Positions 1 to 52,928 of a stretch of 52,928 bases of DNA are shown piece after piece. Each line of letters begins with the position of its first letter. The stretch's first letter is position 1. This stretch comes from Bacillota bacterium (lineage in GTDB: Bacteria > Bacillota > TC1). Made by a program: the position numbers and the translations under genes. The stretch spans positions 1 through 52,928 of the forward strand of contig JAQUGR010000009.1 in assembly GCA_028683955.1 (NCBI GenBank), written 5' to 3'. Below the pieces are notes generated by a model. It did no database searches. It was not told the origin of the DNA and saw only the letters and a list, made by a program, of their open reading frames with translations.

Positions 1-326
1 AAAGAGGCCAAGTATTAGCTAAGCCAGGATCAATTAAACCACACACAAAGTTTGAAGGAGAAGTATACATCTTGTCTAAAGAAGAGGGTGGAAGACATAC
101 ACCATTTTTCAATGGATACAGACCACAATTTTACTTCAGAACAACAGACGTAACAGGAATGGCCAACTTAGAAGACGGAGTGGAAATGGTAATGCCAGGA
201 GACAATGTTAAATTGTCAGTAGAGCTTATCACCCCAATCGCAATCGAAGAAGGCCTCCGATTTGCTATTAGAGAAGGCGGAAGAACAGTAGGAGCTGGAG
301 TTGTTAGTAAAGTTATTCTTGATTAA
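1..326 (+). CDS. tuf: Elongation factor Tu, C-terminal fragment
   Basis: Open from the window edge in frame 3 (first whole codon at position 3), giving about 107 residues that match the end of EF-Tu. Visible are GSIKPHTKF, the GGRHTPFF segment, [14 protein letters not shown] and the terminal GAGVVSKVI, which cover most of beta-barrel domain III, the part that contacts aminoacyl-tRNA and EF-Ts. The GTPase domain lies outside the window. EF-Tu delivers aminoacyl-tRNA to the ribosome as a GTP complex. Its place directly before rpsJ is the usual str-to-S10 junction. The gene is cut by the window edge, not truncated biologically. Confidence 0.97.
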
Positions 327-370
327 TTGAGACTGTTAATGTATAATTAAAATGTTATATTATGGGCAAA

Positions 371-393
371 GTCAGTGGTGAAAAACCACTGAC
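371..393 (+). promoter_or_regulatory. Hairpin in the tuf-rpsJ gap (attenuator or weak terminator)
   Basis: Perfect 9-bp inverted repeat: arms GTCAGTGGT (371-379) and ACCACTGAC (385-393) around a 5-nt loop. No uninterrupted T run follows (only a short GTTTTA 12 nt later), so it is a poor intrinsic terminator. It sits in a 168-nt gap before the S10 operon, where leader attenuation or a tuf terminator would be expected. An AT-rich stretch at about 334-361 (TATATT at 356-361) could hold a promoter, but no good -35 box is present. The structure is seen; its function is inferred. Confidence 0.4.
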
Positions 394-494
394 ATTGTCA
401 CGTTTTATAAAGGCGATGAAGTAGAAGGTTGCTTTTAGGAGATTTCTGCGGAGCTATGCTTGTATAAAATACAAACGAAAGGAAGGAAAAGAAA

Positions 495-803
495 TTGGCA
501 CAAGGAAAAATTAGAATTCGCTTGAAAGCTTATGATCACAGATTATTGGATCTATCAGCAAAAAAAATTGTTGAAACAGCTAAAAGCACAGGAGCGGTAG
601 TTTCCGGACCAATCCCACTTCCAACTGAAAAAAACATTTATACTGTCTTGAGATCAACACATGTTCATAAGGATTCAAGAGAGCAGTTTGAGATGAGAAC
701 GCACAAGCGTCTTATCGACATTCTCTCAACAAACCCTAAGACTGTGGATGCATTAATGCATATTGATTTACCTGCTGGTGTAGATGTTGAAATCAAATTA
801 TAG
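495..803 (+). CDS. rpsJ: 30S ribosomal protein S10
   Basis: 102 residues, the usual S10 length. The N terminus [14 protein letters not shown] and the internal GPIPLPT and [13 protein letters not shown] segments are diagnostic. S10 sits in the 30S head and also serves in transcription antitermination as NusE. The start is TTG at 495, preceded by AAGGAAGG about 8 nt upstream; no ATG is available near it. It is the first gene of the S10 cluster, separated from tuf by a 168-nt leader with a hairpin. Confidence 0.97.
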
Positions 804-835
804 GAAGAAAGATTGGAAAGGAGATGAATTGTCAA

Positions 836-1477
836 ATGACTAAAGCGATTTTAGGTAAAAAACTTGGTATGACAAGCATCTTCCAAAATGGAAAAATGAT
901 TCCAGTTACAGTAATTCAGGCTGGTCCTTGTTATGTAACTCAAATCAAGTCCAAGGAAAATGATGGTTATGAAGGAGTTCAAGTTGGATTCCTACCAAGA
1001 AAAAAACAAAGAACAAACAAACCTTTAATGGGACATTTTGCAAAAGCAAGTATTGAAAGCCCATTAAAAATTTTAAAAGAAATACCTGTTGCAGTTCAAG
1101 AAAATCAAGAACTAGCATTAGGTATGGAAATTAAAACTGATATTTTTGAAAAAGGTGAAATTATTGATGTTACTGGAACAAGCAAGGGAAAAGGTTTTGC
1201 TGGTTCTATTAAGAGACATGGTTTCAGCTGTGGTCCTATGGGACACGGTTCACACTTCCATAGAGCTAATGGCTCAAATGGTACTATTGACCCAGGTCAT
1301 GTTTTCAAGGGCAAAAAAATGCCTGGTAGAATGGGTGGCAATAAAGTGACTGTTCAAAATTTAGAAATAGCTGATGTGATTATTGATATGAATATCATAT
1401 TAGTAAAAGGTGCGATTCCAGGTTCGAAAAAAAGTATCGTAACTGTTAAATCTGCAATAAAAAAGCAAGGGAGGTAG
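836..1477 (+). CDS. rplC: 50S ribosomal protein L3
   Basis: About 213 residues beginning [13 protein letters not shown], the normal L3 N terminus, with the conserved [10 protein letters not shown] and [12 protein letters not shown] loops that reach towards the peptidyl transferase centre. An in-frame ATG at 824 touches the AAAGGAG ribosome binding site (817-823) with no spacer, so it is unlikely to be used. ATG 836 gives 12 nt of spacing and matches the family start. L3 is an early 50S assembly protein. Confidence 0.96.
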
Positions 1478-1482
1478 AGTAA

Positions 1483-2112
1483 ATGGCAAAGATAGACGTA
1501 CAAAATATTCAAGGTCAAGTTGTTGACTCAGTCGAATTAAACGACTTAGTTTATGCAATTGAACCAAGTAAAACTTCTGTTCATTCTGTTGTTGTTATGC
1601 AATTAGCTAACAAGCGCCAAGGAACTCATTCTACCCTAACTCGTGCAGAGGTATCAGGTGGAGGAAGAAAACCTTGGAGACAAAAAGGAACAGGAAGAGC
1701 TAGAGTCGGAAGTACTAGGAATCCTGTTTGGAGAAGTGGTGGTGTAGCTTTTGGTCCAAAACCAAGAGATTACAGTTACACAATGCCTAAAAAAATAAGA
1801 AGGTTGGCATTAAAGTCAGTGTTAAGCGATAAATTTGCTAATAAAGATTTAATTCTTTTAGATAATTTAACTTTAGATACACCAAAGACAAAGGACATGA
1901 AAAATATCCTTAGTGCTTTAAAAGTTTCTAAAACTGCCTTAATCGTAACTTTGAATAAGGAAGATAATGTAGTCATGTCAGCAAACAATCTACCTGGAGT
2001 ATCAATTACTTTCACTGGTAGTGTAAATGTATATGACTTGATGAGACATAAGACTTTGGTTATGACCAAAGATGCTGCCTTGAAATTAGAGGAGGTGCTT
2101 CTTAATGCGTAA
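1483..2112 (+). CDS. rplD: 50S ribosomal protein L4
   Basis: 209 residues. The extended loop region has the typical [21 protein letters not shown] segment that lines the peptide exit tunnel, followed by FGPKPRDY. L4 is an early 50S assembly protein and, in some bacteria, the autoregulator of the S10 operon. An AGGGAGG box precedes the ATG. The last codons overlap rplW by 8 nt, suggesting translational coupling. Confidence 0.97.
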
Positions 2113-2389
2113 CCCTGCAGATATAATTGACAGACCAGTAATTTCAGAGAAAAGTATGGATTTAGCAGCTAATGGAAAATACGTTTTCTATGTTAACAAA
2201 AAAGCCACTAAGATTGAAATAAAGTATGCAATCGAAGAACACTTTAATGTTAAGGTTGATAAAGTTCACACAATGATGGTTACAGGAAAAGTTAAAAAAC
2301 AAGGTAAAACAGAAGGCAAAAGACCAGATCGTAAAAAAGCTATAGTTTCTTTAAGATCAGGGACTATTCAAATATTTGAAGGTATATAA
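2105..2389 (+). CDS. rplW: 50S ribosomal protein L23
   Basis: 94 residues with the L23 pattern: [12 protein letters not shown] at the start, [20 protein letters not shown], then the basic [10 protein letters not shown] tail. L23 lies at the exit of the peptide tunnel and docks trigger factor and the signal recognition particle. The ATG lies inside the end of rplD and uses GGAGG within the rplD coding sequence. Confidence 0.96.
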
Positions 2390-2410
2390 CCAGAATAAGG
2401 AGGTATTAAG

Positions 2411-3244
2411 ATGGCATTAAAATCTTTTAAACCAACTTCCCCTGGTTTAAGACAAATGACGGTTTCCACTTTTGAGGAAATCACTACTAATAAACCTGAA
2501 AAGGCTTTAACTAGTACTTTAAACAAGAAATCAGGTAGAAATAACCAGGGAAGAATTACTGTTAGACATCGCGGTGGCGGTGCTAAAAGATTATACAGAT
2601 TAATTGATTTCAAAAGAAACAAGGATCATATTCCAGCTAAAGTAGCTACAATTGAGTACGATCCAAACCGTTCAGCTAATATTGCTTTATTGCATTATGT
2701 TGATGGTGAAAAAAGATATATTATTGCTCCACAAGGATTACAAGTTGGTAATATGATAGAATCTGGAGTTGGTGTAGACATCAGTCCAGGAAATGCATTA
2801 CCTTTATCAAGTATTCCTGTTGGTACAATAATTCACAATATTGAGATGAAACCTGGTAAAGGTGCTCAAATTGTAAGAAGTGCTGGTGGACATGCTCAGC
2901 TAATGGCAAAAGAAGGCCGTTATGCACAAGTGAGAATGCCTTCTGGTGAAGTAAGAATGATTTTAATAGATTGTCGTGCAACTATAGGCACTATCGGTAA
3001 CGGCGATCATAGTAACATTACTATTGGTAAAGCTGGAAGAAAAAGACATATGGGATTCAGACCAACTGTCAGAGGGGTTGTTATGAACCCTAATGATCAC
3101 CCTCATGGTGGTGGTGAAGGTCGTTCTCCAATTGGTAGAAAACATCCAGTTACACCTTGGGGTAAACCAGCTCTTGGACACAGAACTAGAAAGAAAAATA
3201 AACCTTCTGACAAGTTCATCGTTCGTAGACGCTATGGTAAATAA
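2411..3244 (+). CDS. rplB: 50S ribosomal protein L2
   Basis: 277 residues, standard length. The [20 protein letters not shown] segment, the [14 protein letters not shown] segment and the C-terminal [19 protein letters not shown] loop are visible. The last carries the conserved histidine region near the peptidyl transferase centre. L2 is needed for subunit association and peptide bond formation. The start follows AAGGAGGT at 2398-2405. Confidence 0.98.
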
Positions 3245-3262
3245 TGAAGGGAGGTAAAAATT

Positions 3263-3532
3263 GTGGGAAGATCAATAAAAAAGGGACCTTATTGCGAACC
3301 TAAACTTTTAAGAAAAGTTGAAGAAATGAACAAGAATGATGAAAAAAGAGTAATCAAAACTTGGTCTAGAAGATCTACAATTTTCCCTGAAATGGTAGAG
3401 CATACATTTAATGTACATAATGGAAAAAAACATATTCCTGTTTATGTATCTGAAGATATGGTTGGACATAAGTTAGGGGAGTTTTCTCCAACAAGAACTT
3501 ATAAAGGTCATGCTGGAAGTAAATCCAAATAA
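3263..3532 (+). CDS. rpsS: 30S ribosomal protein S19
   Basis: 89 residues: [10 protein letters not shown] at the N terminus, then [22 protein letters not shown] and the C-terminal [15 protein letters not shown]19 forms a complex with S13 in the 30S head. It starts at GTG 3263 after GGGAGGT. The conventional ATG start is absent, and the family N terminus supports the GTG. Confidence 0.96.
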
Positions 3533-3553
3533 GAGGAAGGAGGAATAATTAAA

Positions 3554-3922
3554 ATGGCGATTAAATACGCAGAAGAAAACAAAGAAGTAGCAAAAGCTGT
3601 TATGAAATATATCCGTATATCTCCTCTTAAGGTAAGAAGTGTTGCAAATGAAGTTAGAGGTAAAGGCGTCAGAGAAGCTATGGGGATTTTAAAATTCACA
3701 CCTAGAAAAGCTGCCGGATTTTTACTACAAACTCTAAATTCAGCAATGAGTAATGCTGAAGCCAATAACAACTTAAATAAAGATGCTCTATATATTTCAG
3801 AAATCTATATTGACGAGGGACCAACTCTTAAGAGATTTAGACCTAGAGCAAGAGGAAGCGCAGATAGAATTTTAAAAAGAACAAGCCATATTACAGTGGT
3901 AGTTAAAACGAAGGAGGTATAA
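3554..3922 (+). CDS. rplV: 50S ribosomal protein L22
   Basis: 122 residues, somewhat longer than many L22 proteins because of an N-terminal extension ([14 protein letters not shown]) before the family core [20 protein letters not shown]. The C-terminal part has [20 protein letters not shown], the conserved end of the tunnel beta-hairpin. L22 lines the exit tunnel near the macrolide site. GGAGG precedes the ATG; the stop is 2 nt before rpsC. Confidence 0.96.
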
Positions 3923-3924
3923 CT

Positions 3925-4587
3925 GTGGGTCAAAAAGTACATCCAAAGTCCATACGTTTAGGTATAACTCAGGATTGGACTGCAAAATGGTTCGGTAACA
4001 GTAAGGATTATCAAAACTTCTTCCTAGAAGATGTTAAGATAAGAGAGTTTGTTAAGAAAAAATTGTACCATGCAGGTATTTCCAATATTAATATTGAACG
4101 TGTTGGTAACAGAATAACAATAATAATTCACACAGGTAAACCAGGTATTGTAATTGGTCGTGGTGGTTCTGAAATAGACAACTTAAGAGTTGCATTAAAA
4201 GGGATTACTAAGAATCAAATTAATATAAAAGTTATCGAAGTGAAAAAACCTGAAATAGAAGCACAATTAGTAGCAGAAAATATTGCTTTACAACTTGAAA
4301 AAAGAGTATCTTTTAGAAAAGCTGTTAAACAATCTGTTCAAAAAGCTATGAAATTCGGTGCTGGTGGAATTAAAGTTGCAGTATCTGGTCGTTTAGGCGG
4401 AGCTGAGATTGCAAGAACTGAATGGTATAGCGAAGGTAAAGTGCCACTACATACATTACGTGCTAATGTTGTATATGCTACTGCTGAAGCTGATACTACT
4501 TATGGTAAAATCGGTGTTAAAACATGGGTTTACCTTGGTGAAATTCTTCCAACAAGAAAAAAACAAGTTAGCAAGGAGGATGAGTAG
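3925..4587 (+). CDS. rpsC: 30S ribosomal protein S3
   Basis: 220 residues. The N terminus [17 protein letters not shown], the KH-domain segment [14 protein letters not shown] and the C-terminal [26 protein letters not shown] identify S3, which helps form the mRNA entry channel and has helicase activity. It starts at GTG 3925 after AAGGAGG that lies in the end of rplV. Confidence 0.97.
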
Positions 4588-4590
4588 ATT

Positions 4591-5031
4591 ATGTTAATGC
4601 CGAAAAGAGTTAAATTCAGAAGACCTCATCGTCCAAGAAAAATGGAAGGTAAGTCAAAAGGCGGAACTAGTGTTACTTACGGTGACTATGGTTTACAAGC
4701 TATTACTCCTGCCTGGGTTACATCAAGACAAATTGAAGCAGCCCGTATTGCTATGACAAGATACATTAAAAGAGGCGGAAAAGTTTGGATTAAAATATTT
4801 CCAGACAGACCAATAACTCAAAAACCAGCTGAAACTCGTATGGGTAAAGGTAAAGGTTCACCTGAGTATTGGATAGCAGTTGTTAAACCTGGACGCGTTC
4901 TTTTTGAAATGAACGGTGTAACTGAAGCTATAGCAAGAGAAGCAATGAGACTTGCAGCTCACAAGTTACCATTAAGAACAAAGTTCGTTTTAAGAACAAA
5001 AGAAGTTGGTGGTGAAGCGAATGAAAAATAA
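4591..5031 (+). CDS. rplP: 50S ribosomal protein L16
   Basis: 146 residues starting [11 protein letters not shown], the normal L16 N terminus in Bacillota. ATG 4591 lies 11 nt after AAGGAGG; the alternative ATG at 4597 is too far away. The [15 protein letters not shown] and [16 protein letters not shown] segments are family hallmarks. L16 organises the tRNA sites of the 50S subunit. The last 11 nt overlap rpmC. Confidence 0.97.
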
Positions 5032-5212
5032 GGATATGCGTAAGATTTCAAATGATGAACTTGTATCTACGATAAATAATCTTAAAAAGGAGCTGTTGAA
5101 TCTAAGATTCCAAGCAGCAACAGCGCAATTAACTAATCCAATGCGCATTAGTGAGGTTAAAAAAGAAATTGCAAGAGCAAAAACGATTTTAACTGAAAAC
5201 CAAAATCAGTAG
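5021..5212 (+). CDS. rpmC: 50S ribosomal protein L29
   Basis: 63 residues from ATG 5021 ([10 protein letters not shown]), the family start. An upstream in-frame TTG at 5006 would add residues not seen in L29. The [19 protein letters not shown] signature is clear. L29 is a two-helix protein near the tunnel exit. Its start overlaps the end of rplP by 11 nt and has only a weak ribosome binding site, so coupling to rplP is likely. Confidence 0.94.
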
Positions 5213-5227
5213 AAGGAGGAAATACTC

Positions 5228-5491
5228 TTGGAAAGAAATACAAACCGAAAAACAAGAACTGGTATAGTTGTCAGCGATAAAATGGATAAAACTGTTGTCG
5301 TTAAAATTGAAACATTTAAGAAACACCCAATCTATCACAAACGTTATAGAGTTTCAAAAAATTTCAAAGCACATGACGAATTAAATGAATGTTTAGTAGG
5401 AGATAAAATTAAAATAATGGAAACACGTCCTCTTTCAAAAGACAAACGTTTTCGAGTGATCGAAATACTTGAAAAAGGTAAAAGAGTTTAG
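5228..5491 (+). CDS. rpsQ: 30S ribosomal protein S17
   Basis: 87 residues: [29 protein letters not shown] followed by [20 protein letters not shown], the S17 OB-fold pattern. S17 binds 16S rRNA early in 30S assembly. The start is TTG 5228 after AAGGAGGA, about 8 nt away. Confidence 0.96.
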
Positions 5492-5511
5492 TGTTATAAG
5501 GAGGGTATAAA

Positions 5512-5880
5512 ATGATCCAACAAGAAACAAGATTAAAAGTTGGTGATAATACAGGAGCGAAAGAGCTATTGTGCATTCGTGTTCTTGGAGGTTCTAAAAG
5601 AAGAAGCGCGTCTATTGGTGATGTAATTGTTTGTTCAGTCAAACAAGCAACACCAGGAGGAGTTGTTAAAAAAGGTGATGTAGTAAAAGCTGTTGTCGTT
5701 AGAACTGTTTACCAGATACAAAGAGCCGATGGTTCATTTATCAAGTTTAACGAAAATGCTGCTGTACTTATCAAAGACGACGGTACTCCAAAAGGCACAC
5801 GTATCTTTGGGCCTGTAGCCAGAGAACTTAGGGAAAAGAATTACATGAAAATTGTTTCTTTAGCCCCAGAAGTTCTTTAA
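5512..5880 (+). CDS. rplN: 50S ribosomal protein L14
   Basis: 122 residues, exactly the usual length. It begins [18 protein letters not shown] and ends with [24 protein letters not shown], both diagnostic. L14 contributes to intersubunit bridges and is the binding site of the silencing factor RsfS. AAGGAGG precedes the ATG. Confidence 0.98.
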
Positions 5881-5896
5881 TAGTGGAGGTGAAATA

Positions 5897-6217
5897 ATGG
5901 CATCGAATTTACATGTTAAAAAAGGAGATAAGGTAGAAATAATCTCTGGTAAAGATAAAAAGAAAACTGGTAAAGTATTGGTTGCTTACCCAAAAACTGG
6001 TAAAGTTCTAGTTGAAGGTGTTAATTTAATCAAAAAACATACTAAAGGCACACAAAAGAATCCACAAGGTGGAATCATTGAAAAAGAAGCAGCCTTTGAT
6101 GCTTCTAATGTTCTTCTATATTGCCCAGCTTGCAAAAGGGGCGTTCGTTACGGACAAAAAATAGACGGAGACAAAAAAACTCGTGTTTGCAAAAAATGCG
6201 GTAAAGAATTAGAGTAG
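5897..6217 (+). CDS. rplX: 50S ribosomal protein L24 (zinc-ribbon form)
   Basis: 106 residues with the N-terminal KOW motif ([20 protein letters not shown]) typical of L24. The C-terminal region has two CxxC pairs, CPAC (76-79) and CKKC (98-101), so this is the zinc-binding variant. L24 starts 50S assembly by binding the 5' part of 23S rRNA. A GGAGGTG box precedes the ATG. Confidence 0.96.
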
Positions 6218-6233
6218 GAAGGAGGACCCAATT

Positions 6234-6776
6234 TTGGCTAGATTAAAAGATTTGTACAAAAAAGATATAGTACCTGCTATGATGGAACAATTTAGTTACA
6301 AGAATGTTAACATGGTTCCAAAAATGAACAAAATTGTTATTAACGTAGGTGTGGGAGAAGCAGTACAAAATTCAAAAGCAATAGAAAGTGTTGTTAGTGA
6401 AATAACTCAAATTTCAGGACAAAAACCTATAGTTACAAAAGCTAAAAAATCAATTGCAACCTTTAAATTAAGAGAAGGAATGCCTATTGGTGTTAAAGTA
6501 ACTTTGAGAGGTGTAAGAATGTATGAGTTCATGGATCGTTTTATAAACGCTTCCTTGCCAAGGGTTCGTGATTTTAAAGGGGTTTCATTAAACGGTTTTG
6601 ACGGTAGAGGAAACTACACTGTTGGAATTAAAGAACAATTGATTTTCCCTGAAATAGAATACGATAAAGTTGATAAGATGAGAGGTATGAATATTACCTT
6701 CATTACAACTGCTAAAACAGATGAAGAAGCAAAAGAGTTGCTCGTAAAATTCGGCACTCCTTTCGCTAAACAATAA
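6234..6776 (+). CDS. rplE: 50S ribosomal protein L5
   Basis: 180 residues: [54 protein letters not shown] and the C-terminal [22 protein letters not shown]5 binds 5S rRNA in the central protuberance. It starts at TTG 6234, 8 nt after GGAGGA. Confidence 0.97.
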
Positions 6777-6786
6777 GGAGGATATA

Positions 6787-6972
6787 ATGGCTAAAACATC
6801 GTTAAAAGTAAGTCAAAAGAGAACTCCTAAATTTCAAGTAAGAGCATACAATCGTTGCAAAATTTGTGGCAGACCACATGCTTATATGAGAAAATTTGGC
6901 ATTTGCAGAATATGTTTCAGAAAACATGCAAGCCAAGGAGAATTACCAGGAATCAGAAAAGCTAGCTGGTAA
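6787..6972 (+). CDS. rpsN: 30S ribosomal protein S14, zinc type
   Basis: 61 residues, the short type Z S14. Two zinc-ligand pairs are present, CKIC (24-27) and CRIC (40-43), with the family core [19 protein letters not shown]14 is a late-assembling protein of the 30S head. AAGGAGG lies just upstream, overlapping the rplE stop. Confidence 0.97.
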
Positions 6973-6999
6973 GCTTAAACTTTGAAAGGAGGTTTTTAA

Positions 7000-7401
7000 A
7001 TGGTAATGACAGATCCTATAGCGGATTTATTAACAAGAGTGCGTAATGCAAATACTGCGATGAAAAAATCAGTGGATATCCCTGCATCAAACATCAAAGT
7101 TTCATTAACACAAATTTTAAAAGATGAAGGTTTCATAAAAGATTTTGAAGTAATCAAAGAACCTGAAACTGTTAAGAAAAATATTCGCATATATTTAAAA
7201 TATGATCAAAAAACAAGAGTAATTACTGGTCTTAAGAGAATTAGTAAACCAAGCCTTAGAGTTTATGTAGGCAAGGAAGATATACCTAAAGTTCTTGGAG
7301 GTTTGGGAGTAGCAGTACTTTCTACTTCTAAAGGGATCATGACTGATAAAAAAGCAAGAAGAGATGGCATGGGCGGAGAAGTTCTCTGTTATGTCTGGTA
7401 A
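7000..7401 (+). CDS. rpsH: 30S ribosomal protein S8
   Basis: 133 residues. It starts [18 protein letters not shown], the common S8 beginning in Bacillota. ATG 7000 is 7 nt from AAAGGAGG, whereas the ATG at 7006 is too distant. The C-terminal [22 protein letters not shown] is conserved. S8 binds the central domain of 16S rRNA and represses the spc operon in E. coli. Confidence 0.97.
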
Positions 7402-7419
7402 CCATAAGGAGGAAAAGAT

Positions 7420-7959
7420 ATGTCAAGAATAGGAAATGCTCCAGTGGTAATACCAGAAGGTGTTGAAGTCAAAGTTGACGGAGCTTTTGTTTCAGTTAAA
7501 GGACCACATGGACAATTAGAATATACTTTCAACAGCAATATGAAGATTTCATTGGAAGATGGAATATTGAAAGTTGAAAGACCTAATAACAATAAAGATA
7601 ATAAAGCTTTACATGGCTTAACAAGAGCATTAATTGCTAACATGGTAACCGGTGTAGGCACAAAATTCATAAAAGAATTAGAGATGATTGGTGTAGGTTA
7701 TAAATCTAGCATAGCTGACGGAAAGTTAGTTATTAATGCAGGTTATTCCCACCCAGTTTTAATGGACATACCGGATAATTTAACAGTTGAGGTGCCAAAA
7801 CCAACAATGATTAAAGTTTCAGGTATTGATAAGCAAGTTGTCGGAGCTTTCGCTGCAAACGTACGTAAAGTAAGACCACCAGAGCCATACAAAGGCAAAG
7901 GTATTAAATACGTGACTGAGCAGGTTAAGAGAAAAGTCGGTAAAACTGGCTCCAAATAG
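7420..7959 (+). CDS. rplF: 50S ribosomal protein L6
   Basis: 179 residues. It begins [17 protein letters not shown], with the internal VKGPHGQLE, the [21 protein letters not shown] junction of the two L6 repeats, and the C-terminal [14 protein letters not shown]6 sits near the factor-binding site of the 50S subunit. AAGGAGG precedes the ATG. Confidence 0.97.
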
Positions 7960-7979
7960 ATAAGAAAGGAGTAAGAGTT

Positions 7980-8333
7980 TTGATTAAAAATATTAATAGA
8001 AAAGAAATTCGTTCAAAGAAACATAGAAGAATAAGAAATAAAATCAGTGGAACAGCTGAATATCCAAGACTTTGTGTTTTTAGAAGCTTAAGAAATATCC
8101 ATGCTCAAATCATCGACGATGTTGCAGGAAATACTTTAGTTGCAGCTACTTCTTTAGAAATTAAAGATAGTACTTCAAATAAAGAAACAGCTACAAAAGT
8201 TGGAAAATTAATTGCAGAAAAAGCAATTGAAGCAGGAATTAAGTCAGTTGTATTTGACAGAAGTGGTTATATTTACCACGGAAGAGTACAAGCCTTGGCT
8301 GATGGAGCAAGAGAAGGCGGATTAGAATTTTAA
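7980..8333 (+). CDS. rplR: 50S ribosomal protein L18
   Basis: 117 residues: [30 protein letters not shown], then [28 protein letters not shown] at the end, both typical. L18 binds 5S rRNA together with L5. The start codon is TTG 7980, 8 nt after AAAGGAG. Confidence 0.96.
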
Positions 8334-8350
8334 CCAAAGGAGGGAAAAAC

Positions 8351-8848
8351 GTGCACGCTGAAGATAAAAAACAAGAATTTACTGAAAAAGTAGTAAATAT
8401 AAATAGAGTTGCTAAAGTGGTAAAAGGTGGACGTCGCTTTAGTTTTAGTGCTTTAGTTGTTATCGGCGACGGCGAAGGTAGAGTTGGTGTAGGCCATGGG
8501 AAAGCTCAAGAAGTTCCTACAGCAATAAAAAAAGCCGTTGAAGATGCAAAAAAGAACATCATCCATGTGCCAATTGTTAACACAACAATTCCTCATGAAA
8601 TTGTAGGTAAGTTTGGTGCTGGTAAAGTATGGATGAAACCTGCATCAGGTGGTACTGGAGTAATCGCAGGAGGACCTGCCCGTTCAGTTTTAGAACTAGC
8701 AGGTATTAAAAACATTCTAACTAAATCACAAGGTTCTTCAAATAAAAACAACATGGTTTATGCAACTATTGCCGGACTCGCTTCATTGAAGAGAGCAAGC
8801 GATGTAGCAAGACTACGTGGTAAAACAATTGAAGAATTATGGAAATAG
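8351..8848 (+). CDS. rpsE: 30S ribosomal protein S5
   Basis: 165 residues. It contains [28 protein letters not shown] and [20 protein letters not shown], the double-stranded RNA-binding domain, and the C-terminal [20 protein letters not shown]5 takes part in decoding accuracy and forms part of the mRNA entry channel. It starts at GTG 8351 after AAAGGAGGG. Confidence 0.97.
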
Positions 8849-8859
8849 GAGGTCGAGAC

Positions 8860-9048
8860 ATGAAAGAAGTAAAAATAACTTTAGTTAAAAGTGTTATCGG
8901 CCAAACCCAAAGACAAAAAGATACAGTAAAAGCTTTAGGGTTAGGAAAAATAAGTAGCACAGTTGTGCAAAAGATGACACCAGATATTGAAGGCAAAATC
9001 AAAAAGGTAGCCCATTTGGTGAAAACTGAAGAAATACAGGAGGTTTAG
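8860..9048 (+). CDS. rpmD: 50S ribosomal protein L30
   Basis: 62 residues from ATG 8860: [28 protein letters not shown], the L30 pattern. The frame stays open back to 8839, but AGGAGG at 8847-8852 lies 7 nt before ATG 8860, which fixes the start. That binding site straddles the rpsE stop codon. Confidence 0.95.
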
Positions 9049-9049
9049 C

Positions 9050-9490
9050 ATGCAACTTCATGAATTAAGCCCTGGAGTAGGAGCTAAAAAAGTTTCCAAA
9101 AGAGTCGGTAGAGGTATCGGTTCAGGAACTGGAGGCCGTTCAGGCAGTGGACAAGATGGTCAAAAGTCAAGATCTGGATATAGCCGTAGATTCGGCTTTG
9201 AAGGTGGACAAATGCCTTTGATTAGAAGAGTTCCTAAAAGAGGATTCACAAACATATTCGCGAAAAATTATGCGATAGTAAACGTTGGAGCATTAAATAC
9301 TTTTGAAAACGGTTCAGTTGTAACAACTGAAGATATTCTTAGTAAAAGATTAGTAAACAAAAGTTTAAGTGGAATAAAAATTCTAGGCAACGGAGAACTT
9401 ACAAAAGCCTTAACTGTACAATGTGCTATAGTAAGTGCGTCAGCTAAAGCTAAAATTGAAGCTGCCGGAGGAAAAGTAGAGGTAATCTAA
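9050..9490 (+). CDS. rplO: 50S ribosomal protein L15
   Basis: 146 residues. The glycine-rich N terminus ([35 protein letters not shown] split around the SGSGQDGQ motif) and [18 protein letters not shown] are diagnostic. L15 is a late 50S assembly protein. It starts 1 nt after the rpmD stop and uses CAGGAGG inside rpmD. Confidence 0.97.
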
Positions 9491-9491
9491 T

Positions 9492-10769
9492 ATGTTGGAA
9501 ACTGTAATAAATGCTTTAAAAGTAAAAGAAATTAGATCTAAAATAATTTTCACACTATTGATACTTTTACTTGTTCGTTTCGGTTCATACATACCAGTAC
9601 CTGGAGTTAATCCTGGAATTCTAACAGAGGTATTTGCTAATAATGGAATACTTAGCATTATGGATACATTTTCAGGGGGATCATTAAGTAGATTTACAAT
9701 ATTTGCTTTATCCATTACTCCATACATCAATGCTTCAATTATTATGCAATTATTAACTGCGGCATTTGTAAAATTAAAAGAAATTCAAAAAGATGACAAT
9801 AACAAAATTAAACAGTGGACTAGATATATGACTGTAGGACTAGCATTAGTGCAAGCGGTGGGTATTACAATATTCATTAATTCATACAATGCCTTTTTAT
9901 CTGCATCTGCATTTACCTGGATAGTAAGTATATCTACATTAACTGCAGGAACAATGCTTTTGATGTGGCTTGGAGAACAGATTAACGAAAAAGGAATCGG
10001 AAATGGTATATCTTTGATAATATTCTTAGGTATAGTAGCTAAACTTCCTTCAAGTGTTGGAACAGTTCTTAATACTTTCATTGGAACAGGCAGTGTATTT
10101 TACAAAGATTTTTATTTCTACATGTCAATCTTGTTACCTATTACTTTACTTATAGCAGTTATTGGTATTGTTATCGTAACTCAGGGCGAGAGAAAAGTTC
10201 CTATTCACTATGCTAAAAAAGTGGTTGGAAGAAAAATGTACGGTGGACAAAGTAGTTTCATTCCTATGAAGCTAAACCAAGCTGGGGTTATCCCAATTAT
10301 CTTTGCCTCATCAATATTAGTGCTTCCGGGAACTGTAATATCAATGTTTTTTAATGGAACTTCATTTGCTACATTTTTCCAAAAATGGTTCGGCGTGAAT
10401 ACTCCAGTATATACATTGTTTTATATACTTTTCATTATTGCCTTTACTTTCTTCTATTCAATTATCGCTTTCAATGTAACAGATGTAGCTGATAATTTGA
10501 AAAATAATGGAGGATTTATACCAGGAATAAGACCAGGTAGACCTACTGCTGAAGCATTTGGAAAAATCTTAAATAGAATAACTTTATTTGGAGCATTTTT
10601 CTTAGCTTTAGTTGCAGTTGTACCAAATATTCTTGGAGGAATGATTGGTGGCGCTACATTGCAATTTGGAGGAACAAGTTTATTGATTGCAGTTGGAGTT
10701 GCCTTAGACACCATGAAACAAATGGAGTCACAATTATTGATTAGACACTATCAAGGATTTATGAAATAA
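9492..10769 (+). CDS. secY: Preprotein translocase subunit SecY
   Basis: 425 residues with about ten hydrophobic segments. Landmarks are RFGSYIPVPGV in the first region, the plug and TM2 region FSGGSLSRFTIFALSITPYINASI, TQGERKVPIHYAKK in the cytoplasmic loop and GFIPGIRPGRPTAEAF near the end. SecY forms the membrane channel through which SecA (also in this window) drives unfolded proteins. Placement between rplO and adk is the usual spc-operon order. The stop codon overlaps the adk start by 1 nt. Confidence 0.98.
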   Translation: MLETVINALKVKEIRSKIIFTLLILLLVRFGSYIPVPGVNPGILTEVFANNGILSIMDTFSGGSLSRFTIFALSITPYINASIIMQLLTAAFVKLKEIQKDDNNKIKQWTRYMTVGLALVQAVGITIFINSYNAFLSASAFTWIVSISTLTAGTMLLMWLGEQINEKGIGNGISLIIFLGIVAKLPSSVGTVLNTFIGTGSVFYKDFYFYMSILLPITLLIAVIGIVIVTQGERKVPIHYAKKVVGRKMYGGQSSFIPMKLNQAGVIPIIFASSILVLPGTVISMFFNGTSFATFFQKWFGVNTPVYTLFYILFIIAFTFFYSIIAFNVTDVADNLKNNGGFIPGIRPGRPTAEAFGKILNRITLFGAFFLALVAVVPNILGGMIGGATLQFGGTSLLIAVGVALDTMKQMESQLLIRHYQGFMK

Positions 10770-11413
10770 TGTTCCTGTTAATTATGGGACCTCCTGGCTC
10801 AGGTAAAGGTACACAAGCTAAAGTTTTAGCTAGAAAATACCAAATACCACATATCTCTTCTGGAGATATTTTCAGACAAGCTATGGAGATCGATGATGTA
10901 TTGGGAAAAGAACTACAGCTAGCAATCAACAAGGGTCAGCTAGTGCCAGATGAATTGACAAATAAGATTGTTGAAAGAAGACTGCTACAAGAAGATTGCC
11001 AAAAGGGTTTCATACTCGATGGTTATCCAAGAACAATAGCTCAGGCTGATGCCTTAGGTTTACTATTGGAAAGACTTGGATGTGGACTTAATAAAGTGAT
11101 TAATTTAGATGTTGATTCAAATGTTATTATCGGCAGATTAAGTAAAAGATTGTTATGTAAACACTGTGGTGCTTCTTTTAACCTTATAACTAATCCTCCA
11201 AGGAATGAGGGGGTATGCGATACATGCAAATCCTCTTTAAGTGTTAGAGAAGATGACAATGATAAAACGGTTGTTGATAGAATAAATGTATATGAAGAAA
11301 AAACGAAGCCATTAATTGAGTATTATAACAAAAAAAAAATATTGTGTAATATAAAAGGTGACGTTGATGTTGTAGAAGCAACCAAGGCTATATTAGCTTG
11401 TTTAGAGAGGTAA
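10769..11413 (+). CDS. adk: Adenylate kinase (zinc-binding LID)
   Basis: 214 residues. The P-loop GPPGSGKGTQ is at 7-16, the AMP-binding SGDIFRQA follows, and LDGYPRT is at about 83-89. The LID domain has four cysteines, C130, C133, C150 and C153, so it is the zinc-containing type common in Gram-positive bacteria. It interconverts ATP plus AMP and 2 ADP in the cytoplasm. The ATG overlaps the secY stop (TAATG), which indicates tight coupling. Confidence 0.97.
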   Translation: MFLLIMGPPGSGKGTQAKVLARKYQIPHISSGDIFRQAMEIDDVLGKELQLAINKGQLVPDELTNKIVERRLLQEDCQKGFILDGYPRTIAQADALGLLLERLGCGLNKVINLDVDSNVIIGRLSKRLLCKHCGASFNLITNPPRNEGVCDTCKSSLSVREDDNDKTVVDRINVYEEKTKPLIEYYNKKKILCNIKGDVDVVEATKAILACLER

Positions 11414-11418
11414 TTCAA

Positions 11419-12177
11419 TTGATAACAATAAAGAATGCCGAAGCCATTTTAAAAATGACAGAAGCTGGCAAAATAGTAGGTTTGGTTCATGATAAATTAA
11501 AGGGAATTATCGAACCTGGTATAACCTTATTAGAACTTGATCGTCAAGCTGAGAAGCTAATATTAAAGTTGGGCGCAAAGCCAAGCTTTAAGGGCTACGG
11601 AGGTTTCCCGGCAACAATTTGTGCTTCAGTTGATGAACAGGTTATCCACGGCATACCAAGTAAAAGAAAACTAAGAGAAGGTGAGATAGTTAGCATTGAT
11701 GTTGGTGCATTCTATCTTGGCTATCATGGAGATGCAGCTTTTACCGCGGCAGTTGGAACAATTTCAGAAGAAAAAGCAAGGTTGATTGAAATAACCGAGC
11801 GAAGCTTTTATGAAGGTTTCAAAATGGCAAAAGCAGGAAATCGTTTAGGTGATATTTCTCATAGTATTGAAAAGGTAGTTCTTGATGCAGGTTATTTTGT
11901 AGTTAAAGAATTTGTTGGACACGGCATAGGCACAGAGCTTCATGAAGATCCTTCAGTTCCTAATTATGGACCACCTGGCAGAGGACCACTATTAGAACCT
12001 GGTATGGCTTTAGCTATAGAACCTATGGTAAACATGGGGACAGAGTCCATAATCATTTTAGATGATGGATGGACTGTAATTACAAGGGATAAAAAGCCTT
12101 CAGCACATTATGAACATACCATTCTAATTACTGATTCAGAGCCGGTTATTCTAACTAAAGGTGAAGAACTTGATTAG
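11419..12177 (+). CDS. map: Methionine aminopeptidase, type I
   Basis: 252 residues from TTG 11419 (MITIKNAEAILKM); AGAGAGG lies upstream within the end of adk. It removes the initiator methionine co-translationally. Metal and substrate residues are visible: the HGIP histidine, the aspartates in SIDVGAF and GYHGDAAF, the histidine in FVGHGIG, and glutamates in AIEPMV and near HYEHTILI. There is no N-terminal SH3/zinc extension. It shares 8 nt with the TTG of the next, damaged gene. Confidence 0.96.
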   Translation: MITIKNAEAILKMTEAGKIVGLVHDKLKGIIEPGITLLELDRQAEKLILKLGAKPSFKGYGGFPATICASVDEQVIHGIPSKRKLREGEIVSIDVGAFYLGYHGDAAFTAAVGTISEEKARLIEITERSFYEGFKMAKAGNRLGDISHSIEKVVLDAGYFVVKEFVGHGIGTELHEDPSVPNYGPPGRGPLLEPGMALAIEPMVNMGTESIIILDDGWTVITRDKKPSAHYEHTILITDSEPVILTKGEELD

Positions 12178-12473
12178 TCCAGGTATGATTGTAAATAGTA
12201 TTAAAGGCAGAGACAAGGATCGTATATTATATGGTTCTCAAAATTGAAGAAGATCGGCGTTTTGTGATAGTTGTTGATGGTGTGTATAGGAAATTAGCCA
12301 ATCCTAAGAAAAAAAATATCAAACATATCGAAATGAGTGGTATAATTATAGATGTGTTGAATATTAAATTACAACAAAACAAAATGCTTCAGGACAGTGA
12401 AATAGCCCGTCACATTAGGGAGTTTCAGGAAAAGAAAATAAAGGAGATGATTGAGTGTCCAAACAAGATGTGA
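12170..12473 (+). pseudogene. KOW-domain (L14e-like) RNA-binding protein, frameshifted
   Basis: A small KOW-domain protein commonly sits between map and infA in Clostridia. Here it is split over two frames. From TTG 12170 (AAAGGTGA box 5 nt upstream), frame one reads GMIVNSIKGRDKDR and stops at TGA 12245-12247. The rest of the family pattern, VDGVYRKLANPKKKNIKHIE, is in the +1 frame, open from ATG 12231 to the stop at 12471-12473. The break falls in the TA-rich tract at about 12221-12232. It could be a true indel, an assembly or sequencing error, or less likely recoding. Restart at ATG 12231 (AAGGA 11 nt upstream) would give an 80-residue protein lacking half the KOW motif. The 3' end overlaps infA by 19 nt. 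Confidence 0.75.
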
Positions 12474-12673
12474 TTGAAGTTGAAGGTGTTATAATTGACG
12501 CACTTCCAAACGCAATGTTTAAAGTTGAATTGGATAATGGTCATCAAGTCTTAGCGCATATATCTGGAAAGATTAGAGTTAATTTTATCAGAATATTGCC
12601 TGGAGACAGAGTTAAATTGGAACTGTCTCCCTATGATTTGACAAAGGGACGTATCACTTATAGGTTCAAATAA
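12455..12673 (+). CDS. infA: Translation initiation factor IF-1
   Basis: 72 residues, the normal length. An OB fold: [28 protein letters not shown], then [19 protein letters not shown] and the C-terminal [13 protein letters not shown]-1 blocks the A site of the 30S subunit during initiation. It starts at GTG 12455 after AAGGAGATG and overlaps the 3' end of the KOW gene. Confidence 0.97.
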
Positions 12674-12694
12674 AAAAATTAAGGAGGGTTTATA

Positions 12695-12808
12695 ATGAAA
12701 GTTAGAGCATCTGTTAAGCCCATTTGTGAAAAATGTAAAGTGATTAAGAGAAAAGGCAAAGTAATGGTAATTTGCGAAAATCTTAAACATAAGCAGGTAC
12801 AAGGGTAA
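12695..12808 (+). CDS. rpmJ: 50S ribosomal protein L36
   Basis: 37 codons: [20 protein letters not shown] at the start, then [17 protein letters not shown]. This is the full L36 with zinc ligands C11, C14 and C27 and a histidine near position 32, the zinc-binding (C+) form. AAGGAGGG lies 7 nt upstream of the ATG. L36 is the smallest 50S protein. Its place between infA and rpsM is canonical. Confidence 0.97.
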
Positions 12809-12828
12809 AAAATATTGGAGGTGTAAAT

Positions 12829-13197
12829 ATGGCACGTATCGCTGGTGTTGATATTCCAAAAGACAAGAGAGTTGAAGTTTCTTTAACTTATGTTTTCGGA
12901 ATTGGACGTGTTACAGCTAATAAAATCTTAGCTGCTACTGGTATAAGTCCAGACTCAAGAGTAAAAGATTTGTCTGAAGAAGATGTAAATCTATTACGTG
13001 ATGAAATTAGTAAAAATTATAATGTTGAGGGTGATTTAAGAAGAGAAGTATCGCTTAACATTAAAAGATTAATGGAAATTAATTCTTATAGAGGTATTCG
13101 TCACAGAAGAGGTCTTCCTGTTCGTGGACAAAATACAAAAAATAACGCAAGAACAAGAAAAGGCCCTAATAGAGGGGCTATTGCTAAAAAGAAATAA
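12829..13197 (+). CDS. rpsM: 30S ribosomal protein S13
   Basis: 122 residues: [26 protein letters not shown], the helix-turn-helix core, then [27 protein letters not shown] with the basic tail that reaches the P-site tRNA. S13 pairs with S19 in the 30S head. GGAGGTG precedes the ATG. Confidence 0.98.
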
Positions 13198-13212
13198 AGG
13201 AGGTAATGTCTA

Positions 13213-13605
13213 ATGGCAGGTAAAACAAAGGCACGTACCAAAAAAAGAGATAAACGTAAAGTTGACTTTGGTATAGCTCACATTCAATCTACATTTAATA
13301 ATACTATTGTGACTATTACCGATAAAGAAGGTAACACTATATCTTGGTCAAGTGCTGGAGCTCTTGGATTTAAAGGTTCAAGAAAAAGCACTCCTTTTGC
13401 TGCTCAGATGGCTGCTGAAAAAGCGGCTGAAGCTGCATTGGAACATGGTCTGAAAGAAGTTGATTGTTATGTTAAAGGACCTGGTTCAGGTAGAGAGACA
13501 GCAATTCGTGCTCTACAAGTAGCAGGTATTGAAGTAGCTATGATTAAAGATGTTACTCCAATTCCTCATAATGGTTGCAGACCACCAAAACGTAGAAGAG
13601 TATAA
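13213..13605 (+). CDS. rpsK: 30S ribosomal protein S11
   Basis: 130 residues with the S11 signature: [55 protein letters not shown] and the C-terminal [16 protein letters not shown]11 lies on the 30S platform near the E site. AAGGAGGT precedes the ATG. Confidence 0.98.
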
Positions 13606-13621
13606 GGGAGGAATATAAAAC

Positions 13622-14239
13622 ATGGCAAGATATAAAGGTCCTGTTTGTCGTCTTTGTCGTAGAGAAGGCACAAAGCTATATTTGAAATCCGACCGTTGTT
13701 ATTCTCAAAAGTGTGCGCTTGAAAGAAGAGCGTATGCACCAGGACAACACGGCCAAGGAAGAAAGAAATTTTCTGAATATGGTATTCAGTTAAGAGCTAA
13801 ACAGTCAGTAAGAAGAATTTACGGCGTATTAGAAAGACCATTTAGAAATTATTTTAAGGAAGCGGATCGCTTAAAAGGTATTACAGGTGAAAACTTGTTA
13901 GTTCTTTTAGAAAGACGTCTAGATAATGTTGTTTATAGACTTGGCTTAGCTTCAACAAGAGCTGAAGCAAGACAACTAGTTCGTCACGGACATTTCCAAC
14001 TAAATGGACATAAAATGAATATACCTTCATACCTAGTAATGGTTGGAGATGAAATTACAGTAAGATCAAAGAGTAAAGATAGTGTTAAATTTAAAGATTT
14101 AAACGAAAATACTACTATACCTGAATGGTTAACTTCAAATATTAAGGAATTATCCGGTAGAGTTGAAGCTATGCCAAATAGAGAAAGCATAACAATTCCT
14201 GTAGATGAACAGCTAATCGTAGAACTATATTCTAGATAA
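13622..14239 (+). CDS. rpsD: 30S ribosomal protein S4 (zinc-binding form)
   Basis: 205 residues. The N terminus has four cysteines, C9, C12, C26 and C31, which mark the zinc-binding variant. The S4 domain includes [28 protein letters not shown]4 nucleates 30S assembly and in several bacteria represses its own operon. GGGAGG precedes the ATG. It is located between rpsK and rpoA as in most Bacillota. Confidence 0.97.
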
Positions 14240-14266
14240 TAAAGCTAAAAGATAGGAGTAAATAAT

Positions 14267-15217
14267 ATGTTAGAAATCGAGAAAGCACAAGTTTCAATTC
14301 TTGAAACTGACGGCAATGGTACTTATAGTAAAATTGCATTAGAACCTCTTGAAAGAGGCTTTGGTATAACTATAGGCAACGCATTAAGAAGAACATTATT
14401 ATCTTCATTACCAGGGATGGCAGTAACAACCATTCGCATCGAGGGTGTGCAGCATGAATTTGCAGCAATACCAGGAGTAATGGAGGATACTACAGACTTA
14501 ATTTTAGCTATTAAGTCCTTAAGATTGAAATGCAATTCTAAGGAAAACAAGGTTCTGCGTATTGAAAAAGAAGGTGAAGGAGTTGTTACAGCTGCTGATA
14601 TCATTCATGATAGTGAAGTAGAAATTCTAAATCCAGATTTACACATAGCTAACTTAAGTAAAGATGGAAGATTGTTTATAGAAATTAATGCCAAGCTAGA
14701 CAGAGGATATAAGACTGCTGAAAGCAACAAATATGAAGGTATGGCTATAGGGGAAATCCCAATAGACTCACTGTTTTCTCCAGTTATTAAAGTTAACTAT
14801 GCAGTTAAAGATAAAAGAGTTGGTAAGGAAGCTGACCATGATTATCTTCTTTTAGAAGTGTGGACTAATGGTAGTCTTACACCTGAAGAAGCAATAACAG
14901 GAGCAGCTAGACTTATTAAAAATCATATCGATTACTTTACTAACCTTAGTGATAGTGGAATTATCGATGTTCCAATCACTGAAACAGAAGGTGAAAAAAT
15001 TGATCAACTTCTAGAAAAACCATTAGAAGAATTAGACCTTTCAGTAAGACCATACAATTGCTTGAAAAGAGCAGGTATCAATACTGTTGGTGATTTAGTA
15101 AATCTAACTGAGTTAGAAGTTATGCGCGTTCGTAATCTAGGGAAAAAATCTCTAGATGAAATTCATGCAAAAGTAATTGAACTAGGACTTAAATTTAGAA
15201 ATGAAGATGAAGATTAA
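14267..15217 (+). CDS. rpoA: RNA polymerase alpha subunit
   Basis: 316 residues. The N-terminal assembly domain shows LEPLERGFGITIGNALRRTLLSSLPG and GVQHEFAAIPGV. The C-terminal domain (about 245-316) has RPYNCLKRAGINTVGDLV and RVRNLGKKSLDEI, which bind UP elements and activators. The subunit dimerises to start core polymerase assembly. ATAGGAG lies upstream. Gene order rpsD-rpoA-rplQ is canonical. Confidence 0.98.
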   Translation: MLEIEKAQVSILETDGNGTYSKIALEPLERGFGITIGNALRRTLLSSLPGMAVTTIRIEGVQHEFAAIPGVMEDTTDLILAIKSLRLKCNSKENKVLRIEKEGEGVVTAADIIHDSEVEILNPDLHIANLSKDGRLFIEINAKLDRGYKTAESNKYEGMAIGEIPIDSLFSPVIKVNYAVKDKRVGKEADHDYLLLEVWTNGSLTPEEAITGAARLIKNHIDYFTNLSDSGIIDVPITETEGEKIDQLLEKPLEELDLSVRPYNCLKRAGINTVGDLVNLTELEVMRVRNLGKKSLDEIHAKVIELGLKFRNEDED

Positions 15218-15236
15218 TTAAGAGGGAGGAAATATA

Positions 15237-15587
15237 ATGAGTTATCGAAGACTTGGAGTTCGTTCAAGCCATAGAAAATCAATGCTTAGAAATATGACAA
15301 CTTCTTTATTGTTAAGTGGGAAAATCGAAACTACTGAAACAAGAGCAAAAGAAGTTAAAAGAATAGCTGACAAAATGATTACTCTTGGTAAAAGAGGCAA
15401 GTCAGACCTCCATGCTATTCGTCAAGCTTTAGCTTATCTTACAAGTGAAGATGTAGTTATTAAAAAAGTATTTGGTGAATATGCTGAAAGATATGCAACA
15501 AGAAAAGGTGGATACACTAGAATAATTAAAACAGGACATCGTAGAGGTGATGCATCACCAATGGCGATACTTGAACTTGTAGAGTAA
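15237..15587 (+). CDS. rplQ: 50S ribosomal protein L17
   Basis: 116 residues: [35 protein letters not shown] spans the conserved N terminus (HRKSMLRN core), with [23 protein letters not shown] at the end. L17 is a late 50S protein. It is the last gene of the ribosomal cluster and is followed 17 nt later by a strong terminator. Confidence 0.98.
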
Positions 15588-15604
15588 CATTAAATGCTGA
15601 AGAA

Positions 15605-15635
15605 AACTCATTAGATACATCTAATGAGTTTTTTT
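15605..15635 (+). terminator. Intrinsic terminator of the ribosomal operon
   Basis: Perfect 11-bp stem: AACTCATTAGA (15605-15615), loop TACA, TCTAATGAGTT (15620-15630), then a T run to 15635, with an A run before the stem. It ends the S10-spc-alpha block directly after rplQ. Confidence 0.93.
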
Positions 15636-15636
15636 A

Positions 15637-15645
15637 TGGTATAAT
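15637..15645 (+). promoter_or_regulatory. Extended -10 promoter for the ECF operon
   Basis: TGGTATAAT, a consensus TGn-TATAAT extended -10, starts 1 nt after the terminator T run and 30 nt before the ecfA1 start. The matching -35 position falls inside the terminator stem and is not consensus. This is plausible because extended -10 promoters tolerate that. Confidence 0.65.
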
Positions 15646-15674
15646 TACATGAGTGATATAAGGGGATTCGGAAA

Positions 15675-16505
15675 TTGATTAGAATTATTGATTTAGAACA
15701 TGAATATAAAAAAGATAATAATGAATCTATAAAAACTTTAAAAAAGATTAATATAGATATCAAAAAAGGTGATTTCGTATCAATAATAGGACATAATGGT
15801 TCAGGTAAGTCAACTTTGGCAAAACATCTGAATGGATTAATTATACCTCAAAAAGGTGAAGTAATTATCGATGACATAAAAGTTAATGAAGATAATAATA
15901 TCTGGGAAATAAGACGTAAAGTAGGAATGGTATTTCAAAATCCAGATAACCAATTTGTAGGTGGAACAATAGAAGAAGATATCGCATTTGGATTAGAAAA
16001 CATTGGCTATCCATCAAAAGACATGATGGATAGAATTAAATATGCTGCTGGAAAAGTAGGTATGGGAGATTATCTTAAAAGGCCTCCTCATAAATTATCC
16101 GGTGGACAAAAACAAAGAAGTGCTATAGGCTCTGTACTAGCTATGGAACCTGACTATCTTGTGCTTGACGAACCAACTTCCATGTTAGATCCAAAAGGAA
16201 GAAAAGAAGTAATAGAAGTACTAAGAGAGTTGAATAAAAAAGATAATATGACAATTGTTCTTATAACTCATTTTATGGATGAGGTAGTGTATAGTGATAA
16301 AGTAATAGTTATGGATCAAGGTAATATTGTTCTGCAAGGTACACCAGAGGAAGTTTTCCATAATAGAGGATTGTTAAAAAATATAAATTTAGAATTACCG
16401 AAAGCAGCAATACTACAAGAAATATTAGCAGAAAAAGGTATTATATTAAAAGATGAAGTATTAACAAAAGAGGATTTGGTTGAAGCAATATGGCAGTTAT
16501 TTTAG
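15675..16505 (+). CDS. ecfA1: ECF transporter ATPase A1
   Basis: 276 residues. The Walker A motif is GHNGSGKST (about 39-47), the Q-loop region VFQNPDNQFVGGTIEEDIAFGLEN is typical of EcfA1, the signature is LSGGQKQR, and Walker B ends LVLDEPTSMLDP, with the switch histidine in ITHFMDEV. With EcfA2 and EcfT it forms the energy module of energy-coupling factor importers for vitamins and metals. It starts at TTG 15675. It overlaps ecfA2 by 16 nt. No substrate-binding S protein is encoded nearby, which fits a shared, group II module. Confidence 0.95.
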   Translation: MIRIIDLEHEYKKDNNESIKTLKKINIDIKKGDFVSIIGHNGSGKSTLAKHLNGLIIPQKGEVIIDDIKVNEDNNIWEIRRKVGMVFQNPDNQFVGGTIEEDIAFGLENIGYPSKDMMDRIKYAAGKVGMGDYLKRPPHKLSGGQKQRSAIGSVLAMEPDYLVLDEPTSMLDPKGRKEVIEVLRELNKKDNMTIVLITHFMDEVVYSDKVIVMDQGNIVLQGTPEEVFHNRGLLKNINLELPKAAILQEILAEKGIILKDEVLTKEDLVEAIWQLF

Positions 16506-17356
16506 AAAACGTATATTACAAATATGATGTTGATGATAATACTAGTGAAGAGTATGGGATATTTGATATTTCTTTGAAAGTTGAACAAGGCAAAACTGTA
16601 GGTATAATTGGCAAAACAGGTTCTGGAAAATCAACTTTGATGCAACATTTAAATGCATTATACCTTCCTCAACAGGGGAGGGTTATTGTTGGTGATTTTA
16701 TTGTTGATAGAAAATCAAAAGACCTGAAAAACTTAAGGAAAAAAGTTGGTATGGTTTTTCAGTATCCTGAAGATCAACTTTTCGAAGAGACTATATATAA
16801 TGATTTAGCCTTTGGTCCTAAAAATCTAGGTTTAACAAATGATCAGATTGAAAAGGCTATTAAAGGTGCAATGGAAGATCTTGAACTAGACTTTGAATCA
16901 ATGAGAGACAGATCTCCATATGAATTATCAGGCGGGCAAAAAAGAAAAGTCGCAATTGCCTCTGTCCTGGCCATGAATCCAGAAATATTAGTATTAGATG
17001 AACCGACAGCAGGGTTGGACCCGAAAAGTAAAAATGATCTTTTAGATTTATTAATTAGTATTAAAAAGAAAAGAAACCTTACTTTGTTTTTCGTATCACA
17101 TAATATGGATGACGTATTTTTATTAACAGAATATGTTTATGTTATGTGTGATGGAAGAATTGTCTTTGAAGGTTTGGTTGATGAAGTTTTTCAAGAAAAT
17201 AAAAAACTAAGAGATTTAAATCTTGGAGTGCCATTTAGTGTGGAAGTTTTAGAGTTACTTGCTAAAAGAGGCATGTATAAAGGAGTTCTAAAACCTATGG
17301 AATTAGATGAATTAGCTGATTTGATTAAGAATATATTAAGAGGTAGCAATGATTAA
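16490..17356 (+). CDS. ecfA2: ECF transporter ATPase A2
   Basis: 288 residues. Walker A is GKTGSGKST, and the EcfA2-type segment FQYPEDQLFEETIYNDLAFGPKNLG is clear, with LSGGQKRKVAIAS and LVLDEPTAGLDP. The switch histidine is in VSHNMDDV. It pairs with EcfA1 to hydrolyse ATP for substrate release through EcfT. The ATG lies within the end of ecfA1, and its own end overlaps ecfT by 8 nt, so all three are translationally coupled. Confidence 0.95.
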   Translation: MAVILENVYYKYDVDDNTSEEYGIFDISLKVEQGKTVGIIGKTGSGKSTLMQHLNALYLPQQGRVIVGDFIVDRKSKDLKNLRKKVGMVFQYPEDQLFEETIYNDLAFGPKNLGLTNDQIEKAIKGAMEDLELDFESMRDRSPYELSGGQKRKVAIASVLAMNPEILVLDEPTAGLDPKSKNDLLDLLISIKKKRNLTLFFVSHNMDDVFLLTEYVYVMCDGRIVFEGLVDEVFQENKKLRDLNLGVPFSVEVLELLAKRGMYKGVLKPMELDELADLIKNILRGSND

Positions 17357-18149
17357 GGATATTACAATAGGTCAATATATATATAAAGATTCAGTAGTAC
17401 ATAAACTAGATCCTAGAACTAAAATTCTGGCATCTATGTTTTTTATGTTTGGAATTTTTCTTATAAATAACATTACTGAATATATATTTGTTTTCTTACT
17501 TACAGCTATAACAATTTATTTGTCACAAATACCTGTGATGAAGATAATAAAAGGATTAAAGCCGATATTTCCTCTTATGATGCTAACCGTTATAATGAAC
17601 ATGTTTTTTACTCAAGGCGCAGCGATATTTCATTGGGCATTTATAAATATTACTAGAGAAGGTATATATTTAGCTGGGTTTATGGGGATAAGAATATTCT
17701 TTTTAATTATTTTCACTTCGTTACTAACATTAACAACATCACCTATAACACTTACTAATGGGATAGAAGGTTTATTAACACCTTTAAAAAGATTCAAAGT
17801 GCCTTCTCATGAAATTGCAATGATGATGAGTATCGCATTAAGATTCATCCCTACACTTATAGATGAAACAGATAAGATAATGAAAGCGCAAAAAGCAAGA
17901 GGCGCTGATTTTGAATCTGGTAATATAATCAAGAGAACGAAATCATTAGTACCTATACTTATACCTCTATTTATCAGCGCATTTACTAGAGCTGATGAAT
18001 TAGCCATGGCTATGGAGGCTAGAGGATATAGAGGTGATGAAGGAAGAACTAGATTTAAGGAATTAAAATATAGAAATATTGACAGAATTATTTTGACTAT
18101 ATTTGCTTTTGTTCTAGTGTTTTTGATTATAAGAAAAATAGCTTTTTAG
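17349..18149 (+). CDS. ecfT: ECF transporter transmembrane subunit T
   Basis: 266 residues with about five to six hydrophobic segments. The coupling-helix motif KAQKARGADF and the second ARG box AMEARGYRGDEGRTRF are the EcfT hallmarks that contact the two ATPases. N-terminal HKLDPRTKILAS is also conserved. In many Bacillota truA, rplM and rpsI follow this gene; here they do not, and a 140-nt gap follows instead. Confidence 0.95.
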   Translation: MIKDITIGQYIYKDSVVHKLDPRTKILASMFFMFGIFLINNITEYIFVFLLTAITIYLSQIPVMKIIKGLKPIFPLMMLTVIMNMFFTQGAAIFHWAFINITREGIYLAGFMGIRIFFLIIFTSLLTLTTSPITLTNGIEGLLTPLKRFKVPSHEIAMMMSIALRFIPTLIDETDKIMKAQKARGADFESGNIIKRTKSLVPILIPLFISAFTRADELAMAMEARGYRGDEGRTRFKELKYRNIDRIILTIFAFVLVFLIIRKIAF

Positions 18150-18289
18150 AGAGTTTAAGGTTTTAAGGTGGAGTTTATTTACATCAAATAGAATAACTAA
18201 GCTTAAAGGATGCATTTTAAGCCTGTAAAAGGCATCATAGCATGAATAACAGGTTCACATAGACTAAATGGTAAAAGAGGAGAATTTTA
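18150..18289 (+). other. 140-nt gap with possible structured leader
   Basis: No ORF and no clear terminator. There is an inverted repeat GCTTAAA (18201-18207) with TTTAAGC (18216-18222), and a further possible 5-bp pairing CCTGT (222-226 of 18 kb) with ACAGG (249-253), ending 34 nt before the next gene's GAGGAG box. The layout could be an untranslated leader of the DJ-1/queH operon. I do not recognise a known riboswitch class in it. Confidence 0.3.
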
Positions 18290-18835
18290 ATGATTAGTAT
18301 ATTATTAGGCTCAGGATTTGAAGAAGTTGAAGCTATAACAGTTTTTGATATTCTAAAAAGAGCAGGAGCGGATATAGCATTAGTATCAGTAACAGGTTCA
18401 ATCGAAGTGAGCAGTGCAAGAAATTTAGTAATAAAAACTGATGAATTATTAGATGATATAAAAGATAGAAAACATCAGATGATTGTCATTCCTGGAGGAA
18501 TGGGTGGAGTTAAAAGAATTATAAATTCACCATCTGCCAAGATTTTTCTACAACAAGCTTTTAGAGATAAAACTAAGATTGGAGCTATATGCGCCGGACC
18601 TATAGTATTAGACAAATTCGGGCTTTTTAATGAAGAGACAAAATATACATGTTATCCAGGAGTAGAGAATGAAATAAGTATGGGTATCTATTTAGAAGAG
18701 GATATTGTTATTGATAATCAATTTATTACTTCAGTTGGACCTGGTACAGCAGAAAAATTTGCATTTAAATTAGTTGAAATTATATTTGATAAAGAAAAAG
18801 TTGCAGAAGTAAAAACTGGCTGGTTTGGGAAATAA
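18290..18835 (+). CDS. DJ-1/PfpI family protein
   Basis: 181 residues, a single class I glutamine-amidotransferase-like domain. The conserved glutamate is in GSGFEEVEA (about residues 11-14), VIPGG is at about 66-70, and the nucleophile elbow AICAGP carries C101. Relatives include the DJ-1/ThiJ/YajL group with proposed chaperone, deglycase or glyoxalase roles, which are debated. The exact activity cannot be assigned. The sequence is cytoplasmic with no signal. AGAGGAG precedes the ATG. It is followed 1 nt later by queH and is probably in the same operon. Confidence 0.9.
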   Translation: MISILLGSGFEEVEAITVFDILKRAGADIALVSVTGSIEVSSARNLVIKTDELLDDIKDRKHQMIVIPGGMGGVKRIINSPSAKIFLQQAFRDKTKIGAICAGPIVLDKFGLFNEETKYTCYPGVENEISMGIYLEEDIVIDNQFITSVGPGTAEKFAFKLVEIIFDKEKVAEVKTGWFGK

Positions 18836-18836
18836 T

Positions 18837-19454
18837 ATGAAAATTAATTATAACAAAGAGATGAATAAAACTATAGAAGAACTTAAAGGGAAAAGACCGA
18901 AAATCTTACTCCATAGTTGTTGTGGACCTTGTAGTACTAGCGTTATTGATAGGCTTAATCCTTATTTTGAGATTATAGTTTATTACTATAATCCCAATAT
19001 TTCACCAGAAGAAGAATACTTAAGGAGAGCTGAGGAACAAATCAACTATCTTAAAAGTATAGGAATCGAATATGTTTTAGGCGATTACGAAATTGAAAAA
19101 TATGAATCAGCAGTTAGAGGTTTAGAAAAAGAAAAAGAAGGCGGGTTAAGATGTTTAACTTGCTTTAGGTTACGCTTGGAAAAGACTGCACAGAAGGCTG
19201 ATGAATTGAATATAGGATATTTTACAACTACTCTTACTGTTAGTGCTCATAAGAACAGTCAATTAATTAACGAAGCTGGAATAAAAATAGCTAGGAACTA
19301 TGAAGTTAGTTATTTAGCTAGTGATTTTAAAAAAGAAGATGGTTATAAGAAATCTGTAGATTTGAGCAAAGAATTAGGTATGTACAGACAAGATTATTGT
19401 GGTTGTAAGTTTAGTAAAAAGGAAAGTGAGATTAAAAGTGAAGACAAAATTTAA
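18837..19454 (+). CDS. queH: Epoxyqueuosine reductase QueH
   Basis: 205 residues from ATG 18837, 1 nt after the upstream stop; the in-frame TTG at 18825 would overlap that gene. QueH catalyses the last step of queuosine synthesis in tRNA, reducing epoxyqueuosine. Its cysteine pattern is complete: HSCCGPC (C28, C29, C32), CLTC (C106, C109) and YCGC (C188, C190), the ligands of the iron-sulfur and second metal site. No other queuosine genes are in the window. The 3' end overlaps the next gene. Confidence 0.93.
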   Translation: MKINYNKEMNKTIEELKGKRPKILLHSCCGPCSTSVIDRLNPYFEIIVYYYNPNISPEEEYLRRAEEQINYLKSIGIEYVLGDYEIEKYESAVRGLEKEKEGGLRCLTCFRLRLEKTAQKADELNIGYFTTTLTVSAHKNSQLINEAGIKIARNYEVSYLASDFKKEDGYKKSVDLSKELGMYRQDYCGCKFSKKESEIKSEDKI

Positions 19455-20100
19455 CAAGGTTCTATTTGATTTAGATGGAACTATAACAGATTCTAAAGAA
19501 GGGATTTTAAACTCTCTAAGATATGCTTTAGATAAAATGAAACTAGAACAATATGATGATGAATTTTTGATGTCTTTTGTAGGACCTCCTTTAATGGATT
19601 CATTTATTAATAAAGCTAAATTATCTGTAGAAAAAGCTGAAAAAGCATTAGGTTTCTATAGAGAAAGATTTCAAACTATAGGGATTTATGAAAACAAATT
19701 ATATCCAGGGATAAGGGAGTTACTACACCTTTTAAGTCAAAGGAATGATATATCAGTTTATATTGCCACTGCTAAACCCTTGCCCTATGCTATTAGAGTT
19801 CTAGAATACTTCAAAATAATTAAATATTTTGATGATATAAGTGGATCAACTCTAGATGGAAGTGTTTCTGGAAAGACTCAAGTTATAACAAATTTATTAA
19901 ATAAATTTAAACCTGATTTTAATAGAGAAAGTACCCTTATGATTGGAGATAGAGATCATGATATAATAGGTGCTAAAGAAAATGGTATCAAGTCATTGGG
20001 AGTTCTTTATGGATATGGAGATTTGGCTGAAGTAAGAGATGCCGATTATTTAGTAGAATCAGTCATAGAGTTACAAAAATTCTTGTTGGGAGGCAAATAA
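19438..20100 (+). CDS. HAD-superfamily phosphatase (phosphoglycolate-phosphatase-like)
   Basis: About 220 residues. Motif I is LFDLDGTITDS, motif II lies in YIATAKP, and motifs III/IV are in LMIGDRDHDIIGAKENG, with an alpha-helical C1 cap between I and II. Such enzymes hydrolyse small phosphorylated metabolites or nucleotides; the substrate is not predictable. The start is uncertain: GTG 19438 or GTG 19426 are both possible after AAGGA at 19419-19423. It overlaps the end of queH by 17 nt. The stop overlaps the next ATG (TAATG). Confidence 0.88.
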   Translation: MKTKFNKVLFDLDGTITDSKEGILNSLRYALDKMKLEQYDDEFLMSFVGPPLMDSFINKAKLSVEKAEKALGFYRERFQTIGIYENKLYPGIRELLHLLSQRNDISVYIATAKPLPYAIRVLEYFKIIKYFDDISGSTLDGSVSGKTQVITNLLNKFKPDFNRESTLMIGDRDHDIIGAKENGIKSLGVLYGYGDLAEVRDADYLVESVIELQKFLLGGK

Positions 20101-21221
20101 TGGAATTCGAATTAAAAAAATCATTGTTGGACCAATTAGAAAAGCAAGGTTATGGAAAGTTATTAGATGTTCAGGAACAAGTTATACCACATATGATGGC
20201 TAAAGAAAATTTAGTTGTTGAAGCCCCAACTGGATCAGGAAAGACTTTGGCTTATACTATACCTATTTTAAATAATATTAACAATGATAAAAATATAAAA
20301 TATATTATTTTAGTTCCAACAAAGGAATTAGGATCTCAAATAACTAAAGAAATTAAAAAATTTACTGATAAAGTATTGTTTCTACCTGATCAAGTTGGAA
20401 AAGAACGCCAATTGGCTAGTCTTAAAAAAATTAGGCCTGAAATATTAGTAGGGATGCCTAATAGAATTTTTGAATTAATTGTTATAGGTAAAATTAAATT
20501 AAATCATTTAGAATATCTGATTATTGATGAAGGAGATAAGGTTTTAAAAAGAGAAAATCAACAATATGTAGAAGAAATACTTAAAAGTTCCTTGAAATCT
20601 ACCCCTTTAGCGTTTTTTTCAGCAACATTTAGACCTGTAGATCAAGAAACGATAAGTCAGTATAGGCAAGAAATAGTTCATATTAAGTCTAAGGTAATGG
20701 TAGGGGAAATTAAACATTATTACTTGATGACAGATGATAAAAGAAAAACTGAAAATATGTTTAAGGTATTAAAAGGACTTGATGCAAAGAAGAGTATAGT
20801 TTTTATAAATAGGTCAGTTGGTGTTGAAGGTCTAGTGGCTAGATTTAATCAACAAACCAGGGAGGTTTTCAAACTTCATACTGACATGGATATGCAACAA
20901 AGAAAAACTGTGTTGGAAAGATTTAGAAATTCTAATTATTCTATTCTAGTTACAACAGATGTTTTTTCAAGAGGATTAGATATTCCAGATACAGATTGTG
21001 TGATTCATTACGACTTGCCAAAAACAGGGAATATATATATACACAGAAGTGGTAGAACAGGTAGAGGTTTTAGAAAAGGTTCAGTTGTCTCATTGGTGGC
21101 TGAAGGGGAAAAACAGTTATTTTATGATGTTCGTAGCATGTCAAAATTACATATTGGTCAAATTGGGCTTAGAAAAGATGGAAGCATTTTCTTCCTAGTC
21201 AAGCCTTTAAATAAGAATTGA
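20100..21221 (+). CDS. DEAD-box-type RNA helicase (DEGD variant)
   Basis: 373 residues, the helicase core with no long C-terminal RNA-binding domain. Motif I is APTGSGKT (42-49), Ia VPTKELGSQ, Ib GMPNRI, motif II IIDEGDKV with DEGD at 143-146 instead of DEAD, motif III SAT (174-176), motif V TTDVFSRGLDIPDTD and motif VI HRSGRTGR. The Asp-Glu that coordinates magnesium is kept, so ATPase activity is expected. It likely acts in rRNA maturation or mRNA turnover. The ATG overlaps the HAD gene stop. The 3' end overlaps the convergent pseudouridine synthase gene by 23 nt. Confidence 0.93.
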   Translation: MEFELKKSLLDQLEKQGYGKLLDVQEQVIPHMMAKENLVVEAPTGSGKTLAYTIPILNNINNDKNIKYIILVPTKELGSQITKEIKKFTDKVLFLPDQVGKERQLASLKKIRPEILVGMPNRIFELIVIGKIKLNHLEYLIIDEGDKVLKRENQQYVEEILKSSLKSTPLAFFSATFRPVDQETISQYRQEIVHIKSKVMVGEIKHYYLMTDDKRKTENMFKVLKGLDAKKSIVFINRSVGVEGLVARFNQQTREVFKLHTDMDMQQRKTVLERFRNSNYSILVTTDVFSRGLDIPDTDCVIHYDLPKTGNIYIHRSGRTGRGFRKGSVVSLVAEGEKQLFYDVRSMSKLHIGQIGLRKDGSIFFLVKPLNKN

Positions 21222-22065
21222 AAATTGGAGGTTGGGGTGCTATAACCCTGACCTCTTTGTTTGTTCTAAAATGCTTAAAGATCATTATGTTAGAATGGAG
21301 AAATAGCCTAGGCGCATTTTCTTCTCCATATAAGAAATCTCCTACCAAGGGATGTCCAATATGGGAAAGATGCACTCTTATTTGATGAGTTCTGCCTGTA
21401 TGAAGGGTAATTCTCAAGAGGCTATACTTATCACTCCTAGATAAAACGAAGTATTCCGTTCTTGATTCTTTACCATTTTGAGTCACTATACGTCTTATAC
21501 TTGGGGCATCTATCTTTGCAATTGGCAGATTTATTAATTCATGATCTTTTTCTACTATACCTTCAACTAAAGCAATATATTCTTTATATGGTCTATTTAA
21601 AGTAAGAGCATGTTGAGCTATTGGATGCTTGGCGAAAATAATTACACCTGATGTAGTCTTATCCAGTCTGTTAATAGGATGAAGTGATTTATACCCACTA
21701 CATTGAAGATGGTATAGAACACCATTGGCGATTGTATTATCCATATGCCCAGGAGTTGGATGTGTGACTGTATTAAAGTCTTTATTTAGTGCTATATAGT
21801 CTGCATCTTCATATAGTATGTCTAAATCCATCTTTACAGGACTGACATTTGAAACATCATCTAAGTAGGGATTAATAGTTATCAAGTCACCACAAGAAAC
21901 TGGATTCCAAAACTTATAGATTTTTCCATTAACGGTTACTTTATCATTATTTCTTAATTTAATTAAATAATGTCTAGATAATTCTTTATGTGTTAAAAAA
22001 TTTTTTATAGACATTCCATCTTCATTTTCACGAACTGTATAGTTGATTAATTCCTCTTTTTTCAT
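21199..22065 (-). CDS. RluA-family pseudouridine synthase
   Basis: 288 residues on the minus strand, starting at the ATG whose complement is 22063-22065, after AAGGAGA. The frame is open 57 nt further upstream, but that lacks a ribosome binding site. The N-terminal S4-like domain contains LSRHYLIKLRNNDKVTVNGK; the catalytic motif is HPINRLDKTTSGV with the active-site aspartate, followed by GRTHQIRVHLSHIGHPLVGDFLYG. It isomerises uridine to pseudouridine in rRNA or tRNA; the precise site is unknown. It is the only minus-strand gene here and has its own promoter. Confidence 0.94.
   Translation of the reverse strand: MKKEELINYTVRENEDGMSIKNFLTHKELSRHYLIKLRNNDKVTVNGKIYKFWNPVSCGDLITINPYLDDVSNVSPVKMDLDILYEDADYIALNKDFNTVTHPTPGHMDNTIANGVLYHLQCSGYKSLHPINRLDKTTSGVIIFAKHPIAQHALTLNRPYKEYIALVEGIVEKDHELINLPIAKIDAPSIRRIVTQNGKESRTEYFVLSRSDKYSLLRITLHTGRTHQIRVHLSHIGHPLVGDFLYGEENAPRLFLHSNIMIFKHFRTNKEVRVIAPQPPIFNSYLKA
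21228..21263 (+). terminator. Probable terminator of the DJ-1 to helicase operon, inside the opposing gene
   Basis: Stem of 11 pairs including two G-U: 21228-21238 with 21245-21255, a 6-nt loop, then TTTGTTTG. It starts 6 nt after the helicase stop and lies within the 3' coding end of the convergent RluA gene. On the other strand there is no T run, so it would act only on plus-strand transcripts. Confidence 0.5.
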
Positions 22066-22093
22066 GCTTCTCCTTATTAAAAATCTTAATGTA

Positions 22094-22122
22094 ATTATAC
22101 TATAGTAAATAAACTTTGTCAT
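22094..22122 (-). promoter_or_regulatory. SigA-type promoter of the RluA-family gene
   Basis: Read on the minus strand: -35 ATGACA (22117-22122), 17-bp spacer, -10 TATAAT (22094-22099), preceded by TAG. It lies 29 nt before the pseudouridine synthase start, the right place and orientation. Confidence 0.75.
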
Positions 22123-22150
22123 TTTACTTTAATATCTTTAAGTAAGACTA

Positions 22151-22156
22151 TATAAT
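22151..22156 (+). promoter_or_regulatory. -10 box for the YitT gene
   Basis: A consensus TATAAT 22 nt before the YitT ATG, just ahead of the GAGGTGAT ribosome binding site. At 17 bp spacing the -35 position reads TTTAAT (22128-22133), which is weak. It is divergent from the minus-strand promoter in the same gap. Confidence 0.5.
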
Positions 22157-22177
22157 TAAGAGTGAGGTGATAATTTT

Positions 22178-23035
22178 ATGATGAAAAAAATTGTTAATAT
22201 TAAATTATTAGAAAAAATATTCTTTATTACGTTAGGTGCTTTTTTGGCGGCTTTTTCTATACAGGTCTTTTTTCTACCAAATAGAATTATTGATGGGGGT
22301 ATAGTTGGTATTTCCATAATTCTACATATATTGACAGGAATGCAATTAGGGATTTTCACATTTTTATTTAATATAGTGTTTTTAATATTTGGATATAATC
22401 AAATAGGAAAGAATTTTGCAATAACATCAATATTTTCAATAAGCTTATTTTCATTTTTTATTGCGATTTTATCCTATGTGCCAATTATAACTAATGATGT
22501 TATTTTAGGTAGTATATTTGGAGGAATTGTACTTGGTATTGGGGTAGGACTCATATTAAGGTACGGGGGCTATGTAGATGGTACAGAAGTTGTAGCAATG
22601 ATATTAAATGAAAAAACTATATTTTCAGTTGGTCAAATTTTAATGATTTTTAATTTATTCATTTTAAGTGGAGCTGCCTGGATTTATGGTTGGGATAGAG
22701 CTTTCTATTCTATATTGGCCTTCTTTATAGTTCAAAAAACGATTGATGTTGTTTTAGATGGACTAGACCAAGAAAAATCTGCCATGATAATATCTGATGA
22801 AGCTGAAGAAATAGGATCAGCAATTGAATGTAGATTAGGCAGGATGGTAACCTTTATTGATACTAAAATTGGTGAAGTTAAAGAGAAGAAAACACTGCTA
22901 TATACAACTGTAACAAGGTTGGAGATGCCCAAGCTATTAATAATAGTACATGAAAAAGATGCCGATGCATTTGTTGCAATATCAGATGTTGCAGATGTTA
23001 TGGATGGGAAATATAAAAAGAAATCAATTCACTAG
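22178..23035 (+). CDS. YitT family membrane protein (DUF161/DUF2179)
   Basis: 285 residues. About five to six transmembrane segments lie in the first 200 residues, with the family motifs FFLPNRIIDGGIVGISI and GYVDGTEVVAMI, followed by a soluble C-terminal DUF2179 domain (SAMIISDEAEEIGSAIE, then LYTTVTRLEMPKLLIIV). The function of the family is not established. GAGGTGAT precedes the two adjacent ATGs (22178, 22181). The next gene begins 8 nt after its stop. Confidence 0.92.
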   Translation: MMKKIVNIKLLEKIFFITLGAFLAAFSIQVFFLPNRIIDGGIVGISIILHILTGMQLGIFTFLFNIVFLIFGYNQIGKNFAITSIFSISLFSFFIAILSYVPIITNDVILGSIFGGIVLGIGVGLILRYGGYVDGTEVVAMILNEKTIFSVGQILMIFNLFILSGAAWIYGWDRAFYSILAFFIVQKTIDVVLDGLDQEKSAMIISDEAEEIGSAIECRLGRMVTFIDTKIGEVKEKKTLLYTTVTRLEMPKLLIIVHEKDADAFVAISDVADVMDGKYKKKSIH

Positions 23036-23043
23036 GAGGGTAA

Positions 23044-24684
23044 ATGAAGAATTTTGTAATAACTAAAGAAGATACTGGCATTTCAATTTTTGATTTCTTT
23101 GATAAACAAGAATTAGACTTTGTCCCATTTGCTTATAGCTTAAATAATGAATTAGTTCCACATGACACTTTAATTAAAGAAAACGATTGGGTAGAATCAT
23201 ATAGCCAAACTCATAAGATTGGCTATAATATATATAAACAAAGCTTAGCCTTTTTACTTAGTTATGTGGTTAAAACACTTATGCCTAAAGGCAATTTTGA
23301 ACTTTCACATACTATCTCAAAAGGTATTTATGGAAGTTTTAGAAATGGAATGATAATTACAAGTGACGATGTTGTTAAAATTAAGGCTAAAATGAAAGCT
23401 TTAATAAAAGCTGATTTACCTTTTAATATAAGAAGGATCAAACGAGAGGAAGCTTTAGAAATATTTAAAAAAATAGGTAACCATGATGAAAAATTTCAGT
23501 ATGGTGCTAGATTTCCAGATGTTATAACTATGTATAGCATAGGGGATGATTTTAGTTATAGTGATTACTATTATGAACCATTTGTACCCTCAACTAAATA
23601 TTTAGAAACATTTGATTTAATGCAATTTATGCCTGGGTTACTTGTTAAGTTGGCTAAAAGAAATAATCCTTCAAAGTTATTTATGTTTAATGAGCAACCC
23701 AAAATATTTGATATGATTCAAGAGACTAATAGAATTACAAATATTTTGGAATTATCATATATAACATCACTAAATCGACAGATTATTGAAGGTAGAGCCA
23801 AAGAGATGATTTTGATAGGCGAAGCACTTCAAGAACAAAAAATAGCTGAAATTGCTAGTCATATATCCTTAAATAGTTATAAATATCAAATAGTAATGAT
23901 ATCTGGACCATCATCTTCTGGGAAAACGACTTTCTCTAAAAAACTAAAGGTATCTTTGATGGCTCGTGGTCATAAACCTATTTTAATGTCTTTAGATGAT
24001 TTTTATTTAAATAGGGACAATACACCATTAGATGAAGATGGAAAACCAGATTTTGAAAATATACATTCTATAGATATAGAACTCTTTCAAGATATTTTAA
24101 CAAGACTGATTAATGGTGAAGAAGTTGAGCCTCCAGTATTTAATTTTAAAACAGGCTTAAGAGAGTATAATGGAAGAAAAATAAAGAAAGATAGAAAAAG
24201 TCCTATTATAATTGAGGGAATTCATGGGATGAACCCAATACTAACAAATAAAGTTCCTAGACATATGAAATACATAGTTTATGTTACAGCACTTACTCCT
24301 TTAAATTTGGACCCTTCTAATCATATTAAAACTTCAGAAGGAAGAATTATTAGAAGAATGGTCAGAGATGATAGATTCAGATCTTTAGATATTGAAAAAA
24401 CTTTCATTCTATGGCCAAGTGTTAGAAAAGGTGAAGAACAAAATATCTTTAAATATCAAGAATTAGCAGATATTCATTTTAACTCTAGCCTGCCTCATGA
24501 ATTAAATGTTTTAAAAGTTTATGCTGAACCTTTACTTAAGGCAGTAAAGAGAGATTCTAAATATTATATAGATGCTCAACATTTATTGAATATTTTAAGA
24601 TATTGTGAACCATTAGATGCTAAGTGGGTTCCATCAAATTCAATTCTCAGGGAATTTATCGGACAAGGCGGTATGGATGATTAA
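23044..24684 (+). CDS. Uridine-kinase-like nucleoside kinase with ThrRS-like N-terminal region
   Basis: 546 residues. The N-terminal ~60 residues resemble a TGS-type domain. A ThrRS second-additional-domain-like region follows (about 60-240, SHTISKGIYGSF and KREEALEIF). The C-terminal kinase domain has P-loop GPSSSGKT (288-295) and the uridine-kinase-like SLDDFYLNRD and IIIEGIHGMNP. Proteins of this architecture are annotated nucleoside kinase in many Clostridia and Thermotogae, probably making UMP from uridine by salvage. AGGAGGGT precedes the ATG. The 3' end overlaps nfo by 8 nt. Confidence 0.9.
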   Translation: MKNFVITKEDTGISIFDFFDKQELDFVPFAYSLNNELVPHDTLIKENDWVESYSQTHKIGYNIYKQSLAFLLSYVVKTLMPKGNFELSHTISKGIYGSFRNGMIITSDDVVKIKAKMKALIKADLPFNIRRIKREEALEIFKKIGNHDEKFQYGARFPDVITMYSIGDDFSYSDYYYEPFVPSTKYLETFDLMQFMPGLLVKLAKRNNPSKLFMFNEQPKIFDMIQETNRITNILELSYITSLNRQIIEGRAKEMILIGEALQEQKIAEIASHISLNSYKYQIVMISGPSSSGKTTFSKKLKVSLMARGHKPILMSLDDFYLNRDNTPLDEDGKPDFENIHSIDIELFQDILTRLINGEEVEPPVFNFKTGLREYNGRKIKKDRKSPIIIEGIHGMNPILTNKVPRHMKYIVYVTALTPLNLDPSNHIKTSEGRIIRRMVRDDRFRSLDIEKTFILWPSVRKGEEQNIFKYQELADIHFNSSLPHELNVLKVYAEPLLKAVKRDSKYYIDAQHLLNILRYCEPLDAKWVPSNSILREFIGQGGMDD

Positions 24685-25519
24685 TATAGGATGCCACATG
24701 TCTGTGTCAAAAGGATATAAATATATGGGGAAAAGAATATTGGAACTAGGTGGTAATACATTCCAATATTTTTCAAGAAATCCAAGAGGTGGTAGTGTAA
24801 AGGACATTGATAAAAATGATGCACAAGCTTTAAGAGAACTCATGGAAGAAAATCATTTTGCTCCAATTTTAACGCATGCTCCCTACACATTAAATATGGC
24901 AGCTGCTAAAGATGATACTTATGATTTTGCCAAAAGAGTTTTTAGAGAAGATTTGGAAAGATTAGAAGAATTGCCTAGCAATTTATATAATTTTCATCCT
25001 GGCAGCCATACAGGTATGGGTGTTGATTGGGGATTGGAAAGAATAATAAAAGGTTTAAACGAAGTTGTCTTTAAAGAATCGACTTCTACAATATTATTTG
25101 AGGTAATGGCTGGTAAGGGTAGCGAAATCGGAAGCAATTTTGAAGAAATAAAGATTTTATTAGATAGTGTAAATTATAGAGAAAAATTTGGAGTATGTTT
25201 AGATACCTGTCACTTATATGAAGGTGGTTATGATCTAGTAAATGACCTAGAAGGTGTTTTAGACCAGATAGAAAATTCTTTTGGTCTGGCTAAAGTAAAA
25301 GCAATACATCTAAATGACAGTAAAAATCCACTTGGTGCCAGGAAAGATAGGCATGAGAAAATAGGAGAGGGTTCACTCGGGTTAGGTACAATTTTAAATA
25401 TAGTTTCCAATCCACGCCTTAAGGATATCCCATTTTTGTTAGAGACACCAAACGAAGAAGAAGGCTATGGAAGAGAAATAAGTTTGATTAAGGAAATGCT
25501 AGAAAATGAGAGCTACTAA
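24677..25519 (+). CDS. nfo: Endonuclease IV (AP endonuclease)
   Basis: 280 residues from ATG 24677 (MINIGCHMSVSKGY); an in-frame ATG 60 nt upstream lies deep in the kinase gene and adds non-family residues. The TIM-barrel metal ligands are visible in LTHAPY, NFHPGSH, EVMAGKG, CLDTCHLYEGGYD, HLNDSKNPLGARKDRHEKIGEG and LETPNEEE. It cleaves abasic sites in base excision repair. It overlaps nth, another repair gene, by 14 nt. Confidence 0.95.
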   Translation: MINIGCHMSVSKGYKYMGKRILELGGNTFQYFSRNPRGGSVKDIDKNDAQALRELMEENHFAPILTHAPYTLNMAAAKDDTYDFAKRVFREDLERLEELPSNLYNFHPGSHTGMGVDWGLERIIKGLNEVVFKESTSTILFEVMAGKGSEIGSNFEEIKILLDSVNYREKFGVCLDTCHLYEGGYDLVNDLEGVLDQIENSFGLAKVKAIHLNDSKNPLGARKDRHEKIGEGSLGLGTILNIVSNPRLKDIPFLLETPNEEEGYGREISLIKEMLENESY

Positions 25520-26150
25520 AAAAAGAAAAGAAATAATAGAATTATTAAAAATGGAATATTGGTACGCGAAAGCTGAACTTGAGTTCAATAATCCTTTTGA
25601 ACTACTTGTGGCTACAATATTGTCAGCCCAATCAACAGATGTTCAAGTTAATAAAGTTACTAAAGATCTTTTCTTGGTTGGAGGAACACCTTCTAAAATT
25701 GCAGCTATGTCAGTTGTAGAATTAGAAAGCAGAATAAAAAGCATCGGTCTATATAAGAATAAAGCGAAAAACCTTATAGGGATGAGTAAAATATTAATTG
25801 GGGAATATAATGGTAATGTGCCTGAATCAATTGATGAATTAGTAAAACTTCCTGGTGTAGGTCGAAAAACTGCTAATGTAGTTGTTAGCAATGCTTTCAA
25901 TATACCTGCAATAGCAGTGGACACTCATGTTTTTAGAGTATCTAATAGATTGGGTTTAGCTGAAGCTAATAATGTTAAAGACACAGAAGAACAATTGATG
26001 CAAGTTATTGAAAAATCTGACTGGAGTAAGCTGCATCATTGTTTAATATTTCATGGCAGACGAGTTTGCAAGGCGAGGACGCCAATGTGTGAAATATGTA
26101 ATTTTACAGATAAATGTAAATACTATAAAAAACTTTCAAAAAAAATATAA
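25506..26150 (+). CDS. nth: Endonuclease III (DNA glycosylase/AP lyase)
   Basis: 214 residues. The helix-hairpin-helix is LPGVGRKTANVV, the catalytic lysine follows LSAQSTDVQVNK-type context, and the catalytic aspartate is in AIAVDTHVFRVSNRLGL. The C-terminal [4Fe-4S] ligands have the C-x6-C-x2-C-x5-C spacing. It removes oxidised pyrimidines and nicks the resulting abasic sites. It starts inside nfo, so the two base-excision enzymes are coupled. Confidence 0.96.
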   Translation: MRATKKRKEIIELLKMEYWYAKAELEFNNPFELLVATILSAQSTDVQVNKVTKDLFLVGGTPSKIAAMSVVELESRIKSIGLYKNKAKNLIGMSKILIGEYNGNVPESIDELVKLPGVGRKTANVVVSNAFNIPAIAVDTHVFRVSNRLGLAEANNVKDTEEQLMQVIEKSDWSKLHHCLIFHGRRVCKARTPMCEICNFTDKCKYYKKLSKKI

Positions 26151-26193
26151 TAGTGATAGAATATAAGATAGATTTTTTTAAAAGGAGACTTAC

Positions 26194-28680
26194 ATGTTAA
26201 AATTTTTAGACAACCTGGTAAATGATAGTAAAAAGACTATCAAGAAGATGAGACCTATAGTTGATACGATAAATTCTTTAGAAGATGGCATCTCCAAATT
26301 GAGTGATGCAGATTTAATGGCTCAAACGGCTAAATTTAAAGAAAAACTGGCTAATGGAGCTACAGTTGATGATATTATGGCAGAGGCATTTGCTACAGCT
26401 AGAGAAGCATCAATACGTACCTTGGGAATGCGACATTTTGATGTTCAGTTAATTGGTGGAATGGTATTGCATCAAGGACGTATCGCGGAAATGAAAACTG
26501 GTGAAGGTAAAACTTTGGTAGCAACGCTACCTGTTTATTTAAATGCACTAACTGGTAAAGGTGTACATGTAATTACTGTCAATGATTATTTGGCAAAGAG
26601 GGACAGCGAGTGGATGGGTCAAATATATAGATTCCTAGGACTTGATGTTGGTTTGATTGTCCATGATGTACATCCTATGGCAAGAAAAGCTGAGTATGGT
26701 AAAGATATAGTATATGGAACAAATAATGAGTTTGGTTTCGATTATTTAAGAGATAATATGGCTGTTACAAAAGAGGCTATGGTTCAGCGTGAGCTTAATT
26801 ATGTTATAGTCGATGAGGTTGACAGTATTTTAATTGATGAGGCTAGAACTCCTTTGATTATTTCAGGTGAGGCAGACAAGCCTACTGAAATGTATGAAAC
26901 TGTGGCTAAGATTATGCCAGTGTTAAAAAAAGAAACAGATTTTACCACTGATGAAAAACAAAGAATAGCTACATTGACTGAAGATGGTTTAGTTAAAGTA
27001 GAAAAAATGTTAGGTGTTAAAGGTGTATATGAAGATAGTAATGCGGAATTAGGACATCATATAAATCAAGCACTTGTAGCTCAAGCAGTTATGAAAAAAG
27101 ATGTAGACTATATTATAAAAGATGGTGAGATCATTATTGTTGATAGTTTTACTGGACGTTTAATGTATGGTAGAAGATATAGTAATGGATTGCATCAAGC
27201 AATTGAAGCTAAAGAAAAAGTTAAAATACAAAAAGAATCACAAACCTTAGCTACTATAACTTTCCAAAATTACTTTAGAATGTATAATAAAATCTCAGGT
27301 ATGACTGGTACAGCAAAAACTGAAGAAAATGAGTTTAGAGAAATTTACGGAATGGACGTTGTAGTAATACCTACAAATGTTGATGTAAATAGAAAAGATG
27401 AAGATGATAGAATATATAAAACAGAATTTGGTAAGTTTAATGCAATCGCTGATGAAGTTGCGGAAAGATATAAAACTGGACAACCAGTTTTAGTTGGTAC
27501 TATTAGTATTGAAAAGTCTGAAGCATTAAGTGGTTTGTTAAAAAGAAGAGGAATTCCTCATCAAGTGCTAAATGCCAAATATCATGAGAAAGAAGCAGAA
27601 ATTATTTCTATGGCAGGTCAATATGGAGCTGTAACAATAGCTACAAATATGGCTGGTCGTGGTACCGATATTGTTTTAGGAGAAGGTGTTACTGATACTG
27701 GAGGCTTATACGTTATTGGTTCAGAAAGACATGAATCTAGAAGGATTGACAATCAATTAAGAGGTCGTTCAGGACGTCAAGGTGATCCAGGGGTAAGCAG
27801 ATTCTATATTTCCAGTGAAGATGACTTATTAAGAGTCTATGGCGGAGAAAGAATGCAGAATCTTTTAAAAATGGGTACTGATGATGATTTGCCAGTTGAT
27901 AATCCAATTATTTCAAAAGGTATTGAAAGAGCTCAAAAAGCAGTTGAAAATAGACACTTTGAAGCTAGGAAACAAGTGCTTGAATATGATAATATTATGA
28001 ATCAACAAAGAGAGATTATTTATGGACAAAGAAGAGATGTTTTATATAAAGAAGACATTAAAAACAGCGTAATTTCTATGATTGAAGATGTCATCGAAAA
28101 CTCAGTTTATAGATTTTCTGAAGGTAAGGAACAAACAAAGGATTGGGATATAGATGGACTTTTAATTTATGGAGGACAAACTTTTCTTCCTCATGCTGGG
28201 ATAACAAATGAAGATTTGATAAAAATGACTGAAGAAGAAGTAAGGATGAAATTCAGAGAAATTGCTGTTGAAGCTTATGAGAAAAAAGAACAAGAAGTCG
28301 GTCCTGAAATAATGAGATTTTTAGAAAAACAGGTTGTTTTAAGATCAGTAGATAAATTCTGGATGGCTCATATAGATAATATGGACGAATTAAGACAAGG
28401 TGTTAATTTAAGAGCCTATGGTCAAAAAAATCCGTTAACAGAATATAAATTTGAGAGTTATGATATTTTCCAAGTGATGATTGAAGATATTAAAGAAGAA
28501 GTTGCAAGATTAATTTATAGAGTTAAAATTGTAGAACCTCAAGAAAGAATAAAAAATATCAAGGAAAATCGCTTTGATGAAGAAAGTGGACAAACTGTCA
28601 AAAATTCAAGTAAAATAGGCAGAAACGATCCTTGTCCTTGTGGTAGTGGCAAGAAATATAAGCAGTGTTGCGGGAGATAA
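26194..28680 (+). CDS. secA: Preprotein translocase ATPase SecA
   Basis: 828 residues. Visible are [30 protein letters not shown] (Walker A in the TGEGKT part), [20 protein letters not shown] (motif II DEVD), [11 protein letters not shown], and [23 protein letters not shown]. The extreme C terminus has [13 protein letters not shown], the zinc-binding SecB or ribosome docking motif. It drives export through SecYEG, whose SecY is encoded at 9492-10769. AAAGGAG precedes the ATG. prfB follows 2 nt after the stop. Confidence 0.98.
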
Positions 28681-28682
28681 TT

Positions 28683-29784
28683 ATGTTATCTGAAGATATT
28701 TTAGAACAATTAACAAAGTTGAAAAAAACATATAATGATATTAAGGAGTCTCTTTGACTTAGAGAGTAAAACTCAAAGAATTGAGCATCTTAATAAAAAA
28801 AGACTTGATGAGGATTTTTGGCTAGATCAAAAAAATGCTAGCCAAATAAATAAAGAAATCAATACATTAGAAAATGATTTAGCTGAAATTATTAATTTAG
28901 ATTCATTGATTGGTGATATTTCAGCTTCTATAGAATTGTTGAATATTGATGAAGATAAAGAAATACTCAAAGAGTTAAAAGCTTCAATCATAGAGTTAGA
29001 GACGAGAATTAACAGTTTAGAAATAAAAAAAATGTTTAAAGGTAAAACAGACTTTAAAAATGCTATACTAACACTACATCCTGGTGCAGGTGGTACTGAA
29101 GCACAAGATTGGGTGGAAATGTTATATAGAATGTATCTAAGGTGGAGTGAAAAAAAAGGTTTCAAAGTATATATACTTGATTTTCTTCCTGGGGATGAAG
29201 CTGGAATAAAAAGTATATCATTTGAAGTTATTGGTGATTATGCTTATGGTTATTTGAAATCAGAAAATGGAGTTCATAGATTGATTAGAATATCTCCATT
29301 TGATACAAATAAAAAGAGGCACACTACTTTTGCATCTCTTGATGTAATTCCAGAAATAGACGATGAAGAAGTAATTGATATTAGGGAGGAAGACTTAAGA
29401 ATCGACACATATAGAGCAAGTGGCGCTGGAGGTCAAAACGTTAATAAGAAGGATACAGCAGTGAGGATTACACATATGCCAAGTGCCATTGTAGTTCAGT
29501 GTCAAAGTGAAAGAAGTCAATTGACCAACAAAAATGCTGCCTTAAAAATTTTAAAAAGCAAATTATTAGAATATAATAGGGTTGAAGAAGAAAACAATTT
29601 GAAAAATTTGCGAAGTGATCAAAAAGAAATTGCATGGGGCCACCAAATTAGATCATATGTTTTCCAACCTTACCAACTTGTAAAAGATCATAGGACAAAT
29701 ATTGAATCTGGATCAATTGATTCAGTATTAGATGGTGAATTGGATCAATTTATTAAAGGTTTTCTTTATGGAGGGGGACAATAA
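28683..29784 (+). CDS. prfB: Peptide chain release factor 2, with programmed +1 frameshift
   Basis: The full product is the join of 28683-28754 and 28756-29784, 366 residues. The first 24 codons run from ATG 28683 to CTT, then an in-frame TGA (28755-28757). Shifting +1 at CTT-TGA-C continues as LDLESKTQRIEHLN. RF2 hallmarks follow: SPF codon-recognition tripeptide in RISPFDTNKK and the catalytic GGQ in GAGGQNVNKKDTA. RF2 ends translation at TGA and TAA. High RF2 favours termination at the internal TGA, so the gene regulates itself. The stop overlaps the TPR gene start (TAATG). Confidence 0.97.
28743..28758 (+). promoter_or_regulatory. prfB +1 recoding site
   Basis: AAGGAG, three bases, then CTT TGA C, the same spacing as the E. 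coli prfB site: an internal Shine-Dalgarno-like element, the slippery leucine codon CTT, and the TGA stop in poor termination context. It shows TGA is a genuine stop in this genome. Confidence 0.95.
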
Positions 29785-32700
29785 TGAGGATAACAGATAA
29801 TGAAGAACTGAATTTAACTGAAGGTCAGGATATTGTCTTTTTTCTAGGACATGAATTCTCACTTGAAGGGACTAATTTATTTAAAATAATTCCTAATATA
29901 AAAGGAAAAAGCTATGTTATAAATCAGAGTGGTTATGATTTGAAAAAATTATGTTCATTCTACAATATACAGACAGTCTTTCTTGATGTTGATGCGCAAC
30001 TAATAGAAAAGGCTGTCTATTTGTTCATTCAGGTCAATGATGATGATTTAGTAAGGATTAAAAGCATTCTTGATTCTAGTTCGAAGATAAAGCATCATGT
30101 ACTTTTAAACAATCCTGAATATTATTACCATTTTATTGAGAAATTGAAAAAAAATACAGTCGTTGTTCATTTGCCAATATTATTTAATCACTTCCCTATT
30201 CATATAGAAGGTGTTCCAAAAGAAGAAAATCCTTTTTATTATAAGGATCTATTTGATATTAAAATATATATTGATCTATATTGGGGAAGTATACTTGAAG
30301 ATAAATTAAATGTACGTAATACAAAGGGTTATTTATATAAATATTTGGAAAACATTTATAAAGAAAAGAAAAATGAATTAGAAACAATCTTGAATTATAA
30401 GATTCCAAGTAAAGCCATTGATCTTTCAATAGATAAATTTAATGCTAGACCATTAACTTTAAAAGAAAGTATTGAAAAATCTATTTTAGAAGGTGATTAT
30501 GATAAACTTCCACAATTGGTTGAAAATCTTATTAATCAAGATGCTAGCCAATTTAATAATATTTACGAATGGATTAAGTATTTAGAATGTAAGGCGCCAA
30601 ATAATGTAATTCAAGGAATATTGGAAAATACTTTGAAATCTGATGATGTAATTATAGATAACAGATTTCTTCCTTTAGTATATGAGAAATTAGCTATAAC
30701 ATATCAAAAAGAAGGAGATTTAAATGCTGCTGCAAGTTGTTACAGACGATTCTCAAATTTGGAAAATATAAATGGAGAGTTAAAGAACATAAGTAGTAAT
30801 TTCTTAAGAAAAGAAGTTGAATTACTTTATATGGCAGGTGAGTTCCAAGCTATAATAGATATTGGTGTGGAGGAAAAGCTGTCAATATTAAATCGTGAAG
30901 ATGCACCTAGTGTAGCACTATGTTTATCTTTAGCTCACAATGAATTAGGAAATTATGAAAAGGCGACTCAGTTCCTTAAAGGTGACAGTGAAGAAAAAGC
31001 TTTTTTAAGAAATATATATAAATTAAATAAAGCTGAAATATCAGCACATAGCATTATGAAAGAGGTAAACTTCACAAAATTATCACTTTATAATGATATG
31101 CTTATTGCAATGGCATTAATGAAAGATGGACAGTACGTTGATACTATAAAAGTATTTAATCGTATGAAGGAAGTACTCGTTAATCCACAAAATTTAATAG
31201 CTAGAAGGGTTTTGCTTATTGTATCCTTATTAAAAGCTAGAGCTTTAAAATATATGGGGAATATTAGAGAAAGTTTGATTGAGTACTATAATAACTTGGA
31301 AGCACATAGTGAAGATTTTGAAAAAGATAATAGAAGTCTAATATTAGAAATACTATATGAAATTGCTGATTTAGAAAAATCTATGAAAAATACTAGGAAA
31401 AGTTTAGATTTAATTGATAAAGGCTTGTCTATAAAAAGAGATGAAACCAGTGTTTATGAAAATCAGGCTCATATACAACTTCTTTTAATAAAATTAGAAA
31501 TAATTAATGAAACTGGAGAAGATGACAAGAAGCTAATAGAAATTTTAGACAATATTTTAAGCGATAAAAAGAACATGTCTGAATACAAACCATTACAAGT
31601 TAAAATGAATAATATTTTAGTAAGAGCATATGTCAAGAATGGAAGAATAAGAGAAGCCTTAGATATTATAGAAAATAGCTATAACGAATATAAAGAGGAA
31701 ACAGATAAGAATATTGAATTTGATCTTCTAGAGATGTTGGAAATAGCTAAAGAGCAATATAAGGCTACAGATGTACCGGAAACTGGAATGTTGCAATTAA
31801 AACGTATAGTTGACAAGTACAGAGATAATAAAAATACGGAAATACGAATTAGAAGAGCATTTGCATTAAAGGAATTGGCTGATTATATGCTTAGTATGGG
31901 CGATGATAATGGTGCAATGAAAGAATATAAAAGATTGATTGAAGAATATAGTGGGAATAAATATAAAAAATTAGAAAGTATATTGCAAGACACAATGATA
32001 AAAAAAGGTGAGATATCTTTTAAGAAAGGTAATTATGAGGAAGTAAGAGATTCTTTAATGTCCATAGAAGGAAAACTTAATTCAGATACGGATGCCAGCC
32101 GTGAGTTATTATTAGCTAAATGTAGTGAGAAGCTGGGGAACCGTGAATTAGCTATTAGTGGATATGAAGAATATTTAATTAAAATTAAAGATAAAAATTT
32201 CTTTGAGGATGTTAAAGGACCGATATACAATGCATTGAGCAAATTACTTGTAAGTATAGGTAGAAAAGAACGAGCTATAGAATATTTAGACAAACTACTT
32301 GAAGTTGAATTTGTGCCGATAGGCAGATTAGTGGCATTGTTGGATAAAAGTAAATTATTGTATGAATTAGATAATGATAAAGGTTATCTTATTTATGAAT
32401 ATAGTATTAAGACTTTTAAAGGAGAAACGGATAATAATATCTTAGAAACTTTAGTAAATATTTGTTCTGAAATAGCTGTTGATATAGCGAAAAGAGATAT
32501 TAACTTATATTCAGATTATTTGAAAATTGCTTTAAGTAAATTTAAAAACCTGTCTAAGGGTACAAAGGCTAAAATCTTTGAATCTATGAGAATAGCTGCT
32601 GAAATATATGAGAAATCAAATTTACTAACTGATGAGAAATCTATGAGAACTGAAATAGTTAAATATTTTGGAGATAAAGAAACTTTAGATTATCAAATAG

Positions 32701-33338
32701 AATCTGCTTATCATTATAATAGAATCCTAGAAATAAATATTCAAGAAAATACTATTGATGATTTAGATCATAGTTGTGCAGATTATAAGAGTTTCTTTAT
32801 TGGCAAAGAATCTGATTTTGCTAAGGATACCTGTAATCAAGGTTTATTAATGTATGGTAAAGAATATCTAAAAAGAAATGACTTGAAAAAAGCCAAGAAA
32901 ATTCTAAAGGAAATCCTGGATTTTAATAATGAAATGTTTTTAGCTAAGTTATATTATGGGAAAACCTTAACAGCTCTTGGAGAAAACAAGAAAGCATTAA
33001 AAGCTTTTAACGATATAGTTGAACATGACATATCAGGGGAACTATTTGAATCTGTTAAAGAAAAAATAAGATTAGAAAAAAAAGAAAAATCCTTATTTAG
33101 AGGCAACATGAAAAAACTTATCAAGGAAATTGAGGAACGAATCTTGCCTGTAATTAATGCAGGAGAAAATAATGAGAATAAAATTATATTAATTTATGAA
33201 TTAGCTTTACTATATAAAGCAATTAAAAATATAGATAAATACCAAGAGTTATTACGAGGTTTAATAGAAAAATATTCTAAACACGAAGATGAAAATATAA
33301 GTGAAAATCTTAAATTAGTATATAAGGAATTAGAATAA
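29784..33338 (+). CDS. Large TPR-repeat protein of unknown function
   Basis: 1184 residues, no signal peptide or transmembrane segment seen, so probably cytoplasmic. Residues 1-230 form a distinct alpha/beta region with alternating hydrophobic strands (DIVFFLGHEF, TVFLDVDA, HHVLLNN, TVVVHLPILF). The remainder is mostly paired helices of the tetratricopeptide type, for example LAITYQKEGDLNAAASCYRR, RAYVKNGRIREALDII, ADYMLSMGDDNGAMKEYKRL, KCSEKLGNRELAISGYEEYL and YYGKTLTALGENKKALKAF. I cannot name the N-terminal domain or a function. The start overlaps the prfB stop by 1 nt, so it is probably co-translated with RF2. It ends before a promoter for transketolase. Likely a scaffold or regulator, by inference only. 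Confidence 0.85.
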   Translation: MRITDNEELNLTEGQDIVFFLGHEFSLEGTNLFKIIPNIKGKSYVINQSGYDLKKLCSFYNIQTVFLDVDAQLIEKAVYLFIQVNDDDLVRIKSILDSSSKIKHHVLLNNPEYYYHFIEKLKKNTVVVHLPILFNHFPIHIEGVPKEENPFYYKDLFDIKIYIDLYWGSILEDKLNVRNTKGYLYKYLENIYKEKKNELETILNYKIPSKAIDLSIDKFNARPLTLKESIEKSILEGDYDKLPQLVENLINQDASQFNNIYEWIKYLECKAPNNVIQGILENTLKSDDVIIDNRFLPLVYEKLAITYQKEGDLNAAASCYRRFSNLENINGELKNISSNFLRKEVELLYMAGEFQAIIDIGVEEKLSILNREDAPSVALCLSLAHNELGNYEKATQFLKGDSEEKAFLRNIYKLNKAEISAHSIMKEVNFTKLSLYNDMLIAMALMKDGQYVDTIKVFNRMKEVLVNPQNLIARRVLLIVSLLKARALKYMGNIRESLIEYYNNLEAHSEDFEKDNRSLILEILYEIADLEKSMKNTRKSLDLIDKGLSIKRDETSVYENQAHIQLLLIKLEIINETGEDDKKLIEILDNILSDKKNMSEYKPLQVKMNNILVRAYVKNGRIREALDIIENSYNEYKEETDKNIEFDLLEMLEIAKEQYKATDVPETGMLQLKRIVDKYRDNKNTEIRIRRAFALKELADYMLSMGDDNGAMKEYKRLIEEYSGNKYKKLESILQDTMIKKGEISFKKGNYEEVRDSLMSIEGKLNSDTDASRELLLAKCSEKLGNRELAISGYEEYLIKIKDKNFFEDVKGPIYNALSKLLVSIGRKERAIEYLDKLLEVEFVPIGRLVALLDKSKLLYELDNDKGYLIYEYSIKTFKGETDNNILETLVNICSEIAVDIAKRDINLYSDYLKIALSKFKNLSKGTKAKIFESMRIAAEIYEKSNLLTDEKSMRTEIVKYFGDKETLDYQIESAYHYNRILEINIQENTIDDLDHSCADYKSFFIGKESDFAKDTCNQGLLMYGKEYLKRNDLKKAKKILKEILDFNNEMFLAKLYYGKTLTALGENKKALKAFNDIVEHDISGELFESVKEKIRLEKKEKSLFRGNMKKLIKEIEERILPVINAGENNENKIILIYELALLYKAIKNIDKYQELLRGLIEKYSKHEDENISENLKLVYKELE

Positions 33339-33345
33339 TAGTAAT

Positions 33346-33374
33346 TTGATTAAATAAAACAAGTTTGCTATAAT
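33346..33374 (+). promoter_or_regulatory. SigA-type promoter for the transketolase operon
   Basis: -35 TTGATT (33346-33351), 17-bp spacer, extended -10 TGCTATAAT with TATAAT at 33369-33374. It lies 39 nt before the first transketolase gene and separates it from the prfB/TPR unit. Confidence 0.75.
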
Positions 33375-33413
33375 ACTAAAAGGGATTTTATACACAATTA
33401 GGGTGGGGGATAT

Positions 33414-34223
33414 ATGGAAAATAAATTGATTGAAGAAAAAGCAAAAGAAATTAGAAGAGAAATAATTAAAATGCTAGGAGAAGCCAAGTCTGGTCATCCT
33501 GGAGGTTCTTTATCAGGAGCAGATATTATTGCGGCTCTCTATTATAAAGAAATGAAGCTAGATCCATCTAACCCGAAATGGGAAGATCGGGATAGATTTG
33601 TTATGTCTAAAGGACATGCTGCACCACTTTTATATAGTGTTTTAGCATTAAAAGGTTATTTTGACATTGATATATTAAAAACATTAAGAAAAACAGGCAG
33701 TATTTTACAAGGTCATCCTGATATGAATAAAGTTCCAGGCGTTGAGATGTCAACTGGATCTTTAGGACAAGGATTTTCTACAGCTGTTGGTATGGCTTTA
33801 AGTTTTAAAATATATAGTAAAGAAAATAGAGTTTATGCATTGCTTGGTGATGGTGAATGTCAGGAAGGCATAGTCTGGGAAGCAGCAATGTCTGCTGCTC
33901 ATTATAATTTGGACAATCTTGTAGCAATTCTTGATAATAATGGACTTCAAATCGATGGTAAATGTTCAGAGGTAATGTGTTTAGGATCACTTCAAAATAA
34001 ATGGAAATCATTTGGTTTCCACGTAATTGAAATTGATGGTCATAACATAGAACAAATTATCAAAGCATTAGATGAAGCTAGAACAATTAAAGATAAACCA
34101 ACTTTAATTCTAGCAAAAACCATTAAAGGTAAAGGTGTTTCCTTTATGGAGGACAGGGCAGAGTGGCATGGAGCTGCTCCTAATATGGATCAAGTGGCAC
34201 TAGCCTTGGAAGAATTGAAATAG
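33414..34223 (+). CDS. tkt: Transketolase, N-terminal subunit
   Basis: 269 residues, equal to the thiamine-pyrophosphate half of transketolase. Seen are AKSGHPGGSLSGADI, the FVMSKGHAAPLLY histidine, and the TPP motif LLGDGECQEG followed about 30 residues later by LDNNGLQIDG. With the next gene it transfers two-carbon units in the non-oxidative pentose phosphate pathway. Split transketolases are common in anaerobic Bacillota and Archaea. AGGGTGGGGGA precedes the ATG. Confidence 0.95.
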   Translation: MENKLIEEKAKEIRREIIKMLGEAKSGHPGGSLSGADIIAALYYKEMKLDPSNPKWEDRDRFVMSKGHAAPLLYSVLALKGYFDIDILKTLRKTGSILQGHPDMNKVPGVEMSTGSLGQGFSTAVGMALSFKIYSKENRVYALLGDGECQEGIVWEAAMSAAHYNLDNLVAILDNNGLQIDGKCSEVMCLGSLQNKWKSFGFHVIEIDGHNIEQIIKALDEARTIKDKPTLILAKTIKGKGVSFMEDRAEWHGAAPNMDQVALALEELK

Positions 34224-34232
34224 GGGGAAATA

Positions 34233-35168
34233 ATGGAACAAATAGCAACTAGAGATGCCTATGGTAAGGCTCTTAAAGAATTAGGATTAAATAATAATGA
34301 TGTAATTGTTTTAGATGCGGATTTATCTAAATCTACTAAAACTGCTGATTTTAAAAAAGTGAACCCAAAACATTTTATAAATATAGGTATAGCCGAACAA
34401 AATCTTATGGGGGTAGCTGCAGGTATTGCAGCAACAGGTAAAATTCCTTTTGCTAGTACATTTGCAATGTTTGCAACAGGTAGAGCTTTTGAAATAATTA
34501 GAAATTCTATAGCCTATCCAAAACTTAATGTTAAAATTGTTGCTACTCATTCAGGTGTAACAGTCGGTGAAGATGGTGGAAGTCATGCTGCTATAGAAGA
34601 TATTAGTTTAATGAGAAGCGTGCCTAATATGACAGTAATTGTTCCAGCCGATGGTGTGGAAACAGGAAAAGTTATTCAAAAGATAGTGGAATATAAGGGA
34701 CCAGTATATGTAAGATTAGGAAGGTCCAAGGTTCCAGTAATATATGATGATTCATATGAATTCGAAATTGGTAAATTCAGCACCTTGAAAAGAGGATCTG
34801 ATGTAACTATTATAGCTTGTGGAATTATGGTATCTAAAGCTCTTGAAGCTGCAGAAATCTTAAATGTAAAAGGTATAAAGGCAGAAGTTATAAATGCATC
34901 TACAATAAAGCCTTTTGATGATAAAGCTTTATTGGAGTCTGTTAAGAAAACTAAATGTGTTGTGTCTGTAGAAGAACACAATATTTATGGTGGTCTTGGT
35001 TCTGCAGTAGCAGAAGTATTAGGTCGTAATTTTCCAGCTCCTTTAGAGATGGTAGGTGTAATGGATGTGTTTGGAGAATCCGGCGCTCCAGAAGAATTAT
35101 TGGAAAAATTCAAACTCACTCCAAGTGAGATTGTGAATAAAGTTGAATTAGTAATAAAAAGAAAGTAG
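34233..35168 (+). CDS. tkt: Transketolase, C-terminal subunit
   Basis: 311 residues covering the pyrimidine-binding and C-terminal domains: RDAYGKALKELG, NIGIAEQNLMGVAAGIA with the catalytic glutamate, TVGEDGGSHAAIEDISLMRSVPN, and SVEEHNIYGGLGSAVAEVL in the last domain. Gap of 9 nt after its partner with AGGGGGA in between, so the two are made together in equal amounts. Confidence 0.95.
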   Translation: MEQIATRDAYGKALKELGLNNNDVIVLDADLSKSTKTADFKKVNPKHFINIGIAEQNLMGVAAGIAATGKIPFASTFAMFATGRAFEIIRNSIAYPKLNVKIVATHSGVTVGEDGGSHAAIEDISLMRSVPNMTVIVPADGVETGKVIQKIVEYKGPVYVRLGRSKVPVIYDDSYEFEIGKFSTLKRGSDVTIIACGIMVSKALEAAEILNVKGIKAEVINASTIKPFDDKALLESVKKTKCVVSVEEHNIYGGLGSAVAEVLGRNFPAPLEMVGVMDVFGESGAPEELLEKFKLTPSEIVNKVELVIKRK

Positions 35169-35184
35169 TTTGAAAGGATAGATA

Positions 35185-35886
35185 ATGAATCAACCAGCAA
35201 TTGTACGTTTAGAAAATGTAACAAAAGTATATGGCAATAAAACTATTGGTTTAGATCACGTATCTACTAATATACATAAAGGGGAATTTGTTTTTTTAGT
35301 TGGGGCTAGCGGAGCTGGTAAATCAACTTTTTTAAAATTATTATTTAGAGAAGAAAAACCAACTTCAGGTAAAATTTATGTGGGGAATAAAAATATTTCA
35401 CTATTAAAAACTAAAGAATTAAATATGCTTCGTAAAAATATTGGAGTAGTTTTTCAGGACTTTAGACTTTTAGAAGATAGAACTGCATATGAAAATATTG
35501 CATATGCGATGGAAGTTTTAGGCTATATGAAAAAAGATATAATGGACAGGGTTCCTAAAATACTCAAAAAAGTAGGGATGCAACATAGACAAGAACATTA
35601 TCCACAACAATTATCAGGTGGAGAGCAACAAAGGATAGCTATAGGTAGAGCAATAATTAACTCTCCAAAAATTCTTTTAGCTGATGAACCATCAGGAAAT
35701 GTTGACCCTAGTACAGCGGTGGAAATAATGGATATTTTTAAAGAAATTAATAGTGTAGGAACAACAATCATTATGGCTACACACGATAGATTTATTGTTG
35801 ACCAATTGGCTAAAAGAGTAATTGAACTTAAAAAAGGTCAAGTTGTCAGAGATCAAGAAGGAGGAAGATATACCTATGAATCTTAA
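35185..35886 (+). CDS. ftsE: Cell-division ATPase FtsE
   Basis: 233 residues. Walker A is GASGAGKST, the Q-loop VVFQDFRLLEDRTAYENIAYA is characteristic of FtsE, then LSGGEQQRIAIGRAI and LLADEPSGNVDP. It powers FtsX to activate peptidoglycan hydrolases at the division site or cell wall. AAAGGATAG lies upstream. It overlaps ftsX by 11 nt, and putative hydrolase partners follow. Confidence 0.95.
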   Translation: MNQPAIVRLENVTKVYGNKTIGLDHVSTNIHKGEFVFLVGASGAGKSTFLKLLFREEKPTSGKIYVGNKNISLLKTKELNMLRKNIGVVFQDFRLLEDRTAYENIAYAMEVLGYMKKDIMDRVPKILKKVGMQHRQEHYPQQLSGGEQQRIAIGRAIINSPKILLADEPSGNVDPSTAVEIMDIFKEINSVGTTIIMATHDRFIVDQLAKRVIELKKGQVVRDQEGGRYTYES

Positions 35887-36760
35887 GAAAATAGGTTATT
35901 TTTTAAAACAAGCTTTTAAAAATATGGCAAGAAATAAAGTTATGAGTTTTTCAACTATTTTAACTGTTGCAATATCATTATTAATTGTAGGTACTTTCGT
36001 TGTATTTATTGTTAATGCAGGCATATTTATTGAAACACAAAGTAATAAAACTCAACTATCTGTTTTTGTTGATACAGCATACACTACGGCAGAAGCTAAA
36101 AAGGTAGGCACTGAACTGGAAAAAATACCAGGCATAGCTACAATTGATTATAAATCAAAAGAAGATGCCTTAAAAGAAATGATTGACAAACAGGGTGGAG
36201 AATCTGGACTTGAATCAATATTAGGTGATGAGAATCCAATGCCTCATACTTTTATAATAACAGGTAAAACTAATCTGGAACTTGAGAGTATAAGTGCGTC
36301 TGCAAAAAAAATAGAGGGCGTATATAAAGTGGATTATGCCAAAGATTTGGCCGATAAGTTGACAAGTATTGTCAATGCTGTCAGAGTAGGAGGTATAGTA
36401 GCAGTTGGAATATTGTTCTTAATAGCTTTATTCTTAATATCTACTACTATAAAATTATCATTGTATGCAAAAAGAAAAGAAATCCAAGTTATGAAATATG
36501 TTGGATCTTCTAATAGTTTTATACAAGGTCCATTTTTAGCATCAGGTATGTTGTTAGGCTTTTTAGGAGCTTTATTTGCATCAATAATATTGTTTGTAGC
36601 ATATAAATTCTTAATGGATTGGGCTAAAAATGTAGAATTTTTAAACTTGACATTTCAGGGGGGACAGATTGCTGGAATTATTGCAGCATTGTTAGTTTCA
36701 GGCATATTAGTAGGCGCTTTTGGTAGTTATTTATCATTACGCAAGTATTTAGAGGTTTAG
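35876..36760 (+). CDS. ftsX: Cell-division membrane protein FtsX
   Basis: 294 residues from ATG 35876 (MNLKKIGYFLKQAFKNM), 10 nt after GGAGGA; the frame remains open 54 nt upstream within ftsE without a suitable site. One transmembrane segment near residues 25-50, a large extracellular loop that in FtsX binds the hydrolase or its regulator, and three C-terminal segments with KEIQVMKYVGSSNSFIQGPF. The SNKTQLSVFVD stretch at the start of the loop is typical. Confidence 0.95.
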   Translation: MNLKKIGYFLKQAFKNMARNKVMSFSTILTVAISLLIVGTFVVFIVNAGIFIETQSNKTQLSVFVDTAYTTAEAKKVGTELEKIPGIATIDYKSKEDALKEMIDKQGGESGLESILGDENPMPHTFIITGKTNLELESISASAKKIEGVYKVDYAKDLADKLTSIVNAVRVGGIVAVGILFLIALFLISTTIKLSLYAKRKEIQVMKYVGSSNSFIQGPFLASGMLLGFLGALFASIILFVAYKFLMDWAKNVEFLNLTFQGGQIAGIIAALLVSGILVGAFGSYLSLRKYLEV

Positions 36761-36785
36761 CTCTAAATTGTAAGGGGGTTTTATT

Positions 36786-37943
36786 TTGAACAGAATAATA
36801 AAAGGAATTATAGGAATAATGGTTTTAACAATTATTCTTGTTATGCCATCATCAATGGTTCATGCAGGTTTGACAGATGATAAGGCTGAATCTGAAAAGC
36901 AAATAGCGGAATTTAAGAAATTGATTGATAGTGCCAACGGAAATATTGAGACTATTTCCGCTAAAGTTGATGCAGTTGTTAATAAAATTAAGGAAATAGA
37001 TGCTAACTTGGTTAAAATCAATCAAGAAATAAAAGTTATTGAAGGAAATATAACTACTAAAGAAGCAGAGATTGCAAAAGCAAAAGTTGAATATGATAAA
37101 AAGAAAAATACGTTTTATGAAAATCTTAGGACTACATATGAAAAGGGTGGCGTAGATTATACATCAGTTATTTTAGATTCGTCTGACTTAACAGATTTTA
37201 TAAATATAAATGAATATTCAAGAATTATTAAGGAAAAAGAACAAGAAAAAATAAATGAAATAGTTGAAGCGAAAAAAGCTCTTGAAGTACAGAAAAAGGA
37301 CTTGGAAAAAATCCAAGCTTCTTTAGCTAGTAAAAAAGCTGATATTGTTGCTCAAAAAAAACAACAAACTATTGAACAAGAAAAACTAGCATCTCAAAAA
37401 GCATATTTTGCTTCTATTGCTCAAAAGTATAAAGCTGAATTGGCAAAAGAAGAAAAAGAATTAGCTGATATAAATAATAAAATAAAAGAAGCTATGAAGA
37501 GTACTGGTAGTAGTGGATTGGTTTATACTGGAAATGGTATATTCAATTGGCCTGTACCAGCTTCAAATAGAATCTCAAGTGATTATGGTTGGAGATCAAG
37601 TCCTATTTTTGGAGGAAGTGAATTTCATAAAGGCATAGATATTAGTGCAAGTGGTGGATCTACTATTGTAGCATCTGAGGATGGAGTTGTATTACTTTCA
37701 TATTATTCAAGTTCATTTGGTAATACTGTAGTAATAAATCATGGTAGTGGTGTTATGACCCTCTATGCACACATGAGTGCTAGATCTGTATCTGCAGGTC
37801 AAGCAGTTTCTAGTGGTCAAAAAATAGGAGCTGTTGGTAGTACTGGTTGGAGTACAGGGAATCACCTCCATTTCCAAGTAACAAACAAAGGCGATATTTT
37901 CAACGGTTATGTTGACCCTAATATTTACCTTAATTTTAGATAA
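36786..37943 (+). CDS. Coiled-coil M23 peptidoglycan endopeptidase (FtsEX partner, CwlO/PcsB-like organisation)
   Basis: 385 residues. An N-terminal signal segment (about 1-28, ending VHAGL), a long charged coiled coil (about 30-235), then a LytM/M23 domain (about 250-385). Zinc and catalytic residues are intact: H281 and D285 in HKGID, H329 in LYAHM, and H360/H362 in HLHF. It should therefore be an active D,D-endopeptidase, not a degenerate EnvC-type activator. It starts at TTG 36786 after AAGGGGG. Next to ftsEX, it is the likely partner activated through FtsX, as CwlO and PcsB are in other Gram-positives; this is inference from context. Confidence 0.9.
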   Translation: MNRIIKGIIGIMVLTIILVMPSSMVHAGLTDDKAESEKQIAEFKKLIDSANGNIETISAKVDAVVNKIKEIDANLVKINQEIKVIEGNITTKEAEIAKAKVEYDKKKNTFYENLRTTYEKGGVDYTSVILDSSDLTDFININEYSRIIKEKEQEKINEIVEAKKALEVQKKDLEKIQASLASKKADIVAQKKQQTIEQEKLASQKAYFASIAQKYKAELAKEEKELADINNKIKEAMKSTGSSGLVYTGNGIFNWPVPASNRISSDYGWRSSPIFGGSEFHKGIDISASGGSTIVASEDGVVLLSYYSSSFGNTVVINHGSGVMTLYAHMSARSVSAGQAVSSGQKIGAVGSTGWSTGNHLHFQVTNKGDIFNGYVDPNIYLNFR

Positions 37944-37962
37944 TTAGAACAAGGAGTAATTG

Positions 37963-39051
37963 ATGAAGAAAATAGTAATGGGAATAATTTCTATAATAGC
38001 AGTGTTATTGGTGTTTTCCCTAACTGGATATAGTAAAGTCGATGCATCACTATCTAGTGATAAAAAAGAAACTGAGCAAAATATAGCAAAGTTTAAAAAA
38101 AATCTCGATGATTTAGAGAATCAAAGATTTGAAATAATTGCTAAATTAGAAGCTGTAGATGTTTCTATAATTAATGTAGAAAAGAAAATTGCTCAATTAG
38201 AAAAAGATCTAACTTCAAAAGAAAAACAGTTAGAGGCAACAACTATAAGTTATAATAAGCAAAAGGCTGGTTTTTATGATCATCTTAGAAACAAATATGA
38301 ACAAGGAGATGTTCAATATGTGTCTGTTGTTCTTGATGCAACTAATCTAACTGATGTTATTAATTACAATGAGTATTATAGAATTATCAAAGAGAAAGAA
38401 TCAGAACAAATAAATAAACTGCAAGAGGTTAAAGCTGATTTAGAAACGCAAAAAAAAGTTATAGAGAAAAATAAAAAAACAACAATCGAACAAAAAAACA
38501 CTTTAACTTTGGACAGAGCAAAGTTAGCCGCTGTTAAAAAAACATATGACAATAGTATGGCAAGTGTAAAAAAACAGTTAGCTGCAGAAGAAGCAGATAG
38601 GGTGGCAATTCTAAAAGAAATTGCTGCATTAAACAGACCTGTGTCAGGCAATTATACAGGTAATGGCAGGTTGCAATGGCCAGTACCGTCTATACCTACA
38701 TCAACTACCAACATATCAGGTTTTAGAACACCTTCAAGACCAACTCATATGGGTATGGATATTGGAGGCTATGGTGTTACAGGTAGAACAATAGTTGCTG
38801 CAGATGATGGGGAAGTGATATTAGCTAAAAGCTATTATGGATATGGAAATACAGTTATTATAGATCATAATAATGGAATGATGACTTTATATGGACATCT
38901 TGCTAGTATAAAAGTAAAAGCTGGTCAAACTGTAAGCCGAGGACAAGTTATAGGTATCATGGGTAATACTGGACAAAGTTCTGGTATACATTTACATATT
39001 GAAGTTATTATAAATGGGACTAGGGTAAATCCTGAATCTTATATTAGATAG
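37963..39051 (+). CDS. Second coiled-coil M23 endopeptidase, paralogue of the preceding gene
   Basis: 362 residues from ATG 37963, 6 nt after AAGGAG. Same design as its neighbour: signal segment, coiled coil (about 30-225), M23 domain (about 235-362). Zinc and catalytic positions are present: H262 and D266 in HMGMD, H312 in LYGHL, H343/H345 in HLHI. A stretch at about residues 104-150 (DHLRNKYEQGDVQYVSVVLD then NYNEYYRIIKEKE) closely matches the first protein, indicating tandem duplication. It could be a differently regulated or differently localised hydrolase. Confidence 0.9.
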   Translation: MKKIVMGIISIIAVLLVFSLTGYSKVDASLSSDKKETEQNIAKFKKNLDDLENQRFEIIAKLEAVDVSIINVEKKIAQLEKDLTSKEKQLEATTISYNKQKAGFYDHLRNKYEQGDVQYVSVVLDATNLTDVINYNEYYRIIKEKESEQINKLQEVKADLETQKKVIEKNKKTTIEQKNTLTLDRAKLAAVKKTYDNSMASVKKQLAAEEADRVAILKEIAALNRPVSGNYTGNGRLQWPVPSIPTSTTNISGFRTPSRPTHMGMDIGGYGVTGRTIVAADDGEVILAKSYYGYGNTVIIDHNNGMMTLYGHLASIKVKAGQTVSRGQVIGIMGNTGQSSGIHLHIEVIINGTRVNPESYIR

Positions 39052-39060
39052 GAGAAATAT

Positions 39061-39816
39061 TTGAGTAAGAGTAAGTTAAAAGTAGTGGTAATTGCTGTTC
39101 TACTTGGAGTATTAAGCTTTACTGGTTTGAATCAAGGTAATATTCAAGCTGATGAATTAAAGAGCAAACAAGTGGTGTTGGCAAAGGAAATTATAAAGTC
39201 TATTAAATATCAAGCAGATATTAAGACCGAGTTGGAAATTATTAAGAATAAAGAAAGTTCTGATTCAGATGCTTTAAATATTGATTTGACATTAGAGATG
39301 ACTTTTCAAAAAACACTTGAAAACTTAGAAATAGAATTAATTAAAGATAAATTAGAATTTGAGTTAGTGAACAAACAAATTTTAAGCGTTGGTGATACTG
39401 CAGAATTGCCTTATTTAGGTGATGGCAGTTATACTTGGCCAGTAGAAGATTATTTTAACGTCTCTCAATATTATGGAGCCACTCATAAAGGAATTGATAT
39501 CAACACATTAGGAGCTCATCCTAATGTTGTAGCAGTTCAGACGGGCATTGTTGTAAAAGCAATAAATGATGGCGATGGTTTTGGTAATAAAGTTGTAGTC
39601 TATCAAGGGGATAATACATATACTTTATATGCTCACTTGCAAACTATGAAAGTACAAGTTGGACAATATATTGAAGAAGGTAAAATTATCGGATTAGTTG
39701 GCCATACTGGCAATAGCACAGGTGACCACCTGCATATACAAATGACAAAATCAGGAAATGTAGAAAATAATACAATAGATCCATATGAATATATAAAGAT
39801 AGTGGAGAATAAATAA
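39061..39816 (+). CDS. Short M23 endopeptidase with signal segment
   Basis: 251 residues. Signal segment to about residue 30, a short helical linker in place of the long coiled coil, and a complete M23 domain (about 115-251) with H142 and D146 in HKGID, H192 in LYAHL and H223/H225 in HLHI. It starts at TTG 39061 after GGAGAAA. It is the third M23 enzyme in a row; lacking the long coiled coil, it probably does not respond to FtsX the same way. The next gene starts 1 nt after its stop. Confidence 0.88.
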   Translation: MSKSKLKVVVIAVLLGVLSFTGLNQGNIQADELKSKQVVLAKEIIKSIKYQADIKTELEIIKNKESSDSDALNIDLTLEMTFQKTLENLEIELIKDKLEFELVNKQILSVGDTAELPYLGDGSYTWPVEDYFNVSQYYGATHKGIDINTLGAHPNVVAVQTGIVVKAINDGDGFGNKVVVYQGDNTYTLYAHLQTMKVQVGQYIEEGKIIGLVGHTGNSTGDHLHIQMTKSGNVENNTIDPYEYIKIVENK

Positions 39817-39817
39817 T

Positions 39818-40993
39818 TTGAAAAAATTTAAAAAAATAGCTTTTATTATTATAAAAGTTATTACAATAATATTTGCATTAATTGGAATCACAGCAATAAT
39901 TATGCTATCTAAGTTGTTAAAAACTCCAACAGAGTTGTTAACAGCAATTAGTACATATCAGTTAATTGAATCACAATATTATGATACAGTTAATAATAAA
40001 AATTTAATTGAAGGTATATCTCAAGGATTAACTGCAGCGTTAAACGATCCATATTCAGTCTATTATACCAAATCAGAAATAACGGAATTTAATACCCAAC
40101 TAAATGGAGAATATGCTGGGATAGGAATGGTTTTAGGCTTTGATAAGGAAACTCAACTTGTTAAGGCAATAAGAGTTTTTAAAGACTCTCCAGCAGAAAA
40201 AATCGGATTATTACCTGGAGATATAATTGTCGCAATTGATGGTAAATCTTCAGAAGGTATGGATACAGAAAATGTAGCCAATACAGTTCGAGGTGAAGAG
40301 GGTAGTCAAATTAAATTAGTTGTTTTTAGAGATAATAATTATTTGGAATTTGATATAACAAGGGAAATAATAAGGATTCCTACAGTAACTTATAAGTTTT
40401 TAGATAATGATATATTATATGTTCAAATATCAAGCTTTAATGAGTCTACTACAAGTGAATTTCAAAATATGTTAAGTAGTCTTGAAAAAAATCCTAAAAA
40501 AGTTATTTTGGATTTAAGAGATAATGGTGGTGGACTTGTAGATCAATCTATTCAAATTGCTAGATATTTTATACCTGGTGGTGTAGTTATGTATGAAACT
40601 AGTCGTGATAGAAACACATTACAGACCTTCAGTGTAGATGATCAATTGTTTTTAGATTTACCATTGGTTGTGTTAGTTAATGAAAACTCAGCGAGTGCGT
40701 CAGAAATACTGGCTGGAGCTATACAAGATCATAAATCTGGAACATTAATAGGTGATATAACTTTTGGTAAAGCTGTTGTCCAAACTGTCTTTCCTTTACC
40801 TACTGGTGGAGCACTTAAGTTAACCACACAACGATACCTGACCCCAGATAAAAGAGATATTAATAAAGTAGGATTGACCCCAGATGTAATTAAAAGCATG
40901 ACAGTGGATGAATATAGTAAGATAGATTATTCAAATTTGGCTGACGTGAAAAATGATCTTCAATTAGTTGAAGGAATTAATTACTTAAAATAA
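39818..40993 (+). CDS. CtpA-type carboxy-terminal processing protease (S41)
   Basis: 391 residues. N-terminal membrane anchor (about 7-32), a PDZ domain (about 95-180, LLPGDIIVAIDGKS), and the S41 catalytic domain with LDLRDNGGGL, NENSASASEILAGAIQDH carrying the serine (about S293), and TFGKAVVQT with the lysine (K318). It is extracellular and membrane-tethered. In other bacteria Ctp proteases degrade cell-wall hydrolases, so it may control the M23 enzymes upstream; that is inference. It starts at TTG 39818 and is followed by a terminator. Confidence 0.93.
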   Translation: MKKFKKIAFIIIKVITIIFALIGITAIIMLSKLLKTPTELLTAISTYQLIESQYYDTVNNKNLIEGISQGLTAALNDPYSVYYTKSEITEFNTQLNGEYAGIGMVLGFDKETQLVKAIRVFKDSPAEKIGLLPGDIIVAIDGKSSEGMDTENVANTVRGEEGSQIKLVVFRDNNYLEFDITREIIRIPTVTYKFLDNDILYVQISSFNESTTSEFQNMLSSLEKNPKKVILDLRDNGGGLVDQSIQIARYFIPGGVVMYETSRDRNTLQTFSVDDQLFLDLPLVVLVNENSASASEILAGAIQDHKSGTLIGDITFGKAVVQTVFPLPTGGALKLTTQRYLTPDKRDINKVGLTPDVIKSMTVDEYSKIDYSNLADVKNDLQLVEGINYLK

Positions 40994-41000
40994 TAAAATG

Positions 41001-41024
41001 AAAACTGGCTTAGGCCAGTTTTTT
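41001..41024 (+). terminator. Intrinsic terminator after the ftsEX-M23-ctp cluster
   Basis: 9-bp stem AAAACTGGC (41001-41009) and GCCAGTTTT (41014-41022) with a 4-nt loop and a six-T run. It ends only 16 nt before the uvrB start codon. Confidence 0.88.
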
Positions 41025-41040
41025 GTAAATAGGAGGAACC

Positions 41041-43014
41041 TTGAATAAATTAGGTAAATTTGATTTAGTGTCAGACTTCAAACCGGCAGGTGATCAACCA
41101 GTTGCAATTAAATCTCTTGTTGAGGGCTTGAACGAAGGTCATGTTCATCAAACATTACTTGGAGTTACAGGTAGTGGTAAAACTTTTACAATGGCTAATA
41201 TTATTGCTGAAGTTAATAAACCAACTTTAATTATGGCACCTAATAAAACTCTAGCGGCACAATTATGTAGTGAGTTTAAGGAGTTTTTTCCAAATAATGC
41301 GGTAGAATTTTTTGTTAGTTATTATGATTATTATCAACCTGAAGCATATATTCCCAATTCTGATACATATATATCAAAAGATAGTGCCATCAATGATGAA
41401 ATTGATAAATTAAGACACTCAGCCACTTCTGCACTTTTTGAAAGAAGAGATGTCATTATAGTCGCAAGTGTTTCTTGTATTTATGGACTAGGTTCCCCAG
41501 AAGATTATCAGACAATGCTTTTATCTTTAAGGGAAGGACAAATTATTTCTAGAGATGATATAGTTAATAAATTAGTAGATATTCAATATACTAGAAATGA
41601 TATTAACTTTATTAGAAATACATTTAGAATTCGTGGAGATGTTATAGAAATAATACCAGCAAGTTTATCTGAACAGGGATATAGAATTGAATTATTTGGT
41701 GATGAAATAGAAAAAATAATTGAGTTTGATATATTAACTGGTGAAATTCTAGGTAATTTAAAACATCTAGCAGTTTTCCCAGCAAGTCACTATATAGTTT
41801 CTGAAGAAAAGTTAAATAAAGCTATTAAAAATATTAAAATTGAATTAGTAGATAGATTAGAGTATTTTAAAAGTAATAATAAACTTTTAGAATCACAAAG
41901 ATTAGAAGAAAGAACTCTCCATGATTTGGAAATGATTAAAGAAATAGGACATTGTTCAGGTATTGAAAACTATTCAAGACATTTAACTGGTAAAAAAGCA
42001 GGGGAAATGCCCAATACATTAATTGACTATTTTCCAGATGATTTTTTAATTTTTGCAGATGAATCCCATGTTACTATACCCCAAATTGGAGGAATGTATG
42101 CTGGGGATAGATCAAGAAAACAAGTTTTAGTTGATTATGGATTTAGGCTACCCTCAGCACTAGATAATAGACCTTTATCATTTCAAGAGTTTGAAAGCAA
42201 AGTCAATCAAATTGTATATTTTTCAGCTACTCCAGGTAAATATGAACTAGAACATAGTAGTAATTTCGTTCAGCAAATAATTAGACCAACCGGCCTACTA
42301 GATCCTATTTTAGAAGTAAGACCAACTAAGCATCAAGTTGATGATTTACAAGAAGAGATAAATAAGCGAATAGTTAAAAAAGAGAGGGTTCTAGTAACAA
42401 CATTAACGATAAAAATGGCAGAAGACTTAACGGGATATTTTGAAAATGCAGGGCTTAAAGTTAGATATTTACATAGTGAAATTAAAACATTAGAACGAAT
42501 GGAAATAATCAGAGATTTAAGATTAGGTGTTTTTGACGTGCTAATTGGTATTAATCTTCTAAGAGAAGGATTAGATTTACCTGAAGTATCTTTAGTTGCA
42601 ATATTAGATGCGGATAAGGAAGGCTTTTTAAGATCAGAAAGATCATTGATCCAAACAATTGGTCGTGCGGCTAGAAATAGTGAGGGGAAAGTAATTCTTT
42701 ATGGTGATAAAATTACTGATTCTATGGCCAAAGCCATTGATGAAACTAATAGAAGACGAAAAATACAAGCAGATTACAATGTTAAAAATAACATAATACC
42801 TAAAACAATTATTAAGAATGTAAGAGATATTCTTGAAATTACATATAAAGGTGAACAAGCAAACAGAAAACCAGCAGCTAAATTGAAGAAAAAAGAAATG
42901 TTGAATATGATTAAAACATTAGAAAAGGAAATGGCTATAAAAGCTAAGGATTTAAAATTTGAGGAAGCAGCAGAATTAAGAGATTTAATATTTGAACTAA
43001 AAACCAATTTATAG
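41041..43014 (+). CDS. uvrB: UvrABC system protein B
   Basis: 657 residues. [11 protein letters not shown] is Walker A; the beta-hairpin region [12 protein letters not shown], motif [22 protein letters not shown], helicase motifs [26 protein letters not shown] and QTIGRAARN, and a C-terminal UVR motif (about 620-655) that contacts UvrC. It verifies damage in nucleotide excision repair. It starts at TTG 41041 after AGGAGG. uvrA, often its neighbour, is not in this window. Confidence 0.97.
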
Positions 43015-43036
43015 ATAAGCTAATATCTGTTATACT
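43008..43036 (+). promoter_or_regulatory. Candidate promoter for the LtaS-like gene
   Basis: TTTATA (43008-43013), 17-bp spacer, extended -10 TGTTATACT with TATACT at 43031-43036, 18 nt before the next ATG. The -35 overlaps the uvrB stop codon. The short leader leaves room only for a GTAGGTG ribosome binding site. Confidence 0.5.
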
Positions 43037-43054
43037 TAAACAAGTAGGTGAAAA

Positions 43055-44794
43055 ATGAGAAAAAATATTGGATATGTTAAGAAAACTAGATTAAAAACTA
43101 AGACAGGAAGAAAACGTAGGATTAATGGAAATTTACCAAAGGCACTTTGGTTTATTTATCCTGTCATATATATTTTTTTTATTCAATCATTATCATTTGC
43201 TAGTTTAATAAAAGGCTTTATTAATACTTTAGTTAATCCTTATTATTTTGTGCTTACATATCTTTTAGTAGTAGGTTTTTCATTTGTTTTATGGTTGTTT
43301 TTTGAAAATAGATGGATAAGCTTTTCTGTGTTAAATGGATTAGGTTTAATTTTAGCTTTAGGGAATAGATTTACAATACCTAAAGGGGAAACTGGATTAG
43401 CTATAAATAACATAGGTATATTTAAAGAACTGGGGTTAATACAAAGTGCTAGTTTAATTTCTTTTACTCCTTTTATCATAATGATATTATTTTTTCTACC
43501 AATACTATATTTATTAATATATTTTATGTATCAATGGAAACAAGGTTTGAAGTATAGGCAAATTGCTGCTATTGGATCTTTGCTGATATTTCTATTTATC
43601 TCTCAATTAATAATTCCTTTGATTTCCTCATCTAAAAATAGTTTATCTAATGTTGATAAACTAGGGGTTATATTGTTTTTTAATAACGGAGTTTTTAGTA
43701 AGAATAATATTAAGTATCCTGATGAGATTTCAGTGAAAGAAATTATAGAGAAAGTAGATTTGAAAACAAATGAACCAATAACTAAACCTAATATCATTAT
43801 GGTTCAATTAACAAATTTTGTTGATATATCAAGAATTGAGAGTCTTGATACTGACCCTTTGAATAATTATCATAATACTTTTAATGAAGCTTCAACTTAT
43901 AGTGTTGATTTATCAGCAAAAGACAATAATAATCTGAATATTGAATTTGAAGTTTTGGCAGGACTTCCAGTAGAATTTCATCCAAATGAACTTCAAGTTC
44001 GTGCTGGTAATACAAGTTTAGGGACTATTAGTTTAGGAAGTATTCTCTCAGAGCAAGGATATGCGAGTGAAAGCATTTTACCTTATTCAAGTGATGATAG
44101 AGCAGAATTTTATGAAAAATTAGGTTTTGATGATTATATAGGTTCGGAAGATTTAGGTGATGGTGCTATAAAAGATATTTTAGCTGAAATAAAAGTTAAA
44201 TTAGATAAATCTGTAGATACAAACAAACCTGTTTTTATATATACGCACTTTAATTTGCTACAATCTAATTATGAAGATGTTGATACCGATCAATATATTA
44301 ATGATTTGAAATTACTTGATGCTCAAATTGCTGATTTGAAAAAAACTATTTTAGAATCTAAAGAACCTACAATACTAATGTTTTATAGTGATGAACTACC
44401 TACATTAGGAATTGATAATAAGATATATTATGATTCTGGATATTTAAAGAGTACTGATTCAAAGTTAGAAATAGAAAAAAAATTAAATACTGGGGATATA
44501 TTATTATGGGATAATTATAATGAAGGAGCTAGTTATCAAAATGGTGATACTTTTGATTTATGTAGTATTCCTTTCTTGCTTTTAAATAAATGTGGACTAT
44601 CAATGCCTAATTATCTTCAATATTTTCAATATTTAAAAGATGAAGAAGGACTTTCTAGAATAAGTTCTGATTATTTAGAAATTAATAAAGTCATCTTTGC
44701 TAATAATACAAATGAATATAGAAATATATCTAAAGAATTTTCTATAGTTATTAAAGATGTGTTAGGCCCTTATAAATATATTGAGAGGAATTAA
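43055..44794 (+). CDS. LtaS-like membrane protein, apparently catalytically inactive
   Basis: 579 residues. Basic N terminus, five hydrophobic segments (about 31-190), then an extracellular alkaline-phosphatase-fold domain (about 243-520). The domain keeps LtaS-family landmarks: KPNII, EFEVLAGLP, LGSILSEQGYASESILPY, KLGFDDYIG. Yet key residues of lipoteichoic acid synthase look changed: the metal-binding glutamate is T253 (QLTNF), the catalytic threonine position is N293, and the GDH metal motif reads SDE (D446, E447). It may be a pseudoenzyme or bind a ligand without transferring glycerol phosphate. The alignment is by eye. Confidence 0.75.
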   Translation: MRKNIGYVKKTRLKTKTGRKRRINGNLPKALWFIYPVIYIFFIQSLSFASLIKGFINTLVNPYYFVLTYLLVVGFSFVLWLFFENRWISFSVLNGLGLILALGNRFTIPKGETGLAINNIGIFKELGLIQSASLISFTPFIIMILFFLPILYLLIYFMYQWKQGLKYRQIAAIGSLLIFLFISQLIIPLISSSKNSLSNVDKLGVILFFNNGVFSKNNIKYPDEISVKEIIEKVDLKTNEPITKPNIIMVQLTNFVDISRIESLDTDPLNNYHNTFNEASTYSVDLSAKDNNNLNIEFEVLAGLPVEFHPNELQVRAGNTSLGTISLGSILSEQGYASESILPYSSDDRAEFYEKLGFDDYIGSEDLGDGAIKDILAEIKVKLDKSVDTNKPVFIYTHFNLLQSNYEDVDTDQYINDLKLLDAQIADLKKTILESKEPTILMFYSDELPTLGIDNKIYYDSGYLKSTDSKLEIEKKLNTGDILLWDNYNEGASYQNGDTFDLCSIPFLLLNKCGLSMPNYLQYFQYLKDEEGLSRISSDYLEINKVIFANNTNEYRNISKEFSIVIKDVLGPYKYIERN

Positions 44795-44799
44795 TAAAT

Positions 44800-45642
44800 A
44801 TGGTCCAATTAAAAGCTTATGGGAAAATTAATTTGACTTTAGAGGTTTTAGGGTTAAGAGTGGATGGTTATCATGAAATTAGAAGTATTATGCAAAATAT
44901 AGAGCTTCATGATAATTTGACTTTTGAGAATAATTCTGATGGGACGATTGAGCTAACTGGAAATTGTAAACTTCTTGAATATAATGAAAAAAACCTTATA
45001 TATAAATCTGCAAAAGCATTGTTGGATTATAACGATAAGGGGATGGGCGTAAGAATTTATTTAGATAAAAGAATACCACTTGAAGCTGGTTTGGCTGGTG
45101 GGAGTGCTGATGCGGCAGCAACATTAATTGGTCTAAATAATTTATGGGAATTAAATTTATCAATAGATGAATTAATCAGTATTGGGTCACAAATTGGTTC
45201 AGATATTCCATTTTGCTTAGTAGGTAAAACTGCTTTAGTAGAAGGTAGAGGAGAAAAAGTTACGAGCTTAAAATCTCCTTCGAAAGAAAAGTTATTAATT
45301 GTCAAACCTGAATTTGGTGCAAGTACTAAATTAATCTATAGTAAGTATGATGAGTTGGATAAAAAGAATAAGTTGAATAATACAGATTTAATGATTAATG
45401 AGATTATTAATGAAGGAGATTACAAAAGATATTTATATAATGATCTGGAAAAGGTGACTGCTAAAGTATACCCAGAAGTAAAAGAGATTCTTGATATTAT
45501 GCATCAGGAATGTGAATATGCAATAATGAGTGGCAGTGGTCCAACTTGTTTAGCTTTTGGAGATGAGAAGGCCATAAATTTACTTTATGATATATTTAAA
45601 GTTAAATATAAAGATGTGTTAATTACTTCACTGAAGACTTAG
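44800..45642 (+). CDS. ispE: 4-diphosphocytidyl-2-C-methyl-D-erythritol kinase
   Basis: 280 residues, a GHMP kinase. It begins with AYGKINLTLEVLGLRVDGYHEI, has the ATP-binding glycine-rich loop PLEAGLAGGSADAAATL and the C-terminal MSGSGPTCLAFG. It phosphorylates CDP-methylerythritol in the MEP isoprenoid pathway, so the organism probably makes isoprenoids this way. It starts 5 nt after the LtaS-like gene, suggesting co-transcription. Confidence 0.95.
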   Translation: MVQLKAYGKINLTLEVLGLRVDGYHEIRSIMQNIELHDNLTFENNSDGTIELTGNCKLLEYNEKNLIYKSAKALLDYNDKGMGVRIYLDKRIPLEAGLAGGSADAAATLIGLNNLWELNLSIDELISIGSQIGSDIPFCLVGKTALVEGRGEKVTSLKSPSKEKLLIVKPEFGASTKLIYSKYDELDKKNKLNNTDLMINEIINEGDYKRYLYNDLEKVTAKVYPEVKEILDIMHQECEYAIMSGSGPTCLAFGDEKAINLLYDIFKVKYKDVLITSLKT

Positions 45643-45658
45643 CATTAGTCGTTATAGT

Positions 45659-45677
45659 CATGTATTTAAAATACATG
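45659..45677 (+). other. Small inverted repeat after ispE
   Basis: CATGTATT (45659-45666) and AATACATG (45670-45677) with a 3-nt loop. No T run follows, so it is not a convincing terminator. It lies 10 nt upstream of the spoVG -35 box and could be a regulatory site. Confidence 0.3.
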
Positions 45678-45687
45678 CTTCCATTAA

Positions 45688-45716
45688 TTGATTAATTGTA
45701 GTAATATTAATATTAT
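45688..45716 (+). promoter_or_regulatory. Promoter of spoVG
   Basis: -35 TTGATT (45688-45693), 17-bp spacer, -10 TATTAT (45711-45716), 26 nt before the spoVG start. This fits SigA. B. subtilis spoVG is driven by SigH, whose motif I do not see here. Confidence 0.6.
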
Positions 45717-45742
45717 AACTAATCAAAGTAAAGGAGAAAATT

Positions 45743-46030
45743 ATGGCTAAAGTTACAGATGTTAGAATTCGCAAAAGCTACGAGGAGGACAGTAAGGTAA
45801 AAGCTATAGTTTCGGTTACCTTAGATGATGCTTATGTAGTGCATGGACTTAAAGTATTAAAAAGTGATGATGGATTTTATATTGCAATGCCTTCAAAGAA
45901 ATTGAAAGAAGGAGATTATAAAGATATTTTCCATCCTATAAGTACCGAATCACGTCAAACTTTGCAAAAAGAAGTATTGGAATTGTTTGAAATTGAATTA
46001 GCAAAGATGACGCAAGAGGAAGAAGAGTAG
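45743..46030 (+). CDS. spoVG: SpoVG family nucleic-acid-binding regulator
   Basis: 95 residues, standard length: VTDVRIRKSYEEDSKVKAIVSVTLDDAYVVHGLKV, then GFYIAMPSKKLKEGDYKDIFHPI, which are the family signatures. SpoVG proteins bind DNA and RNA and influence septation, sporulation, capsule and envelope gene expression. AAAGGAG precedes the ATG. It has its own promoter and terminator, a monocistronic unit. It occurs in non-sporulating Bacillota too, so it does not prove sporulation. Confidence 0.96.
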   Translation: MAKVTDVRIRKSYEEDSKVKAIVSVTLDDAYVVHGLKVLKSDDGFYIAMPSKKLKEGDYKDIFHPISTESRQTLQKEVLELFEIELAKMTQEEEE

Positions 46031-46052
46031 ATTAAAATAATTTAATTAAATG

Positions 46053-46085
46053 AAAGGGGATAGTTGTTTATAACTATCCCCTTTT
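46053..46085 (+). terminator. Intrinsic terminator of spoVG
   Basis: Perfect 13-bp stem AAAGGGGATAGTT (46053-46065) with AACTATCCCCTTT (46072-46084), 6-nt loop, T-rich 3' side continuing into TTTTATG. Confidence 0.92.
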
Positions 46086-46086
46086 A

Positions 46087-46109
46087 TGTTATAATTTTAA
46101 CTGTATAAT
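46087..46109 (+). promoter_or_regulatory. Candidate promoter(s) for ybaB-recR
   Basis: Two -10-like boxes: TGTTATAAT (extended, TATAAT 46090-46095) and TATAAT (46104-46109), 35 and 21 nt before the ybaB ATG. Neither has a good -35; the first would place it inside the spoVG terminator. Confidence 0.45.
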
Positions 46110-46129
46110 TGAGTAGGAGCGTGAATAAA

Positions 46130-46444
46130 ATGGGTTTTGGCAATATGCAAAAAATAATGCAACAAGCAAAAAAAATGCAACAGGATATGTTGAAAAAACA
46201 AGAAGAGTTAAAAGAAAAGACCATAGAAGTGACAAGTGGTGGTGGTGCTGTTAAAATTGTAATAGCATTAGATTTATCGGTTAAATCAATAAATATAGAT
46301 AAGGATGTTGTCGATCCTGATGATGTAGAAATGTTAGAAAATCTTGTGTTAGCAGCAATGAGAGAAAGCATAGAAACCGCAAAAGGTATGCAAGAAAAAG
46401 AAATGGGTACTGTTACTGGAGGCTTAGGTCTCCCAGGTATGTAG
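46130..46444 (+). CDS. YbaB/EbfC family nucleoid-associated protein
   Basis: 104 residues from ATG 46130 (MGFGNMQKIMQQAKKMQQDM). The open frame extends to 46109, but GGAG at 46116-46119 suits ATG 46130. The VTSGGGAVKIVIALDLSVKSI core and a glycine-rich C terminus GTVTGGLGLPGM are typical. These small dimers bind DNA without strict specificity. It lies 7 nt before recR, the usual pairing, but dnaX, which normally precedes it, is absent. Confidence 0.95.
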   Translation: MGFGNMQKIMQQAKKMQQDMLKKQEELKEKTIEVTSGGGAVKIVIALDLSVKSINIDKDVVDPDDVEMLENLVLAAMRESIETAKGMQEKEMGTVTGGLGLPGM

Positions 46445-46451
46445 GTTAAAG

Positions 46452-47051
46452 ATGATAGGACATATTAAACCTTTAATAAATCTTATTGGAGAACTTAAAA
46501 GATTGCCGGGTATTGGACCTAGAAGTGCTGAGAGAATTGCTTATTCTATTTTAGATATGGATGAAGATGCAGTAGCTAGTATAGGTAAGGCTTTAATGGA
46601 TGCAAAATTAAATATTAAACGTTGTCCAGTATGCTTTAGTATTACTGATGAAATACCATGTAGAATTTGTAAGGATCAATTAAGGGATAAGAGTGTTATT
46701 TGCATAGTTGAAAATGCTAAAGATGTTATCGCTCTTGAAAAAGCTGGTAACTACAAAGGCTTTTATCATGTTTTAGAAGGTTCTTTGTCCCCCGGTAGAA
46801 ATATAGGGCCAGACAATTTGCGGATTAAGGAACTGTTAGAACGTTTAGATAAAGGCGAATTTGTAGAGGTTATAATTGCGCTAAACCCAAATGTAGAGGG
46901 TGAGGCAACAGCTATGTATTTAAATAGATTATTAAAGCCATTTTCTATGAAAGTGACTAGGATTGCCCATGGATTACCTATTGGTGGAGAATTAGAGTTT
47001 GCTGATGAAATGACTTTGATGTATGCGTTTGAAGATAGAAAAGAACTTTAA
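46452..47051 (+). CDS. recR: Recombination mediator RecR
   Basis: 199 residues. The helix-hairpin-helix LPGIGPRSAERIAY, the zinc finger CPVC to CRIC, and the Toprim domain beginning ICIVENAKDVIALEKAGNYKGFYHVLEG with GPDNLRIKELLERL are all present. With RecO and RecF it loads RecA at gaps in DNA repair. Downstream icd is 10 nt away. Confidence 0.96.
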   Translation: MIGHIKPLINLIGELKRLPGIGPRSAERIAYSILDMDEDAVASIGKALMDAKLNIKRCPVCFSITDEIPCRICKDQLRDKSVICIVENAKDVIALEKAGNYKGFYHVLEGSLSPGRNIGPDNLRIKELLERLDKGEFVEVIIALNPNVEGEATAMYLNRLLKPFSMKVTRIAHGLPIGGELEFADEMTLMYAFEDRKEL

Positions 47052-47061
47052 GGAGTGAAGT

Positions 47062-48264
47062 ATGAATAAAATCAAAATGATAAACCCAATAGTTGAAATT
47101 GATGGGGATGAAATGACTAGAGTAATCTGGGCAGGTATAAAAGAAGAATTATTAAAGCCTTTTATAGAGTTAAACACAGAATACTATGATTTAGGTTTGA
47201 AAAATAGAGATTTAACTAATGATCAAGTTACAATAGACTCAGCATTTGCCACAAAAAAACACAAGGTGGCGGTTAAGTGTGCTACAATCACTCCTAATGC
47301 ACAAAGAGTAAAAGAGTATGAACTTAAAGAAATGTGGAAAAGTCCTAATGGGACAATAAGAGCTATACTTGATGGTACAGTGTTTAGAAAGCCGATTGTA
47401 GTTAAAGGTATAAAACCATTTGTTCGCACTTGGAAAAAACCTATTACAATAGCTCGTCATGCTTACGGAGATATTTATAAAGATGTTGAATTGATTGCGA
47501 ATGGTCCTGGAGAAGCATTCTTATCATTTCAAAATACAGATGGCAAAGAAGAGAAAGTCATGGTTCACAAGTTTAAAGATAAAGGCGTACTTTTAGGTAT
47601 GCATAATTTAGATTCTTCTATTGAGAGTTTTGCCAGGAGTTGTTTTAATTATGCTCTTGAGGCAAAAGAAGATTTATGGTTTGGTACAAAAGATACAATA
47701 TCTAAAAAGTATGATCACCATTTTAAGGATTTGTTCCAAGAGATATTTGACAATGAATATAAAAGCAAATTTAGTGATGCAGGAATTGAGTATTTTTATA
47801 CTTTAATAGACGACATAGTGGCAAGGATTATACGTTCGCAAGGGGGTATGATCTGGGCATGTAAAAATTATGATGGTGATGTTATGAGCGATATGGTTGC
47901 ATCAGCTTTCGGAAGTTTAGCAATGATGACCTCAGTTTTAGTTTCACCAGAAGGATATTATGAATATGAGGCTGCTCATGGTACAGTGACTAAACATTAT
48001 TATCAACATTTAAAAGGCATTAAGACATCTACAAATTCAATGGCAACAATATTTGCTTGGTCAGGTGCTCTTAGAAAAAGAGGACAAATAGATAATAATT
48101 TTGAACTAGTTAATTTTGCGGATAAACTTGAAAAAACAGCTATTGAGACTATAGAAGAAGGTTTGATGACAAAAGATCTTGGCTTAATGTCAACATTAGA
48201 CAATGTTAAAATATTAGATACATTCGAATTTTTAAAAGCAATTAGAAAAAATTTAGAAAAATAA
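47062..48264 (+). CDS. icd: Isocitrate dehydrogenase, NADP-type, eukaryotic-like subfamily
   Basis: 400 residues of the subfamily that includes eukaryotic cytosolic enzymes: [87 protein letters not shown] and [12 protein letters not shown]. It oxidises isocitrate to 2-oxoglutarate with NADP. With the next gene it links pyruvate metabolism and 2-oxoglutarate supply for glutamate. TAAGGAG precedes the ATG. No citrate synthase or aconitase is in view. Confidence 0.95.
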
Positions 48265-48354
48265 TAATTATATAAGTTTTAGAGGATTTAAGAGGGTATG
48301 ATTACTAAGGGTTATTAAAACAATTCGACAAGTATGTCGTACAGGAGGAAAAAA

Positions 48355-51300
48355 ATGGGGAAAATTAAAATTACAACAGATGGAAACGGTGCTGCGGCAC
48401 ATGTAGCGTATCATTATACAGATGTAGCGGCTATTTATCCAATAACTCCATCATCAAACATGGCTGAAAATGTAGACGAATGGGCAGCTAAAGGTCGCAA
48501 AAATATTTTTGGACAAGTTGTTAGGGTTACTGAAATGCAATCAGAAGGTGGGGCTGCTGGTGCAGTGCATGGTTCTTTATCAGCGGGTGCATTAACTACA
48601 ACTTTCACAGCATCACAGGGGTTATTACTTATGATTCCTAATATGTATAAGATTGCAGGAGAATTGTTGCCGGCGGTATTTCATGTGACTGCTAGAAGTT
48701 TAGCTACTCATGCTTTATCTATATTTGGTGACCATTCTGATGTGATGGCTTGCAGACAAACAGGATTTGCTATGTTATGTTCAAGTAGTGTACAAGAAGT
48801 TGCAGATCTTTCGATTGTTGCTCATATGGCAGCTATAAAAGGCAGCCTGCCATTTGTTAATTTTTTTGATGGTTTTAGAACCTCTCATGAAATACAAAAA
48901 GTGGAAGTTTTAGAAGAGGAAGATTATAAAAAATTCTTACCAATATATGAGTATAGTAAGTTTAAAGATAGAGGGTTAAATCCTGAAAGTCCAGTTGTTA
49001 AAGGTACAGCTCAAAATCCAGATATATTTTTCCAAAATAGAGAAGCTAGCAACTTATATTATGATAAGTTGCCAGGTATTATAGTTGAATATATGGATAA
49101 AGTATCAGAAGTTACAGGAAGAAAGTATAGTCCTTTTGTTTACTATGGAGATCCTGAAGCTACTGATATTGTAATTGCTATGGGTTCAGTAACTCAAGCT
49201 TTAGAAGAGACTGTAGACTATTTAAATAAACAAGGTAAAAAAACAGGTGTAGTAAAAGTTCATTTATTTAGACCTTTTGTTAAAGAACTTTTATTGAATG
49301 CCATACCTGATACTGTGGAAAGAATAGCGGTTCTTGACAGGACGAAAGAACCTGGAGCTTTAGGTGAACCCTTATATCAAGAGGTTAGATCAATATTTTA
49401 CAGATCAGATAAATGTCCAATAATTATTGGAGGGAGATATGGACTTGGCTCAAAAGATGTTAATCCATCTGCTTTAAAAACAGTTTTTGATAATCTATCA
49501 GGTGAACAAAAAGATGGCTTTACTATAAGTATTGTTGATGATGTTACATTTAAATCATTGGAAGTAAAAGATATGATTCATACTATTCCTGAAAGTACAA
49601 TTAATTGTAAGTTTTGGGGCTTAGGATCTGATGGTACAGTAGGTGCAAATAAATCAGCTGTTAAAATTATAGGGGATAACACAGATCTTTTTGTACAAGC
49701 TTATTTTTCCTATGATAGTAAGAAATCGGGTGGGGTAACAGTATCTGATTTGAGATTTGGCAAAGAACCTATTAAATCAACTTATTTAATTGATTCTGCA
49801 GATTTTATATCATGCTCTCAAAGATCGTATTTAAGACAATATGATATTTTAGATGATATAAAAGAAGGGGGTGTTTTTTTATTAAATACTCCTTGGTCCA
49901 AGGAGGAAGTTGAAAGTAAATTACCTGTTAAAATTAAAAAACAACTTTATGAGAAAAAAGTTAAATTTTATATTATAAATGCTCTTGGCATTGCTGAGGA
50001 TGTTGGTTTGGGTAATAGAACTAATATGATTATGCAAGCAGCATTTTTTAAATTAGCGAAGGTGCTTCCAATTGATGAAGCTATTAGTTTACTAAAAGAG
50101 TCTATTGCTAAAACTTATGTTAAAAAAGGTGAGAGTATTATAAGGATCAATAAAGAAGCAGTAGACATGAGCTTAAATTCTTTAGAAGAAGTACAGGTCT
50201 TAGACAGCTGGAAGGATTTAGTAGCTGTTGAAATTGAAATTTCAAATAATCCTGAATTCATTAAGAATGTTTGTTCTCCTATGAATGCTCAAAAGGGTGA
50301 TAACATTCCTGTAAGTGCATTTATTGGAAGAGAAGATGGGCATTTCCCTTTAGGCACAACTGCTTATGAAAAAAGAGGTATTGCTAATAAAGTTCCTAAA
50401 TGGATAGCTGAAAAGTGTATACAGTGTAATCAATGTTCATTTGTTTGTCCACATGCTGTTATTAGACCTTTCCTATTGGATGAAGAAGAGCGAATTGGAT
50501 TCAAGGGAGTCTTATTAGAGACTAAAGGTAAGGACTTAAGTGGTTTAAAATACAAGATACAAATAAGCCCATTGGATTGTACTGGTTGTGAAAATTGTGT
50601 TAATACTTGTCCAACTGGTGCATTGGAGATGAGTCTTTTAAAAGATGAATTACCTGAACAAGATAACTGGGATTATATGCTTAAAAAAGTTAGTATAAAA
50701 AGTGATAGAGTGGATAAAGATACCGTTAAAGGTAGTCAGTTTTTACAACCTTATTTAGAGTTTTCTGGAGCATGTGCTGGTTGTGGCGAAACACCATATA
50801 TAAAAGTGGCTACTCAGTTGTATGGAGATCAGATGATAATAGCTAATGCAACCGGTTGTTCATCAATCTGGGGTGCTTCTGCTCCATCAACACCATATTG
50901 TACCAATAGCGAAGGGAAAGGTCCTGCTTGGGCAAATTCATTATTTGAAGATAATGCTGAATTCGGTATGGGTATTTTAATGGGTATTAGTCAAAGAAGA
51001 CGTAAAGTTAAACAAATACTGAAAAAATTAAAAGATATGAAAGTTAGTAGAGATACAAAATTTGCAATTGAAAATTGGTTAGAGGGATACAAGGACACTA
51101 AGGAGTCAAGACATGCTTCTAAAAAATTGGAAATAGCTCTTCAGGCAGGCACTTTTGAGCCTGATGAAAAAGTGTTGGTAGATAATATTATAGCTAATGA
51201 TTATCTTTTATCTAAAAAGTCAATCTGGATTGTAGGTGGAGATGGTTGGGCTTATGATATTGGTTTTGGTGGATTAGATCATGTTTTAGCTTCAGGCAAG

Positions 51301-51876
51301 GATGTTAATGTTCTTGTTTTTGATACTGAAATTTATTCTAATACTGGAGGACAAGCTTCCAAGGCTACTCCTTTAGGTGCTACAGCTAAGTTTGCTGCTG
51401 GTGGTAAGGCAATAAGAAAAAAAGATTTAGGATTAATGCAGATGACCTATGGTCATATTTATGTAGCTCAAGTGGCTATTGGAGCAAATAAAAATCATTT
51501 CATGCAGGTTTTACAAGAAGCAGAAAGTTATAAAGGTCCATCTCTTATTATTGCGTATGCTCCTTGTATAAGTCATGGTATAAAAGGTGGAATGGTAGAT
51601 ACTATGAAAAGAGAAAAAGATGCGGTAGAGTCTGGATATTGGCATTTATATCGCTATAATCCGGATCGTAAATTGACTGGTGAAAATCCATTTACTTTAG
51701 ATTCATCTAAACCTACTAAACCTTTTAAAGAATTTTTGGGACATGAAACCAGATATACTTCATTAATAGGGGTGAATAAAATTTTAGCTGAACATCTTTT
51801 TGATGCTGCTGAAAAAAATGCTAAAGCAAAATACCATATGTATAAGTCATTAGCTGATGGCAATTTCCATTTTTAG
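48355..51876 (+). CDS. nifJ: Pyruvate:ferredoxin (flavodoxin) oxidoreductase, single chain
   Basis: 1173 residues from ATG 48355, 5 nt after AGGAGGA; the in-frame start at 48334 is unlikely. The N-terminal region has DVAAIYPITPSSNMAENVDEW and EGGAAGAVHGSLSAGALTTT. A two-[4Fe-4S] ferredoxin domain has CIQCNQCSFVCP (about 688-699) and CTGCENCVNTCP (about 742-753). The TPP domain has CAGCGE (about 807-812) and GGDGWAYDIGFGGLDHVLA, then IYSNTGGQASKATP. It converts pyruvate, CoA and oxidised ferredoxin to acetyl-CoA, CO2 and reduced ferredoxin; it is oxygen-sensitive, indicating an anaerobe. A 90-nt gap with a 5-bp hairpin (48326-48339) precedes it. Confidence 0.97.
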   Translation: MGKIKITTDGNGAAAHVAYHYTDVAAIYPITPSSNMAENVDEWAAKGRKNIFGQVVRVTEMQSEGGAAGAVHGSLSAGALTTTFTASQGLLLMIPNMYKIAGELLPAVFHVTARSLATHALSIFGDHSDVMACRQTGFAMLCSSSVQEVADLSIVAHMAAIKGSLPFVNFFDGFRTSHEIQKVEVLEEEDYKKFLPIYEYSKFKDRGLNPESPVVKGTAQNPDIFFQNREASNLYYDKLPGIIVEYMDKVSEVTGRKYSPFVYYGDPEATDIVIAMGSVTQALEETVDYLNKQGKKTGVVKVHLFRPFVKELLLNAIPDTVERIAVLDRTKEPGALGEPLYQEVRSIFYRSDKCPIIIGGRYGLGSKDVNPSALKTVFDNLSGEQKDGFTISIVDDVTFKSLEVKDMIHTIPESTINCKFWGLGSDGTVGANKSAVKIIGDNTDLFVQAYFSYDSKKSGGVTVSDLRFGKEPIKSTYLIDSADFISCSQRSYLRQYDILDDIKEGGVFLLNTPWSKEEVESKLPVKIKKQLYEKKVKFYIINALGIAEDVGLGNRTNMIMQAAFFKLAKVLPIDEAISLLKESIAKTYVKKGESIIRINKEAVDMSLNSLEEVQVLDSWKDLVAVEIEISNNPEFIKNVCSPMNAQKGDNIPVSAFIGREDGHFPLGTTAYEKRGIANKVPKWIAEKCIQCNQCSFVCPHAVIRPFLLDEEERIGFKGVLLETKGKDLSGLKYKIQISPLDCTGCENCVNTCPTGALEMSLLKDELPEQDNWDYMLKKVSIKSDRVDKDTVKGSQFLQPYLEFSGACAGCGETPYIKVATQLYGDQMIIANATGCSSIWGASAPSTPYCTNSEGKGPAWANSLFEDNAEFGMGILMGISQRRRKVKQILKKLKDMKVSRDTKFAIENWLEGYKDTKESRHASKKLEIALQAGTFEPDEKVLVDNIIANDYLLSKKSIWIVGGDGWAYDIGFGGLDHVLASGKDVNVLVFDTEIYSNTGGQASKATPLGATAKFAAGGKAIRKKDLGLMQMTYGHIYVAQVAIGANKNHFMQVLQEAESYKGPSLIIAYAPCISHGIKGGMVDTMKREKDAVESGYWHLYRYNPDRKLTGENPFTLDSSKPTKPFKEFLGHETRYTSLIGVNKILAEHLFDAAEKNAKAKYHMYKSLADGNFHF

Positions 51877-51884
51877 GAGTTAGT

Positions 51885-52796
51885 ATGAAAAGAAGAAACT
51901 TTATAATGATAATTATTGTTGTATTTTCTATGTTATTGGCAACAGGTTGTGAATTAATTCAAACGCAAGATGAAGGGCCCATTGAAGTGGGCCTTCTTCT
52001 TATGAGCTCCCCTGATGATATGTATTCTGAAGGATATTATGGATATTATGCTTTAAAGGCCTTGGAGACAAAATATGGTGTTGAGATTGCTTATAATGAA
52101 AATGTAAGTAGTGTGGATAATGCAGGTTACCTACTAAATAGTTATGGTAAAAAGGATTTCGATTTAGTAATTGCTGTGGGTAATATGTTTCAAGCGCCGA
52201 TTTTGGATGTAGCTCCATCATATATTAATACTAAGTTTGTATGCATTGGTGGAGATGTTACTGAAGATAATGTTATTGCATGTTCTTTGCCGGTTAATGA
52301 AATTGGGAACATAATGGGCTTAGTTAGTGCAGGCTATAATGAAAACAAAGCTAATAGTATTGCATATGTTCAAGTTGCTGAGGGGAATTCATATTATGAG
52401 GGATTCTTAGACGGGGTGAAGTCGATTAGTAGTCAGACTCCAGTGAAAGAATTTATTTTTAGTAGTGAGGATACTTATTCAGGTTTAATTGAAAAATTCG
52501 AGGGCAATAGTATTGGTTTAGCAAGTATCATGTTTTATTCTCCGAATTTAGAAAAAAGTTTAACTGCGCAAAAATATTTATTTGATACATTAGGCGGAGC
52601 AGAAAATGAGACTGATGTTCCTAGAGTGGTTATTAACTATAATGCTATATTTGATTTAGTTTATCAAAATTATTTGAATAATTCTGATAGTGGAAAAAAT
52701 ATCGAGGTTAGTTTAGATGATAATATTTTGAAAGTCCATGGTATTGAATTGTTGGATAGTATAGTAGTAACAAAGATTCAATCATTGTTACCTTAG
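51885..52796 (+). CDS. BMP/PnrA-like substrate-binding lipoprotein
   Basis: 303 residues. Signal peptide with lipobox LATGC (lipidated Cys at about residue 22), so it is anchored outside the membrane. The body follows the BMP family: EVGLLL start, DLVIAVGNMFQAPILDVAPSYINTKFVCIGG, NEIGNIMGLVSAGY, YVQVAEGNSYYEGFLDGVKS. BMP proteins bind purine nucleosides for ABC uptake. The family's usual early GGxNDKSFN-type segment is replaced by MSSPDDMYSEG, so the ligand may differ, and no permease genes follow within the window. TAGGAG precedes the ATG, 8 nt after nifJ. Confidence 0.82.
   Translation: MKRRNFIMIIIVVFSMLLATGCELIQTQDEGPIEVGLLLMSSPDDMYSEGYYGYYALKALETKYGVEIAYNENVSSVDNAGYLLNSYGKKDFDLVIAVGNMFQAPILDVAPSYINTKFVCIGGDVTEDNVIACSLPVNEIGNIMGLVSAGYNENKANSIAYVQVAEGNSYYEGFLDGVKSISSQTPVKEFIFSSEDTYSGLIEKFEGNSIGLASIMFYSPNLEKSLTAQKYLFDTLGGAENETDVPRVVINYNAIFDLVYQNYLNNSDSGKNIEVSLDDNILKVHGIELLDSIVVTKIQSLLP
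51972..51996 (+). promoter_or_regulatory. Terminator-like hairpin inside the lipoprotein gene
   Basis: GC-rich stem unusual for this region: 51972-51981 pairs with 51988-51996 (nine pairs, one bulged G at 51977, 6-nt loop), followed by a T-rich TTCTTCTTAT. It lies 96 nt after the nifJ stop and in the codons just after the lipobox. It may partly stop transcripts leaving nifJ. Confidence 0.4.
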
Positions 52797-52824
52797 ACCT
52801 GATTAGAATGATGATAAAAGATGC

Positions 52825-52856
52825 AAGAAGAAGTGCTGTGAAGCGCTTCTTTTTTT
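52825..52856 (+). terminator. Intrinsic terminator after the lipoprotein gene
   Basis: Stem AGAAGTGCT (52829-52837) with AGCGCTTCT (52842-52850), one G-U pair, loop GTGA, extendable by weaker pairs to 52825, then a T run to 52856. Confidence 0.88.
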
Positions 52857-52893
52857 ATACAGGAAAATAAATAAAAAATATTAAAAATATGGG

Positions 52894-52922
52894 TTGACCT
52901 GAAAGGTGTGAAATGATACAAT
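52894..52922 (+). promoter_or_regulatory. Strong SigA-type promoter at the right edge
   Basis: -35 TTGACC (52894-52899), 17-bp spacer, extended -10 TGATACAAT with TACAAT at 52917-52922. It is the best promoter match in the window and reads out of it, after the preceding terminator. Confidence 0.8.
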
Positions 52923-52928
52923 ATTTAA

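Follow-up and report, generated by a model that had tools for sequence, protein, structure and literature searches.

A GacH/LtaS-type phosphoglycerol transferase paralogue that has very probably lost catalysis and been kept under selection in a family of Bacillota

The gene at positions 43055 to 44794 raises the question whether a membrane transferase whose catalytic residues have been replaced is a copy on its way to decay or a protein selected for some other role. A first-pass annotation of this DNA had described its product as an LtaS-like protein with three of four key catalytic positions changed, and had argued for a selected, non-enzymatic function. We followed these claims in the window, i.e. 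the whole stretch of 52,928 nucleotides that was analysed, and in related genomes. The features needed for the argument are listed below in window coordinates; residues of the six orthologues are always given in the order window protein, G003, G004, G001, G002 and G005.

41041..43014, + strand: uvrB, directly upstream; adjacent in 5/6 family genomes, not in G005
43055..44794, + strand: intact 579-aa protein of GacH/LtaS phosphoglycerol-transferase type, most likely a lineage-specific pseudoenzyme (open reading frame, Pfam, alignments)
43055..43138, + strand: N-terminal tail of basic character, residues 1-28, in which YVKK at residues 7-10 is shared by 6/6 orthologues
43142..43624, + strand: membrane region, residues ~30-190; five long predicted helices of low confidence
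43811..43813, + strand: Thr253 codon, position of the metal-binding Glu; T,T,T,T,P,S in the six orthologues
43931..43933, + strand: Asn293 codon, position of the nucleophilic Thr; N,N,S,N,S,N in the six orthologues
44099..44101, + strand: Arg349 codon, active-site Arg; kept in 6/6 orthologues and in 35/35 intact homologues examined
44387..44395, + strand: Ser445-Asp446-Glu447 codons, replacing Gly-Asp-His; SDE, SDN, SDN, SDN, TSK, SEK in the six orthologues
44800..45642, + strand: GHMP kinase resembling IspE, immediate downstream neighbour in 6/6 family genomes

The reading frame starts with ATG and stays open throughout its 579 codons, as had been stated before. The sole Pfam family detected in the window protein is PF00884 (Sulfatase; E 6.9e-9, 35.9 bits at a cut-off of 25), with the match limited to profile positions 51-263; two intact paralogues from the same genome, A and B, match PF00884 from profile position 1, where their Glu loop sits. 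The NCBIfam collection yielded a single match far under its cut-off. When the profile of the window clade, meaning the six orthologues, was aligned with that of paralogues A and B by hhalign, the profile-profile alignment covered 556 columns at 100% probability (E 8.8e-64). Together with the score above the family cut-off, this whole-length alignment with intact members establishes membership of the GacH/LtaS group of PF00884 by descent. Searched by itself, the window protein found no relative in the PDB at E up to 1, and the best match of the clade profile among solved structures was GacH (PDB 5u9z and 5wcx; E 7.5e-5, profile positions 226-534), which was also the best match of paralogue A (E 1.3e-17). 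The label LtaS-like is broadly right in this respect, but the nearest solved relative is GacH, for which reason the ancestor may have acted on a polysaccharide and not on lipoteichoic acid.

The catalytic motifs were placed by three methods, namely MAFFT, profile-profile alignment with hhalign and alignment of the clade profile to solved structures, and it is the alignment to GacH/LtaS-type structures, together with the LtaS residues listed in the accessible passages of PMC7576196, that identifies the metal and nucleophile site. A motif misalignment was rejected for the Glu, the Thr and the Asp-His pair, since the three methods agree on the residues assigned to these motifs. They bear out the replacements previously read by eye (Thr253 for the metal-binding Glu, Asn293 for the nucleophilic Thr and Ser-Asp446-Glu447 for Gly-Asp-His) and with them the count of three changed positions out of four; no alignment that places an intact set of Glu, Thr, Asp and His in the site was found. 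In the alignment, the metal Glu loop of the window protein, QLTNF, is matched to QSESF and its nucleophile loop, NNNLNIEFE, to GGTANTEFE.

Taken apart, the Gly position of the Gly-Asp-His motif holds S,S,S,S,T,S in the six orthologues (Ser445 in the window protein), the Asp position D,D,D,D,S,E and the His position E,N,N,N,K,K, so that the Asp is additionally changed in two of them (G002 and G005). The His of the LHP motif is replaced as well (Leu342 in the window protein; L,L,L,L,T,M across the six). Around the NHTP motif the alignment is unsure, its His being matched to Gln403 by MAFFT (Q,E,K,E,K,K) and to Leu401 by hhalign; His398, which lies just before the lost NHTP His and is present in 5/6 orthologues, may be its shifted counterpart. 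The metal Glu, the nucleophilic Thr and the Asp-His pair that mark an active GacH/LtaS transferase are all lacking in the six members. The intact set of Glu, Thr, Asp and His plus the Arg is kept in six type-A and five type-B paralogues and in 24/24 outside homologues examined.

A protein search of 61 genomes recovered an orthologue in each of the six searchable genomes of the family, two of which are less than 80% complete. The five other proteins are 79, 68, 64, 40 and 34% identical to the window protein in local alignments, the most distant one being 32% identical in alignment A1. In the sister family, 0/4 genomes gave a match to the window protein at E 1e-5, the class comprising 10 searchable genomes. 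Three orthologues are also found on the public MAG contigs JAGXHX010000081.1, JAGXHY010000006.1 and WTXA01000003.1, which we judged to be the same as the G003, G004 and G001 contigs. At E 1e-15, the clade profile matched in 35/398 genomes of the phylum, six from the family and 29 from outside. The outside homologues are one protein each from 24 of these 29 genomes, a set drawn from a phylum sample at this strict cut-off that omits five matching genomes and the second copies present in four genomes, with at most three candidates scored per genome. A wider family of dead relatives was rejected for this set, as all 24 outside proteins keep the site; given the genomes and second copies outside the set, the limit on candidates and the strict cut-off, dead relatives may exist elsewhere. 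Scans of viral contigs found no further relatives.

In all six genomes the window gene is directly followed by ispE, which acts early in the synthesis of isoprenoid carriers and likely lies on the same transcript. Upstream, the orthologue in G005 is preceded by genes other than uvrB, and in the sister family ispE stands behind another gene, by eye a methyltransferase, at the two of four loci inspected. Upstream of uvrB, the window carries cell-envelope genes (ftsE/ftsX-like, three M23 peptidases and a CtpB-like protease), the three M23 peptidase genes lying consecutively at 36786-39816, after the ftsE/ftsX-like genes and before the protease. Farther upstream, a protein of 1184 aa with tetratricopeptide-repeat matches is encoded at 29784-33338.

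The search for a second, intact copy proposed in the first-pass annotation was successful. In the genome that carries the window (G000), paralogues A (618 aa) and B (570 aa) are encoded in tandem on another contig at ~C4:35.6-39.2 kb (9582-13163 of locus L068), flanked by a penicillin-binding-protein-like gene and gatB-like genes, all names being assigned by eye; a second penicillin-binding-protein-like gene, likewise named by eye, is found at 16928-18976 of this locus. Two further, more distant PF00884 proteins above the cut-off are encoded on C7 and C15 of the same genome. All six genomes with the dead protein hold an intact paralogue, five of them A plus B and G005 A alone. In the sister family, PF00884 matches with the length of LtaS-like proteins occur in G007 and G009, neither of which has a dead orthologue, while G006 and G008 gave no PF00884 match at E 1e-5. 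One such protein of G007 (L084, 679-2529) retains the Glu and Gly-Asp-His and carries Ser in place of the nucleophilic Thr in the profile alignment; this single sequence is possibly a Ser-nucleophile variant. D-alanylation of a teichoic acid was considered and dropped, as no DltD match was obtained in 10/10 genomes searched, the control being positive in B. subtilis and L. lactis. A match to the UgtP-type glycolipid synthase family (PF06925) is present in 10/10 genomes and hence does not separate genomes with the dead protein from those without it.

A tree of 39 proteins, built by a quick method and with 22 members of the 24-protein outside set, unites the six dead proteins in a single clade (SH-aLRT 100), next to which stand clades A (92) and B (100). 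Jointly, these clades are split from the 22 outside proteins (SH-aLRT 99), and their branching order is weakly supported, with A joining B at 73. The simplest account would be a single loss of catalysis in a duplicate that predates the diversification of the family. The stem of the dead clade is the longest of the three, with 1.07 changes per site versus 0.63 for B and 0.17 for A.

This long stem is one of the observations expected of a paralogue that is heading towards decay and has not yet broken. The window protein also evolves faster than paralogue A, with 64% versus 80% identity between G000 and G001, and 64 of the 168 positions that are constant in A are altered in all six dead proteins. 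The frames, however, are open in 6/6 orthologues down to 32-34% identity, and the dN/dS ratios of the window gene stay low. Calculated according to Nei-Gojobori for G000 against its orthologues in G003, G004 and G001, these ratios, which are rough owing to dS values of 0.67-2.7 in the pairs compared, amount to 0.128, 0.218 and 0.171 for the window gene and 0.131, 0.160 and 0.087 for the neighbouring ispE. In the same three comparisons, we obtained 0.113, 0.178 and 0.120 for the ctpB-like gene, 0.223, 0.204 and 0.113 for paralogue B, 0.075, 0.092 and 0.072 for paralogue A and 0.030, 0.041 and 0.025 for uvrB. YN00 as a second method returned a value for one pair only (B of G003) and none for the window gene. 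A true relic looks different: G005, the sole family genome that yielded no intact type B, holds a broken LtaS/GacH-type copy at C1:155.7-157.1 kb (L072, ~5699-7092), which consists of four short pieces alternating between two frames. With open frames throughout, dN/dS in the range of the adjacent ispE and this broken copy as contrast, decay was rejected as an explanation of the changed site, and we regard ongoing decay of the window gene as highly improbable.

The earlier proposal of a selected loss of catalysis is supported by the open frame and the lost site common to 6/6 genomes, by a dN/dS of 0.13-0.22 and by the two intact paralogues in the genome. The sequence does not discriminate between the roles named in the first-pass annotation (glycolipid or teichoic acid sensor, scaffold) and that of an enzyme partner. 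Fold family, loss of the site in all six orthologues, their union in one clade, purifying selection and intact paralogues alongside are the grounds on which we consider the window protein very probably dead in the ancestral reaction and selected, its lack of activity being read from the residues alone.

In the window protein, predicted helices span residues 30-48, 62-82, 86-103, 134-159 and 165-190 at a pLDDT of only ~26-46, and the hhalign alignment with the intact paralogues A and B extends over this whole membrane region. AlphaFold2 models from four orthologues reached a pLDDT of 40.9 and a pTM of 0.42, too poor for the proposed superposition on S. aureus LtaS. A newly conserved patch at residues 451-490, the best window of its kind, was discarded, with 13/40 invariant columns versus 11/40 in A and a shuffle p of 0.43. 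The basic tail in front of the membrane region falls into a gap in 8/10 intact homologues of alignment A1, and its YVKK motif may be taken as a candidate contact, though as nothing beyond that.

As to function, we tentatively favour, at a little under an even chance, that the window protein serves the intact paralogues A and B as a partner or regulator without catalysing a reaction itself. The window gene would derive from a membrane phosphoglycerol transferase of GacH/LtaS type, as the third paralogue besides A and B, and would have been kept at full length after the loss of its metal and nucleophile site. Its product would be seated in the membrane with the dead domain outside, would bind a ligand via the pocket that retains Arg349 or via its surface, and would modulate or partner A and B, possibly with the basic YVKK tail as a cytoplasmic contact. 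It is a common pattern for a dead paralogue to act on its live relatives. Non-catalytic contacts of LtaS-type proteins are made plausible by S. aureus, for which a YpfP-LtaA-LtaS-DltD multi-enzyme complex contacting division proteins was proposed from data in the accessible part of PMC4065355. The separation of the window gene from the A/B tandem, which lies on another contig, and the shortness of the YVKK tail count against such a partnership. As G005 has a single intact paralogue, a fixed three-part complex is not required, and the live PF00884 relatives of G007 and G009 indicate that such relatives can do without the dead protein.

A different function, possible but on balance unlikely, would be that of an envelope sensor resembling PbgA/YejM, in which the dead domain recognises an external ligand, either a glycolipid or a phosphoglycerol polymer, while the membrane part or YVKK reports inside and sets the level of an early pathway enzyme, with no need for contact to A or B. 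PbgA/YejM provides the precedent of an LtaS-like domain without the usual catalytic residues acting as a lipid A sensor, as far as the accessible passages of PMC7018646 and PMC7773988 report. The retained Arg349, the conserved basic tail that most intact A1 homologues lack and the constant position of ispE behind the gene would fit this function; no homology to PbgA beyond the superfamily was found, however, with Pfam returning PF00884 alone at E up to 10, and the ispE adjacency is perhaps mere operon order. Extended to the whole family, the idea would be that duplication and catalytic loss gave rise to a subunit dedicated to regulating phosphoglycerol-polymer synthesis, a PbgA-like control evolved independently in a Bacillota-type lineage which would read polymer or lipid outside and signal via YVKK to the carrier-lipid or glycolipid pathway inside. 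We consider this extension doubtful. Less probable still is an enzyme with new chemistry, whose site would have been rebuilt for a reaction without the ancestral metal ligands. Ser occupies the nucleophile position in 2/6 orthologues, the Asp is kept in 4/6 and His398 in 5/6, the polar residues N254, N271, S340, N455, K476 and N478 are invariant in the clade and not constant in intact homologues, and YejM with its altered site is described in the accessible part of PMC7576196 as a Mg-dependent phosphatase. The replacements, however, do not form one constant set (T/P/S, N/S, D/S/E and E/N/K), although a catalytic site should be the most constant part of an enzyme: the six orthologues share 2/12 invariant columns in the Gly-Asp-His stretch and 4/14 in the nucleophile loop, versus 8/12 and 9/14 in paralogue A of the same genomes.

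Among known systems, GacH and LtaS are relatives of the window protein by descent, but the window protein, judged by its residues, does not qualify as an active member of their group and is most likely a lineage-specific pseudoenzyme. GacH, which decorates the streptococcal group A carbohydrate, has the same domain and is the best solved match of both the clade profile and paralogue A; its Ser-Glu-Ser, Gly-Gly-Thr and Gly-Asp-His motifs are the three of which none is intact in the window protein. LtaS of S. aureus (PDB 2w5q) was reached only by paralogue A; a search with the window protein at E up to 1 and one with the clade profile at E up to 0.1 did not return it. LtaS has a sulfatase-like outer domain behind a membrane part and shares the active-site Arg with the window protein. 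Measured against its site, given as Glu255, Thr300, Asp475, His476 and Arg356 in the accessible text of PMC7576196, the window clade has lost the Glu, the Thr and the His in 6/6 proteins and the Asp in 2/6.

The closest precedent in kind is PbgA/YejM/LapC of enterobacteria, which combines an LtaS-like outer domain with a membrane part, the latter a five-helix domain according to the accessible text of PMC7576196. Catalytic residues of the usual kind or in the proper place are described as absent (PMC7018646 and PMC7773988, as far as accessible), and the role of the protein in controlling lipopolysaccharide synthesis had long been unclear (accessible part of PMC7773988), while one group reports a bound metal alongside the phosphatase activity (PMC7576196, in part). 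The nucleophile position of YejM is still occupied by a Thr (same source), whereas the window protein has lost it, and the PbgA family DUF3413, named in the accessible part of PMC7018646, gave no match in the window protein with Pfam at E up to 10, in a search run without a PbgA positive control. In the open-licence literature, with subscription papers mostly outside its scope, we found no paper pairing 'LtaS' or 'lipoteichoic acid synthase' with 'pseudoenzyme'. To our knowledge, PbgA/YejM is the chief example so far of a dead protein with the LtaS-type fold. The window protein would add a second, independent case, located beside live paralogues in the same small genome, and thereby provide a way to ask how a polymer-building transferase becomes a regulator or partner.
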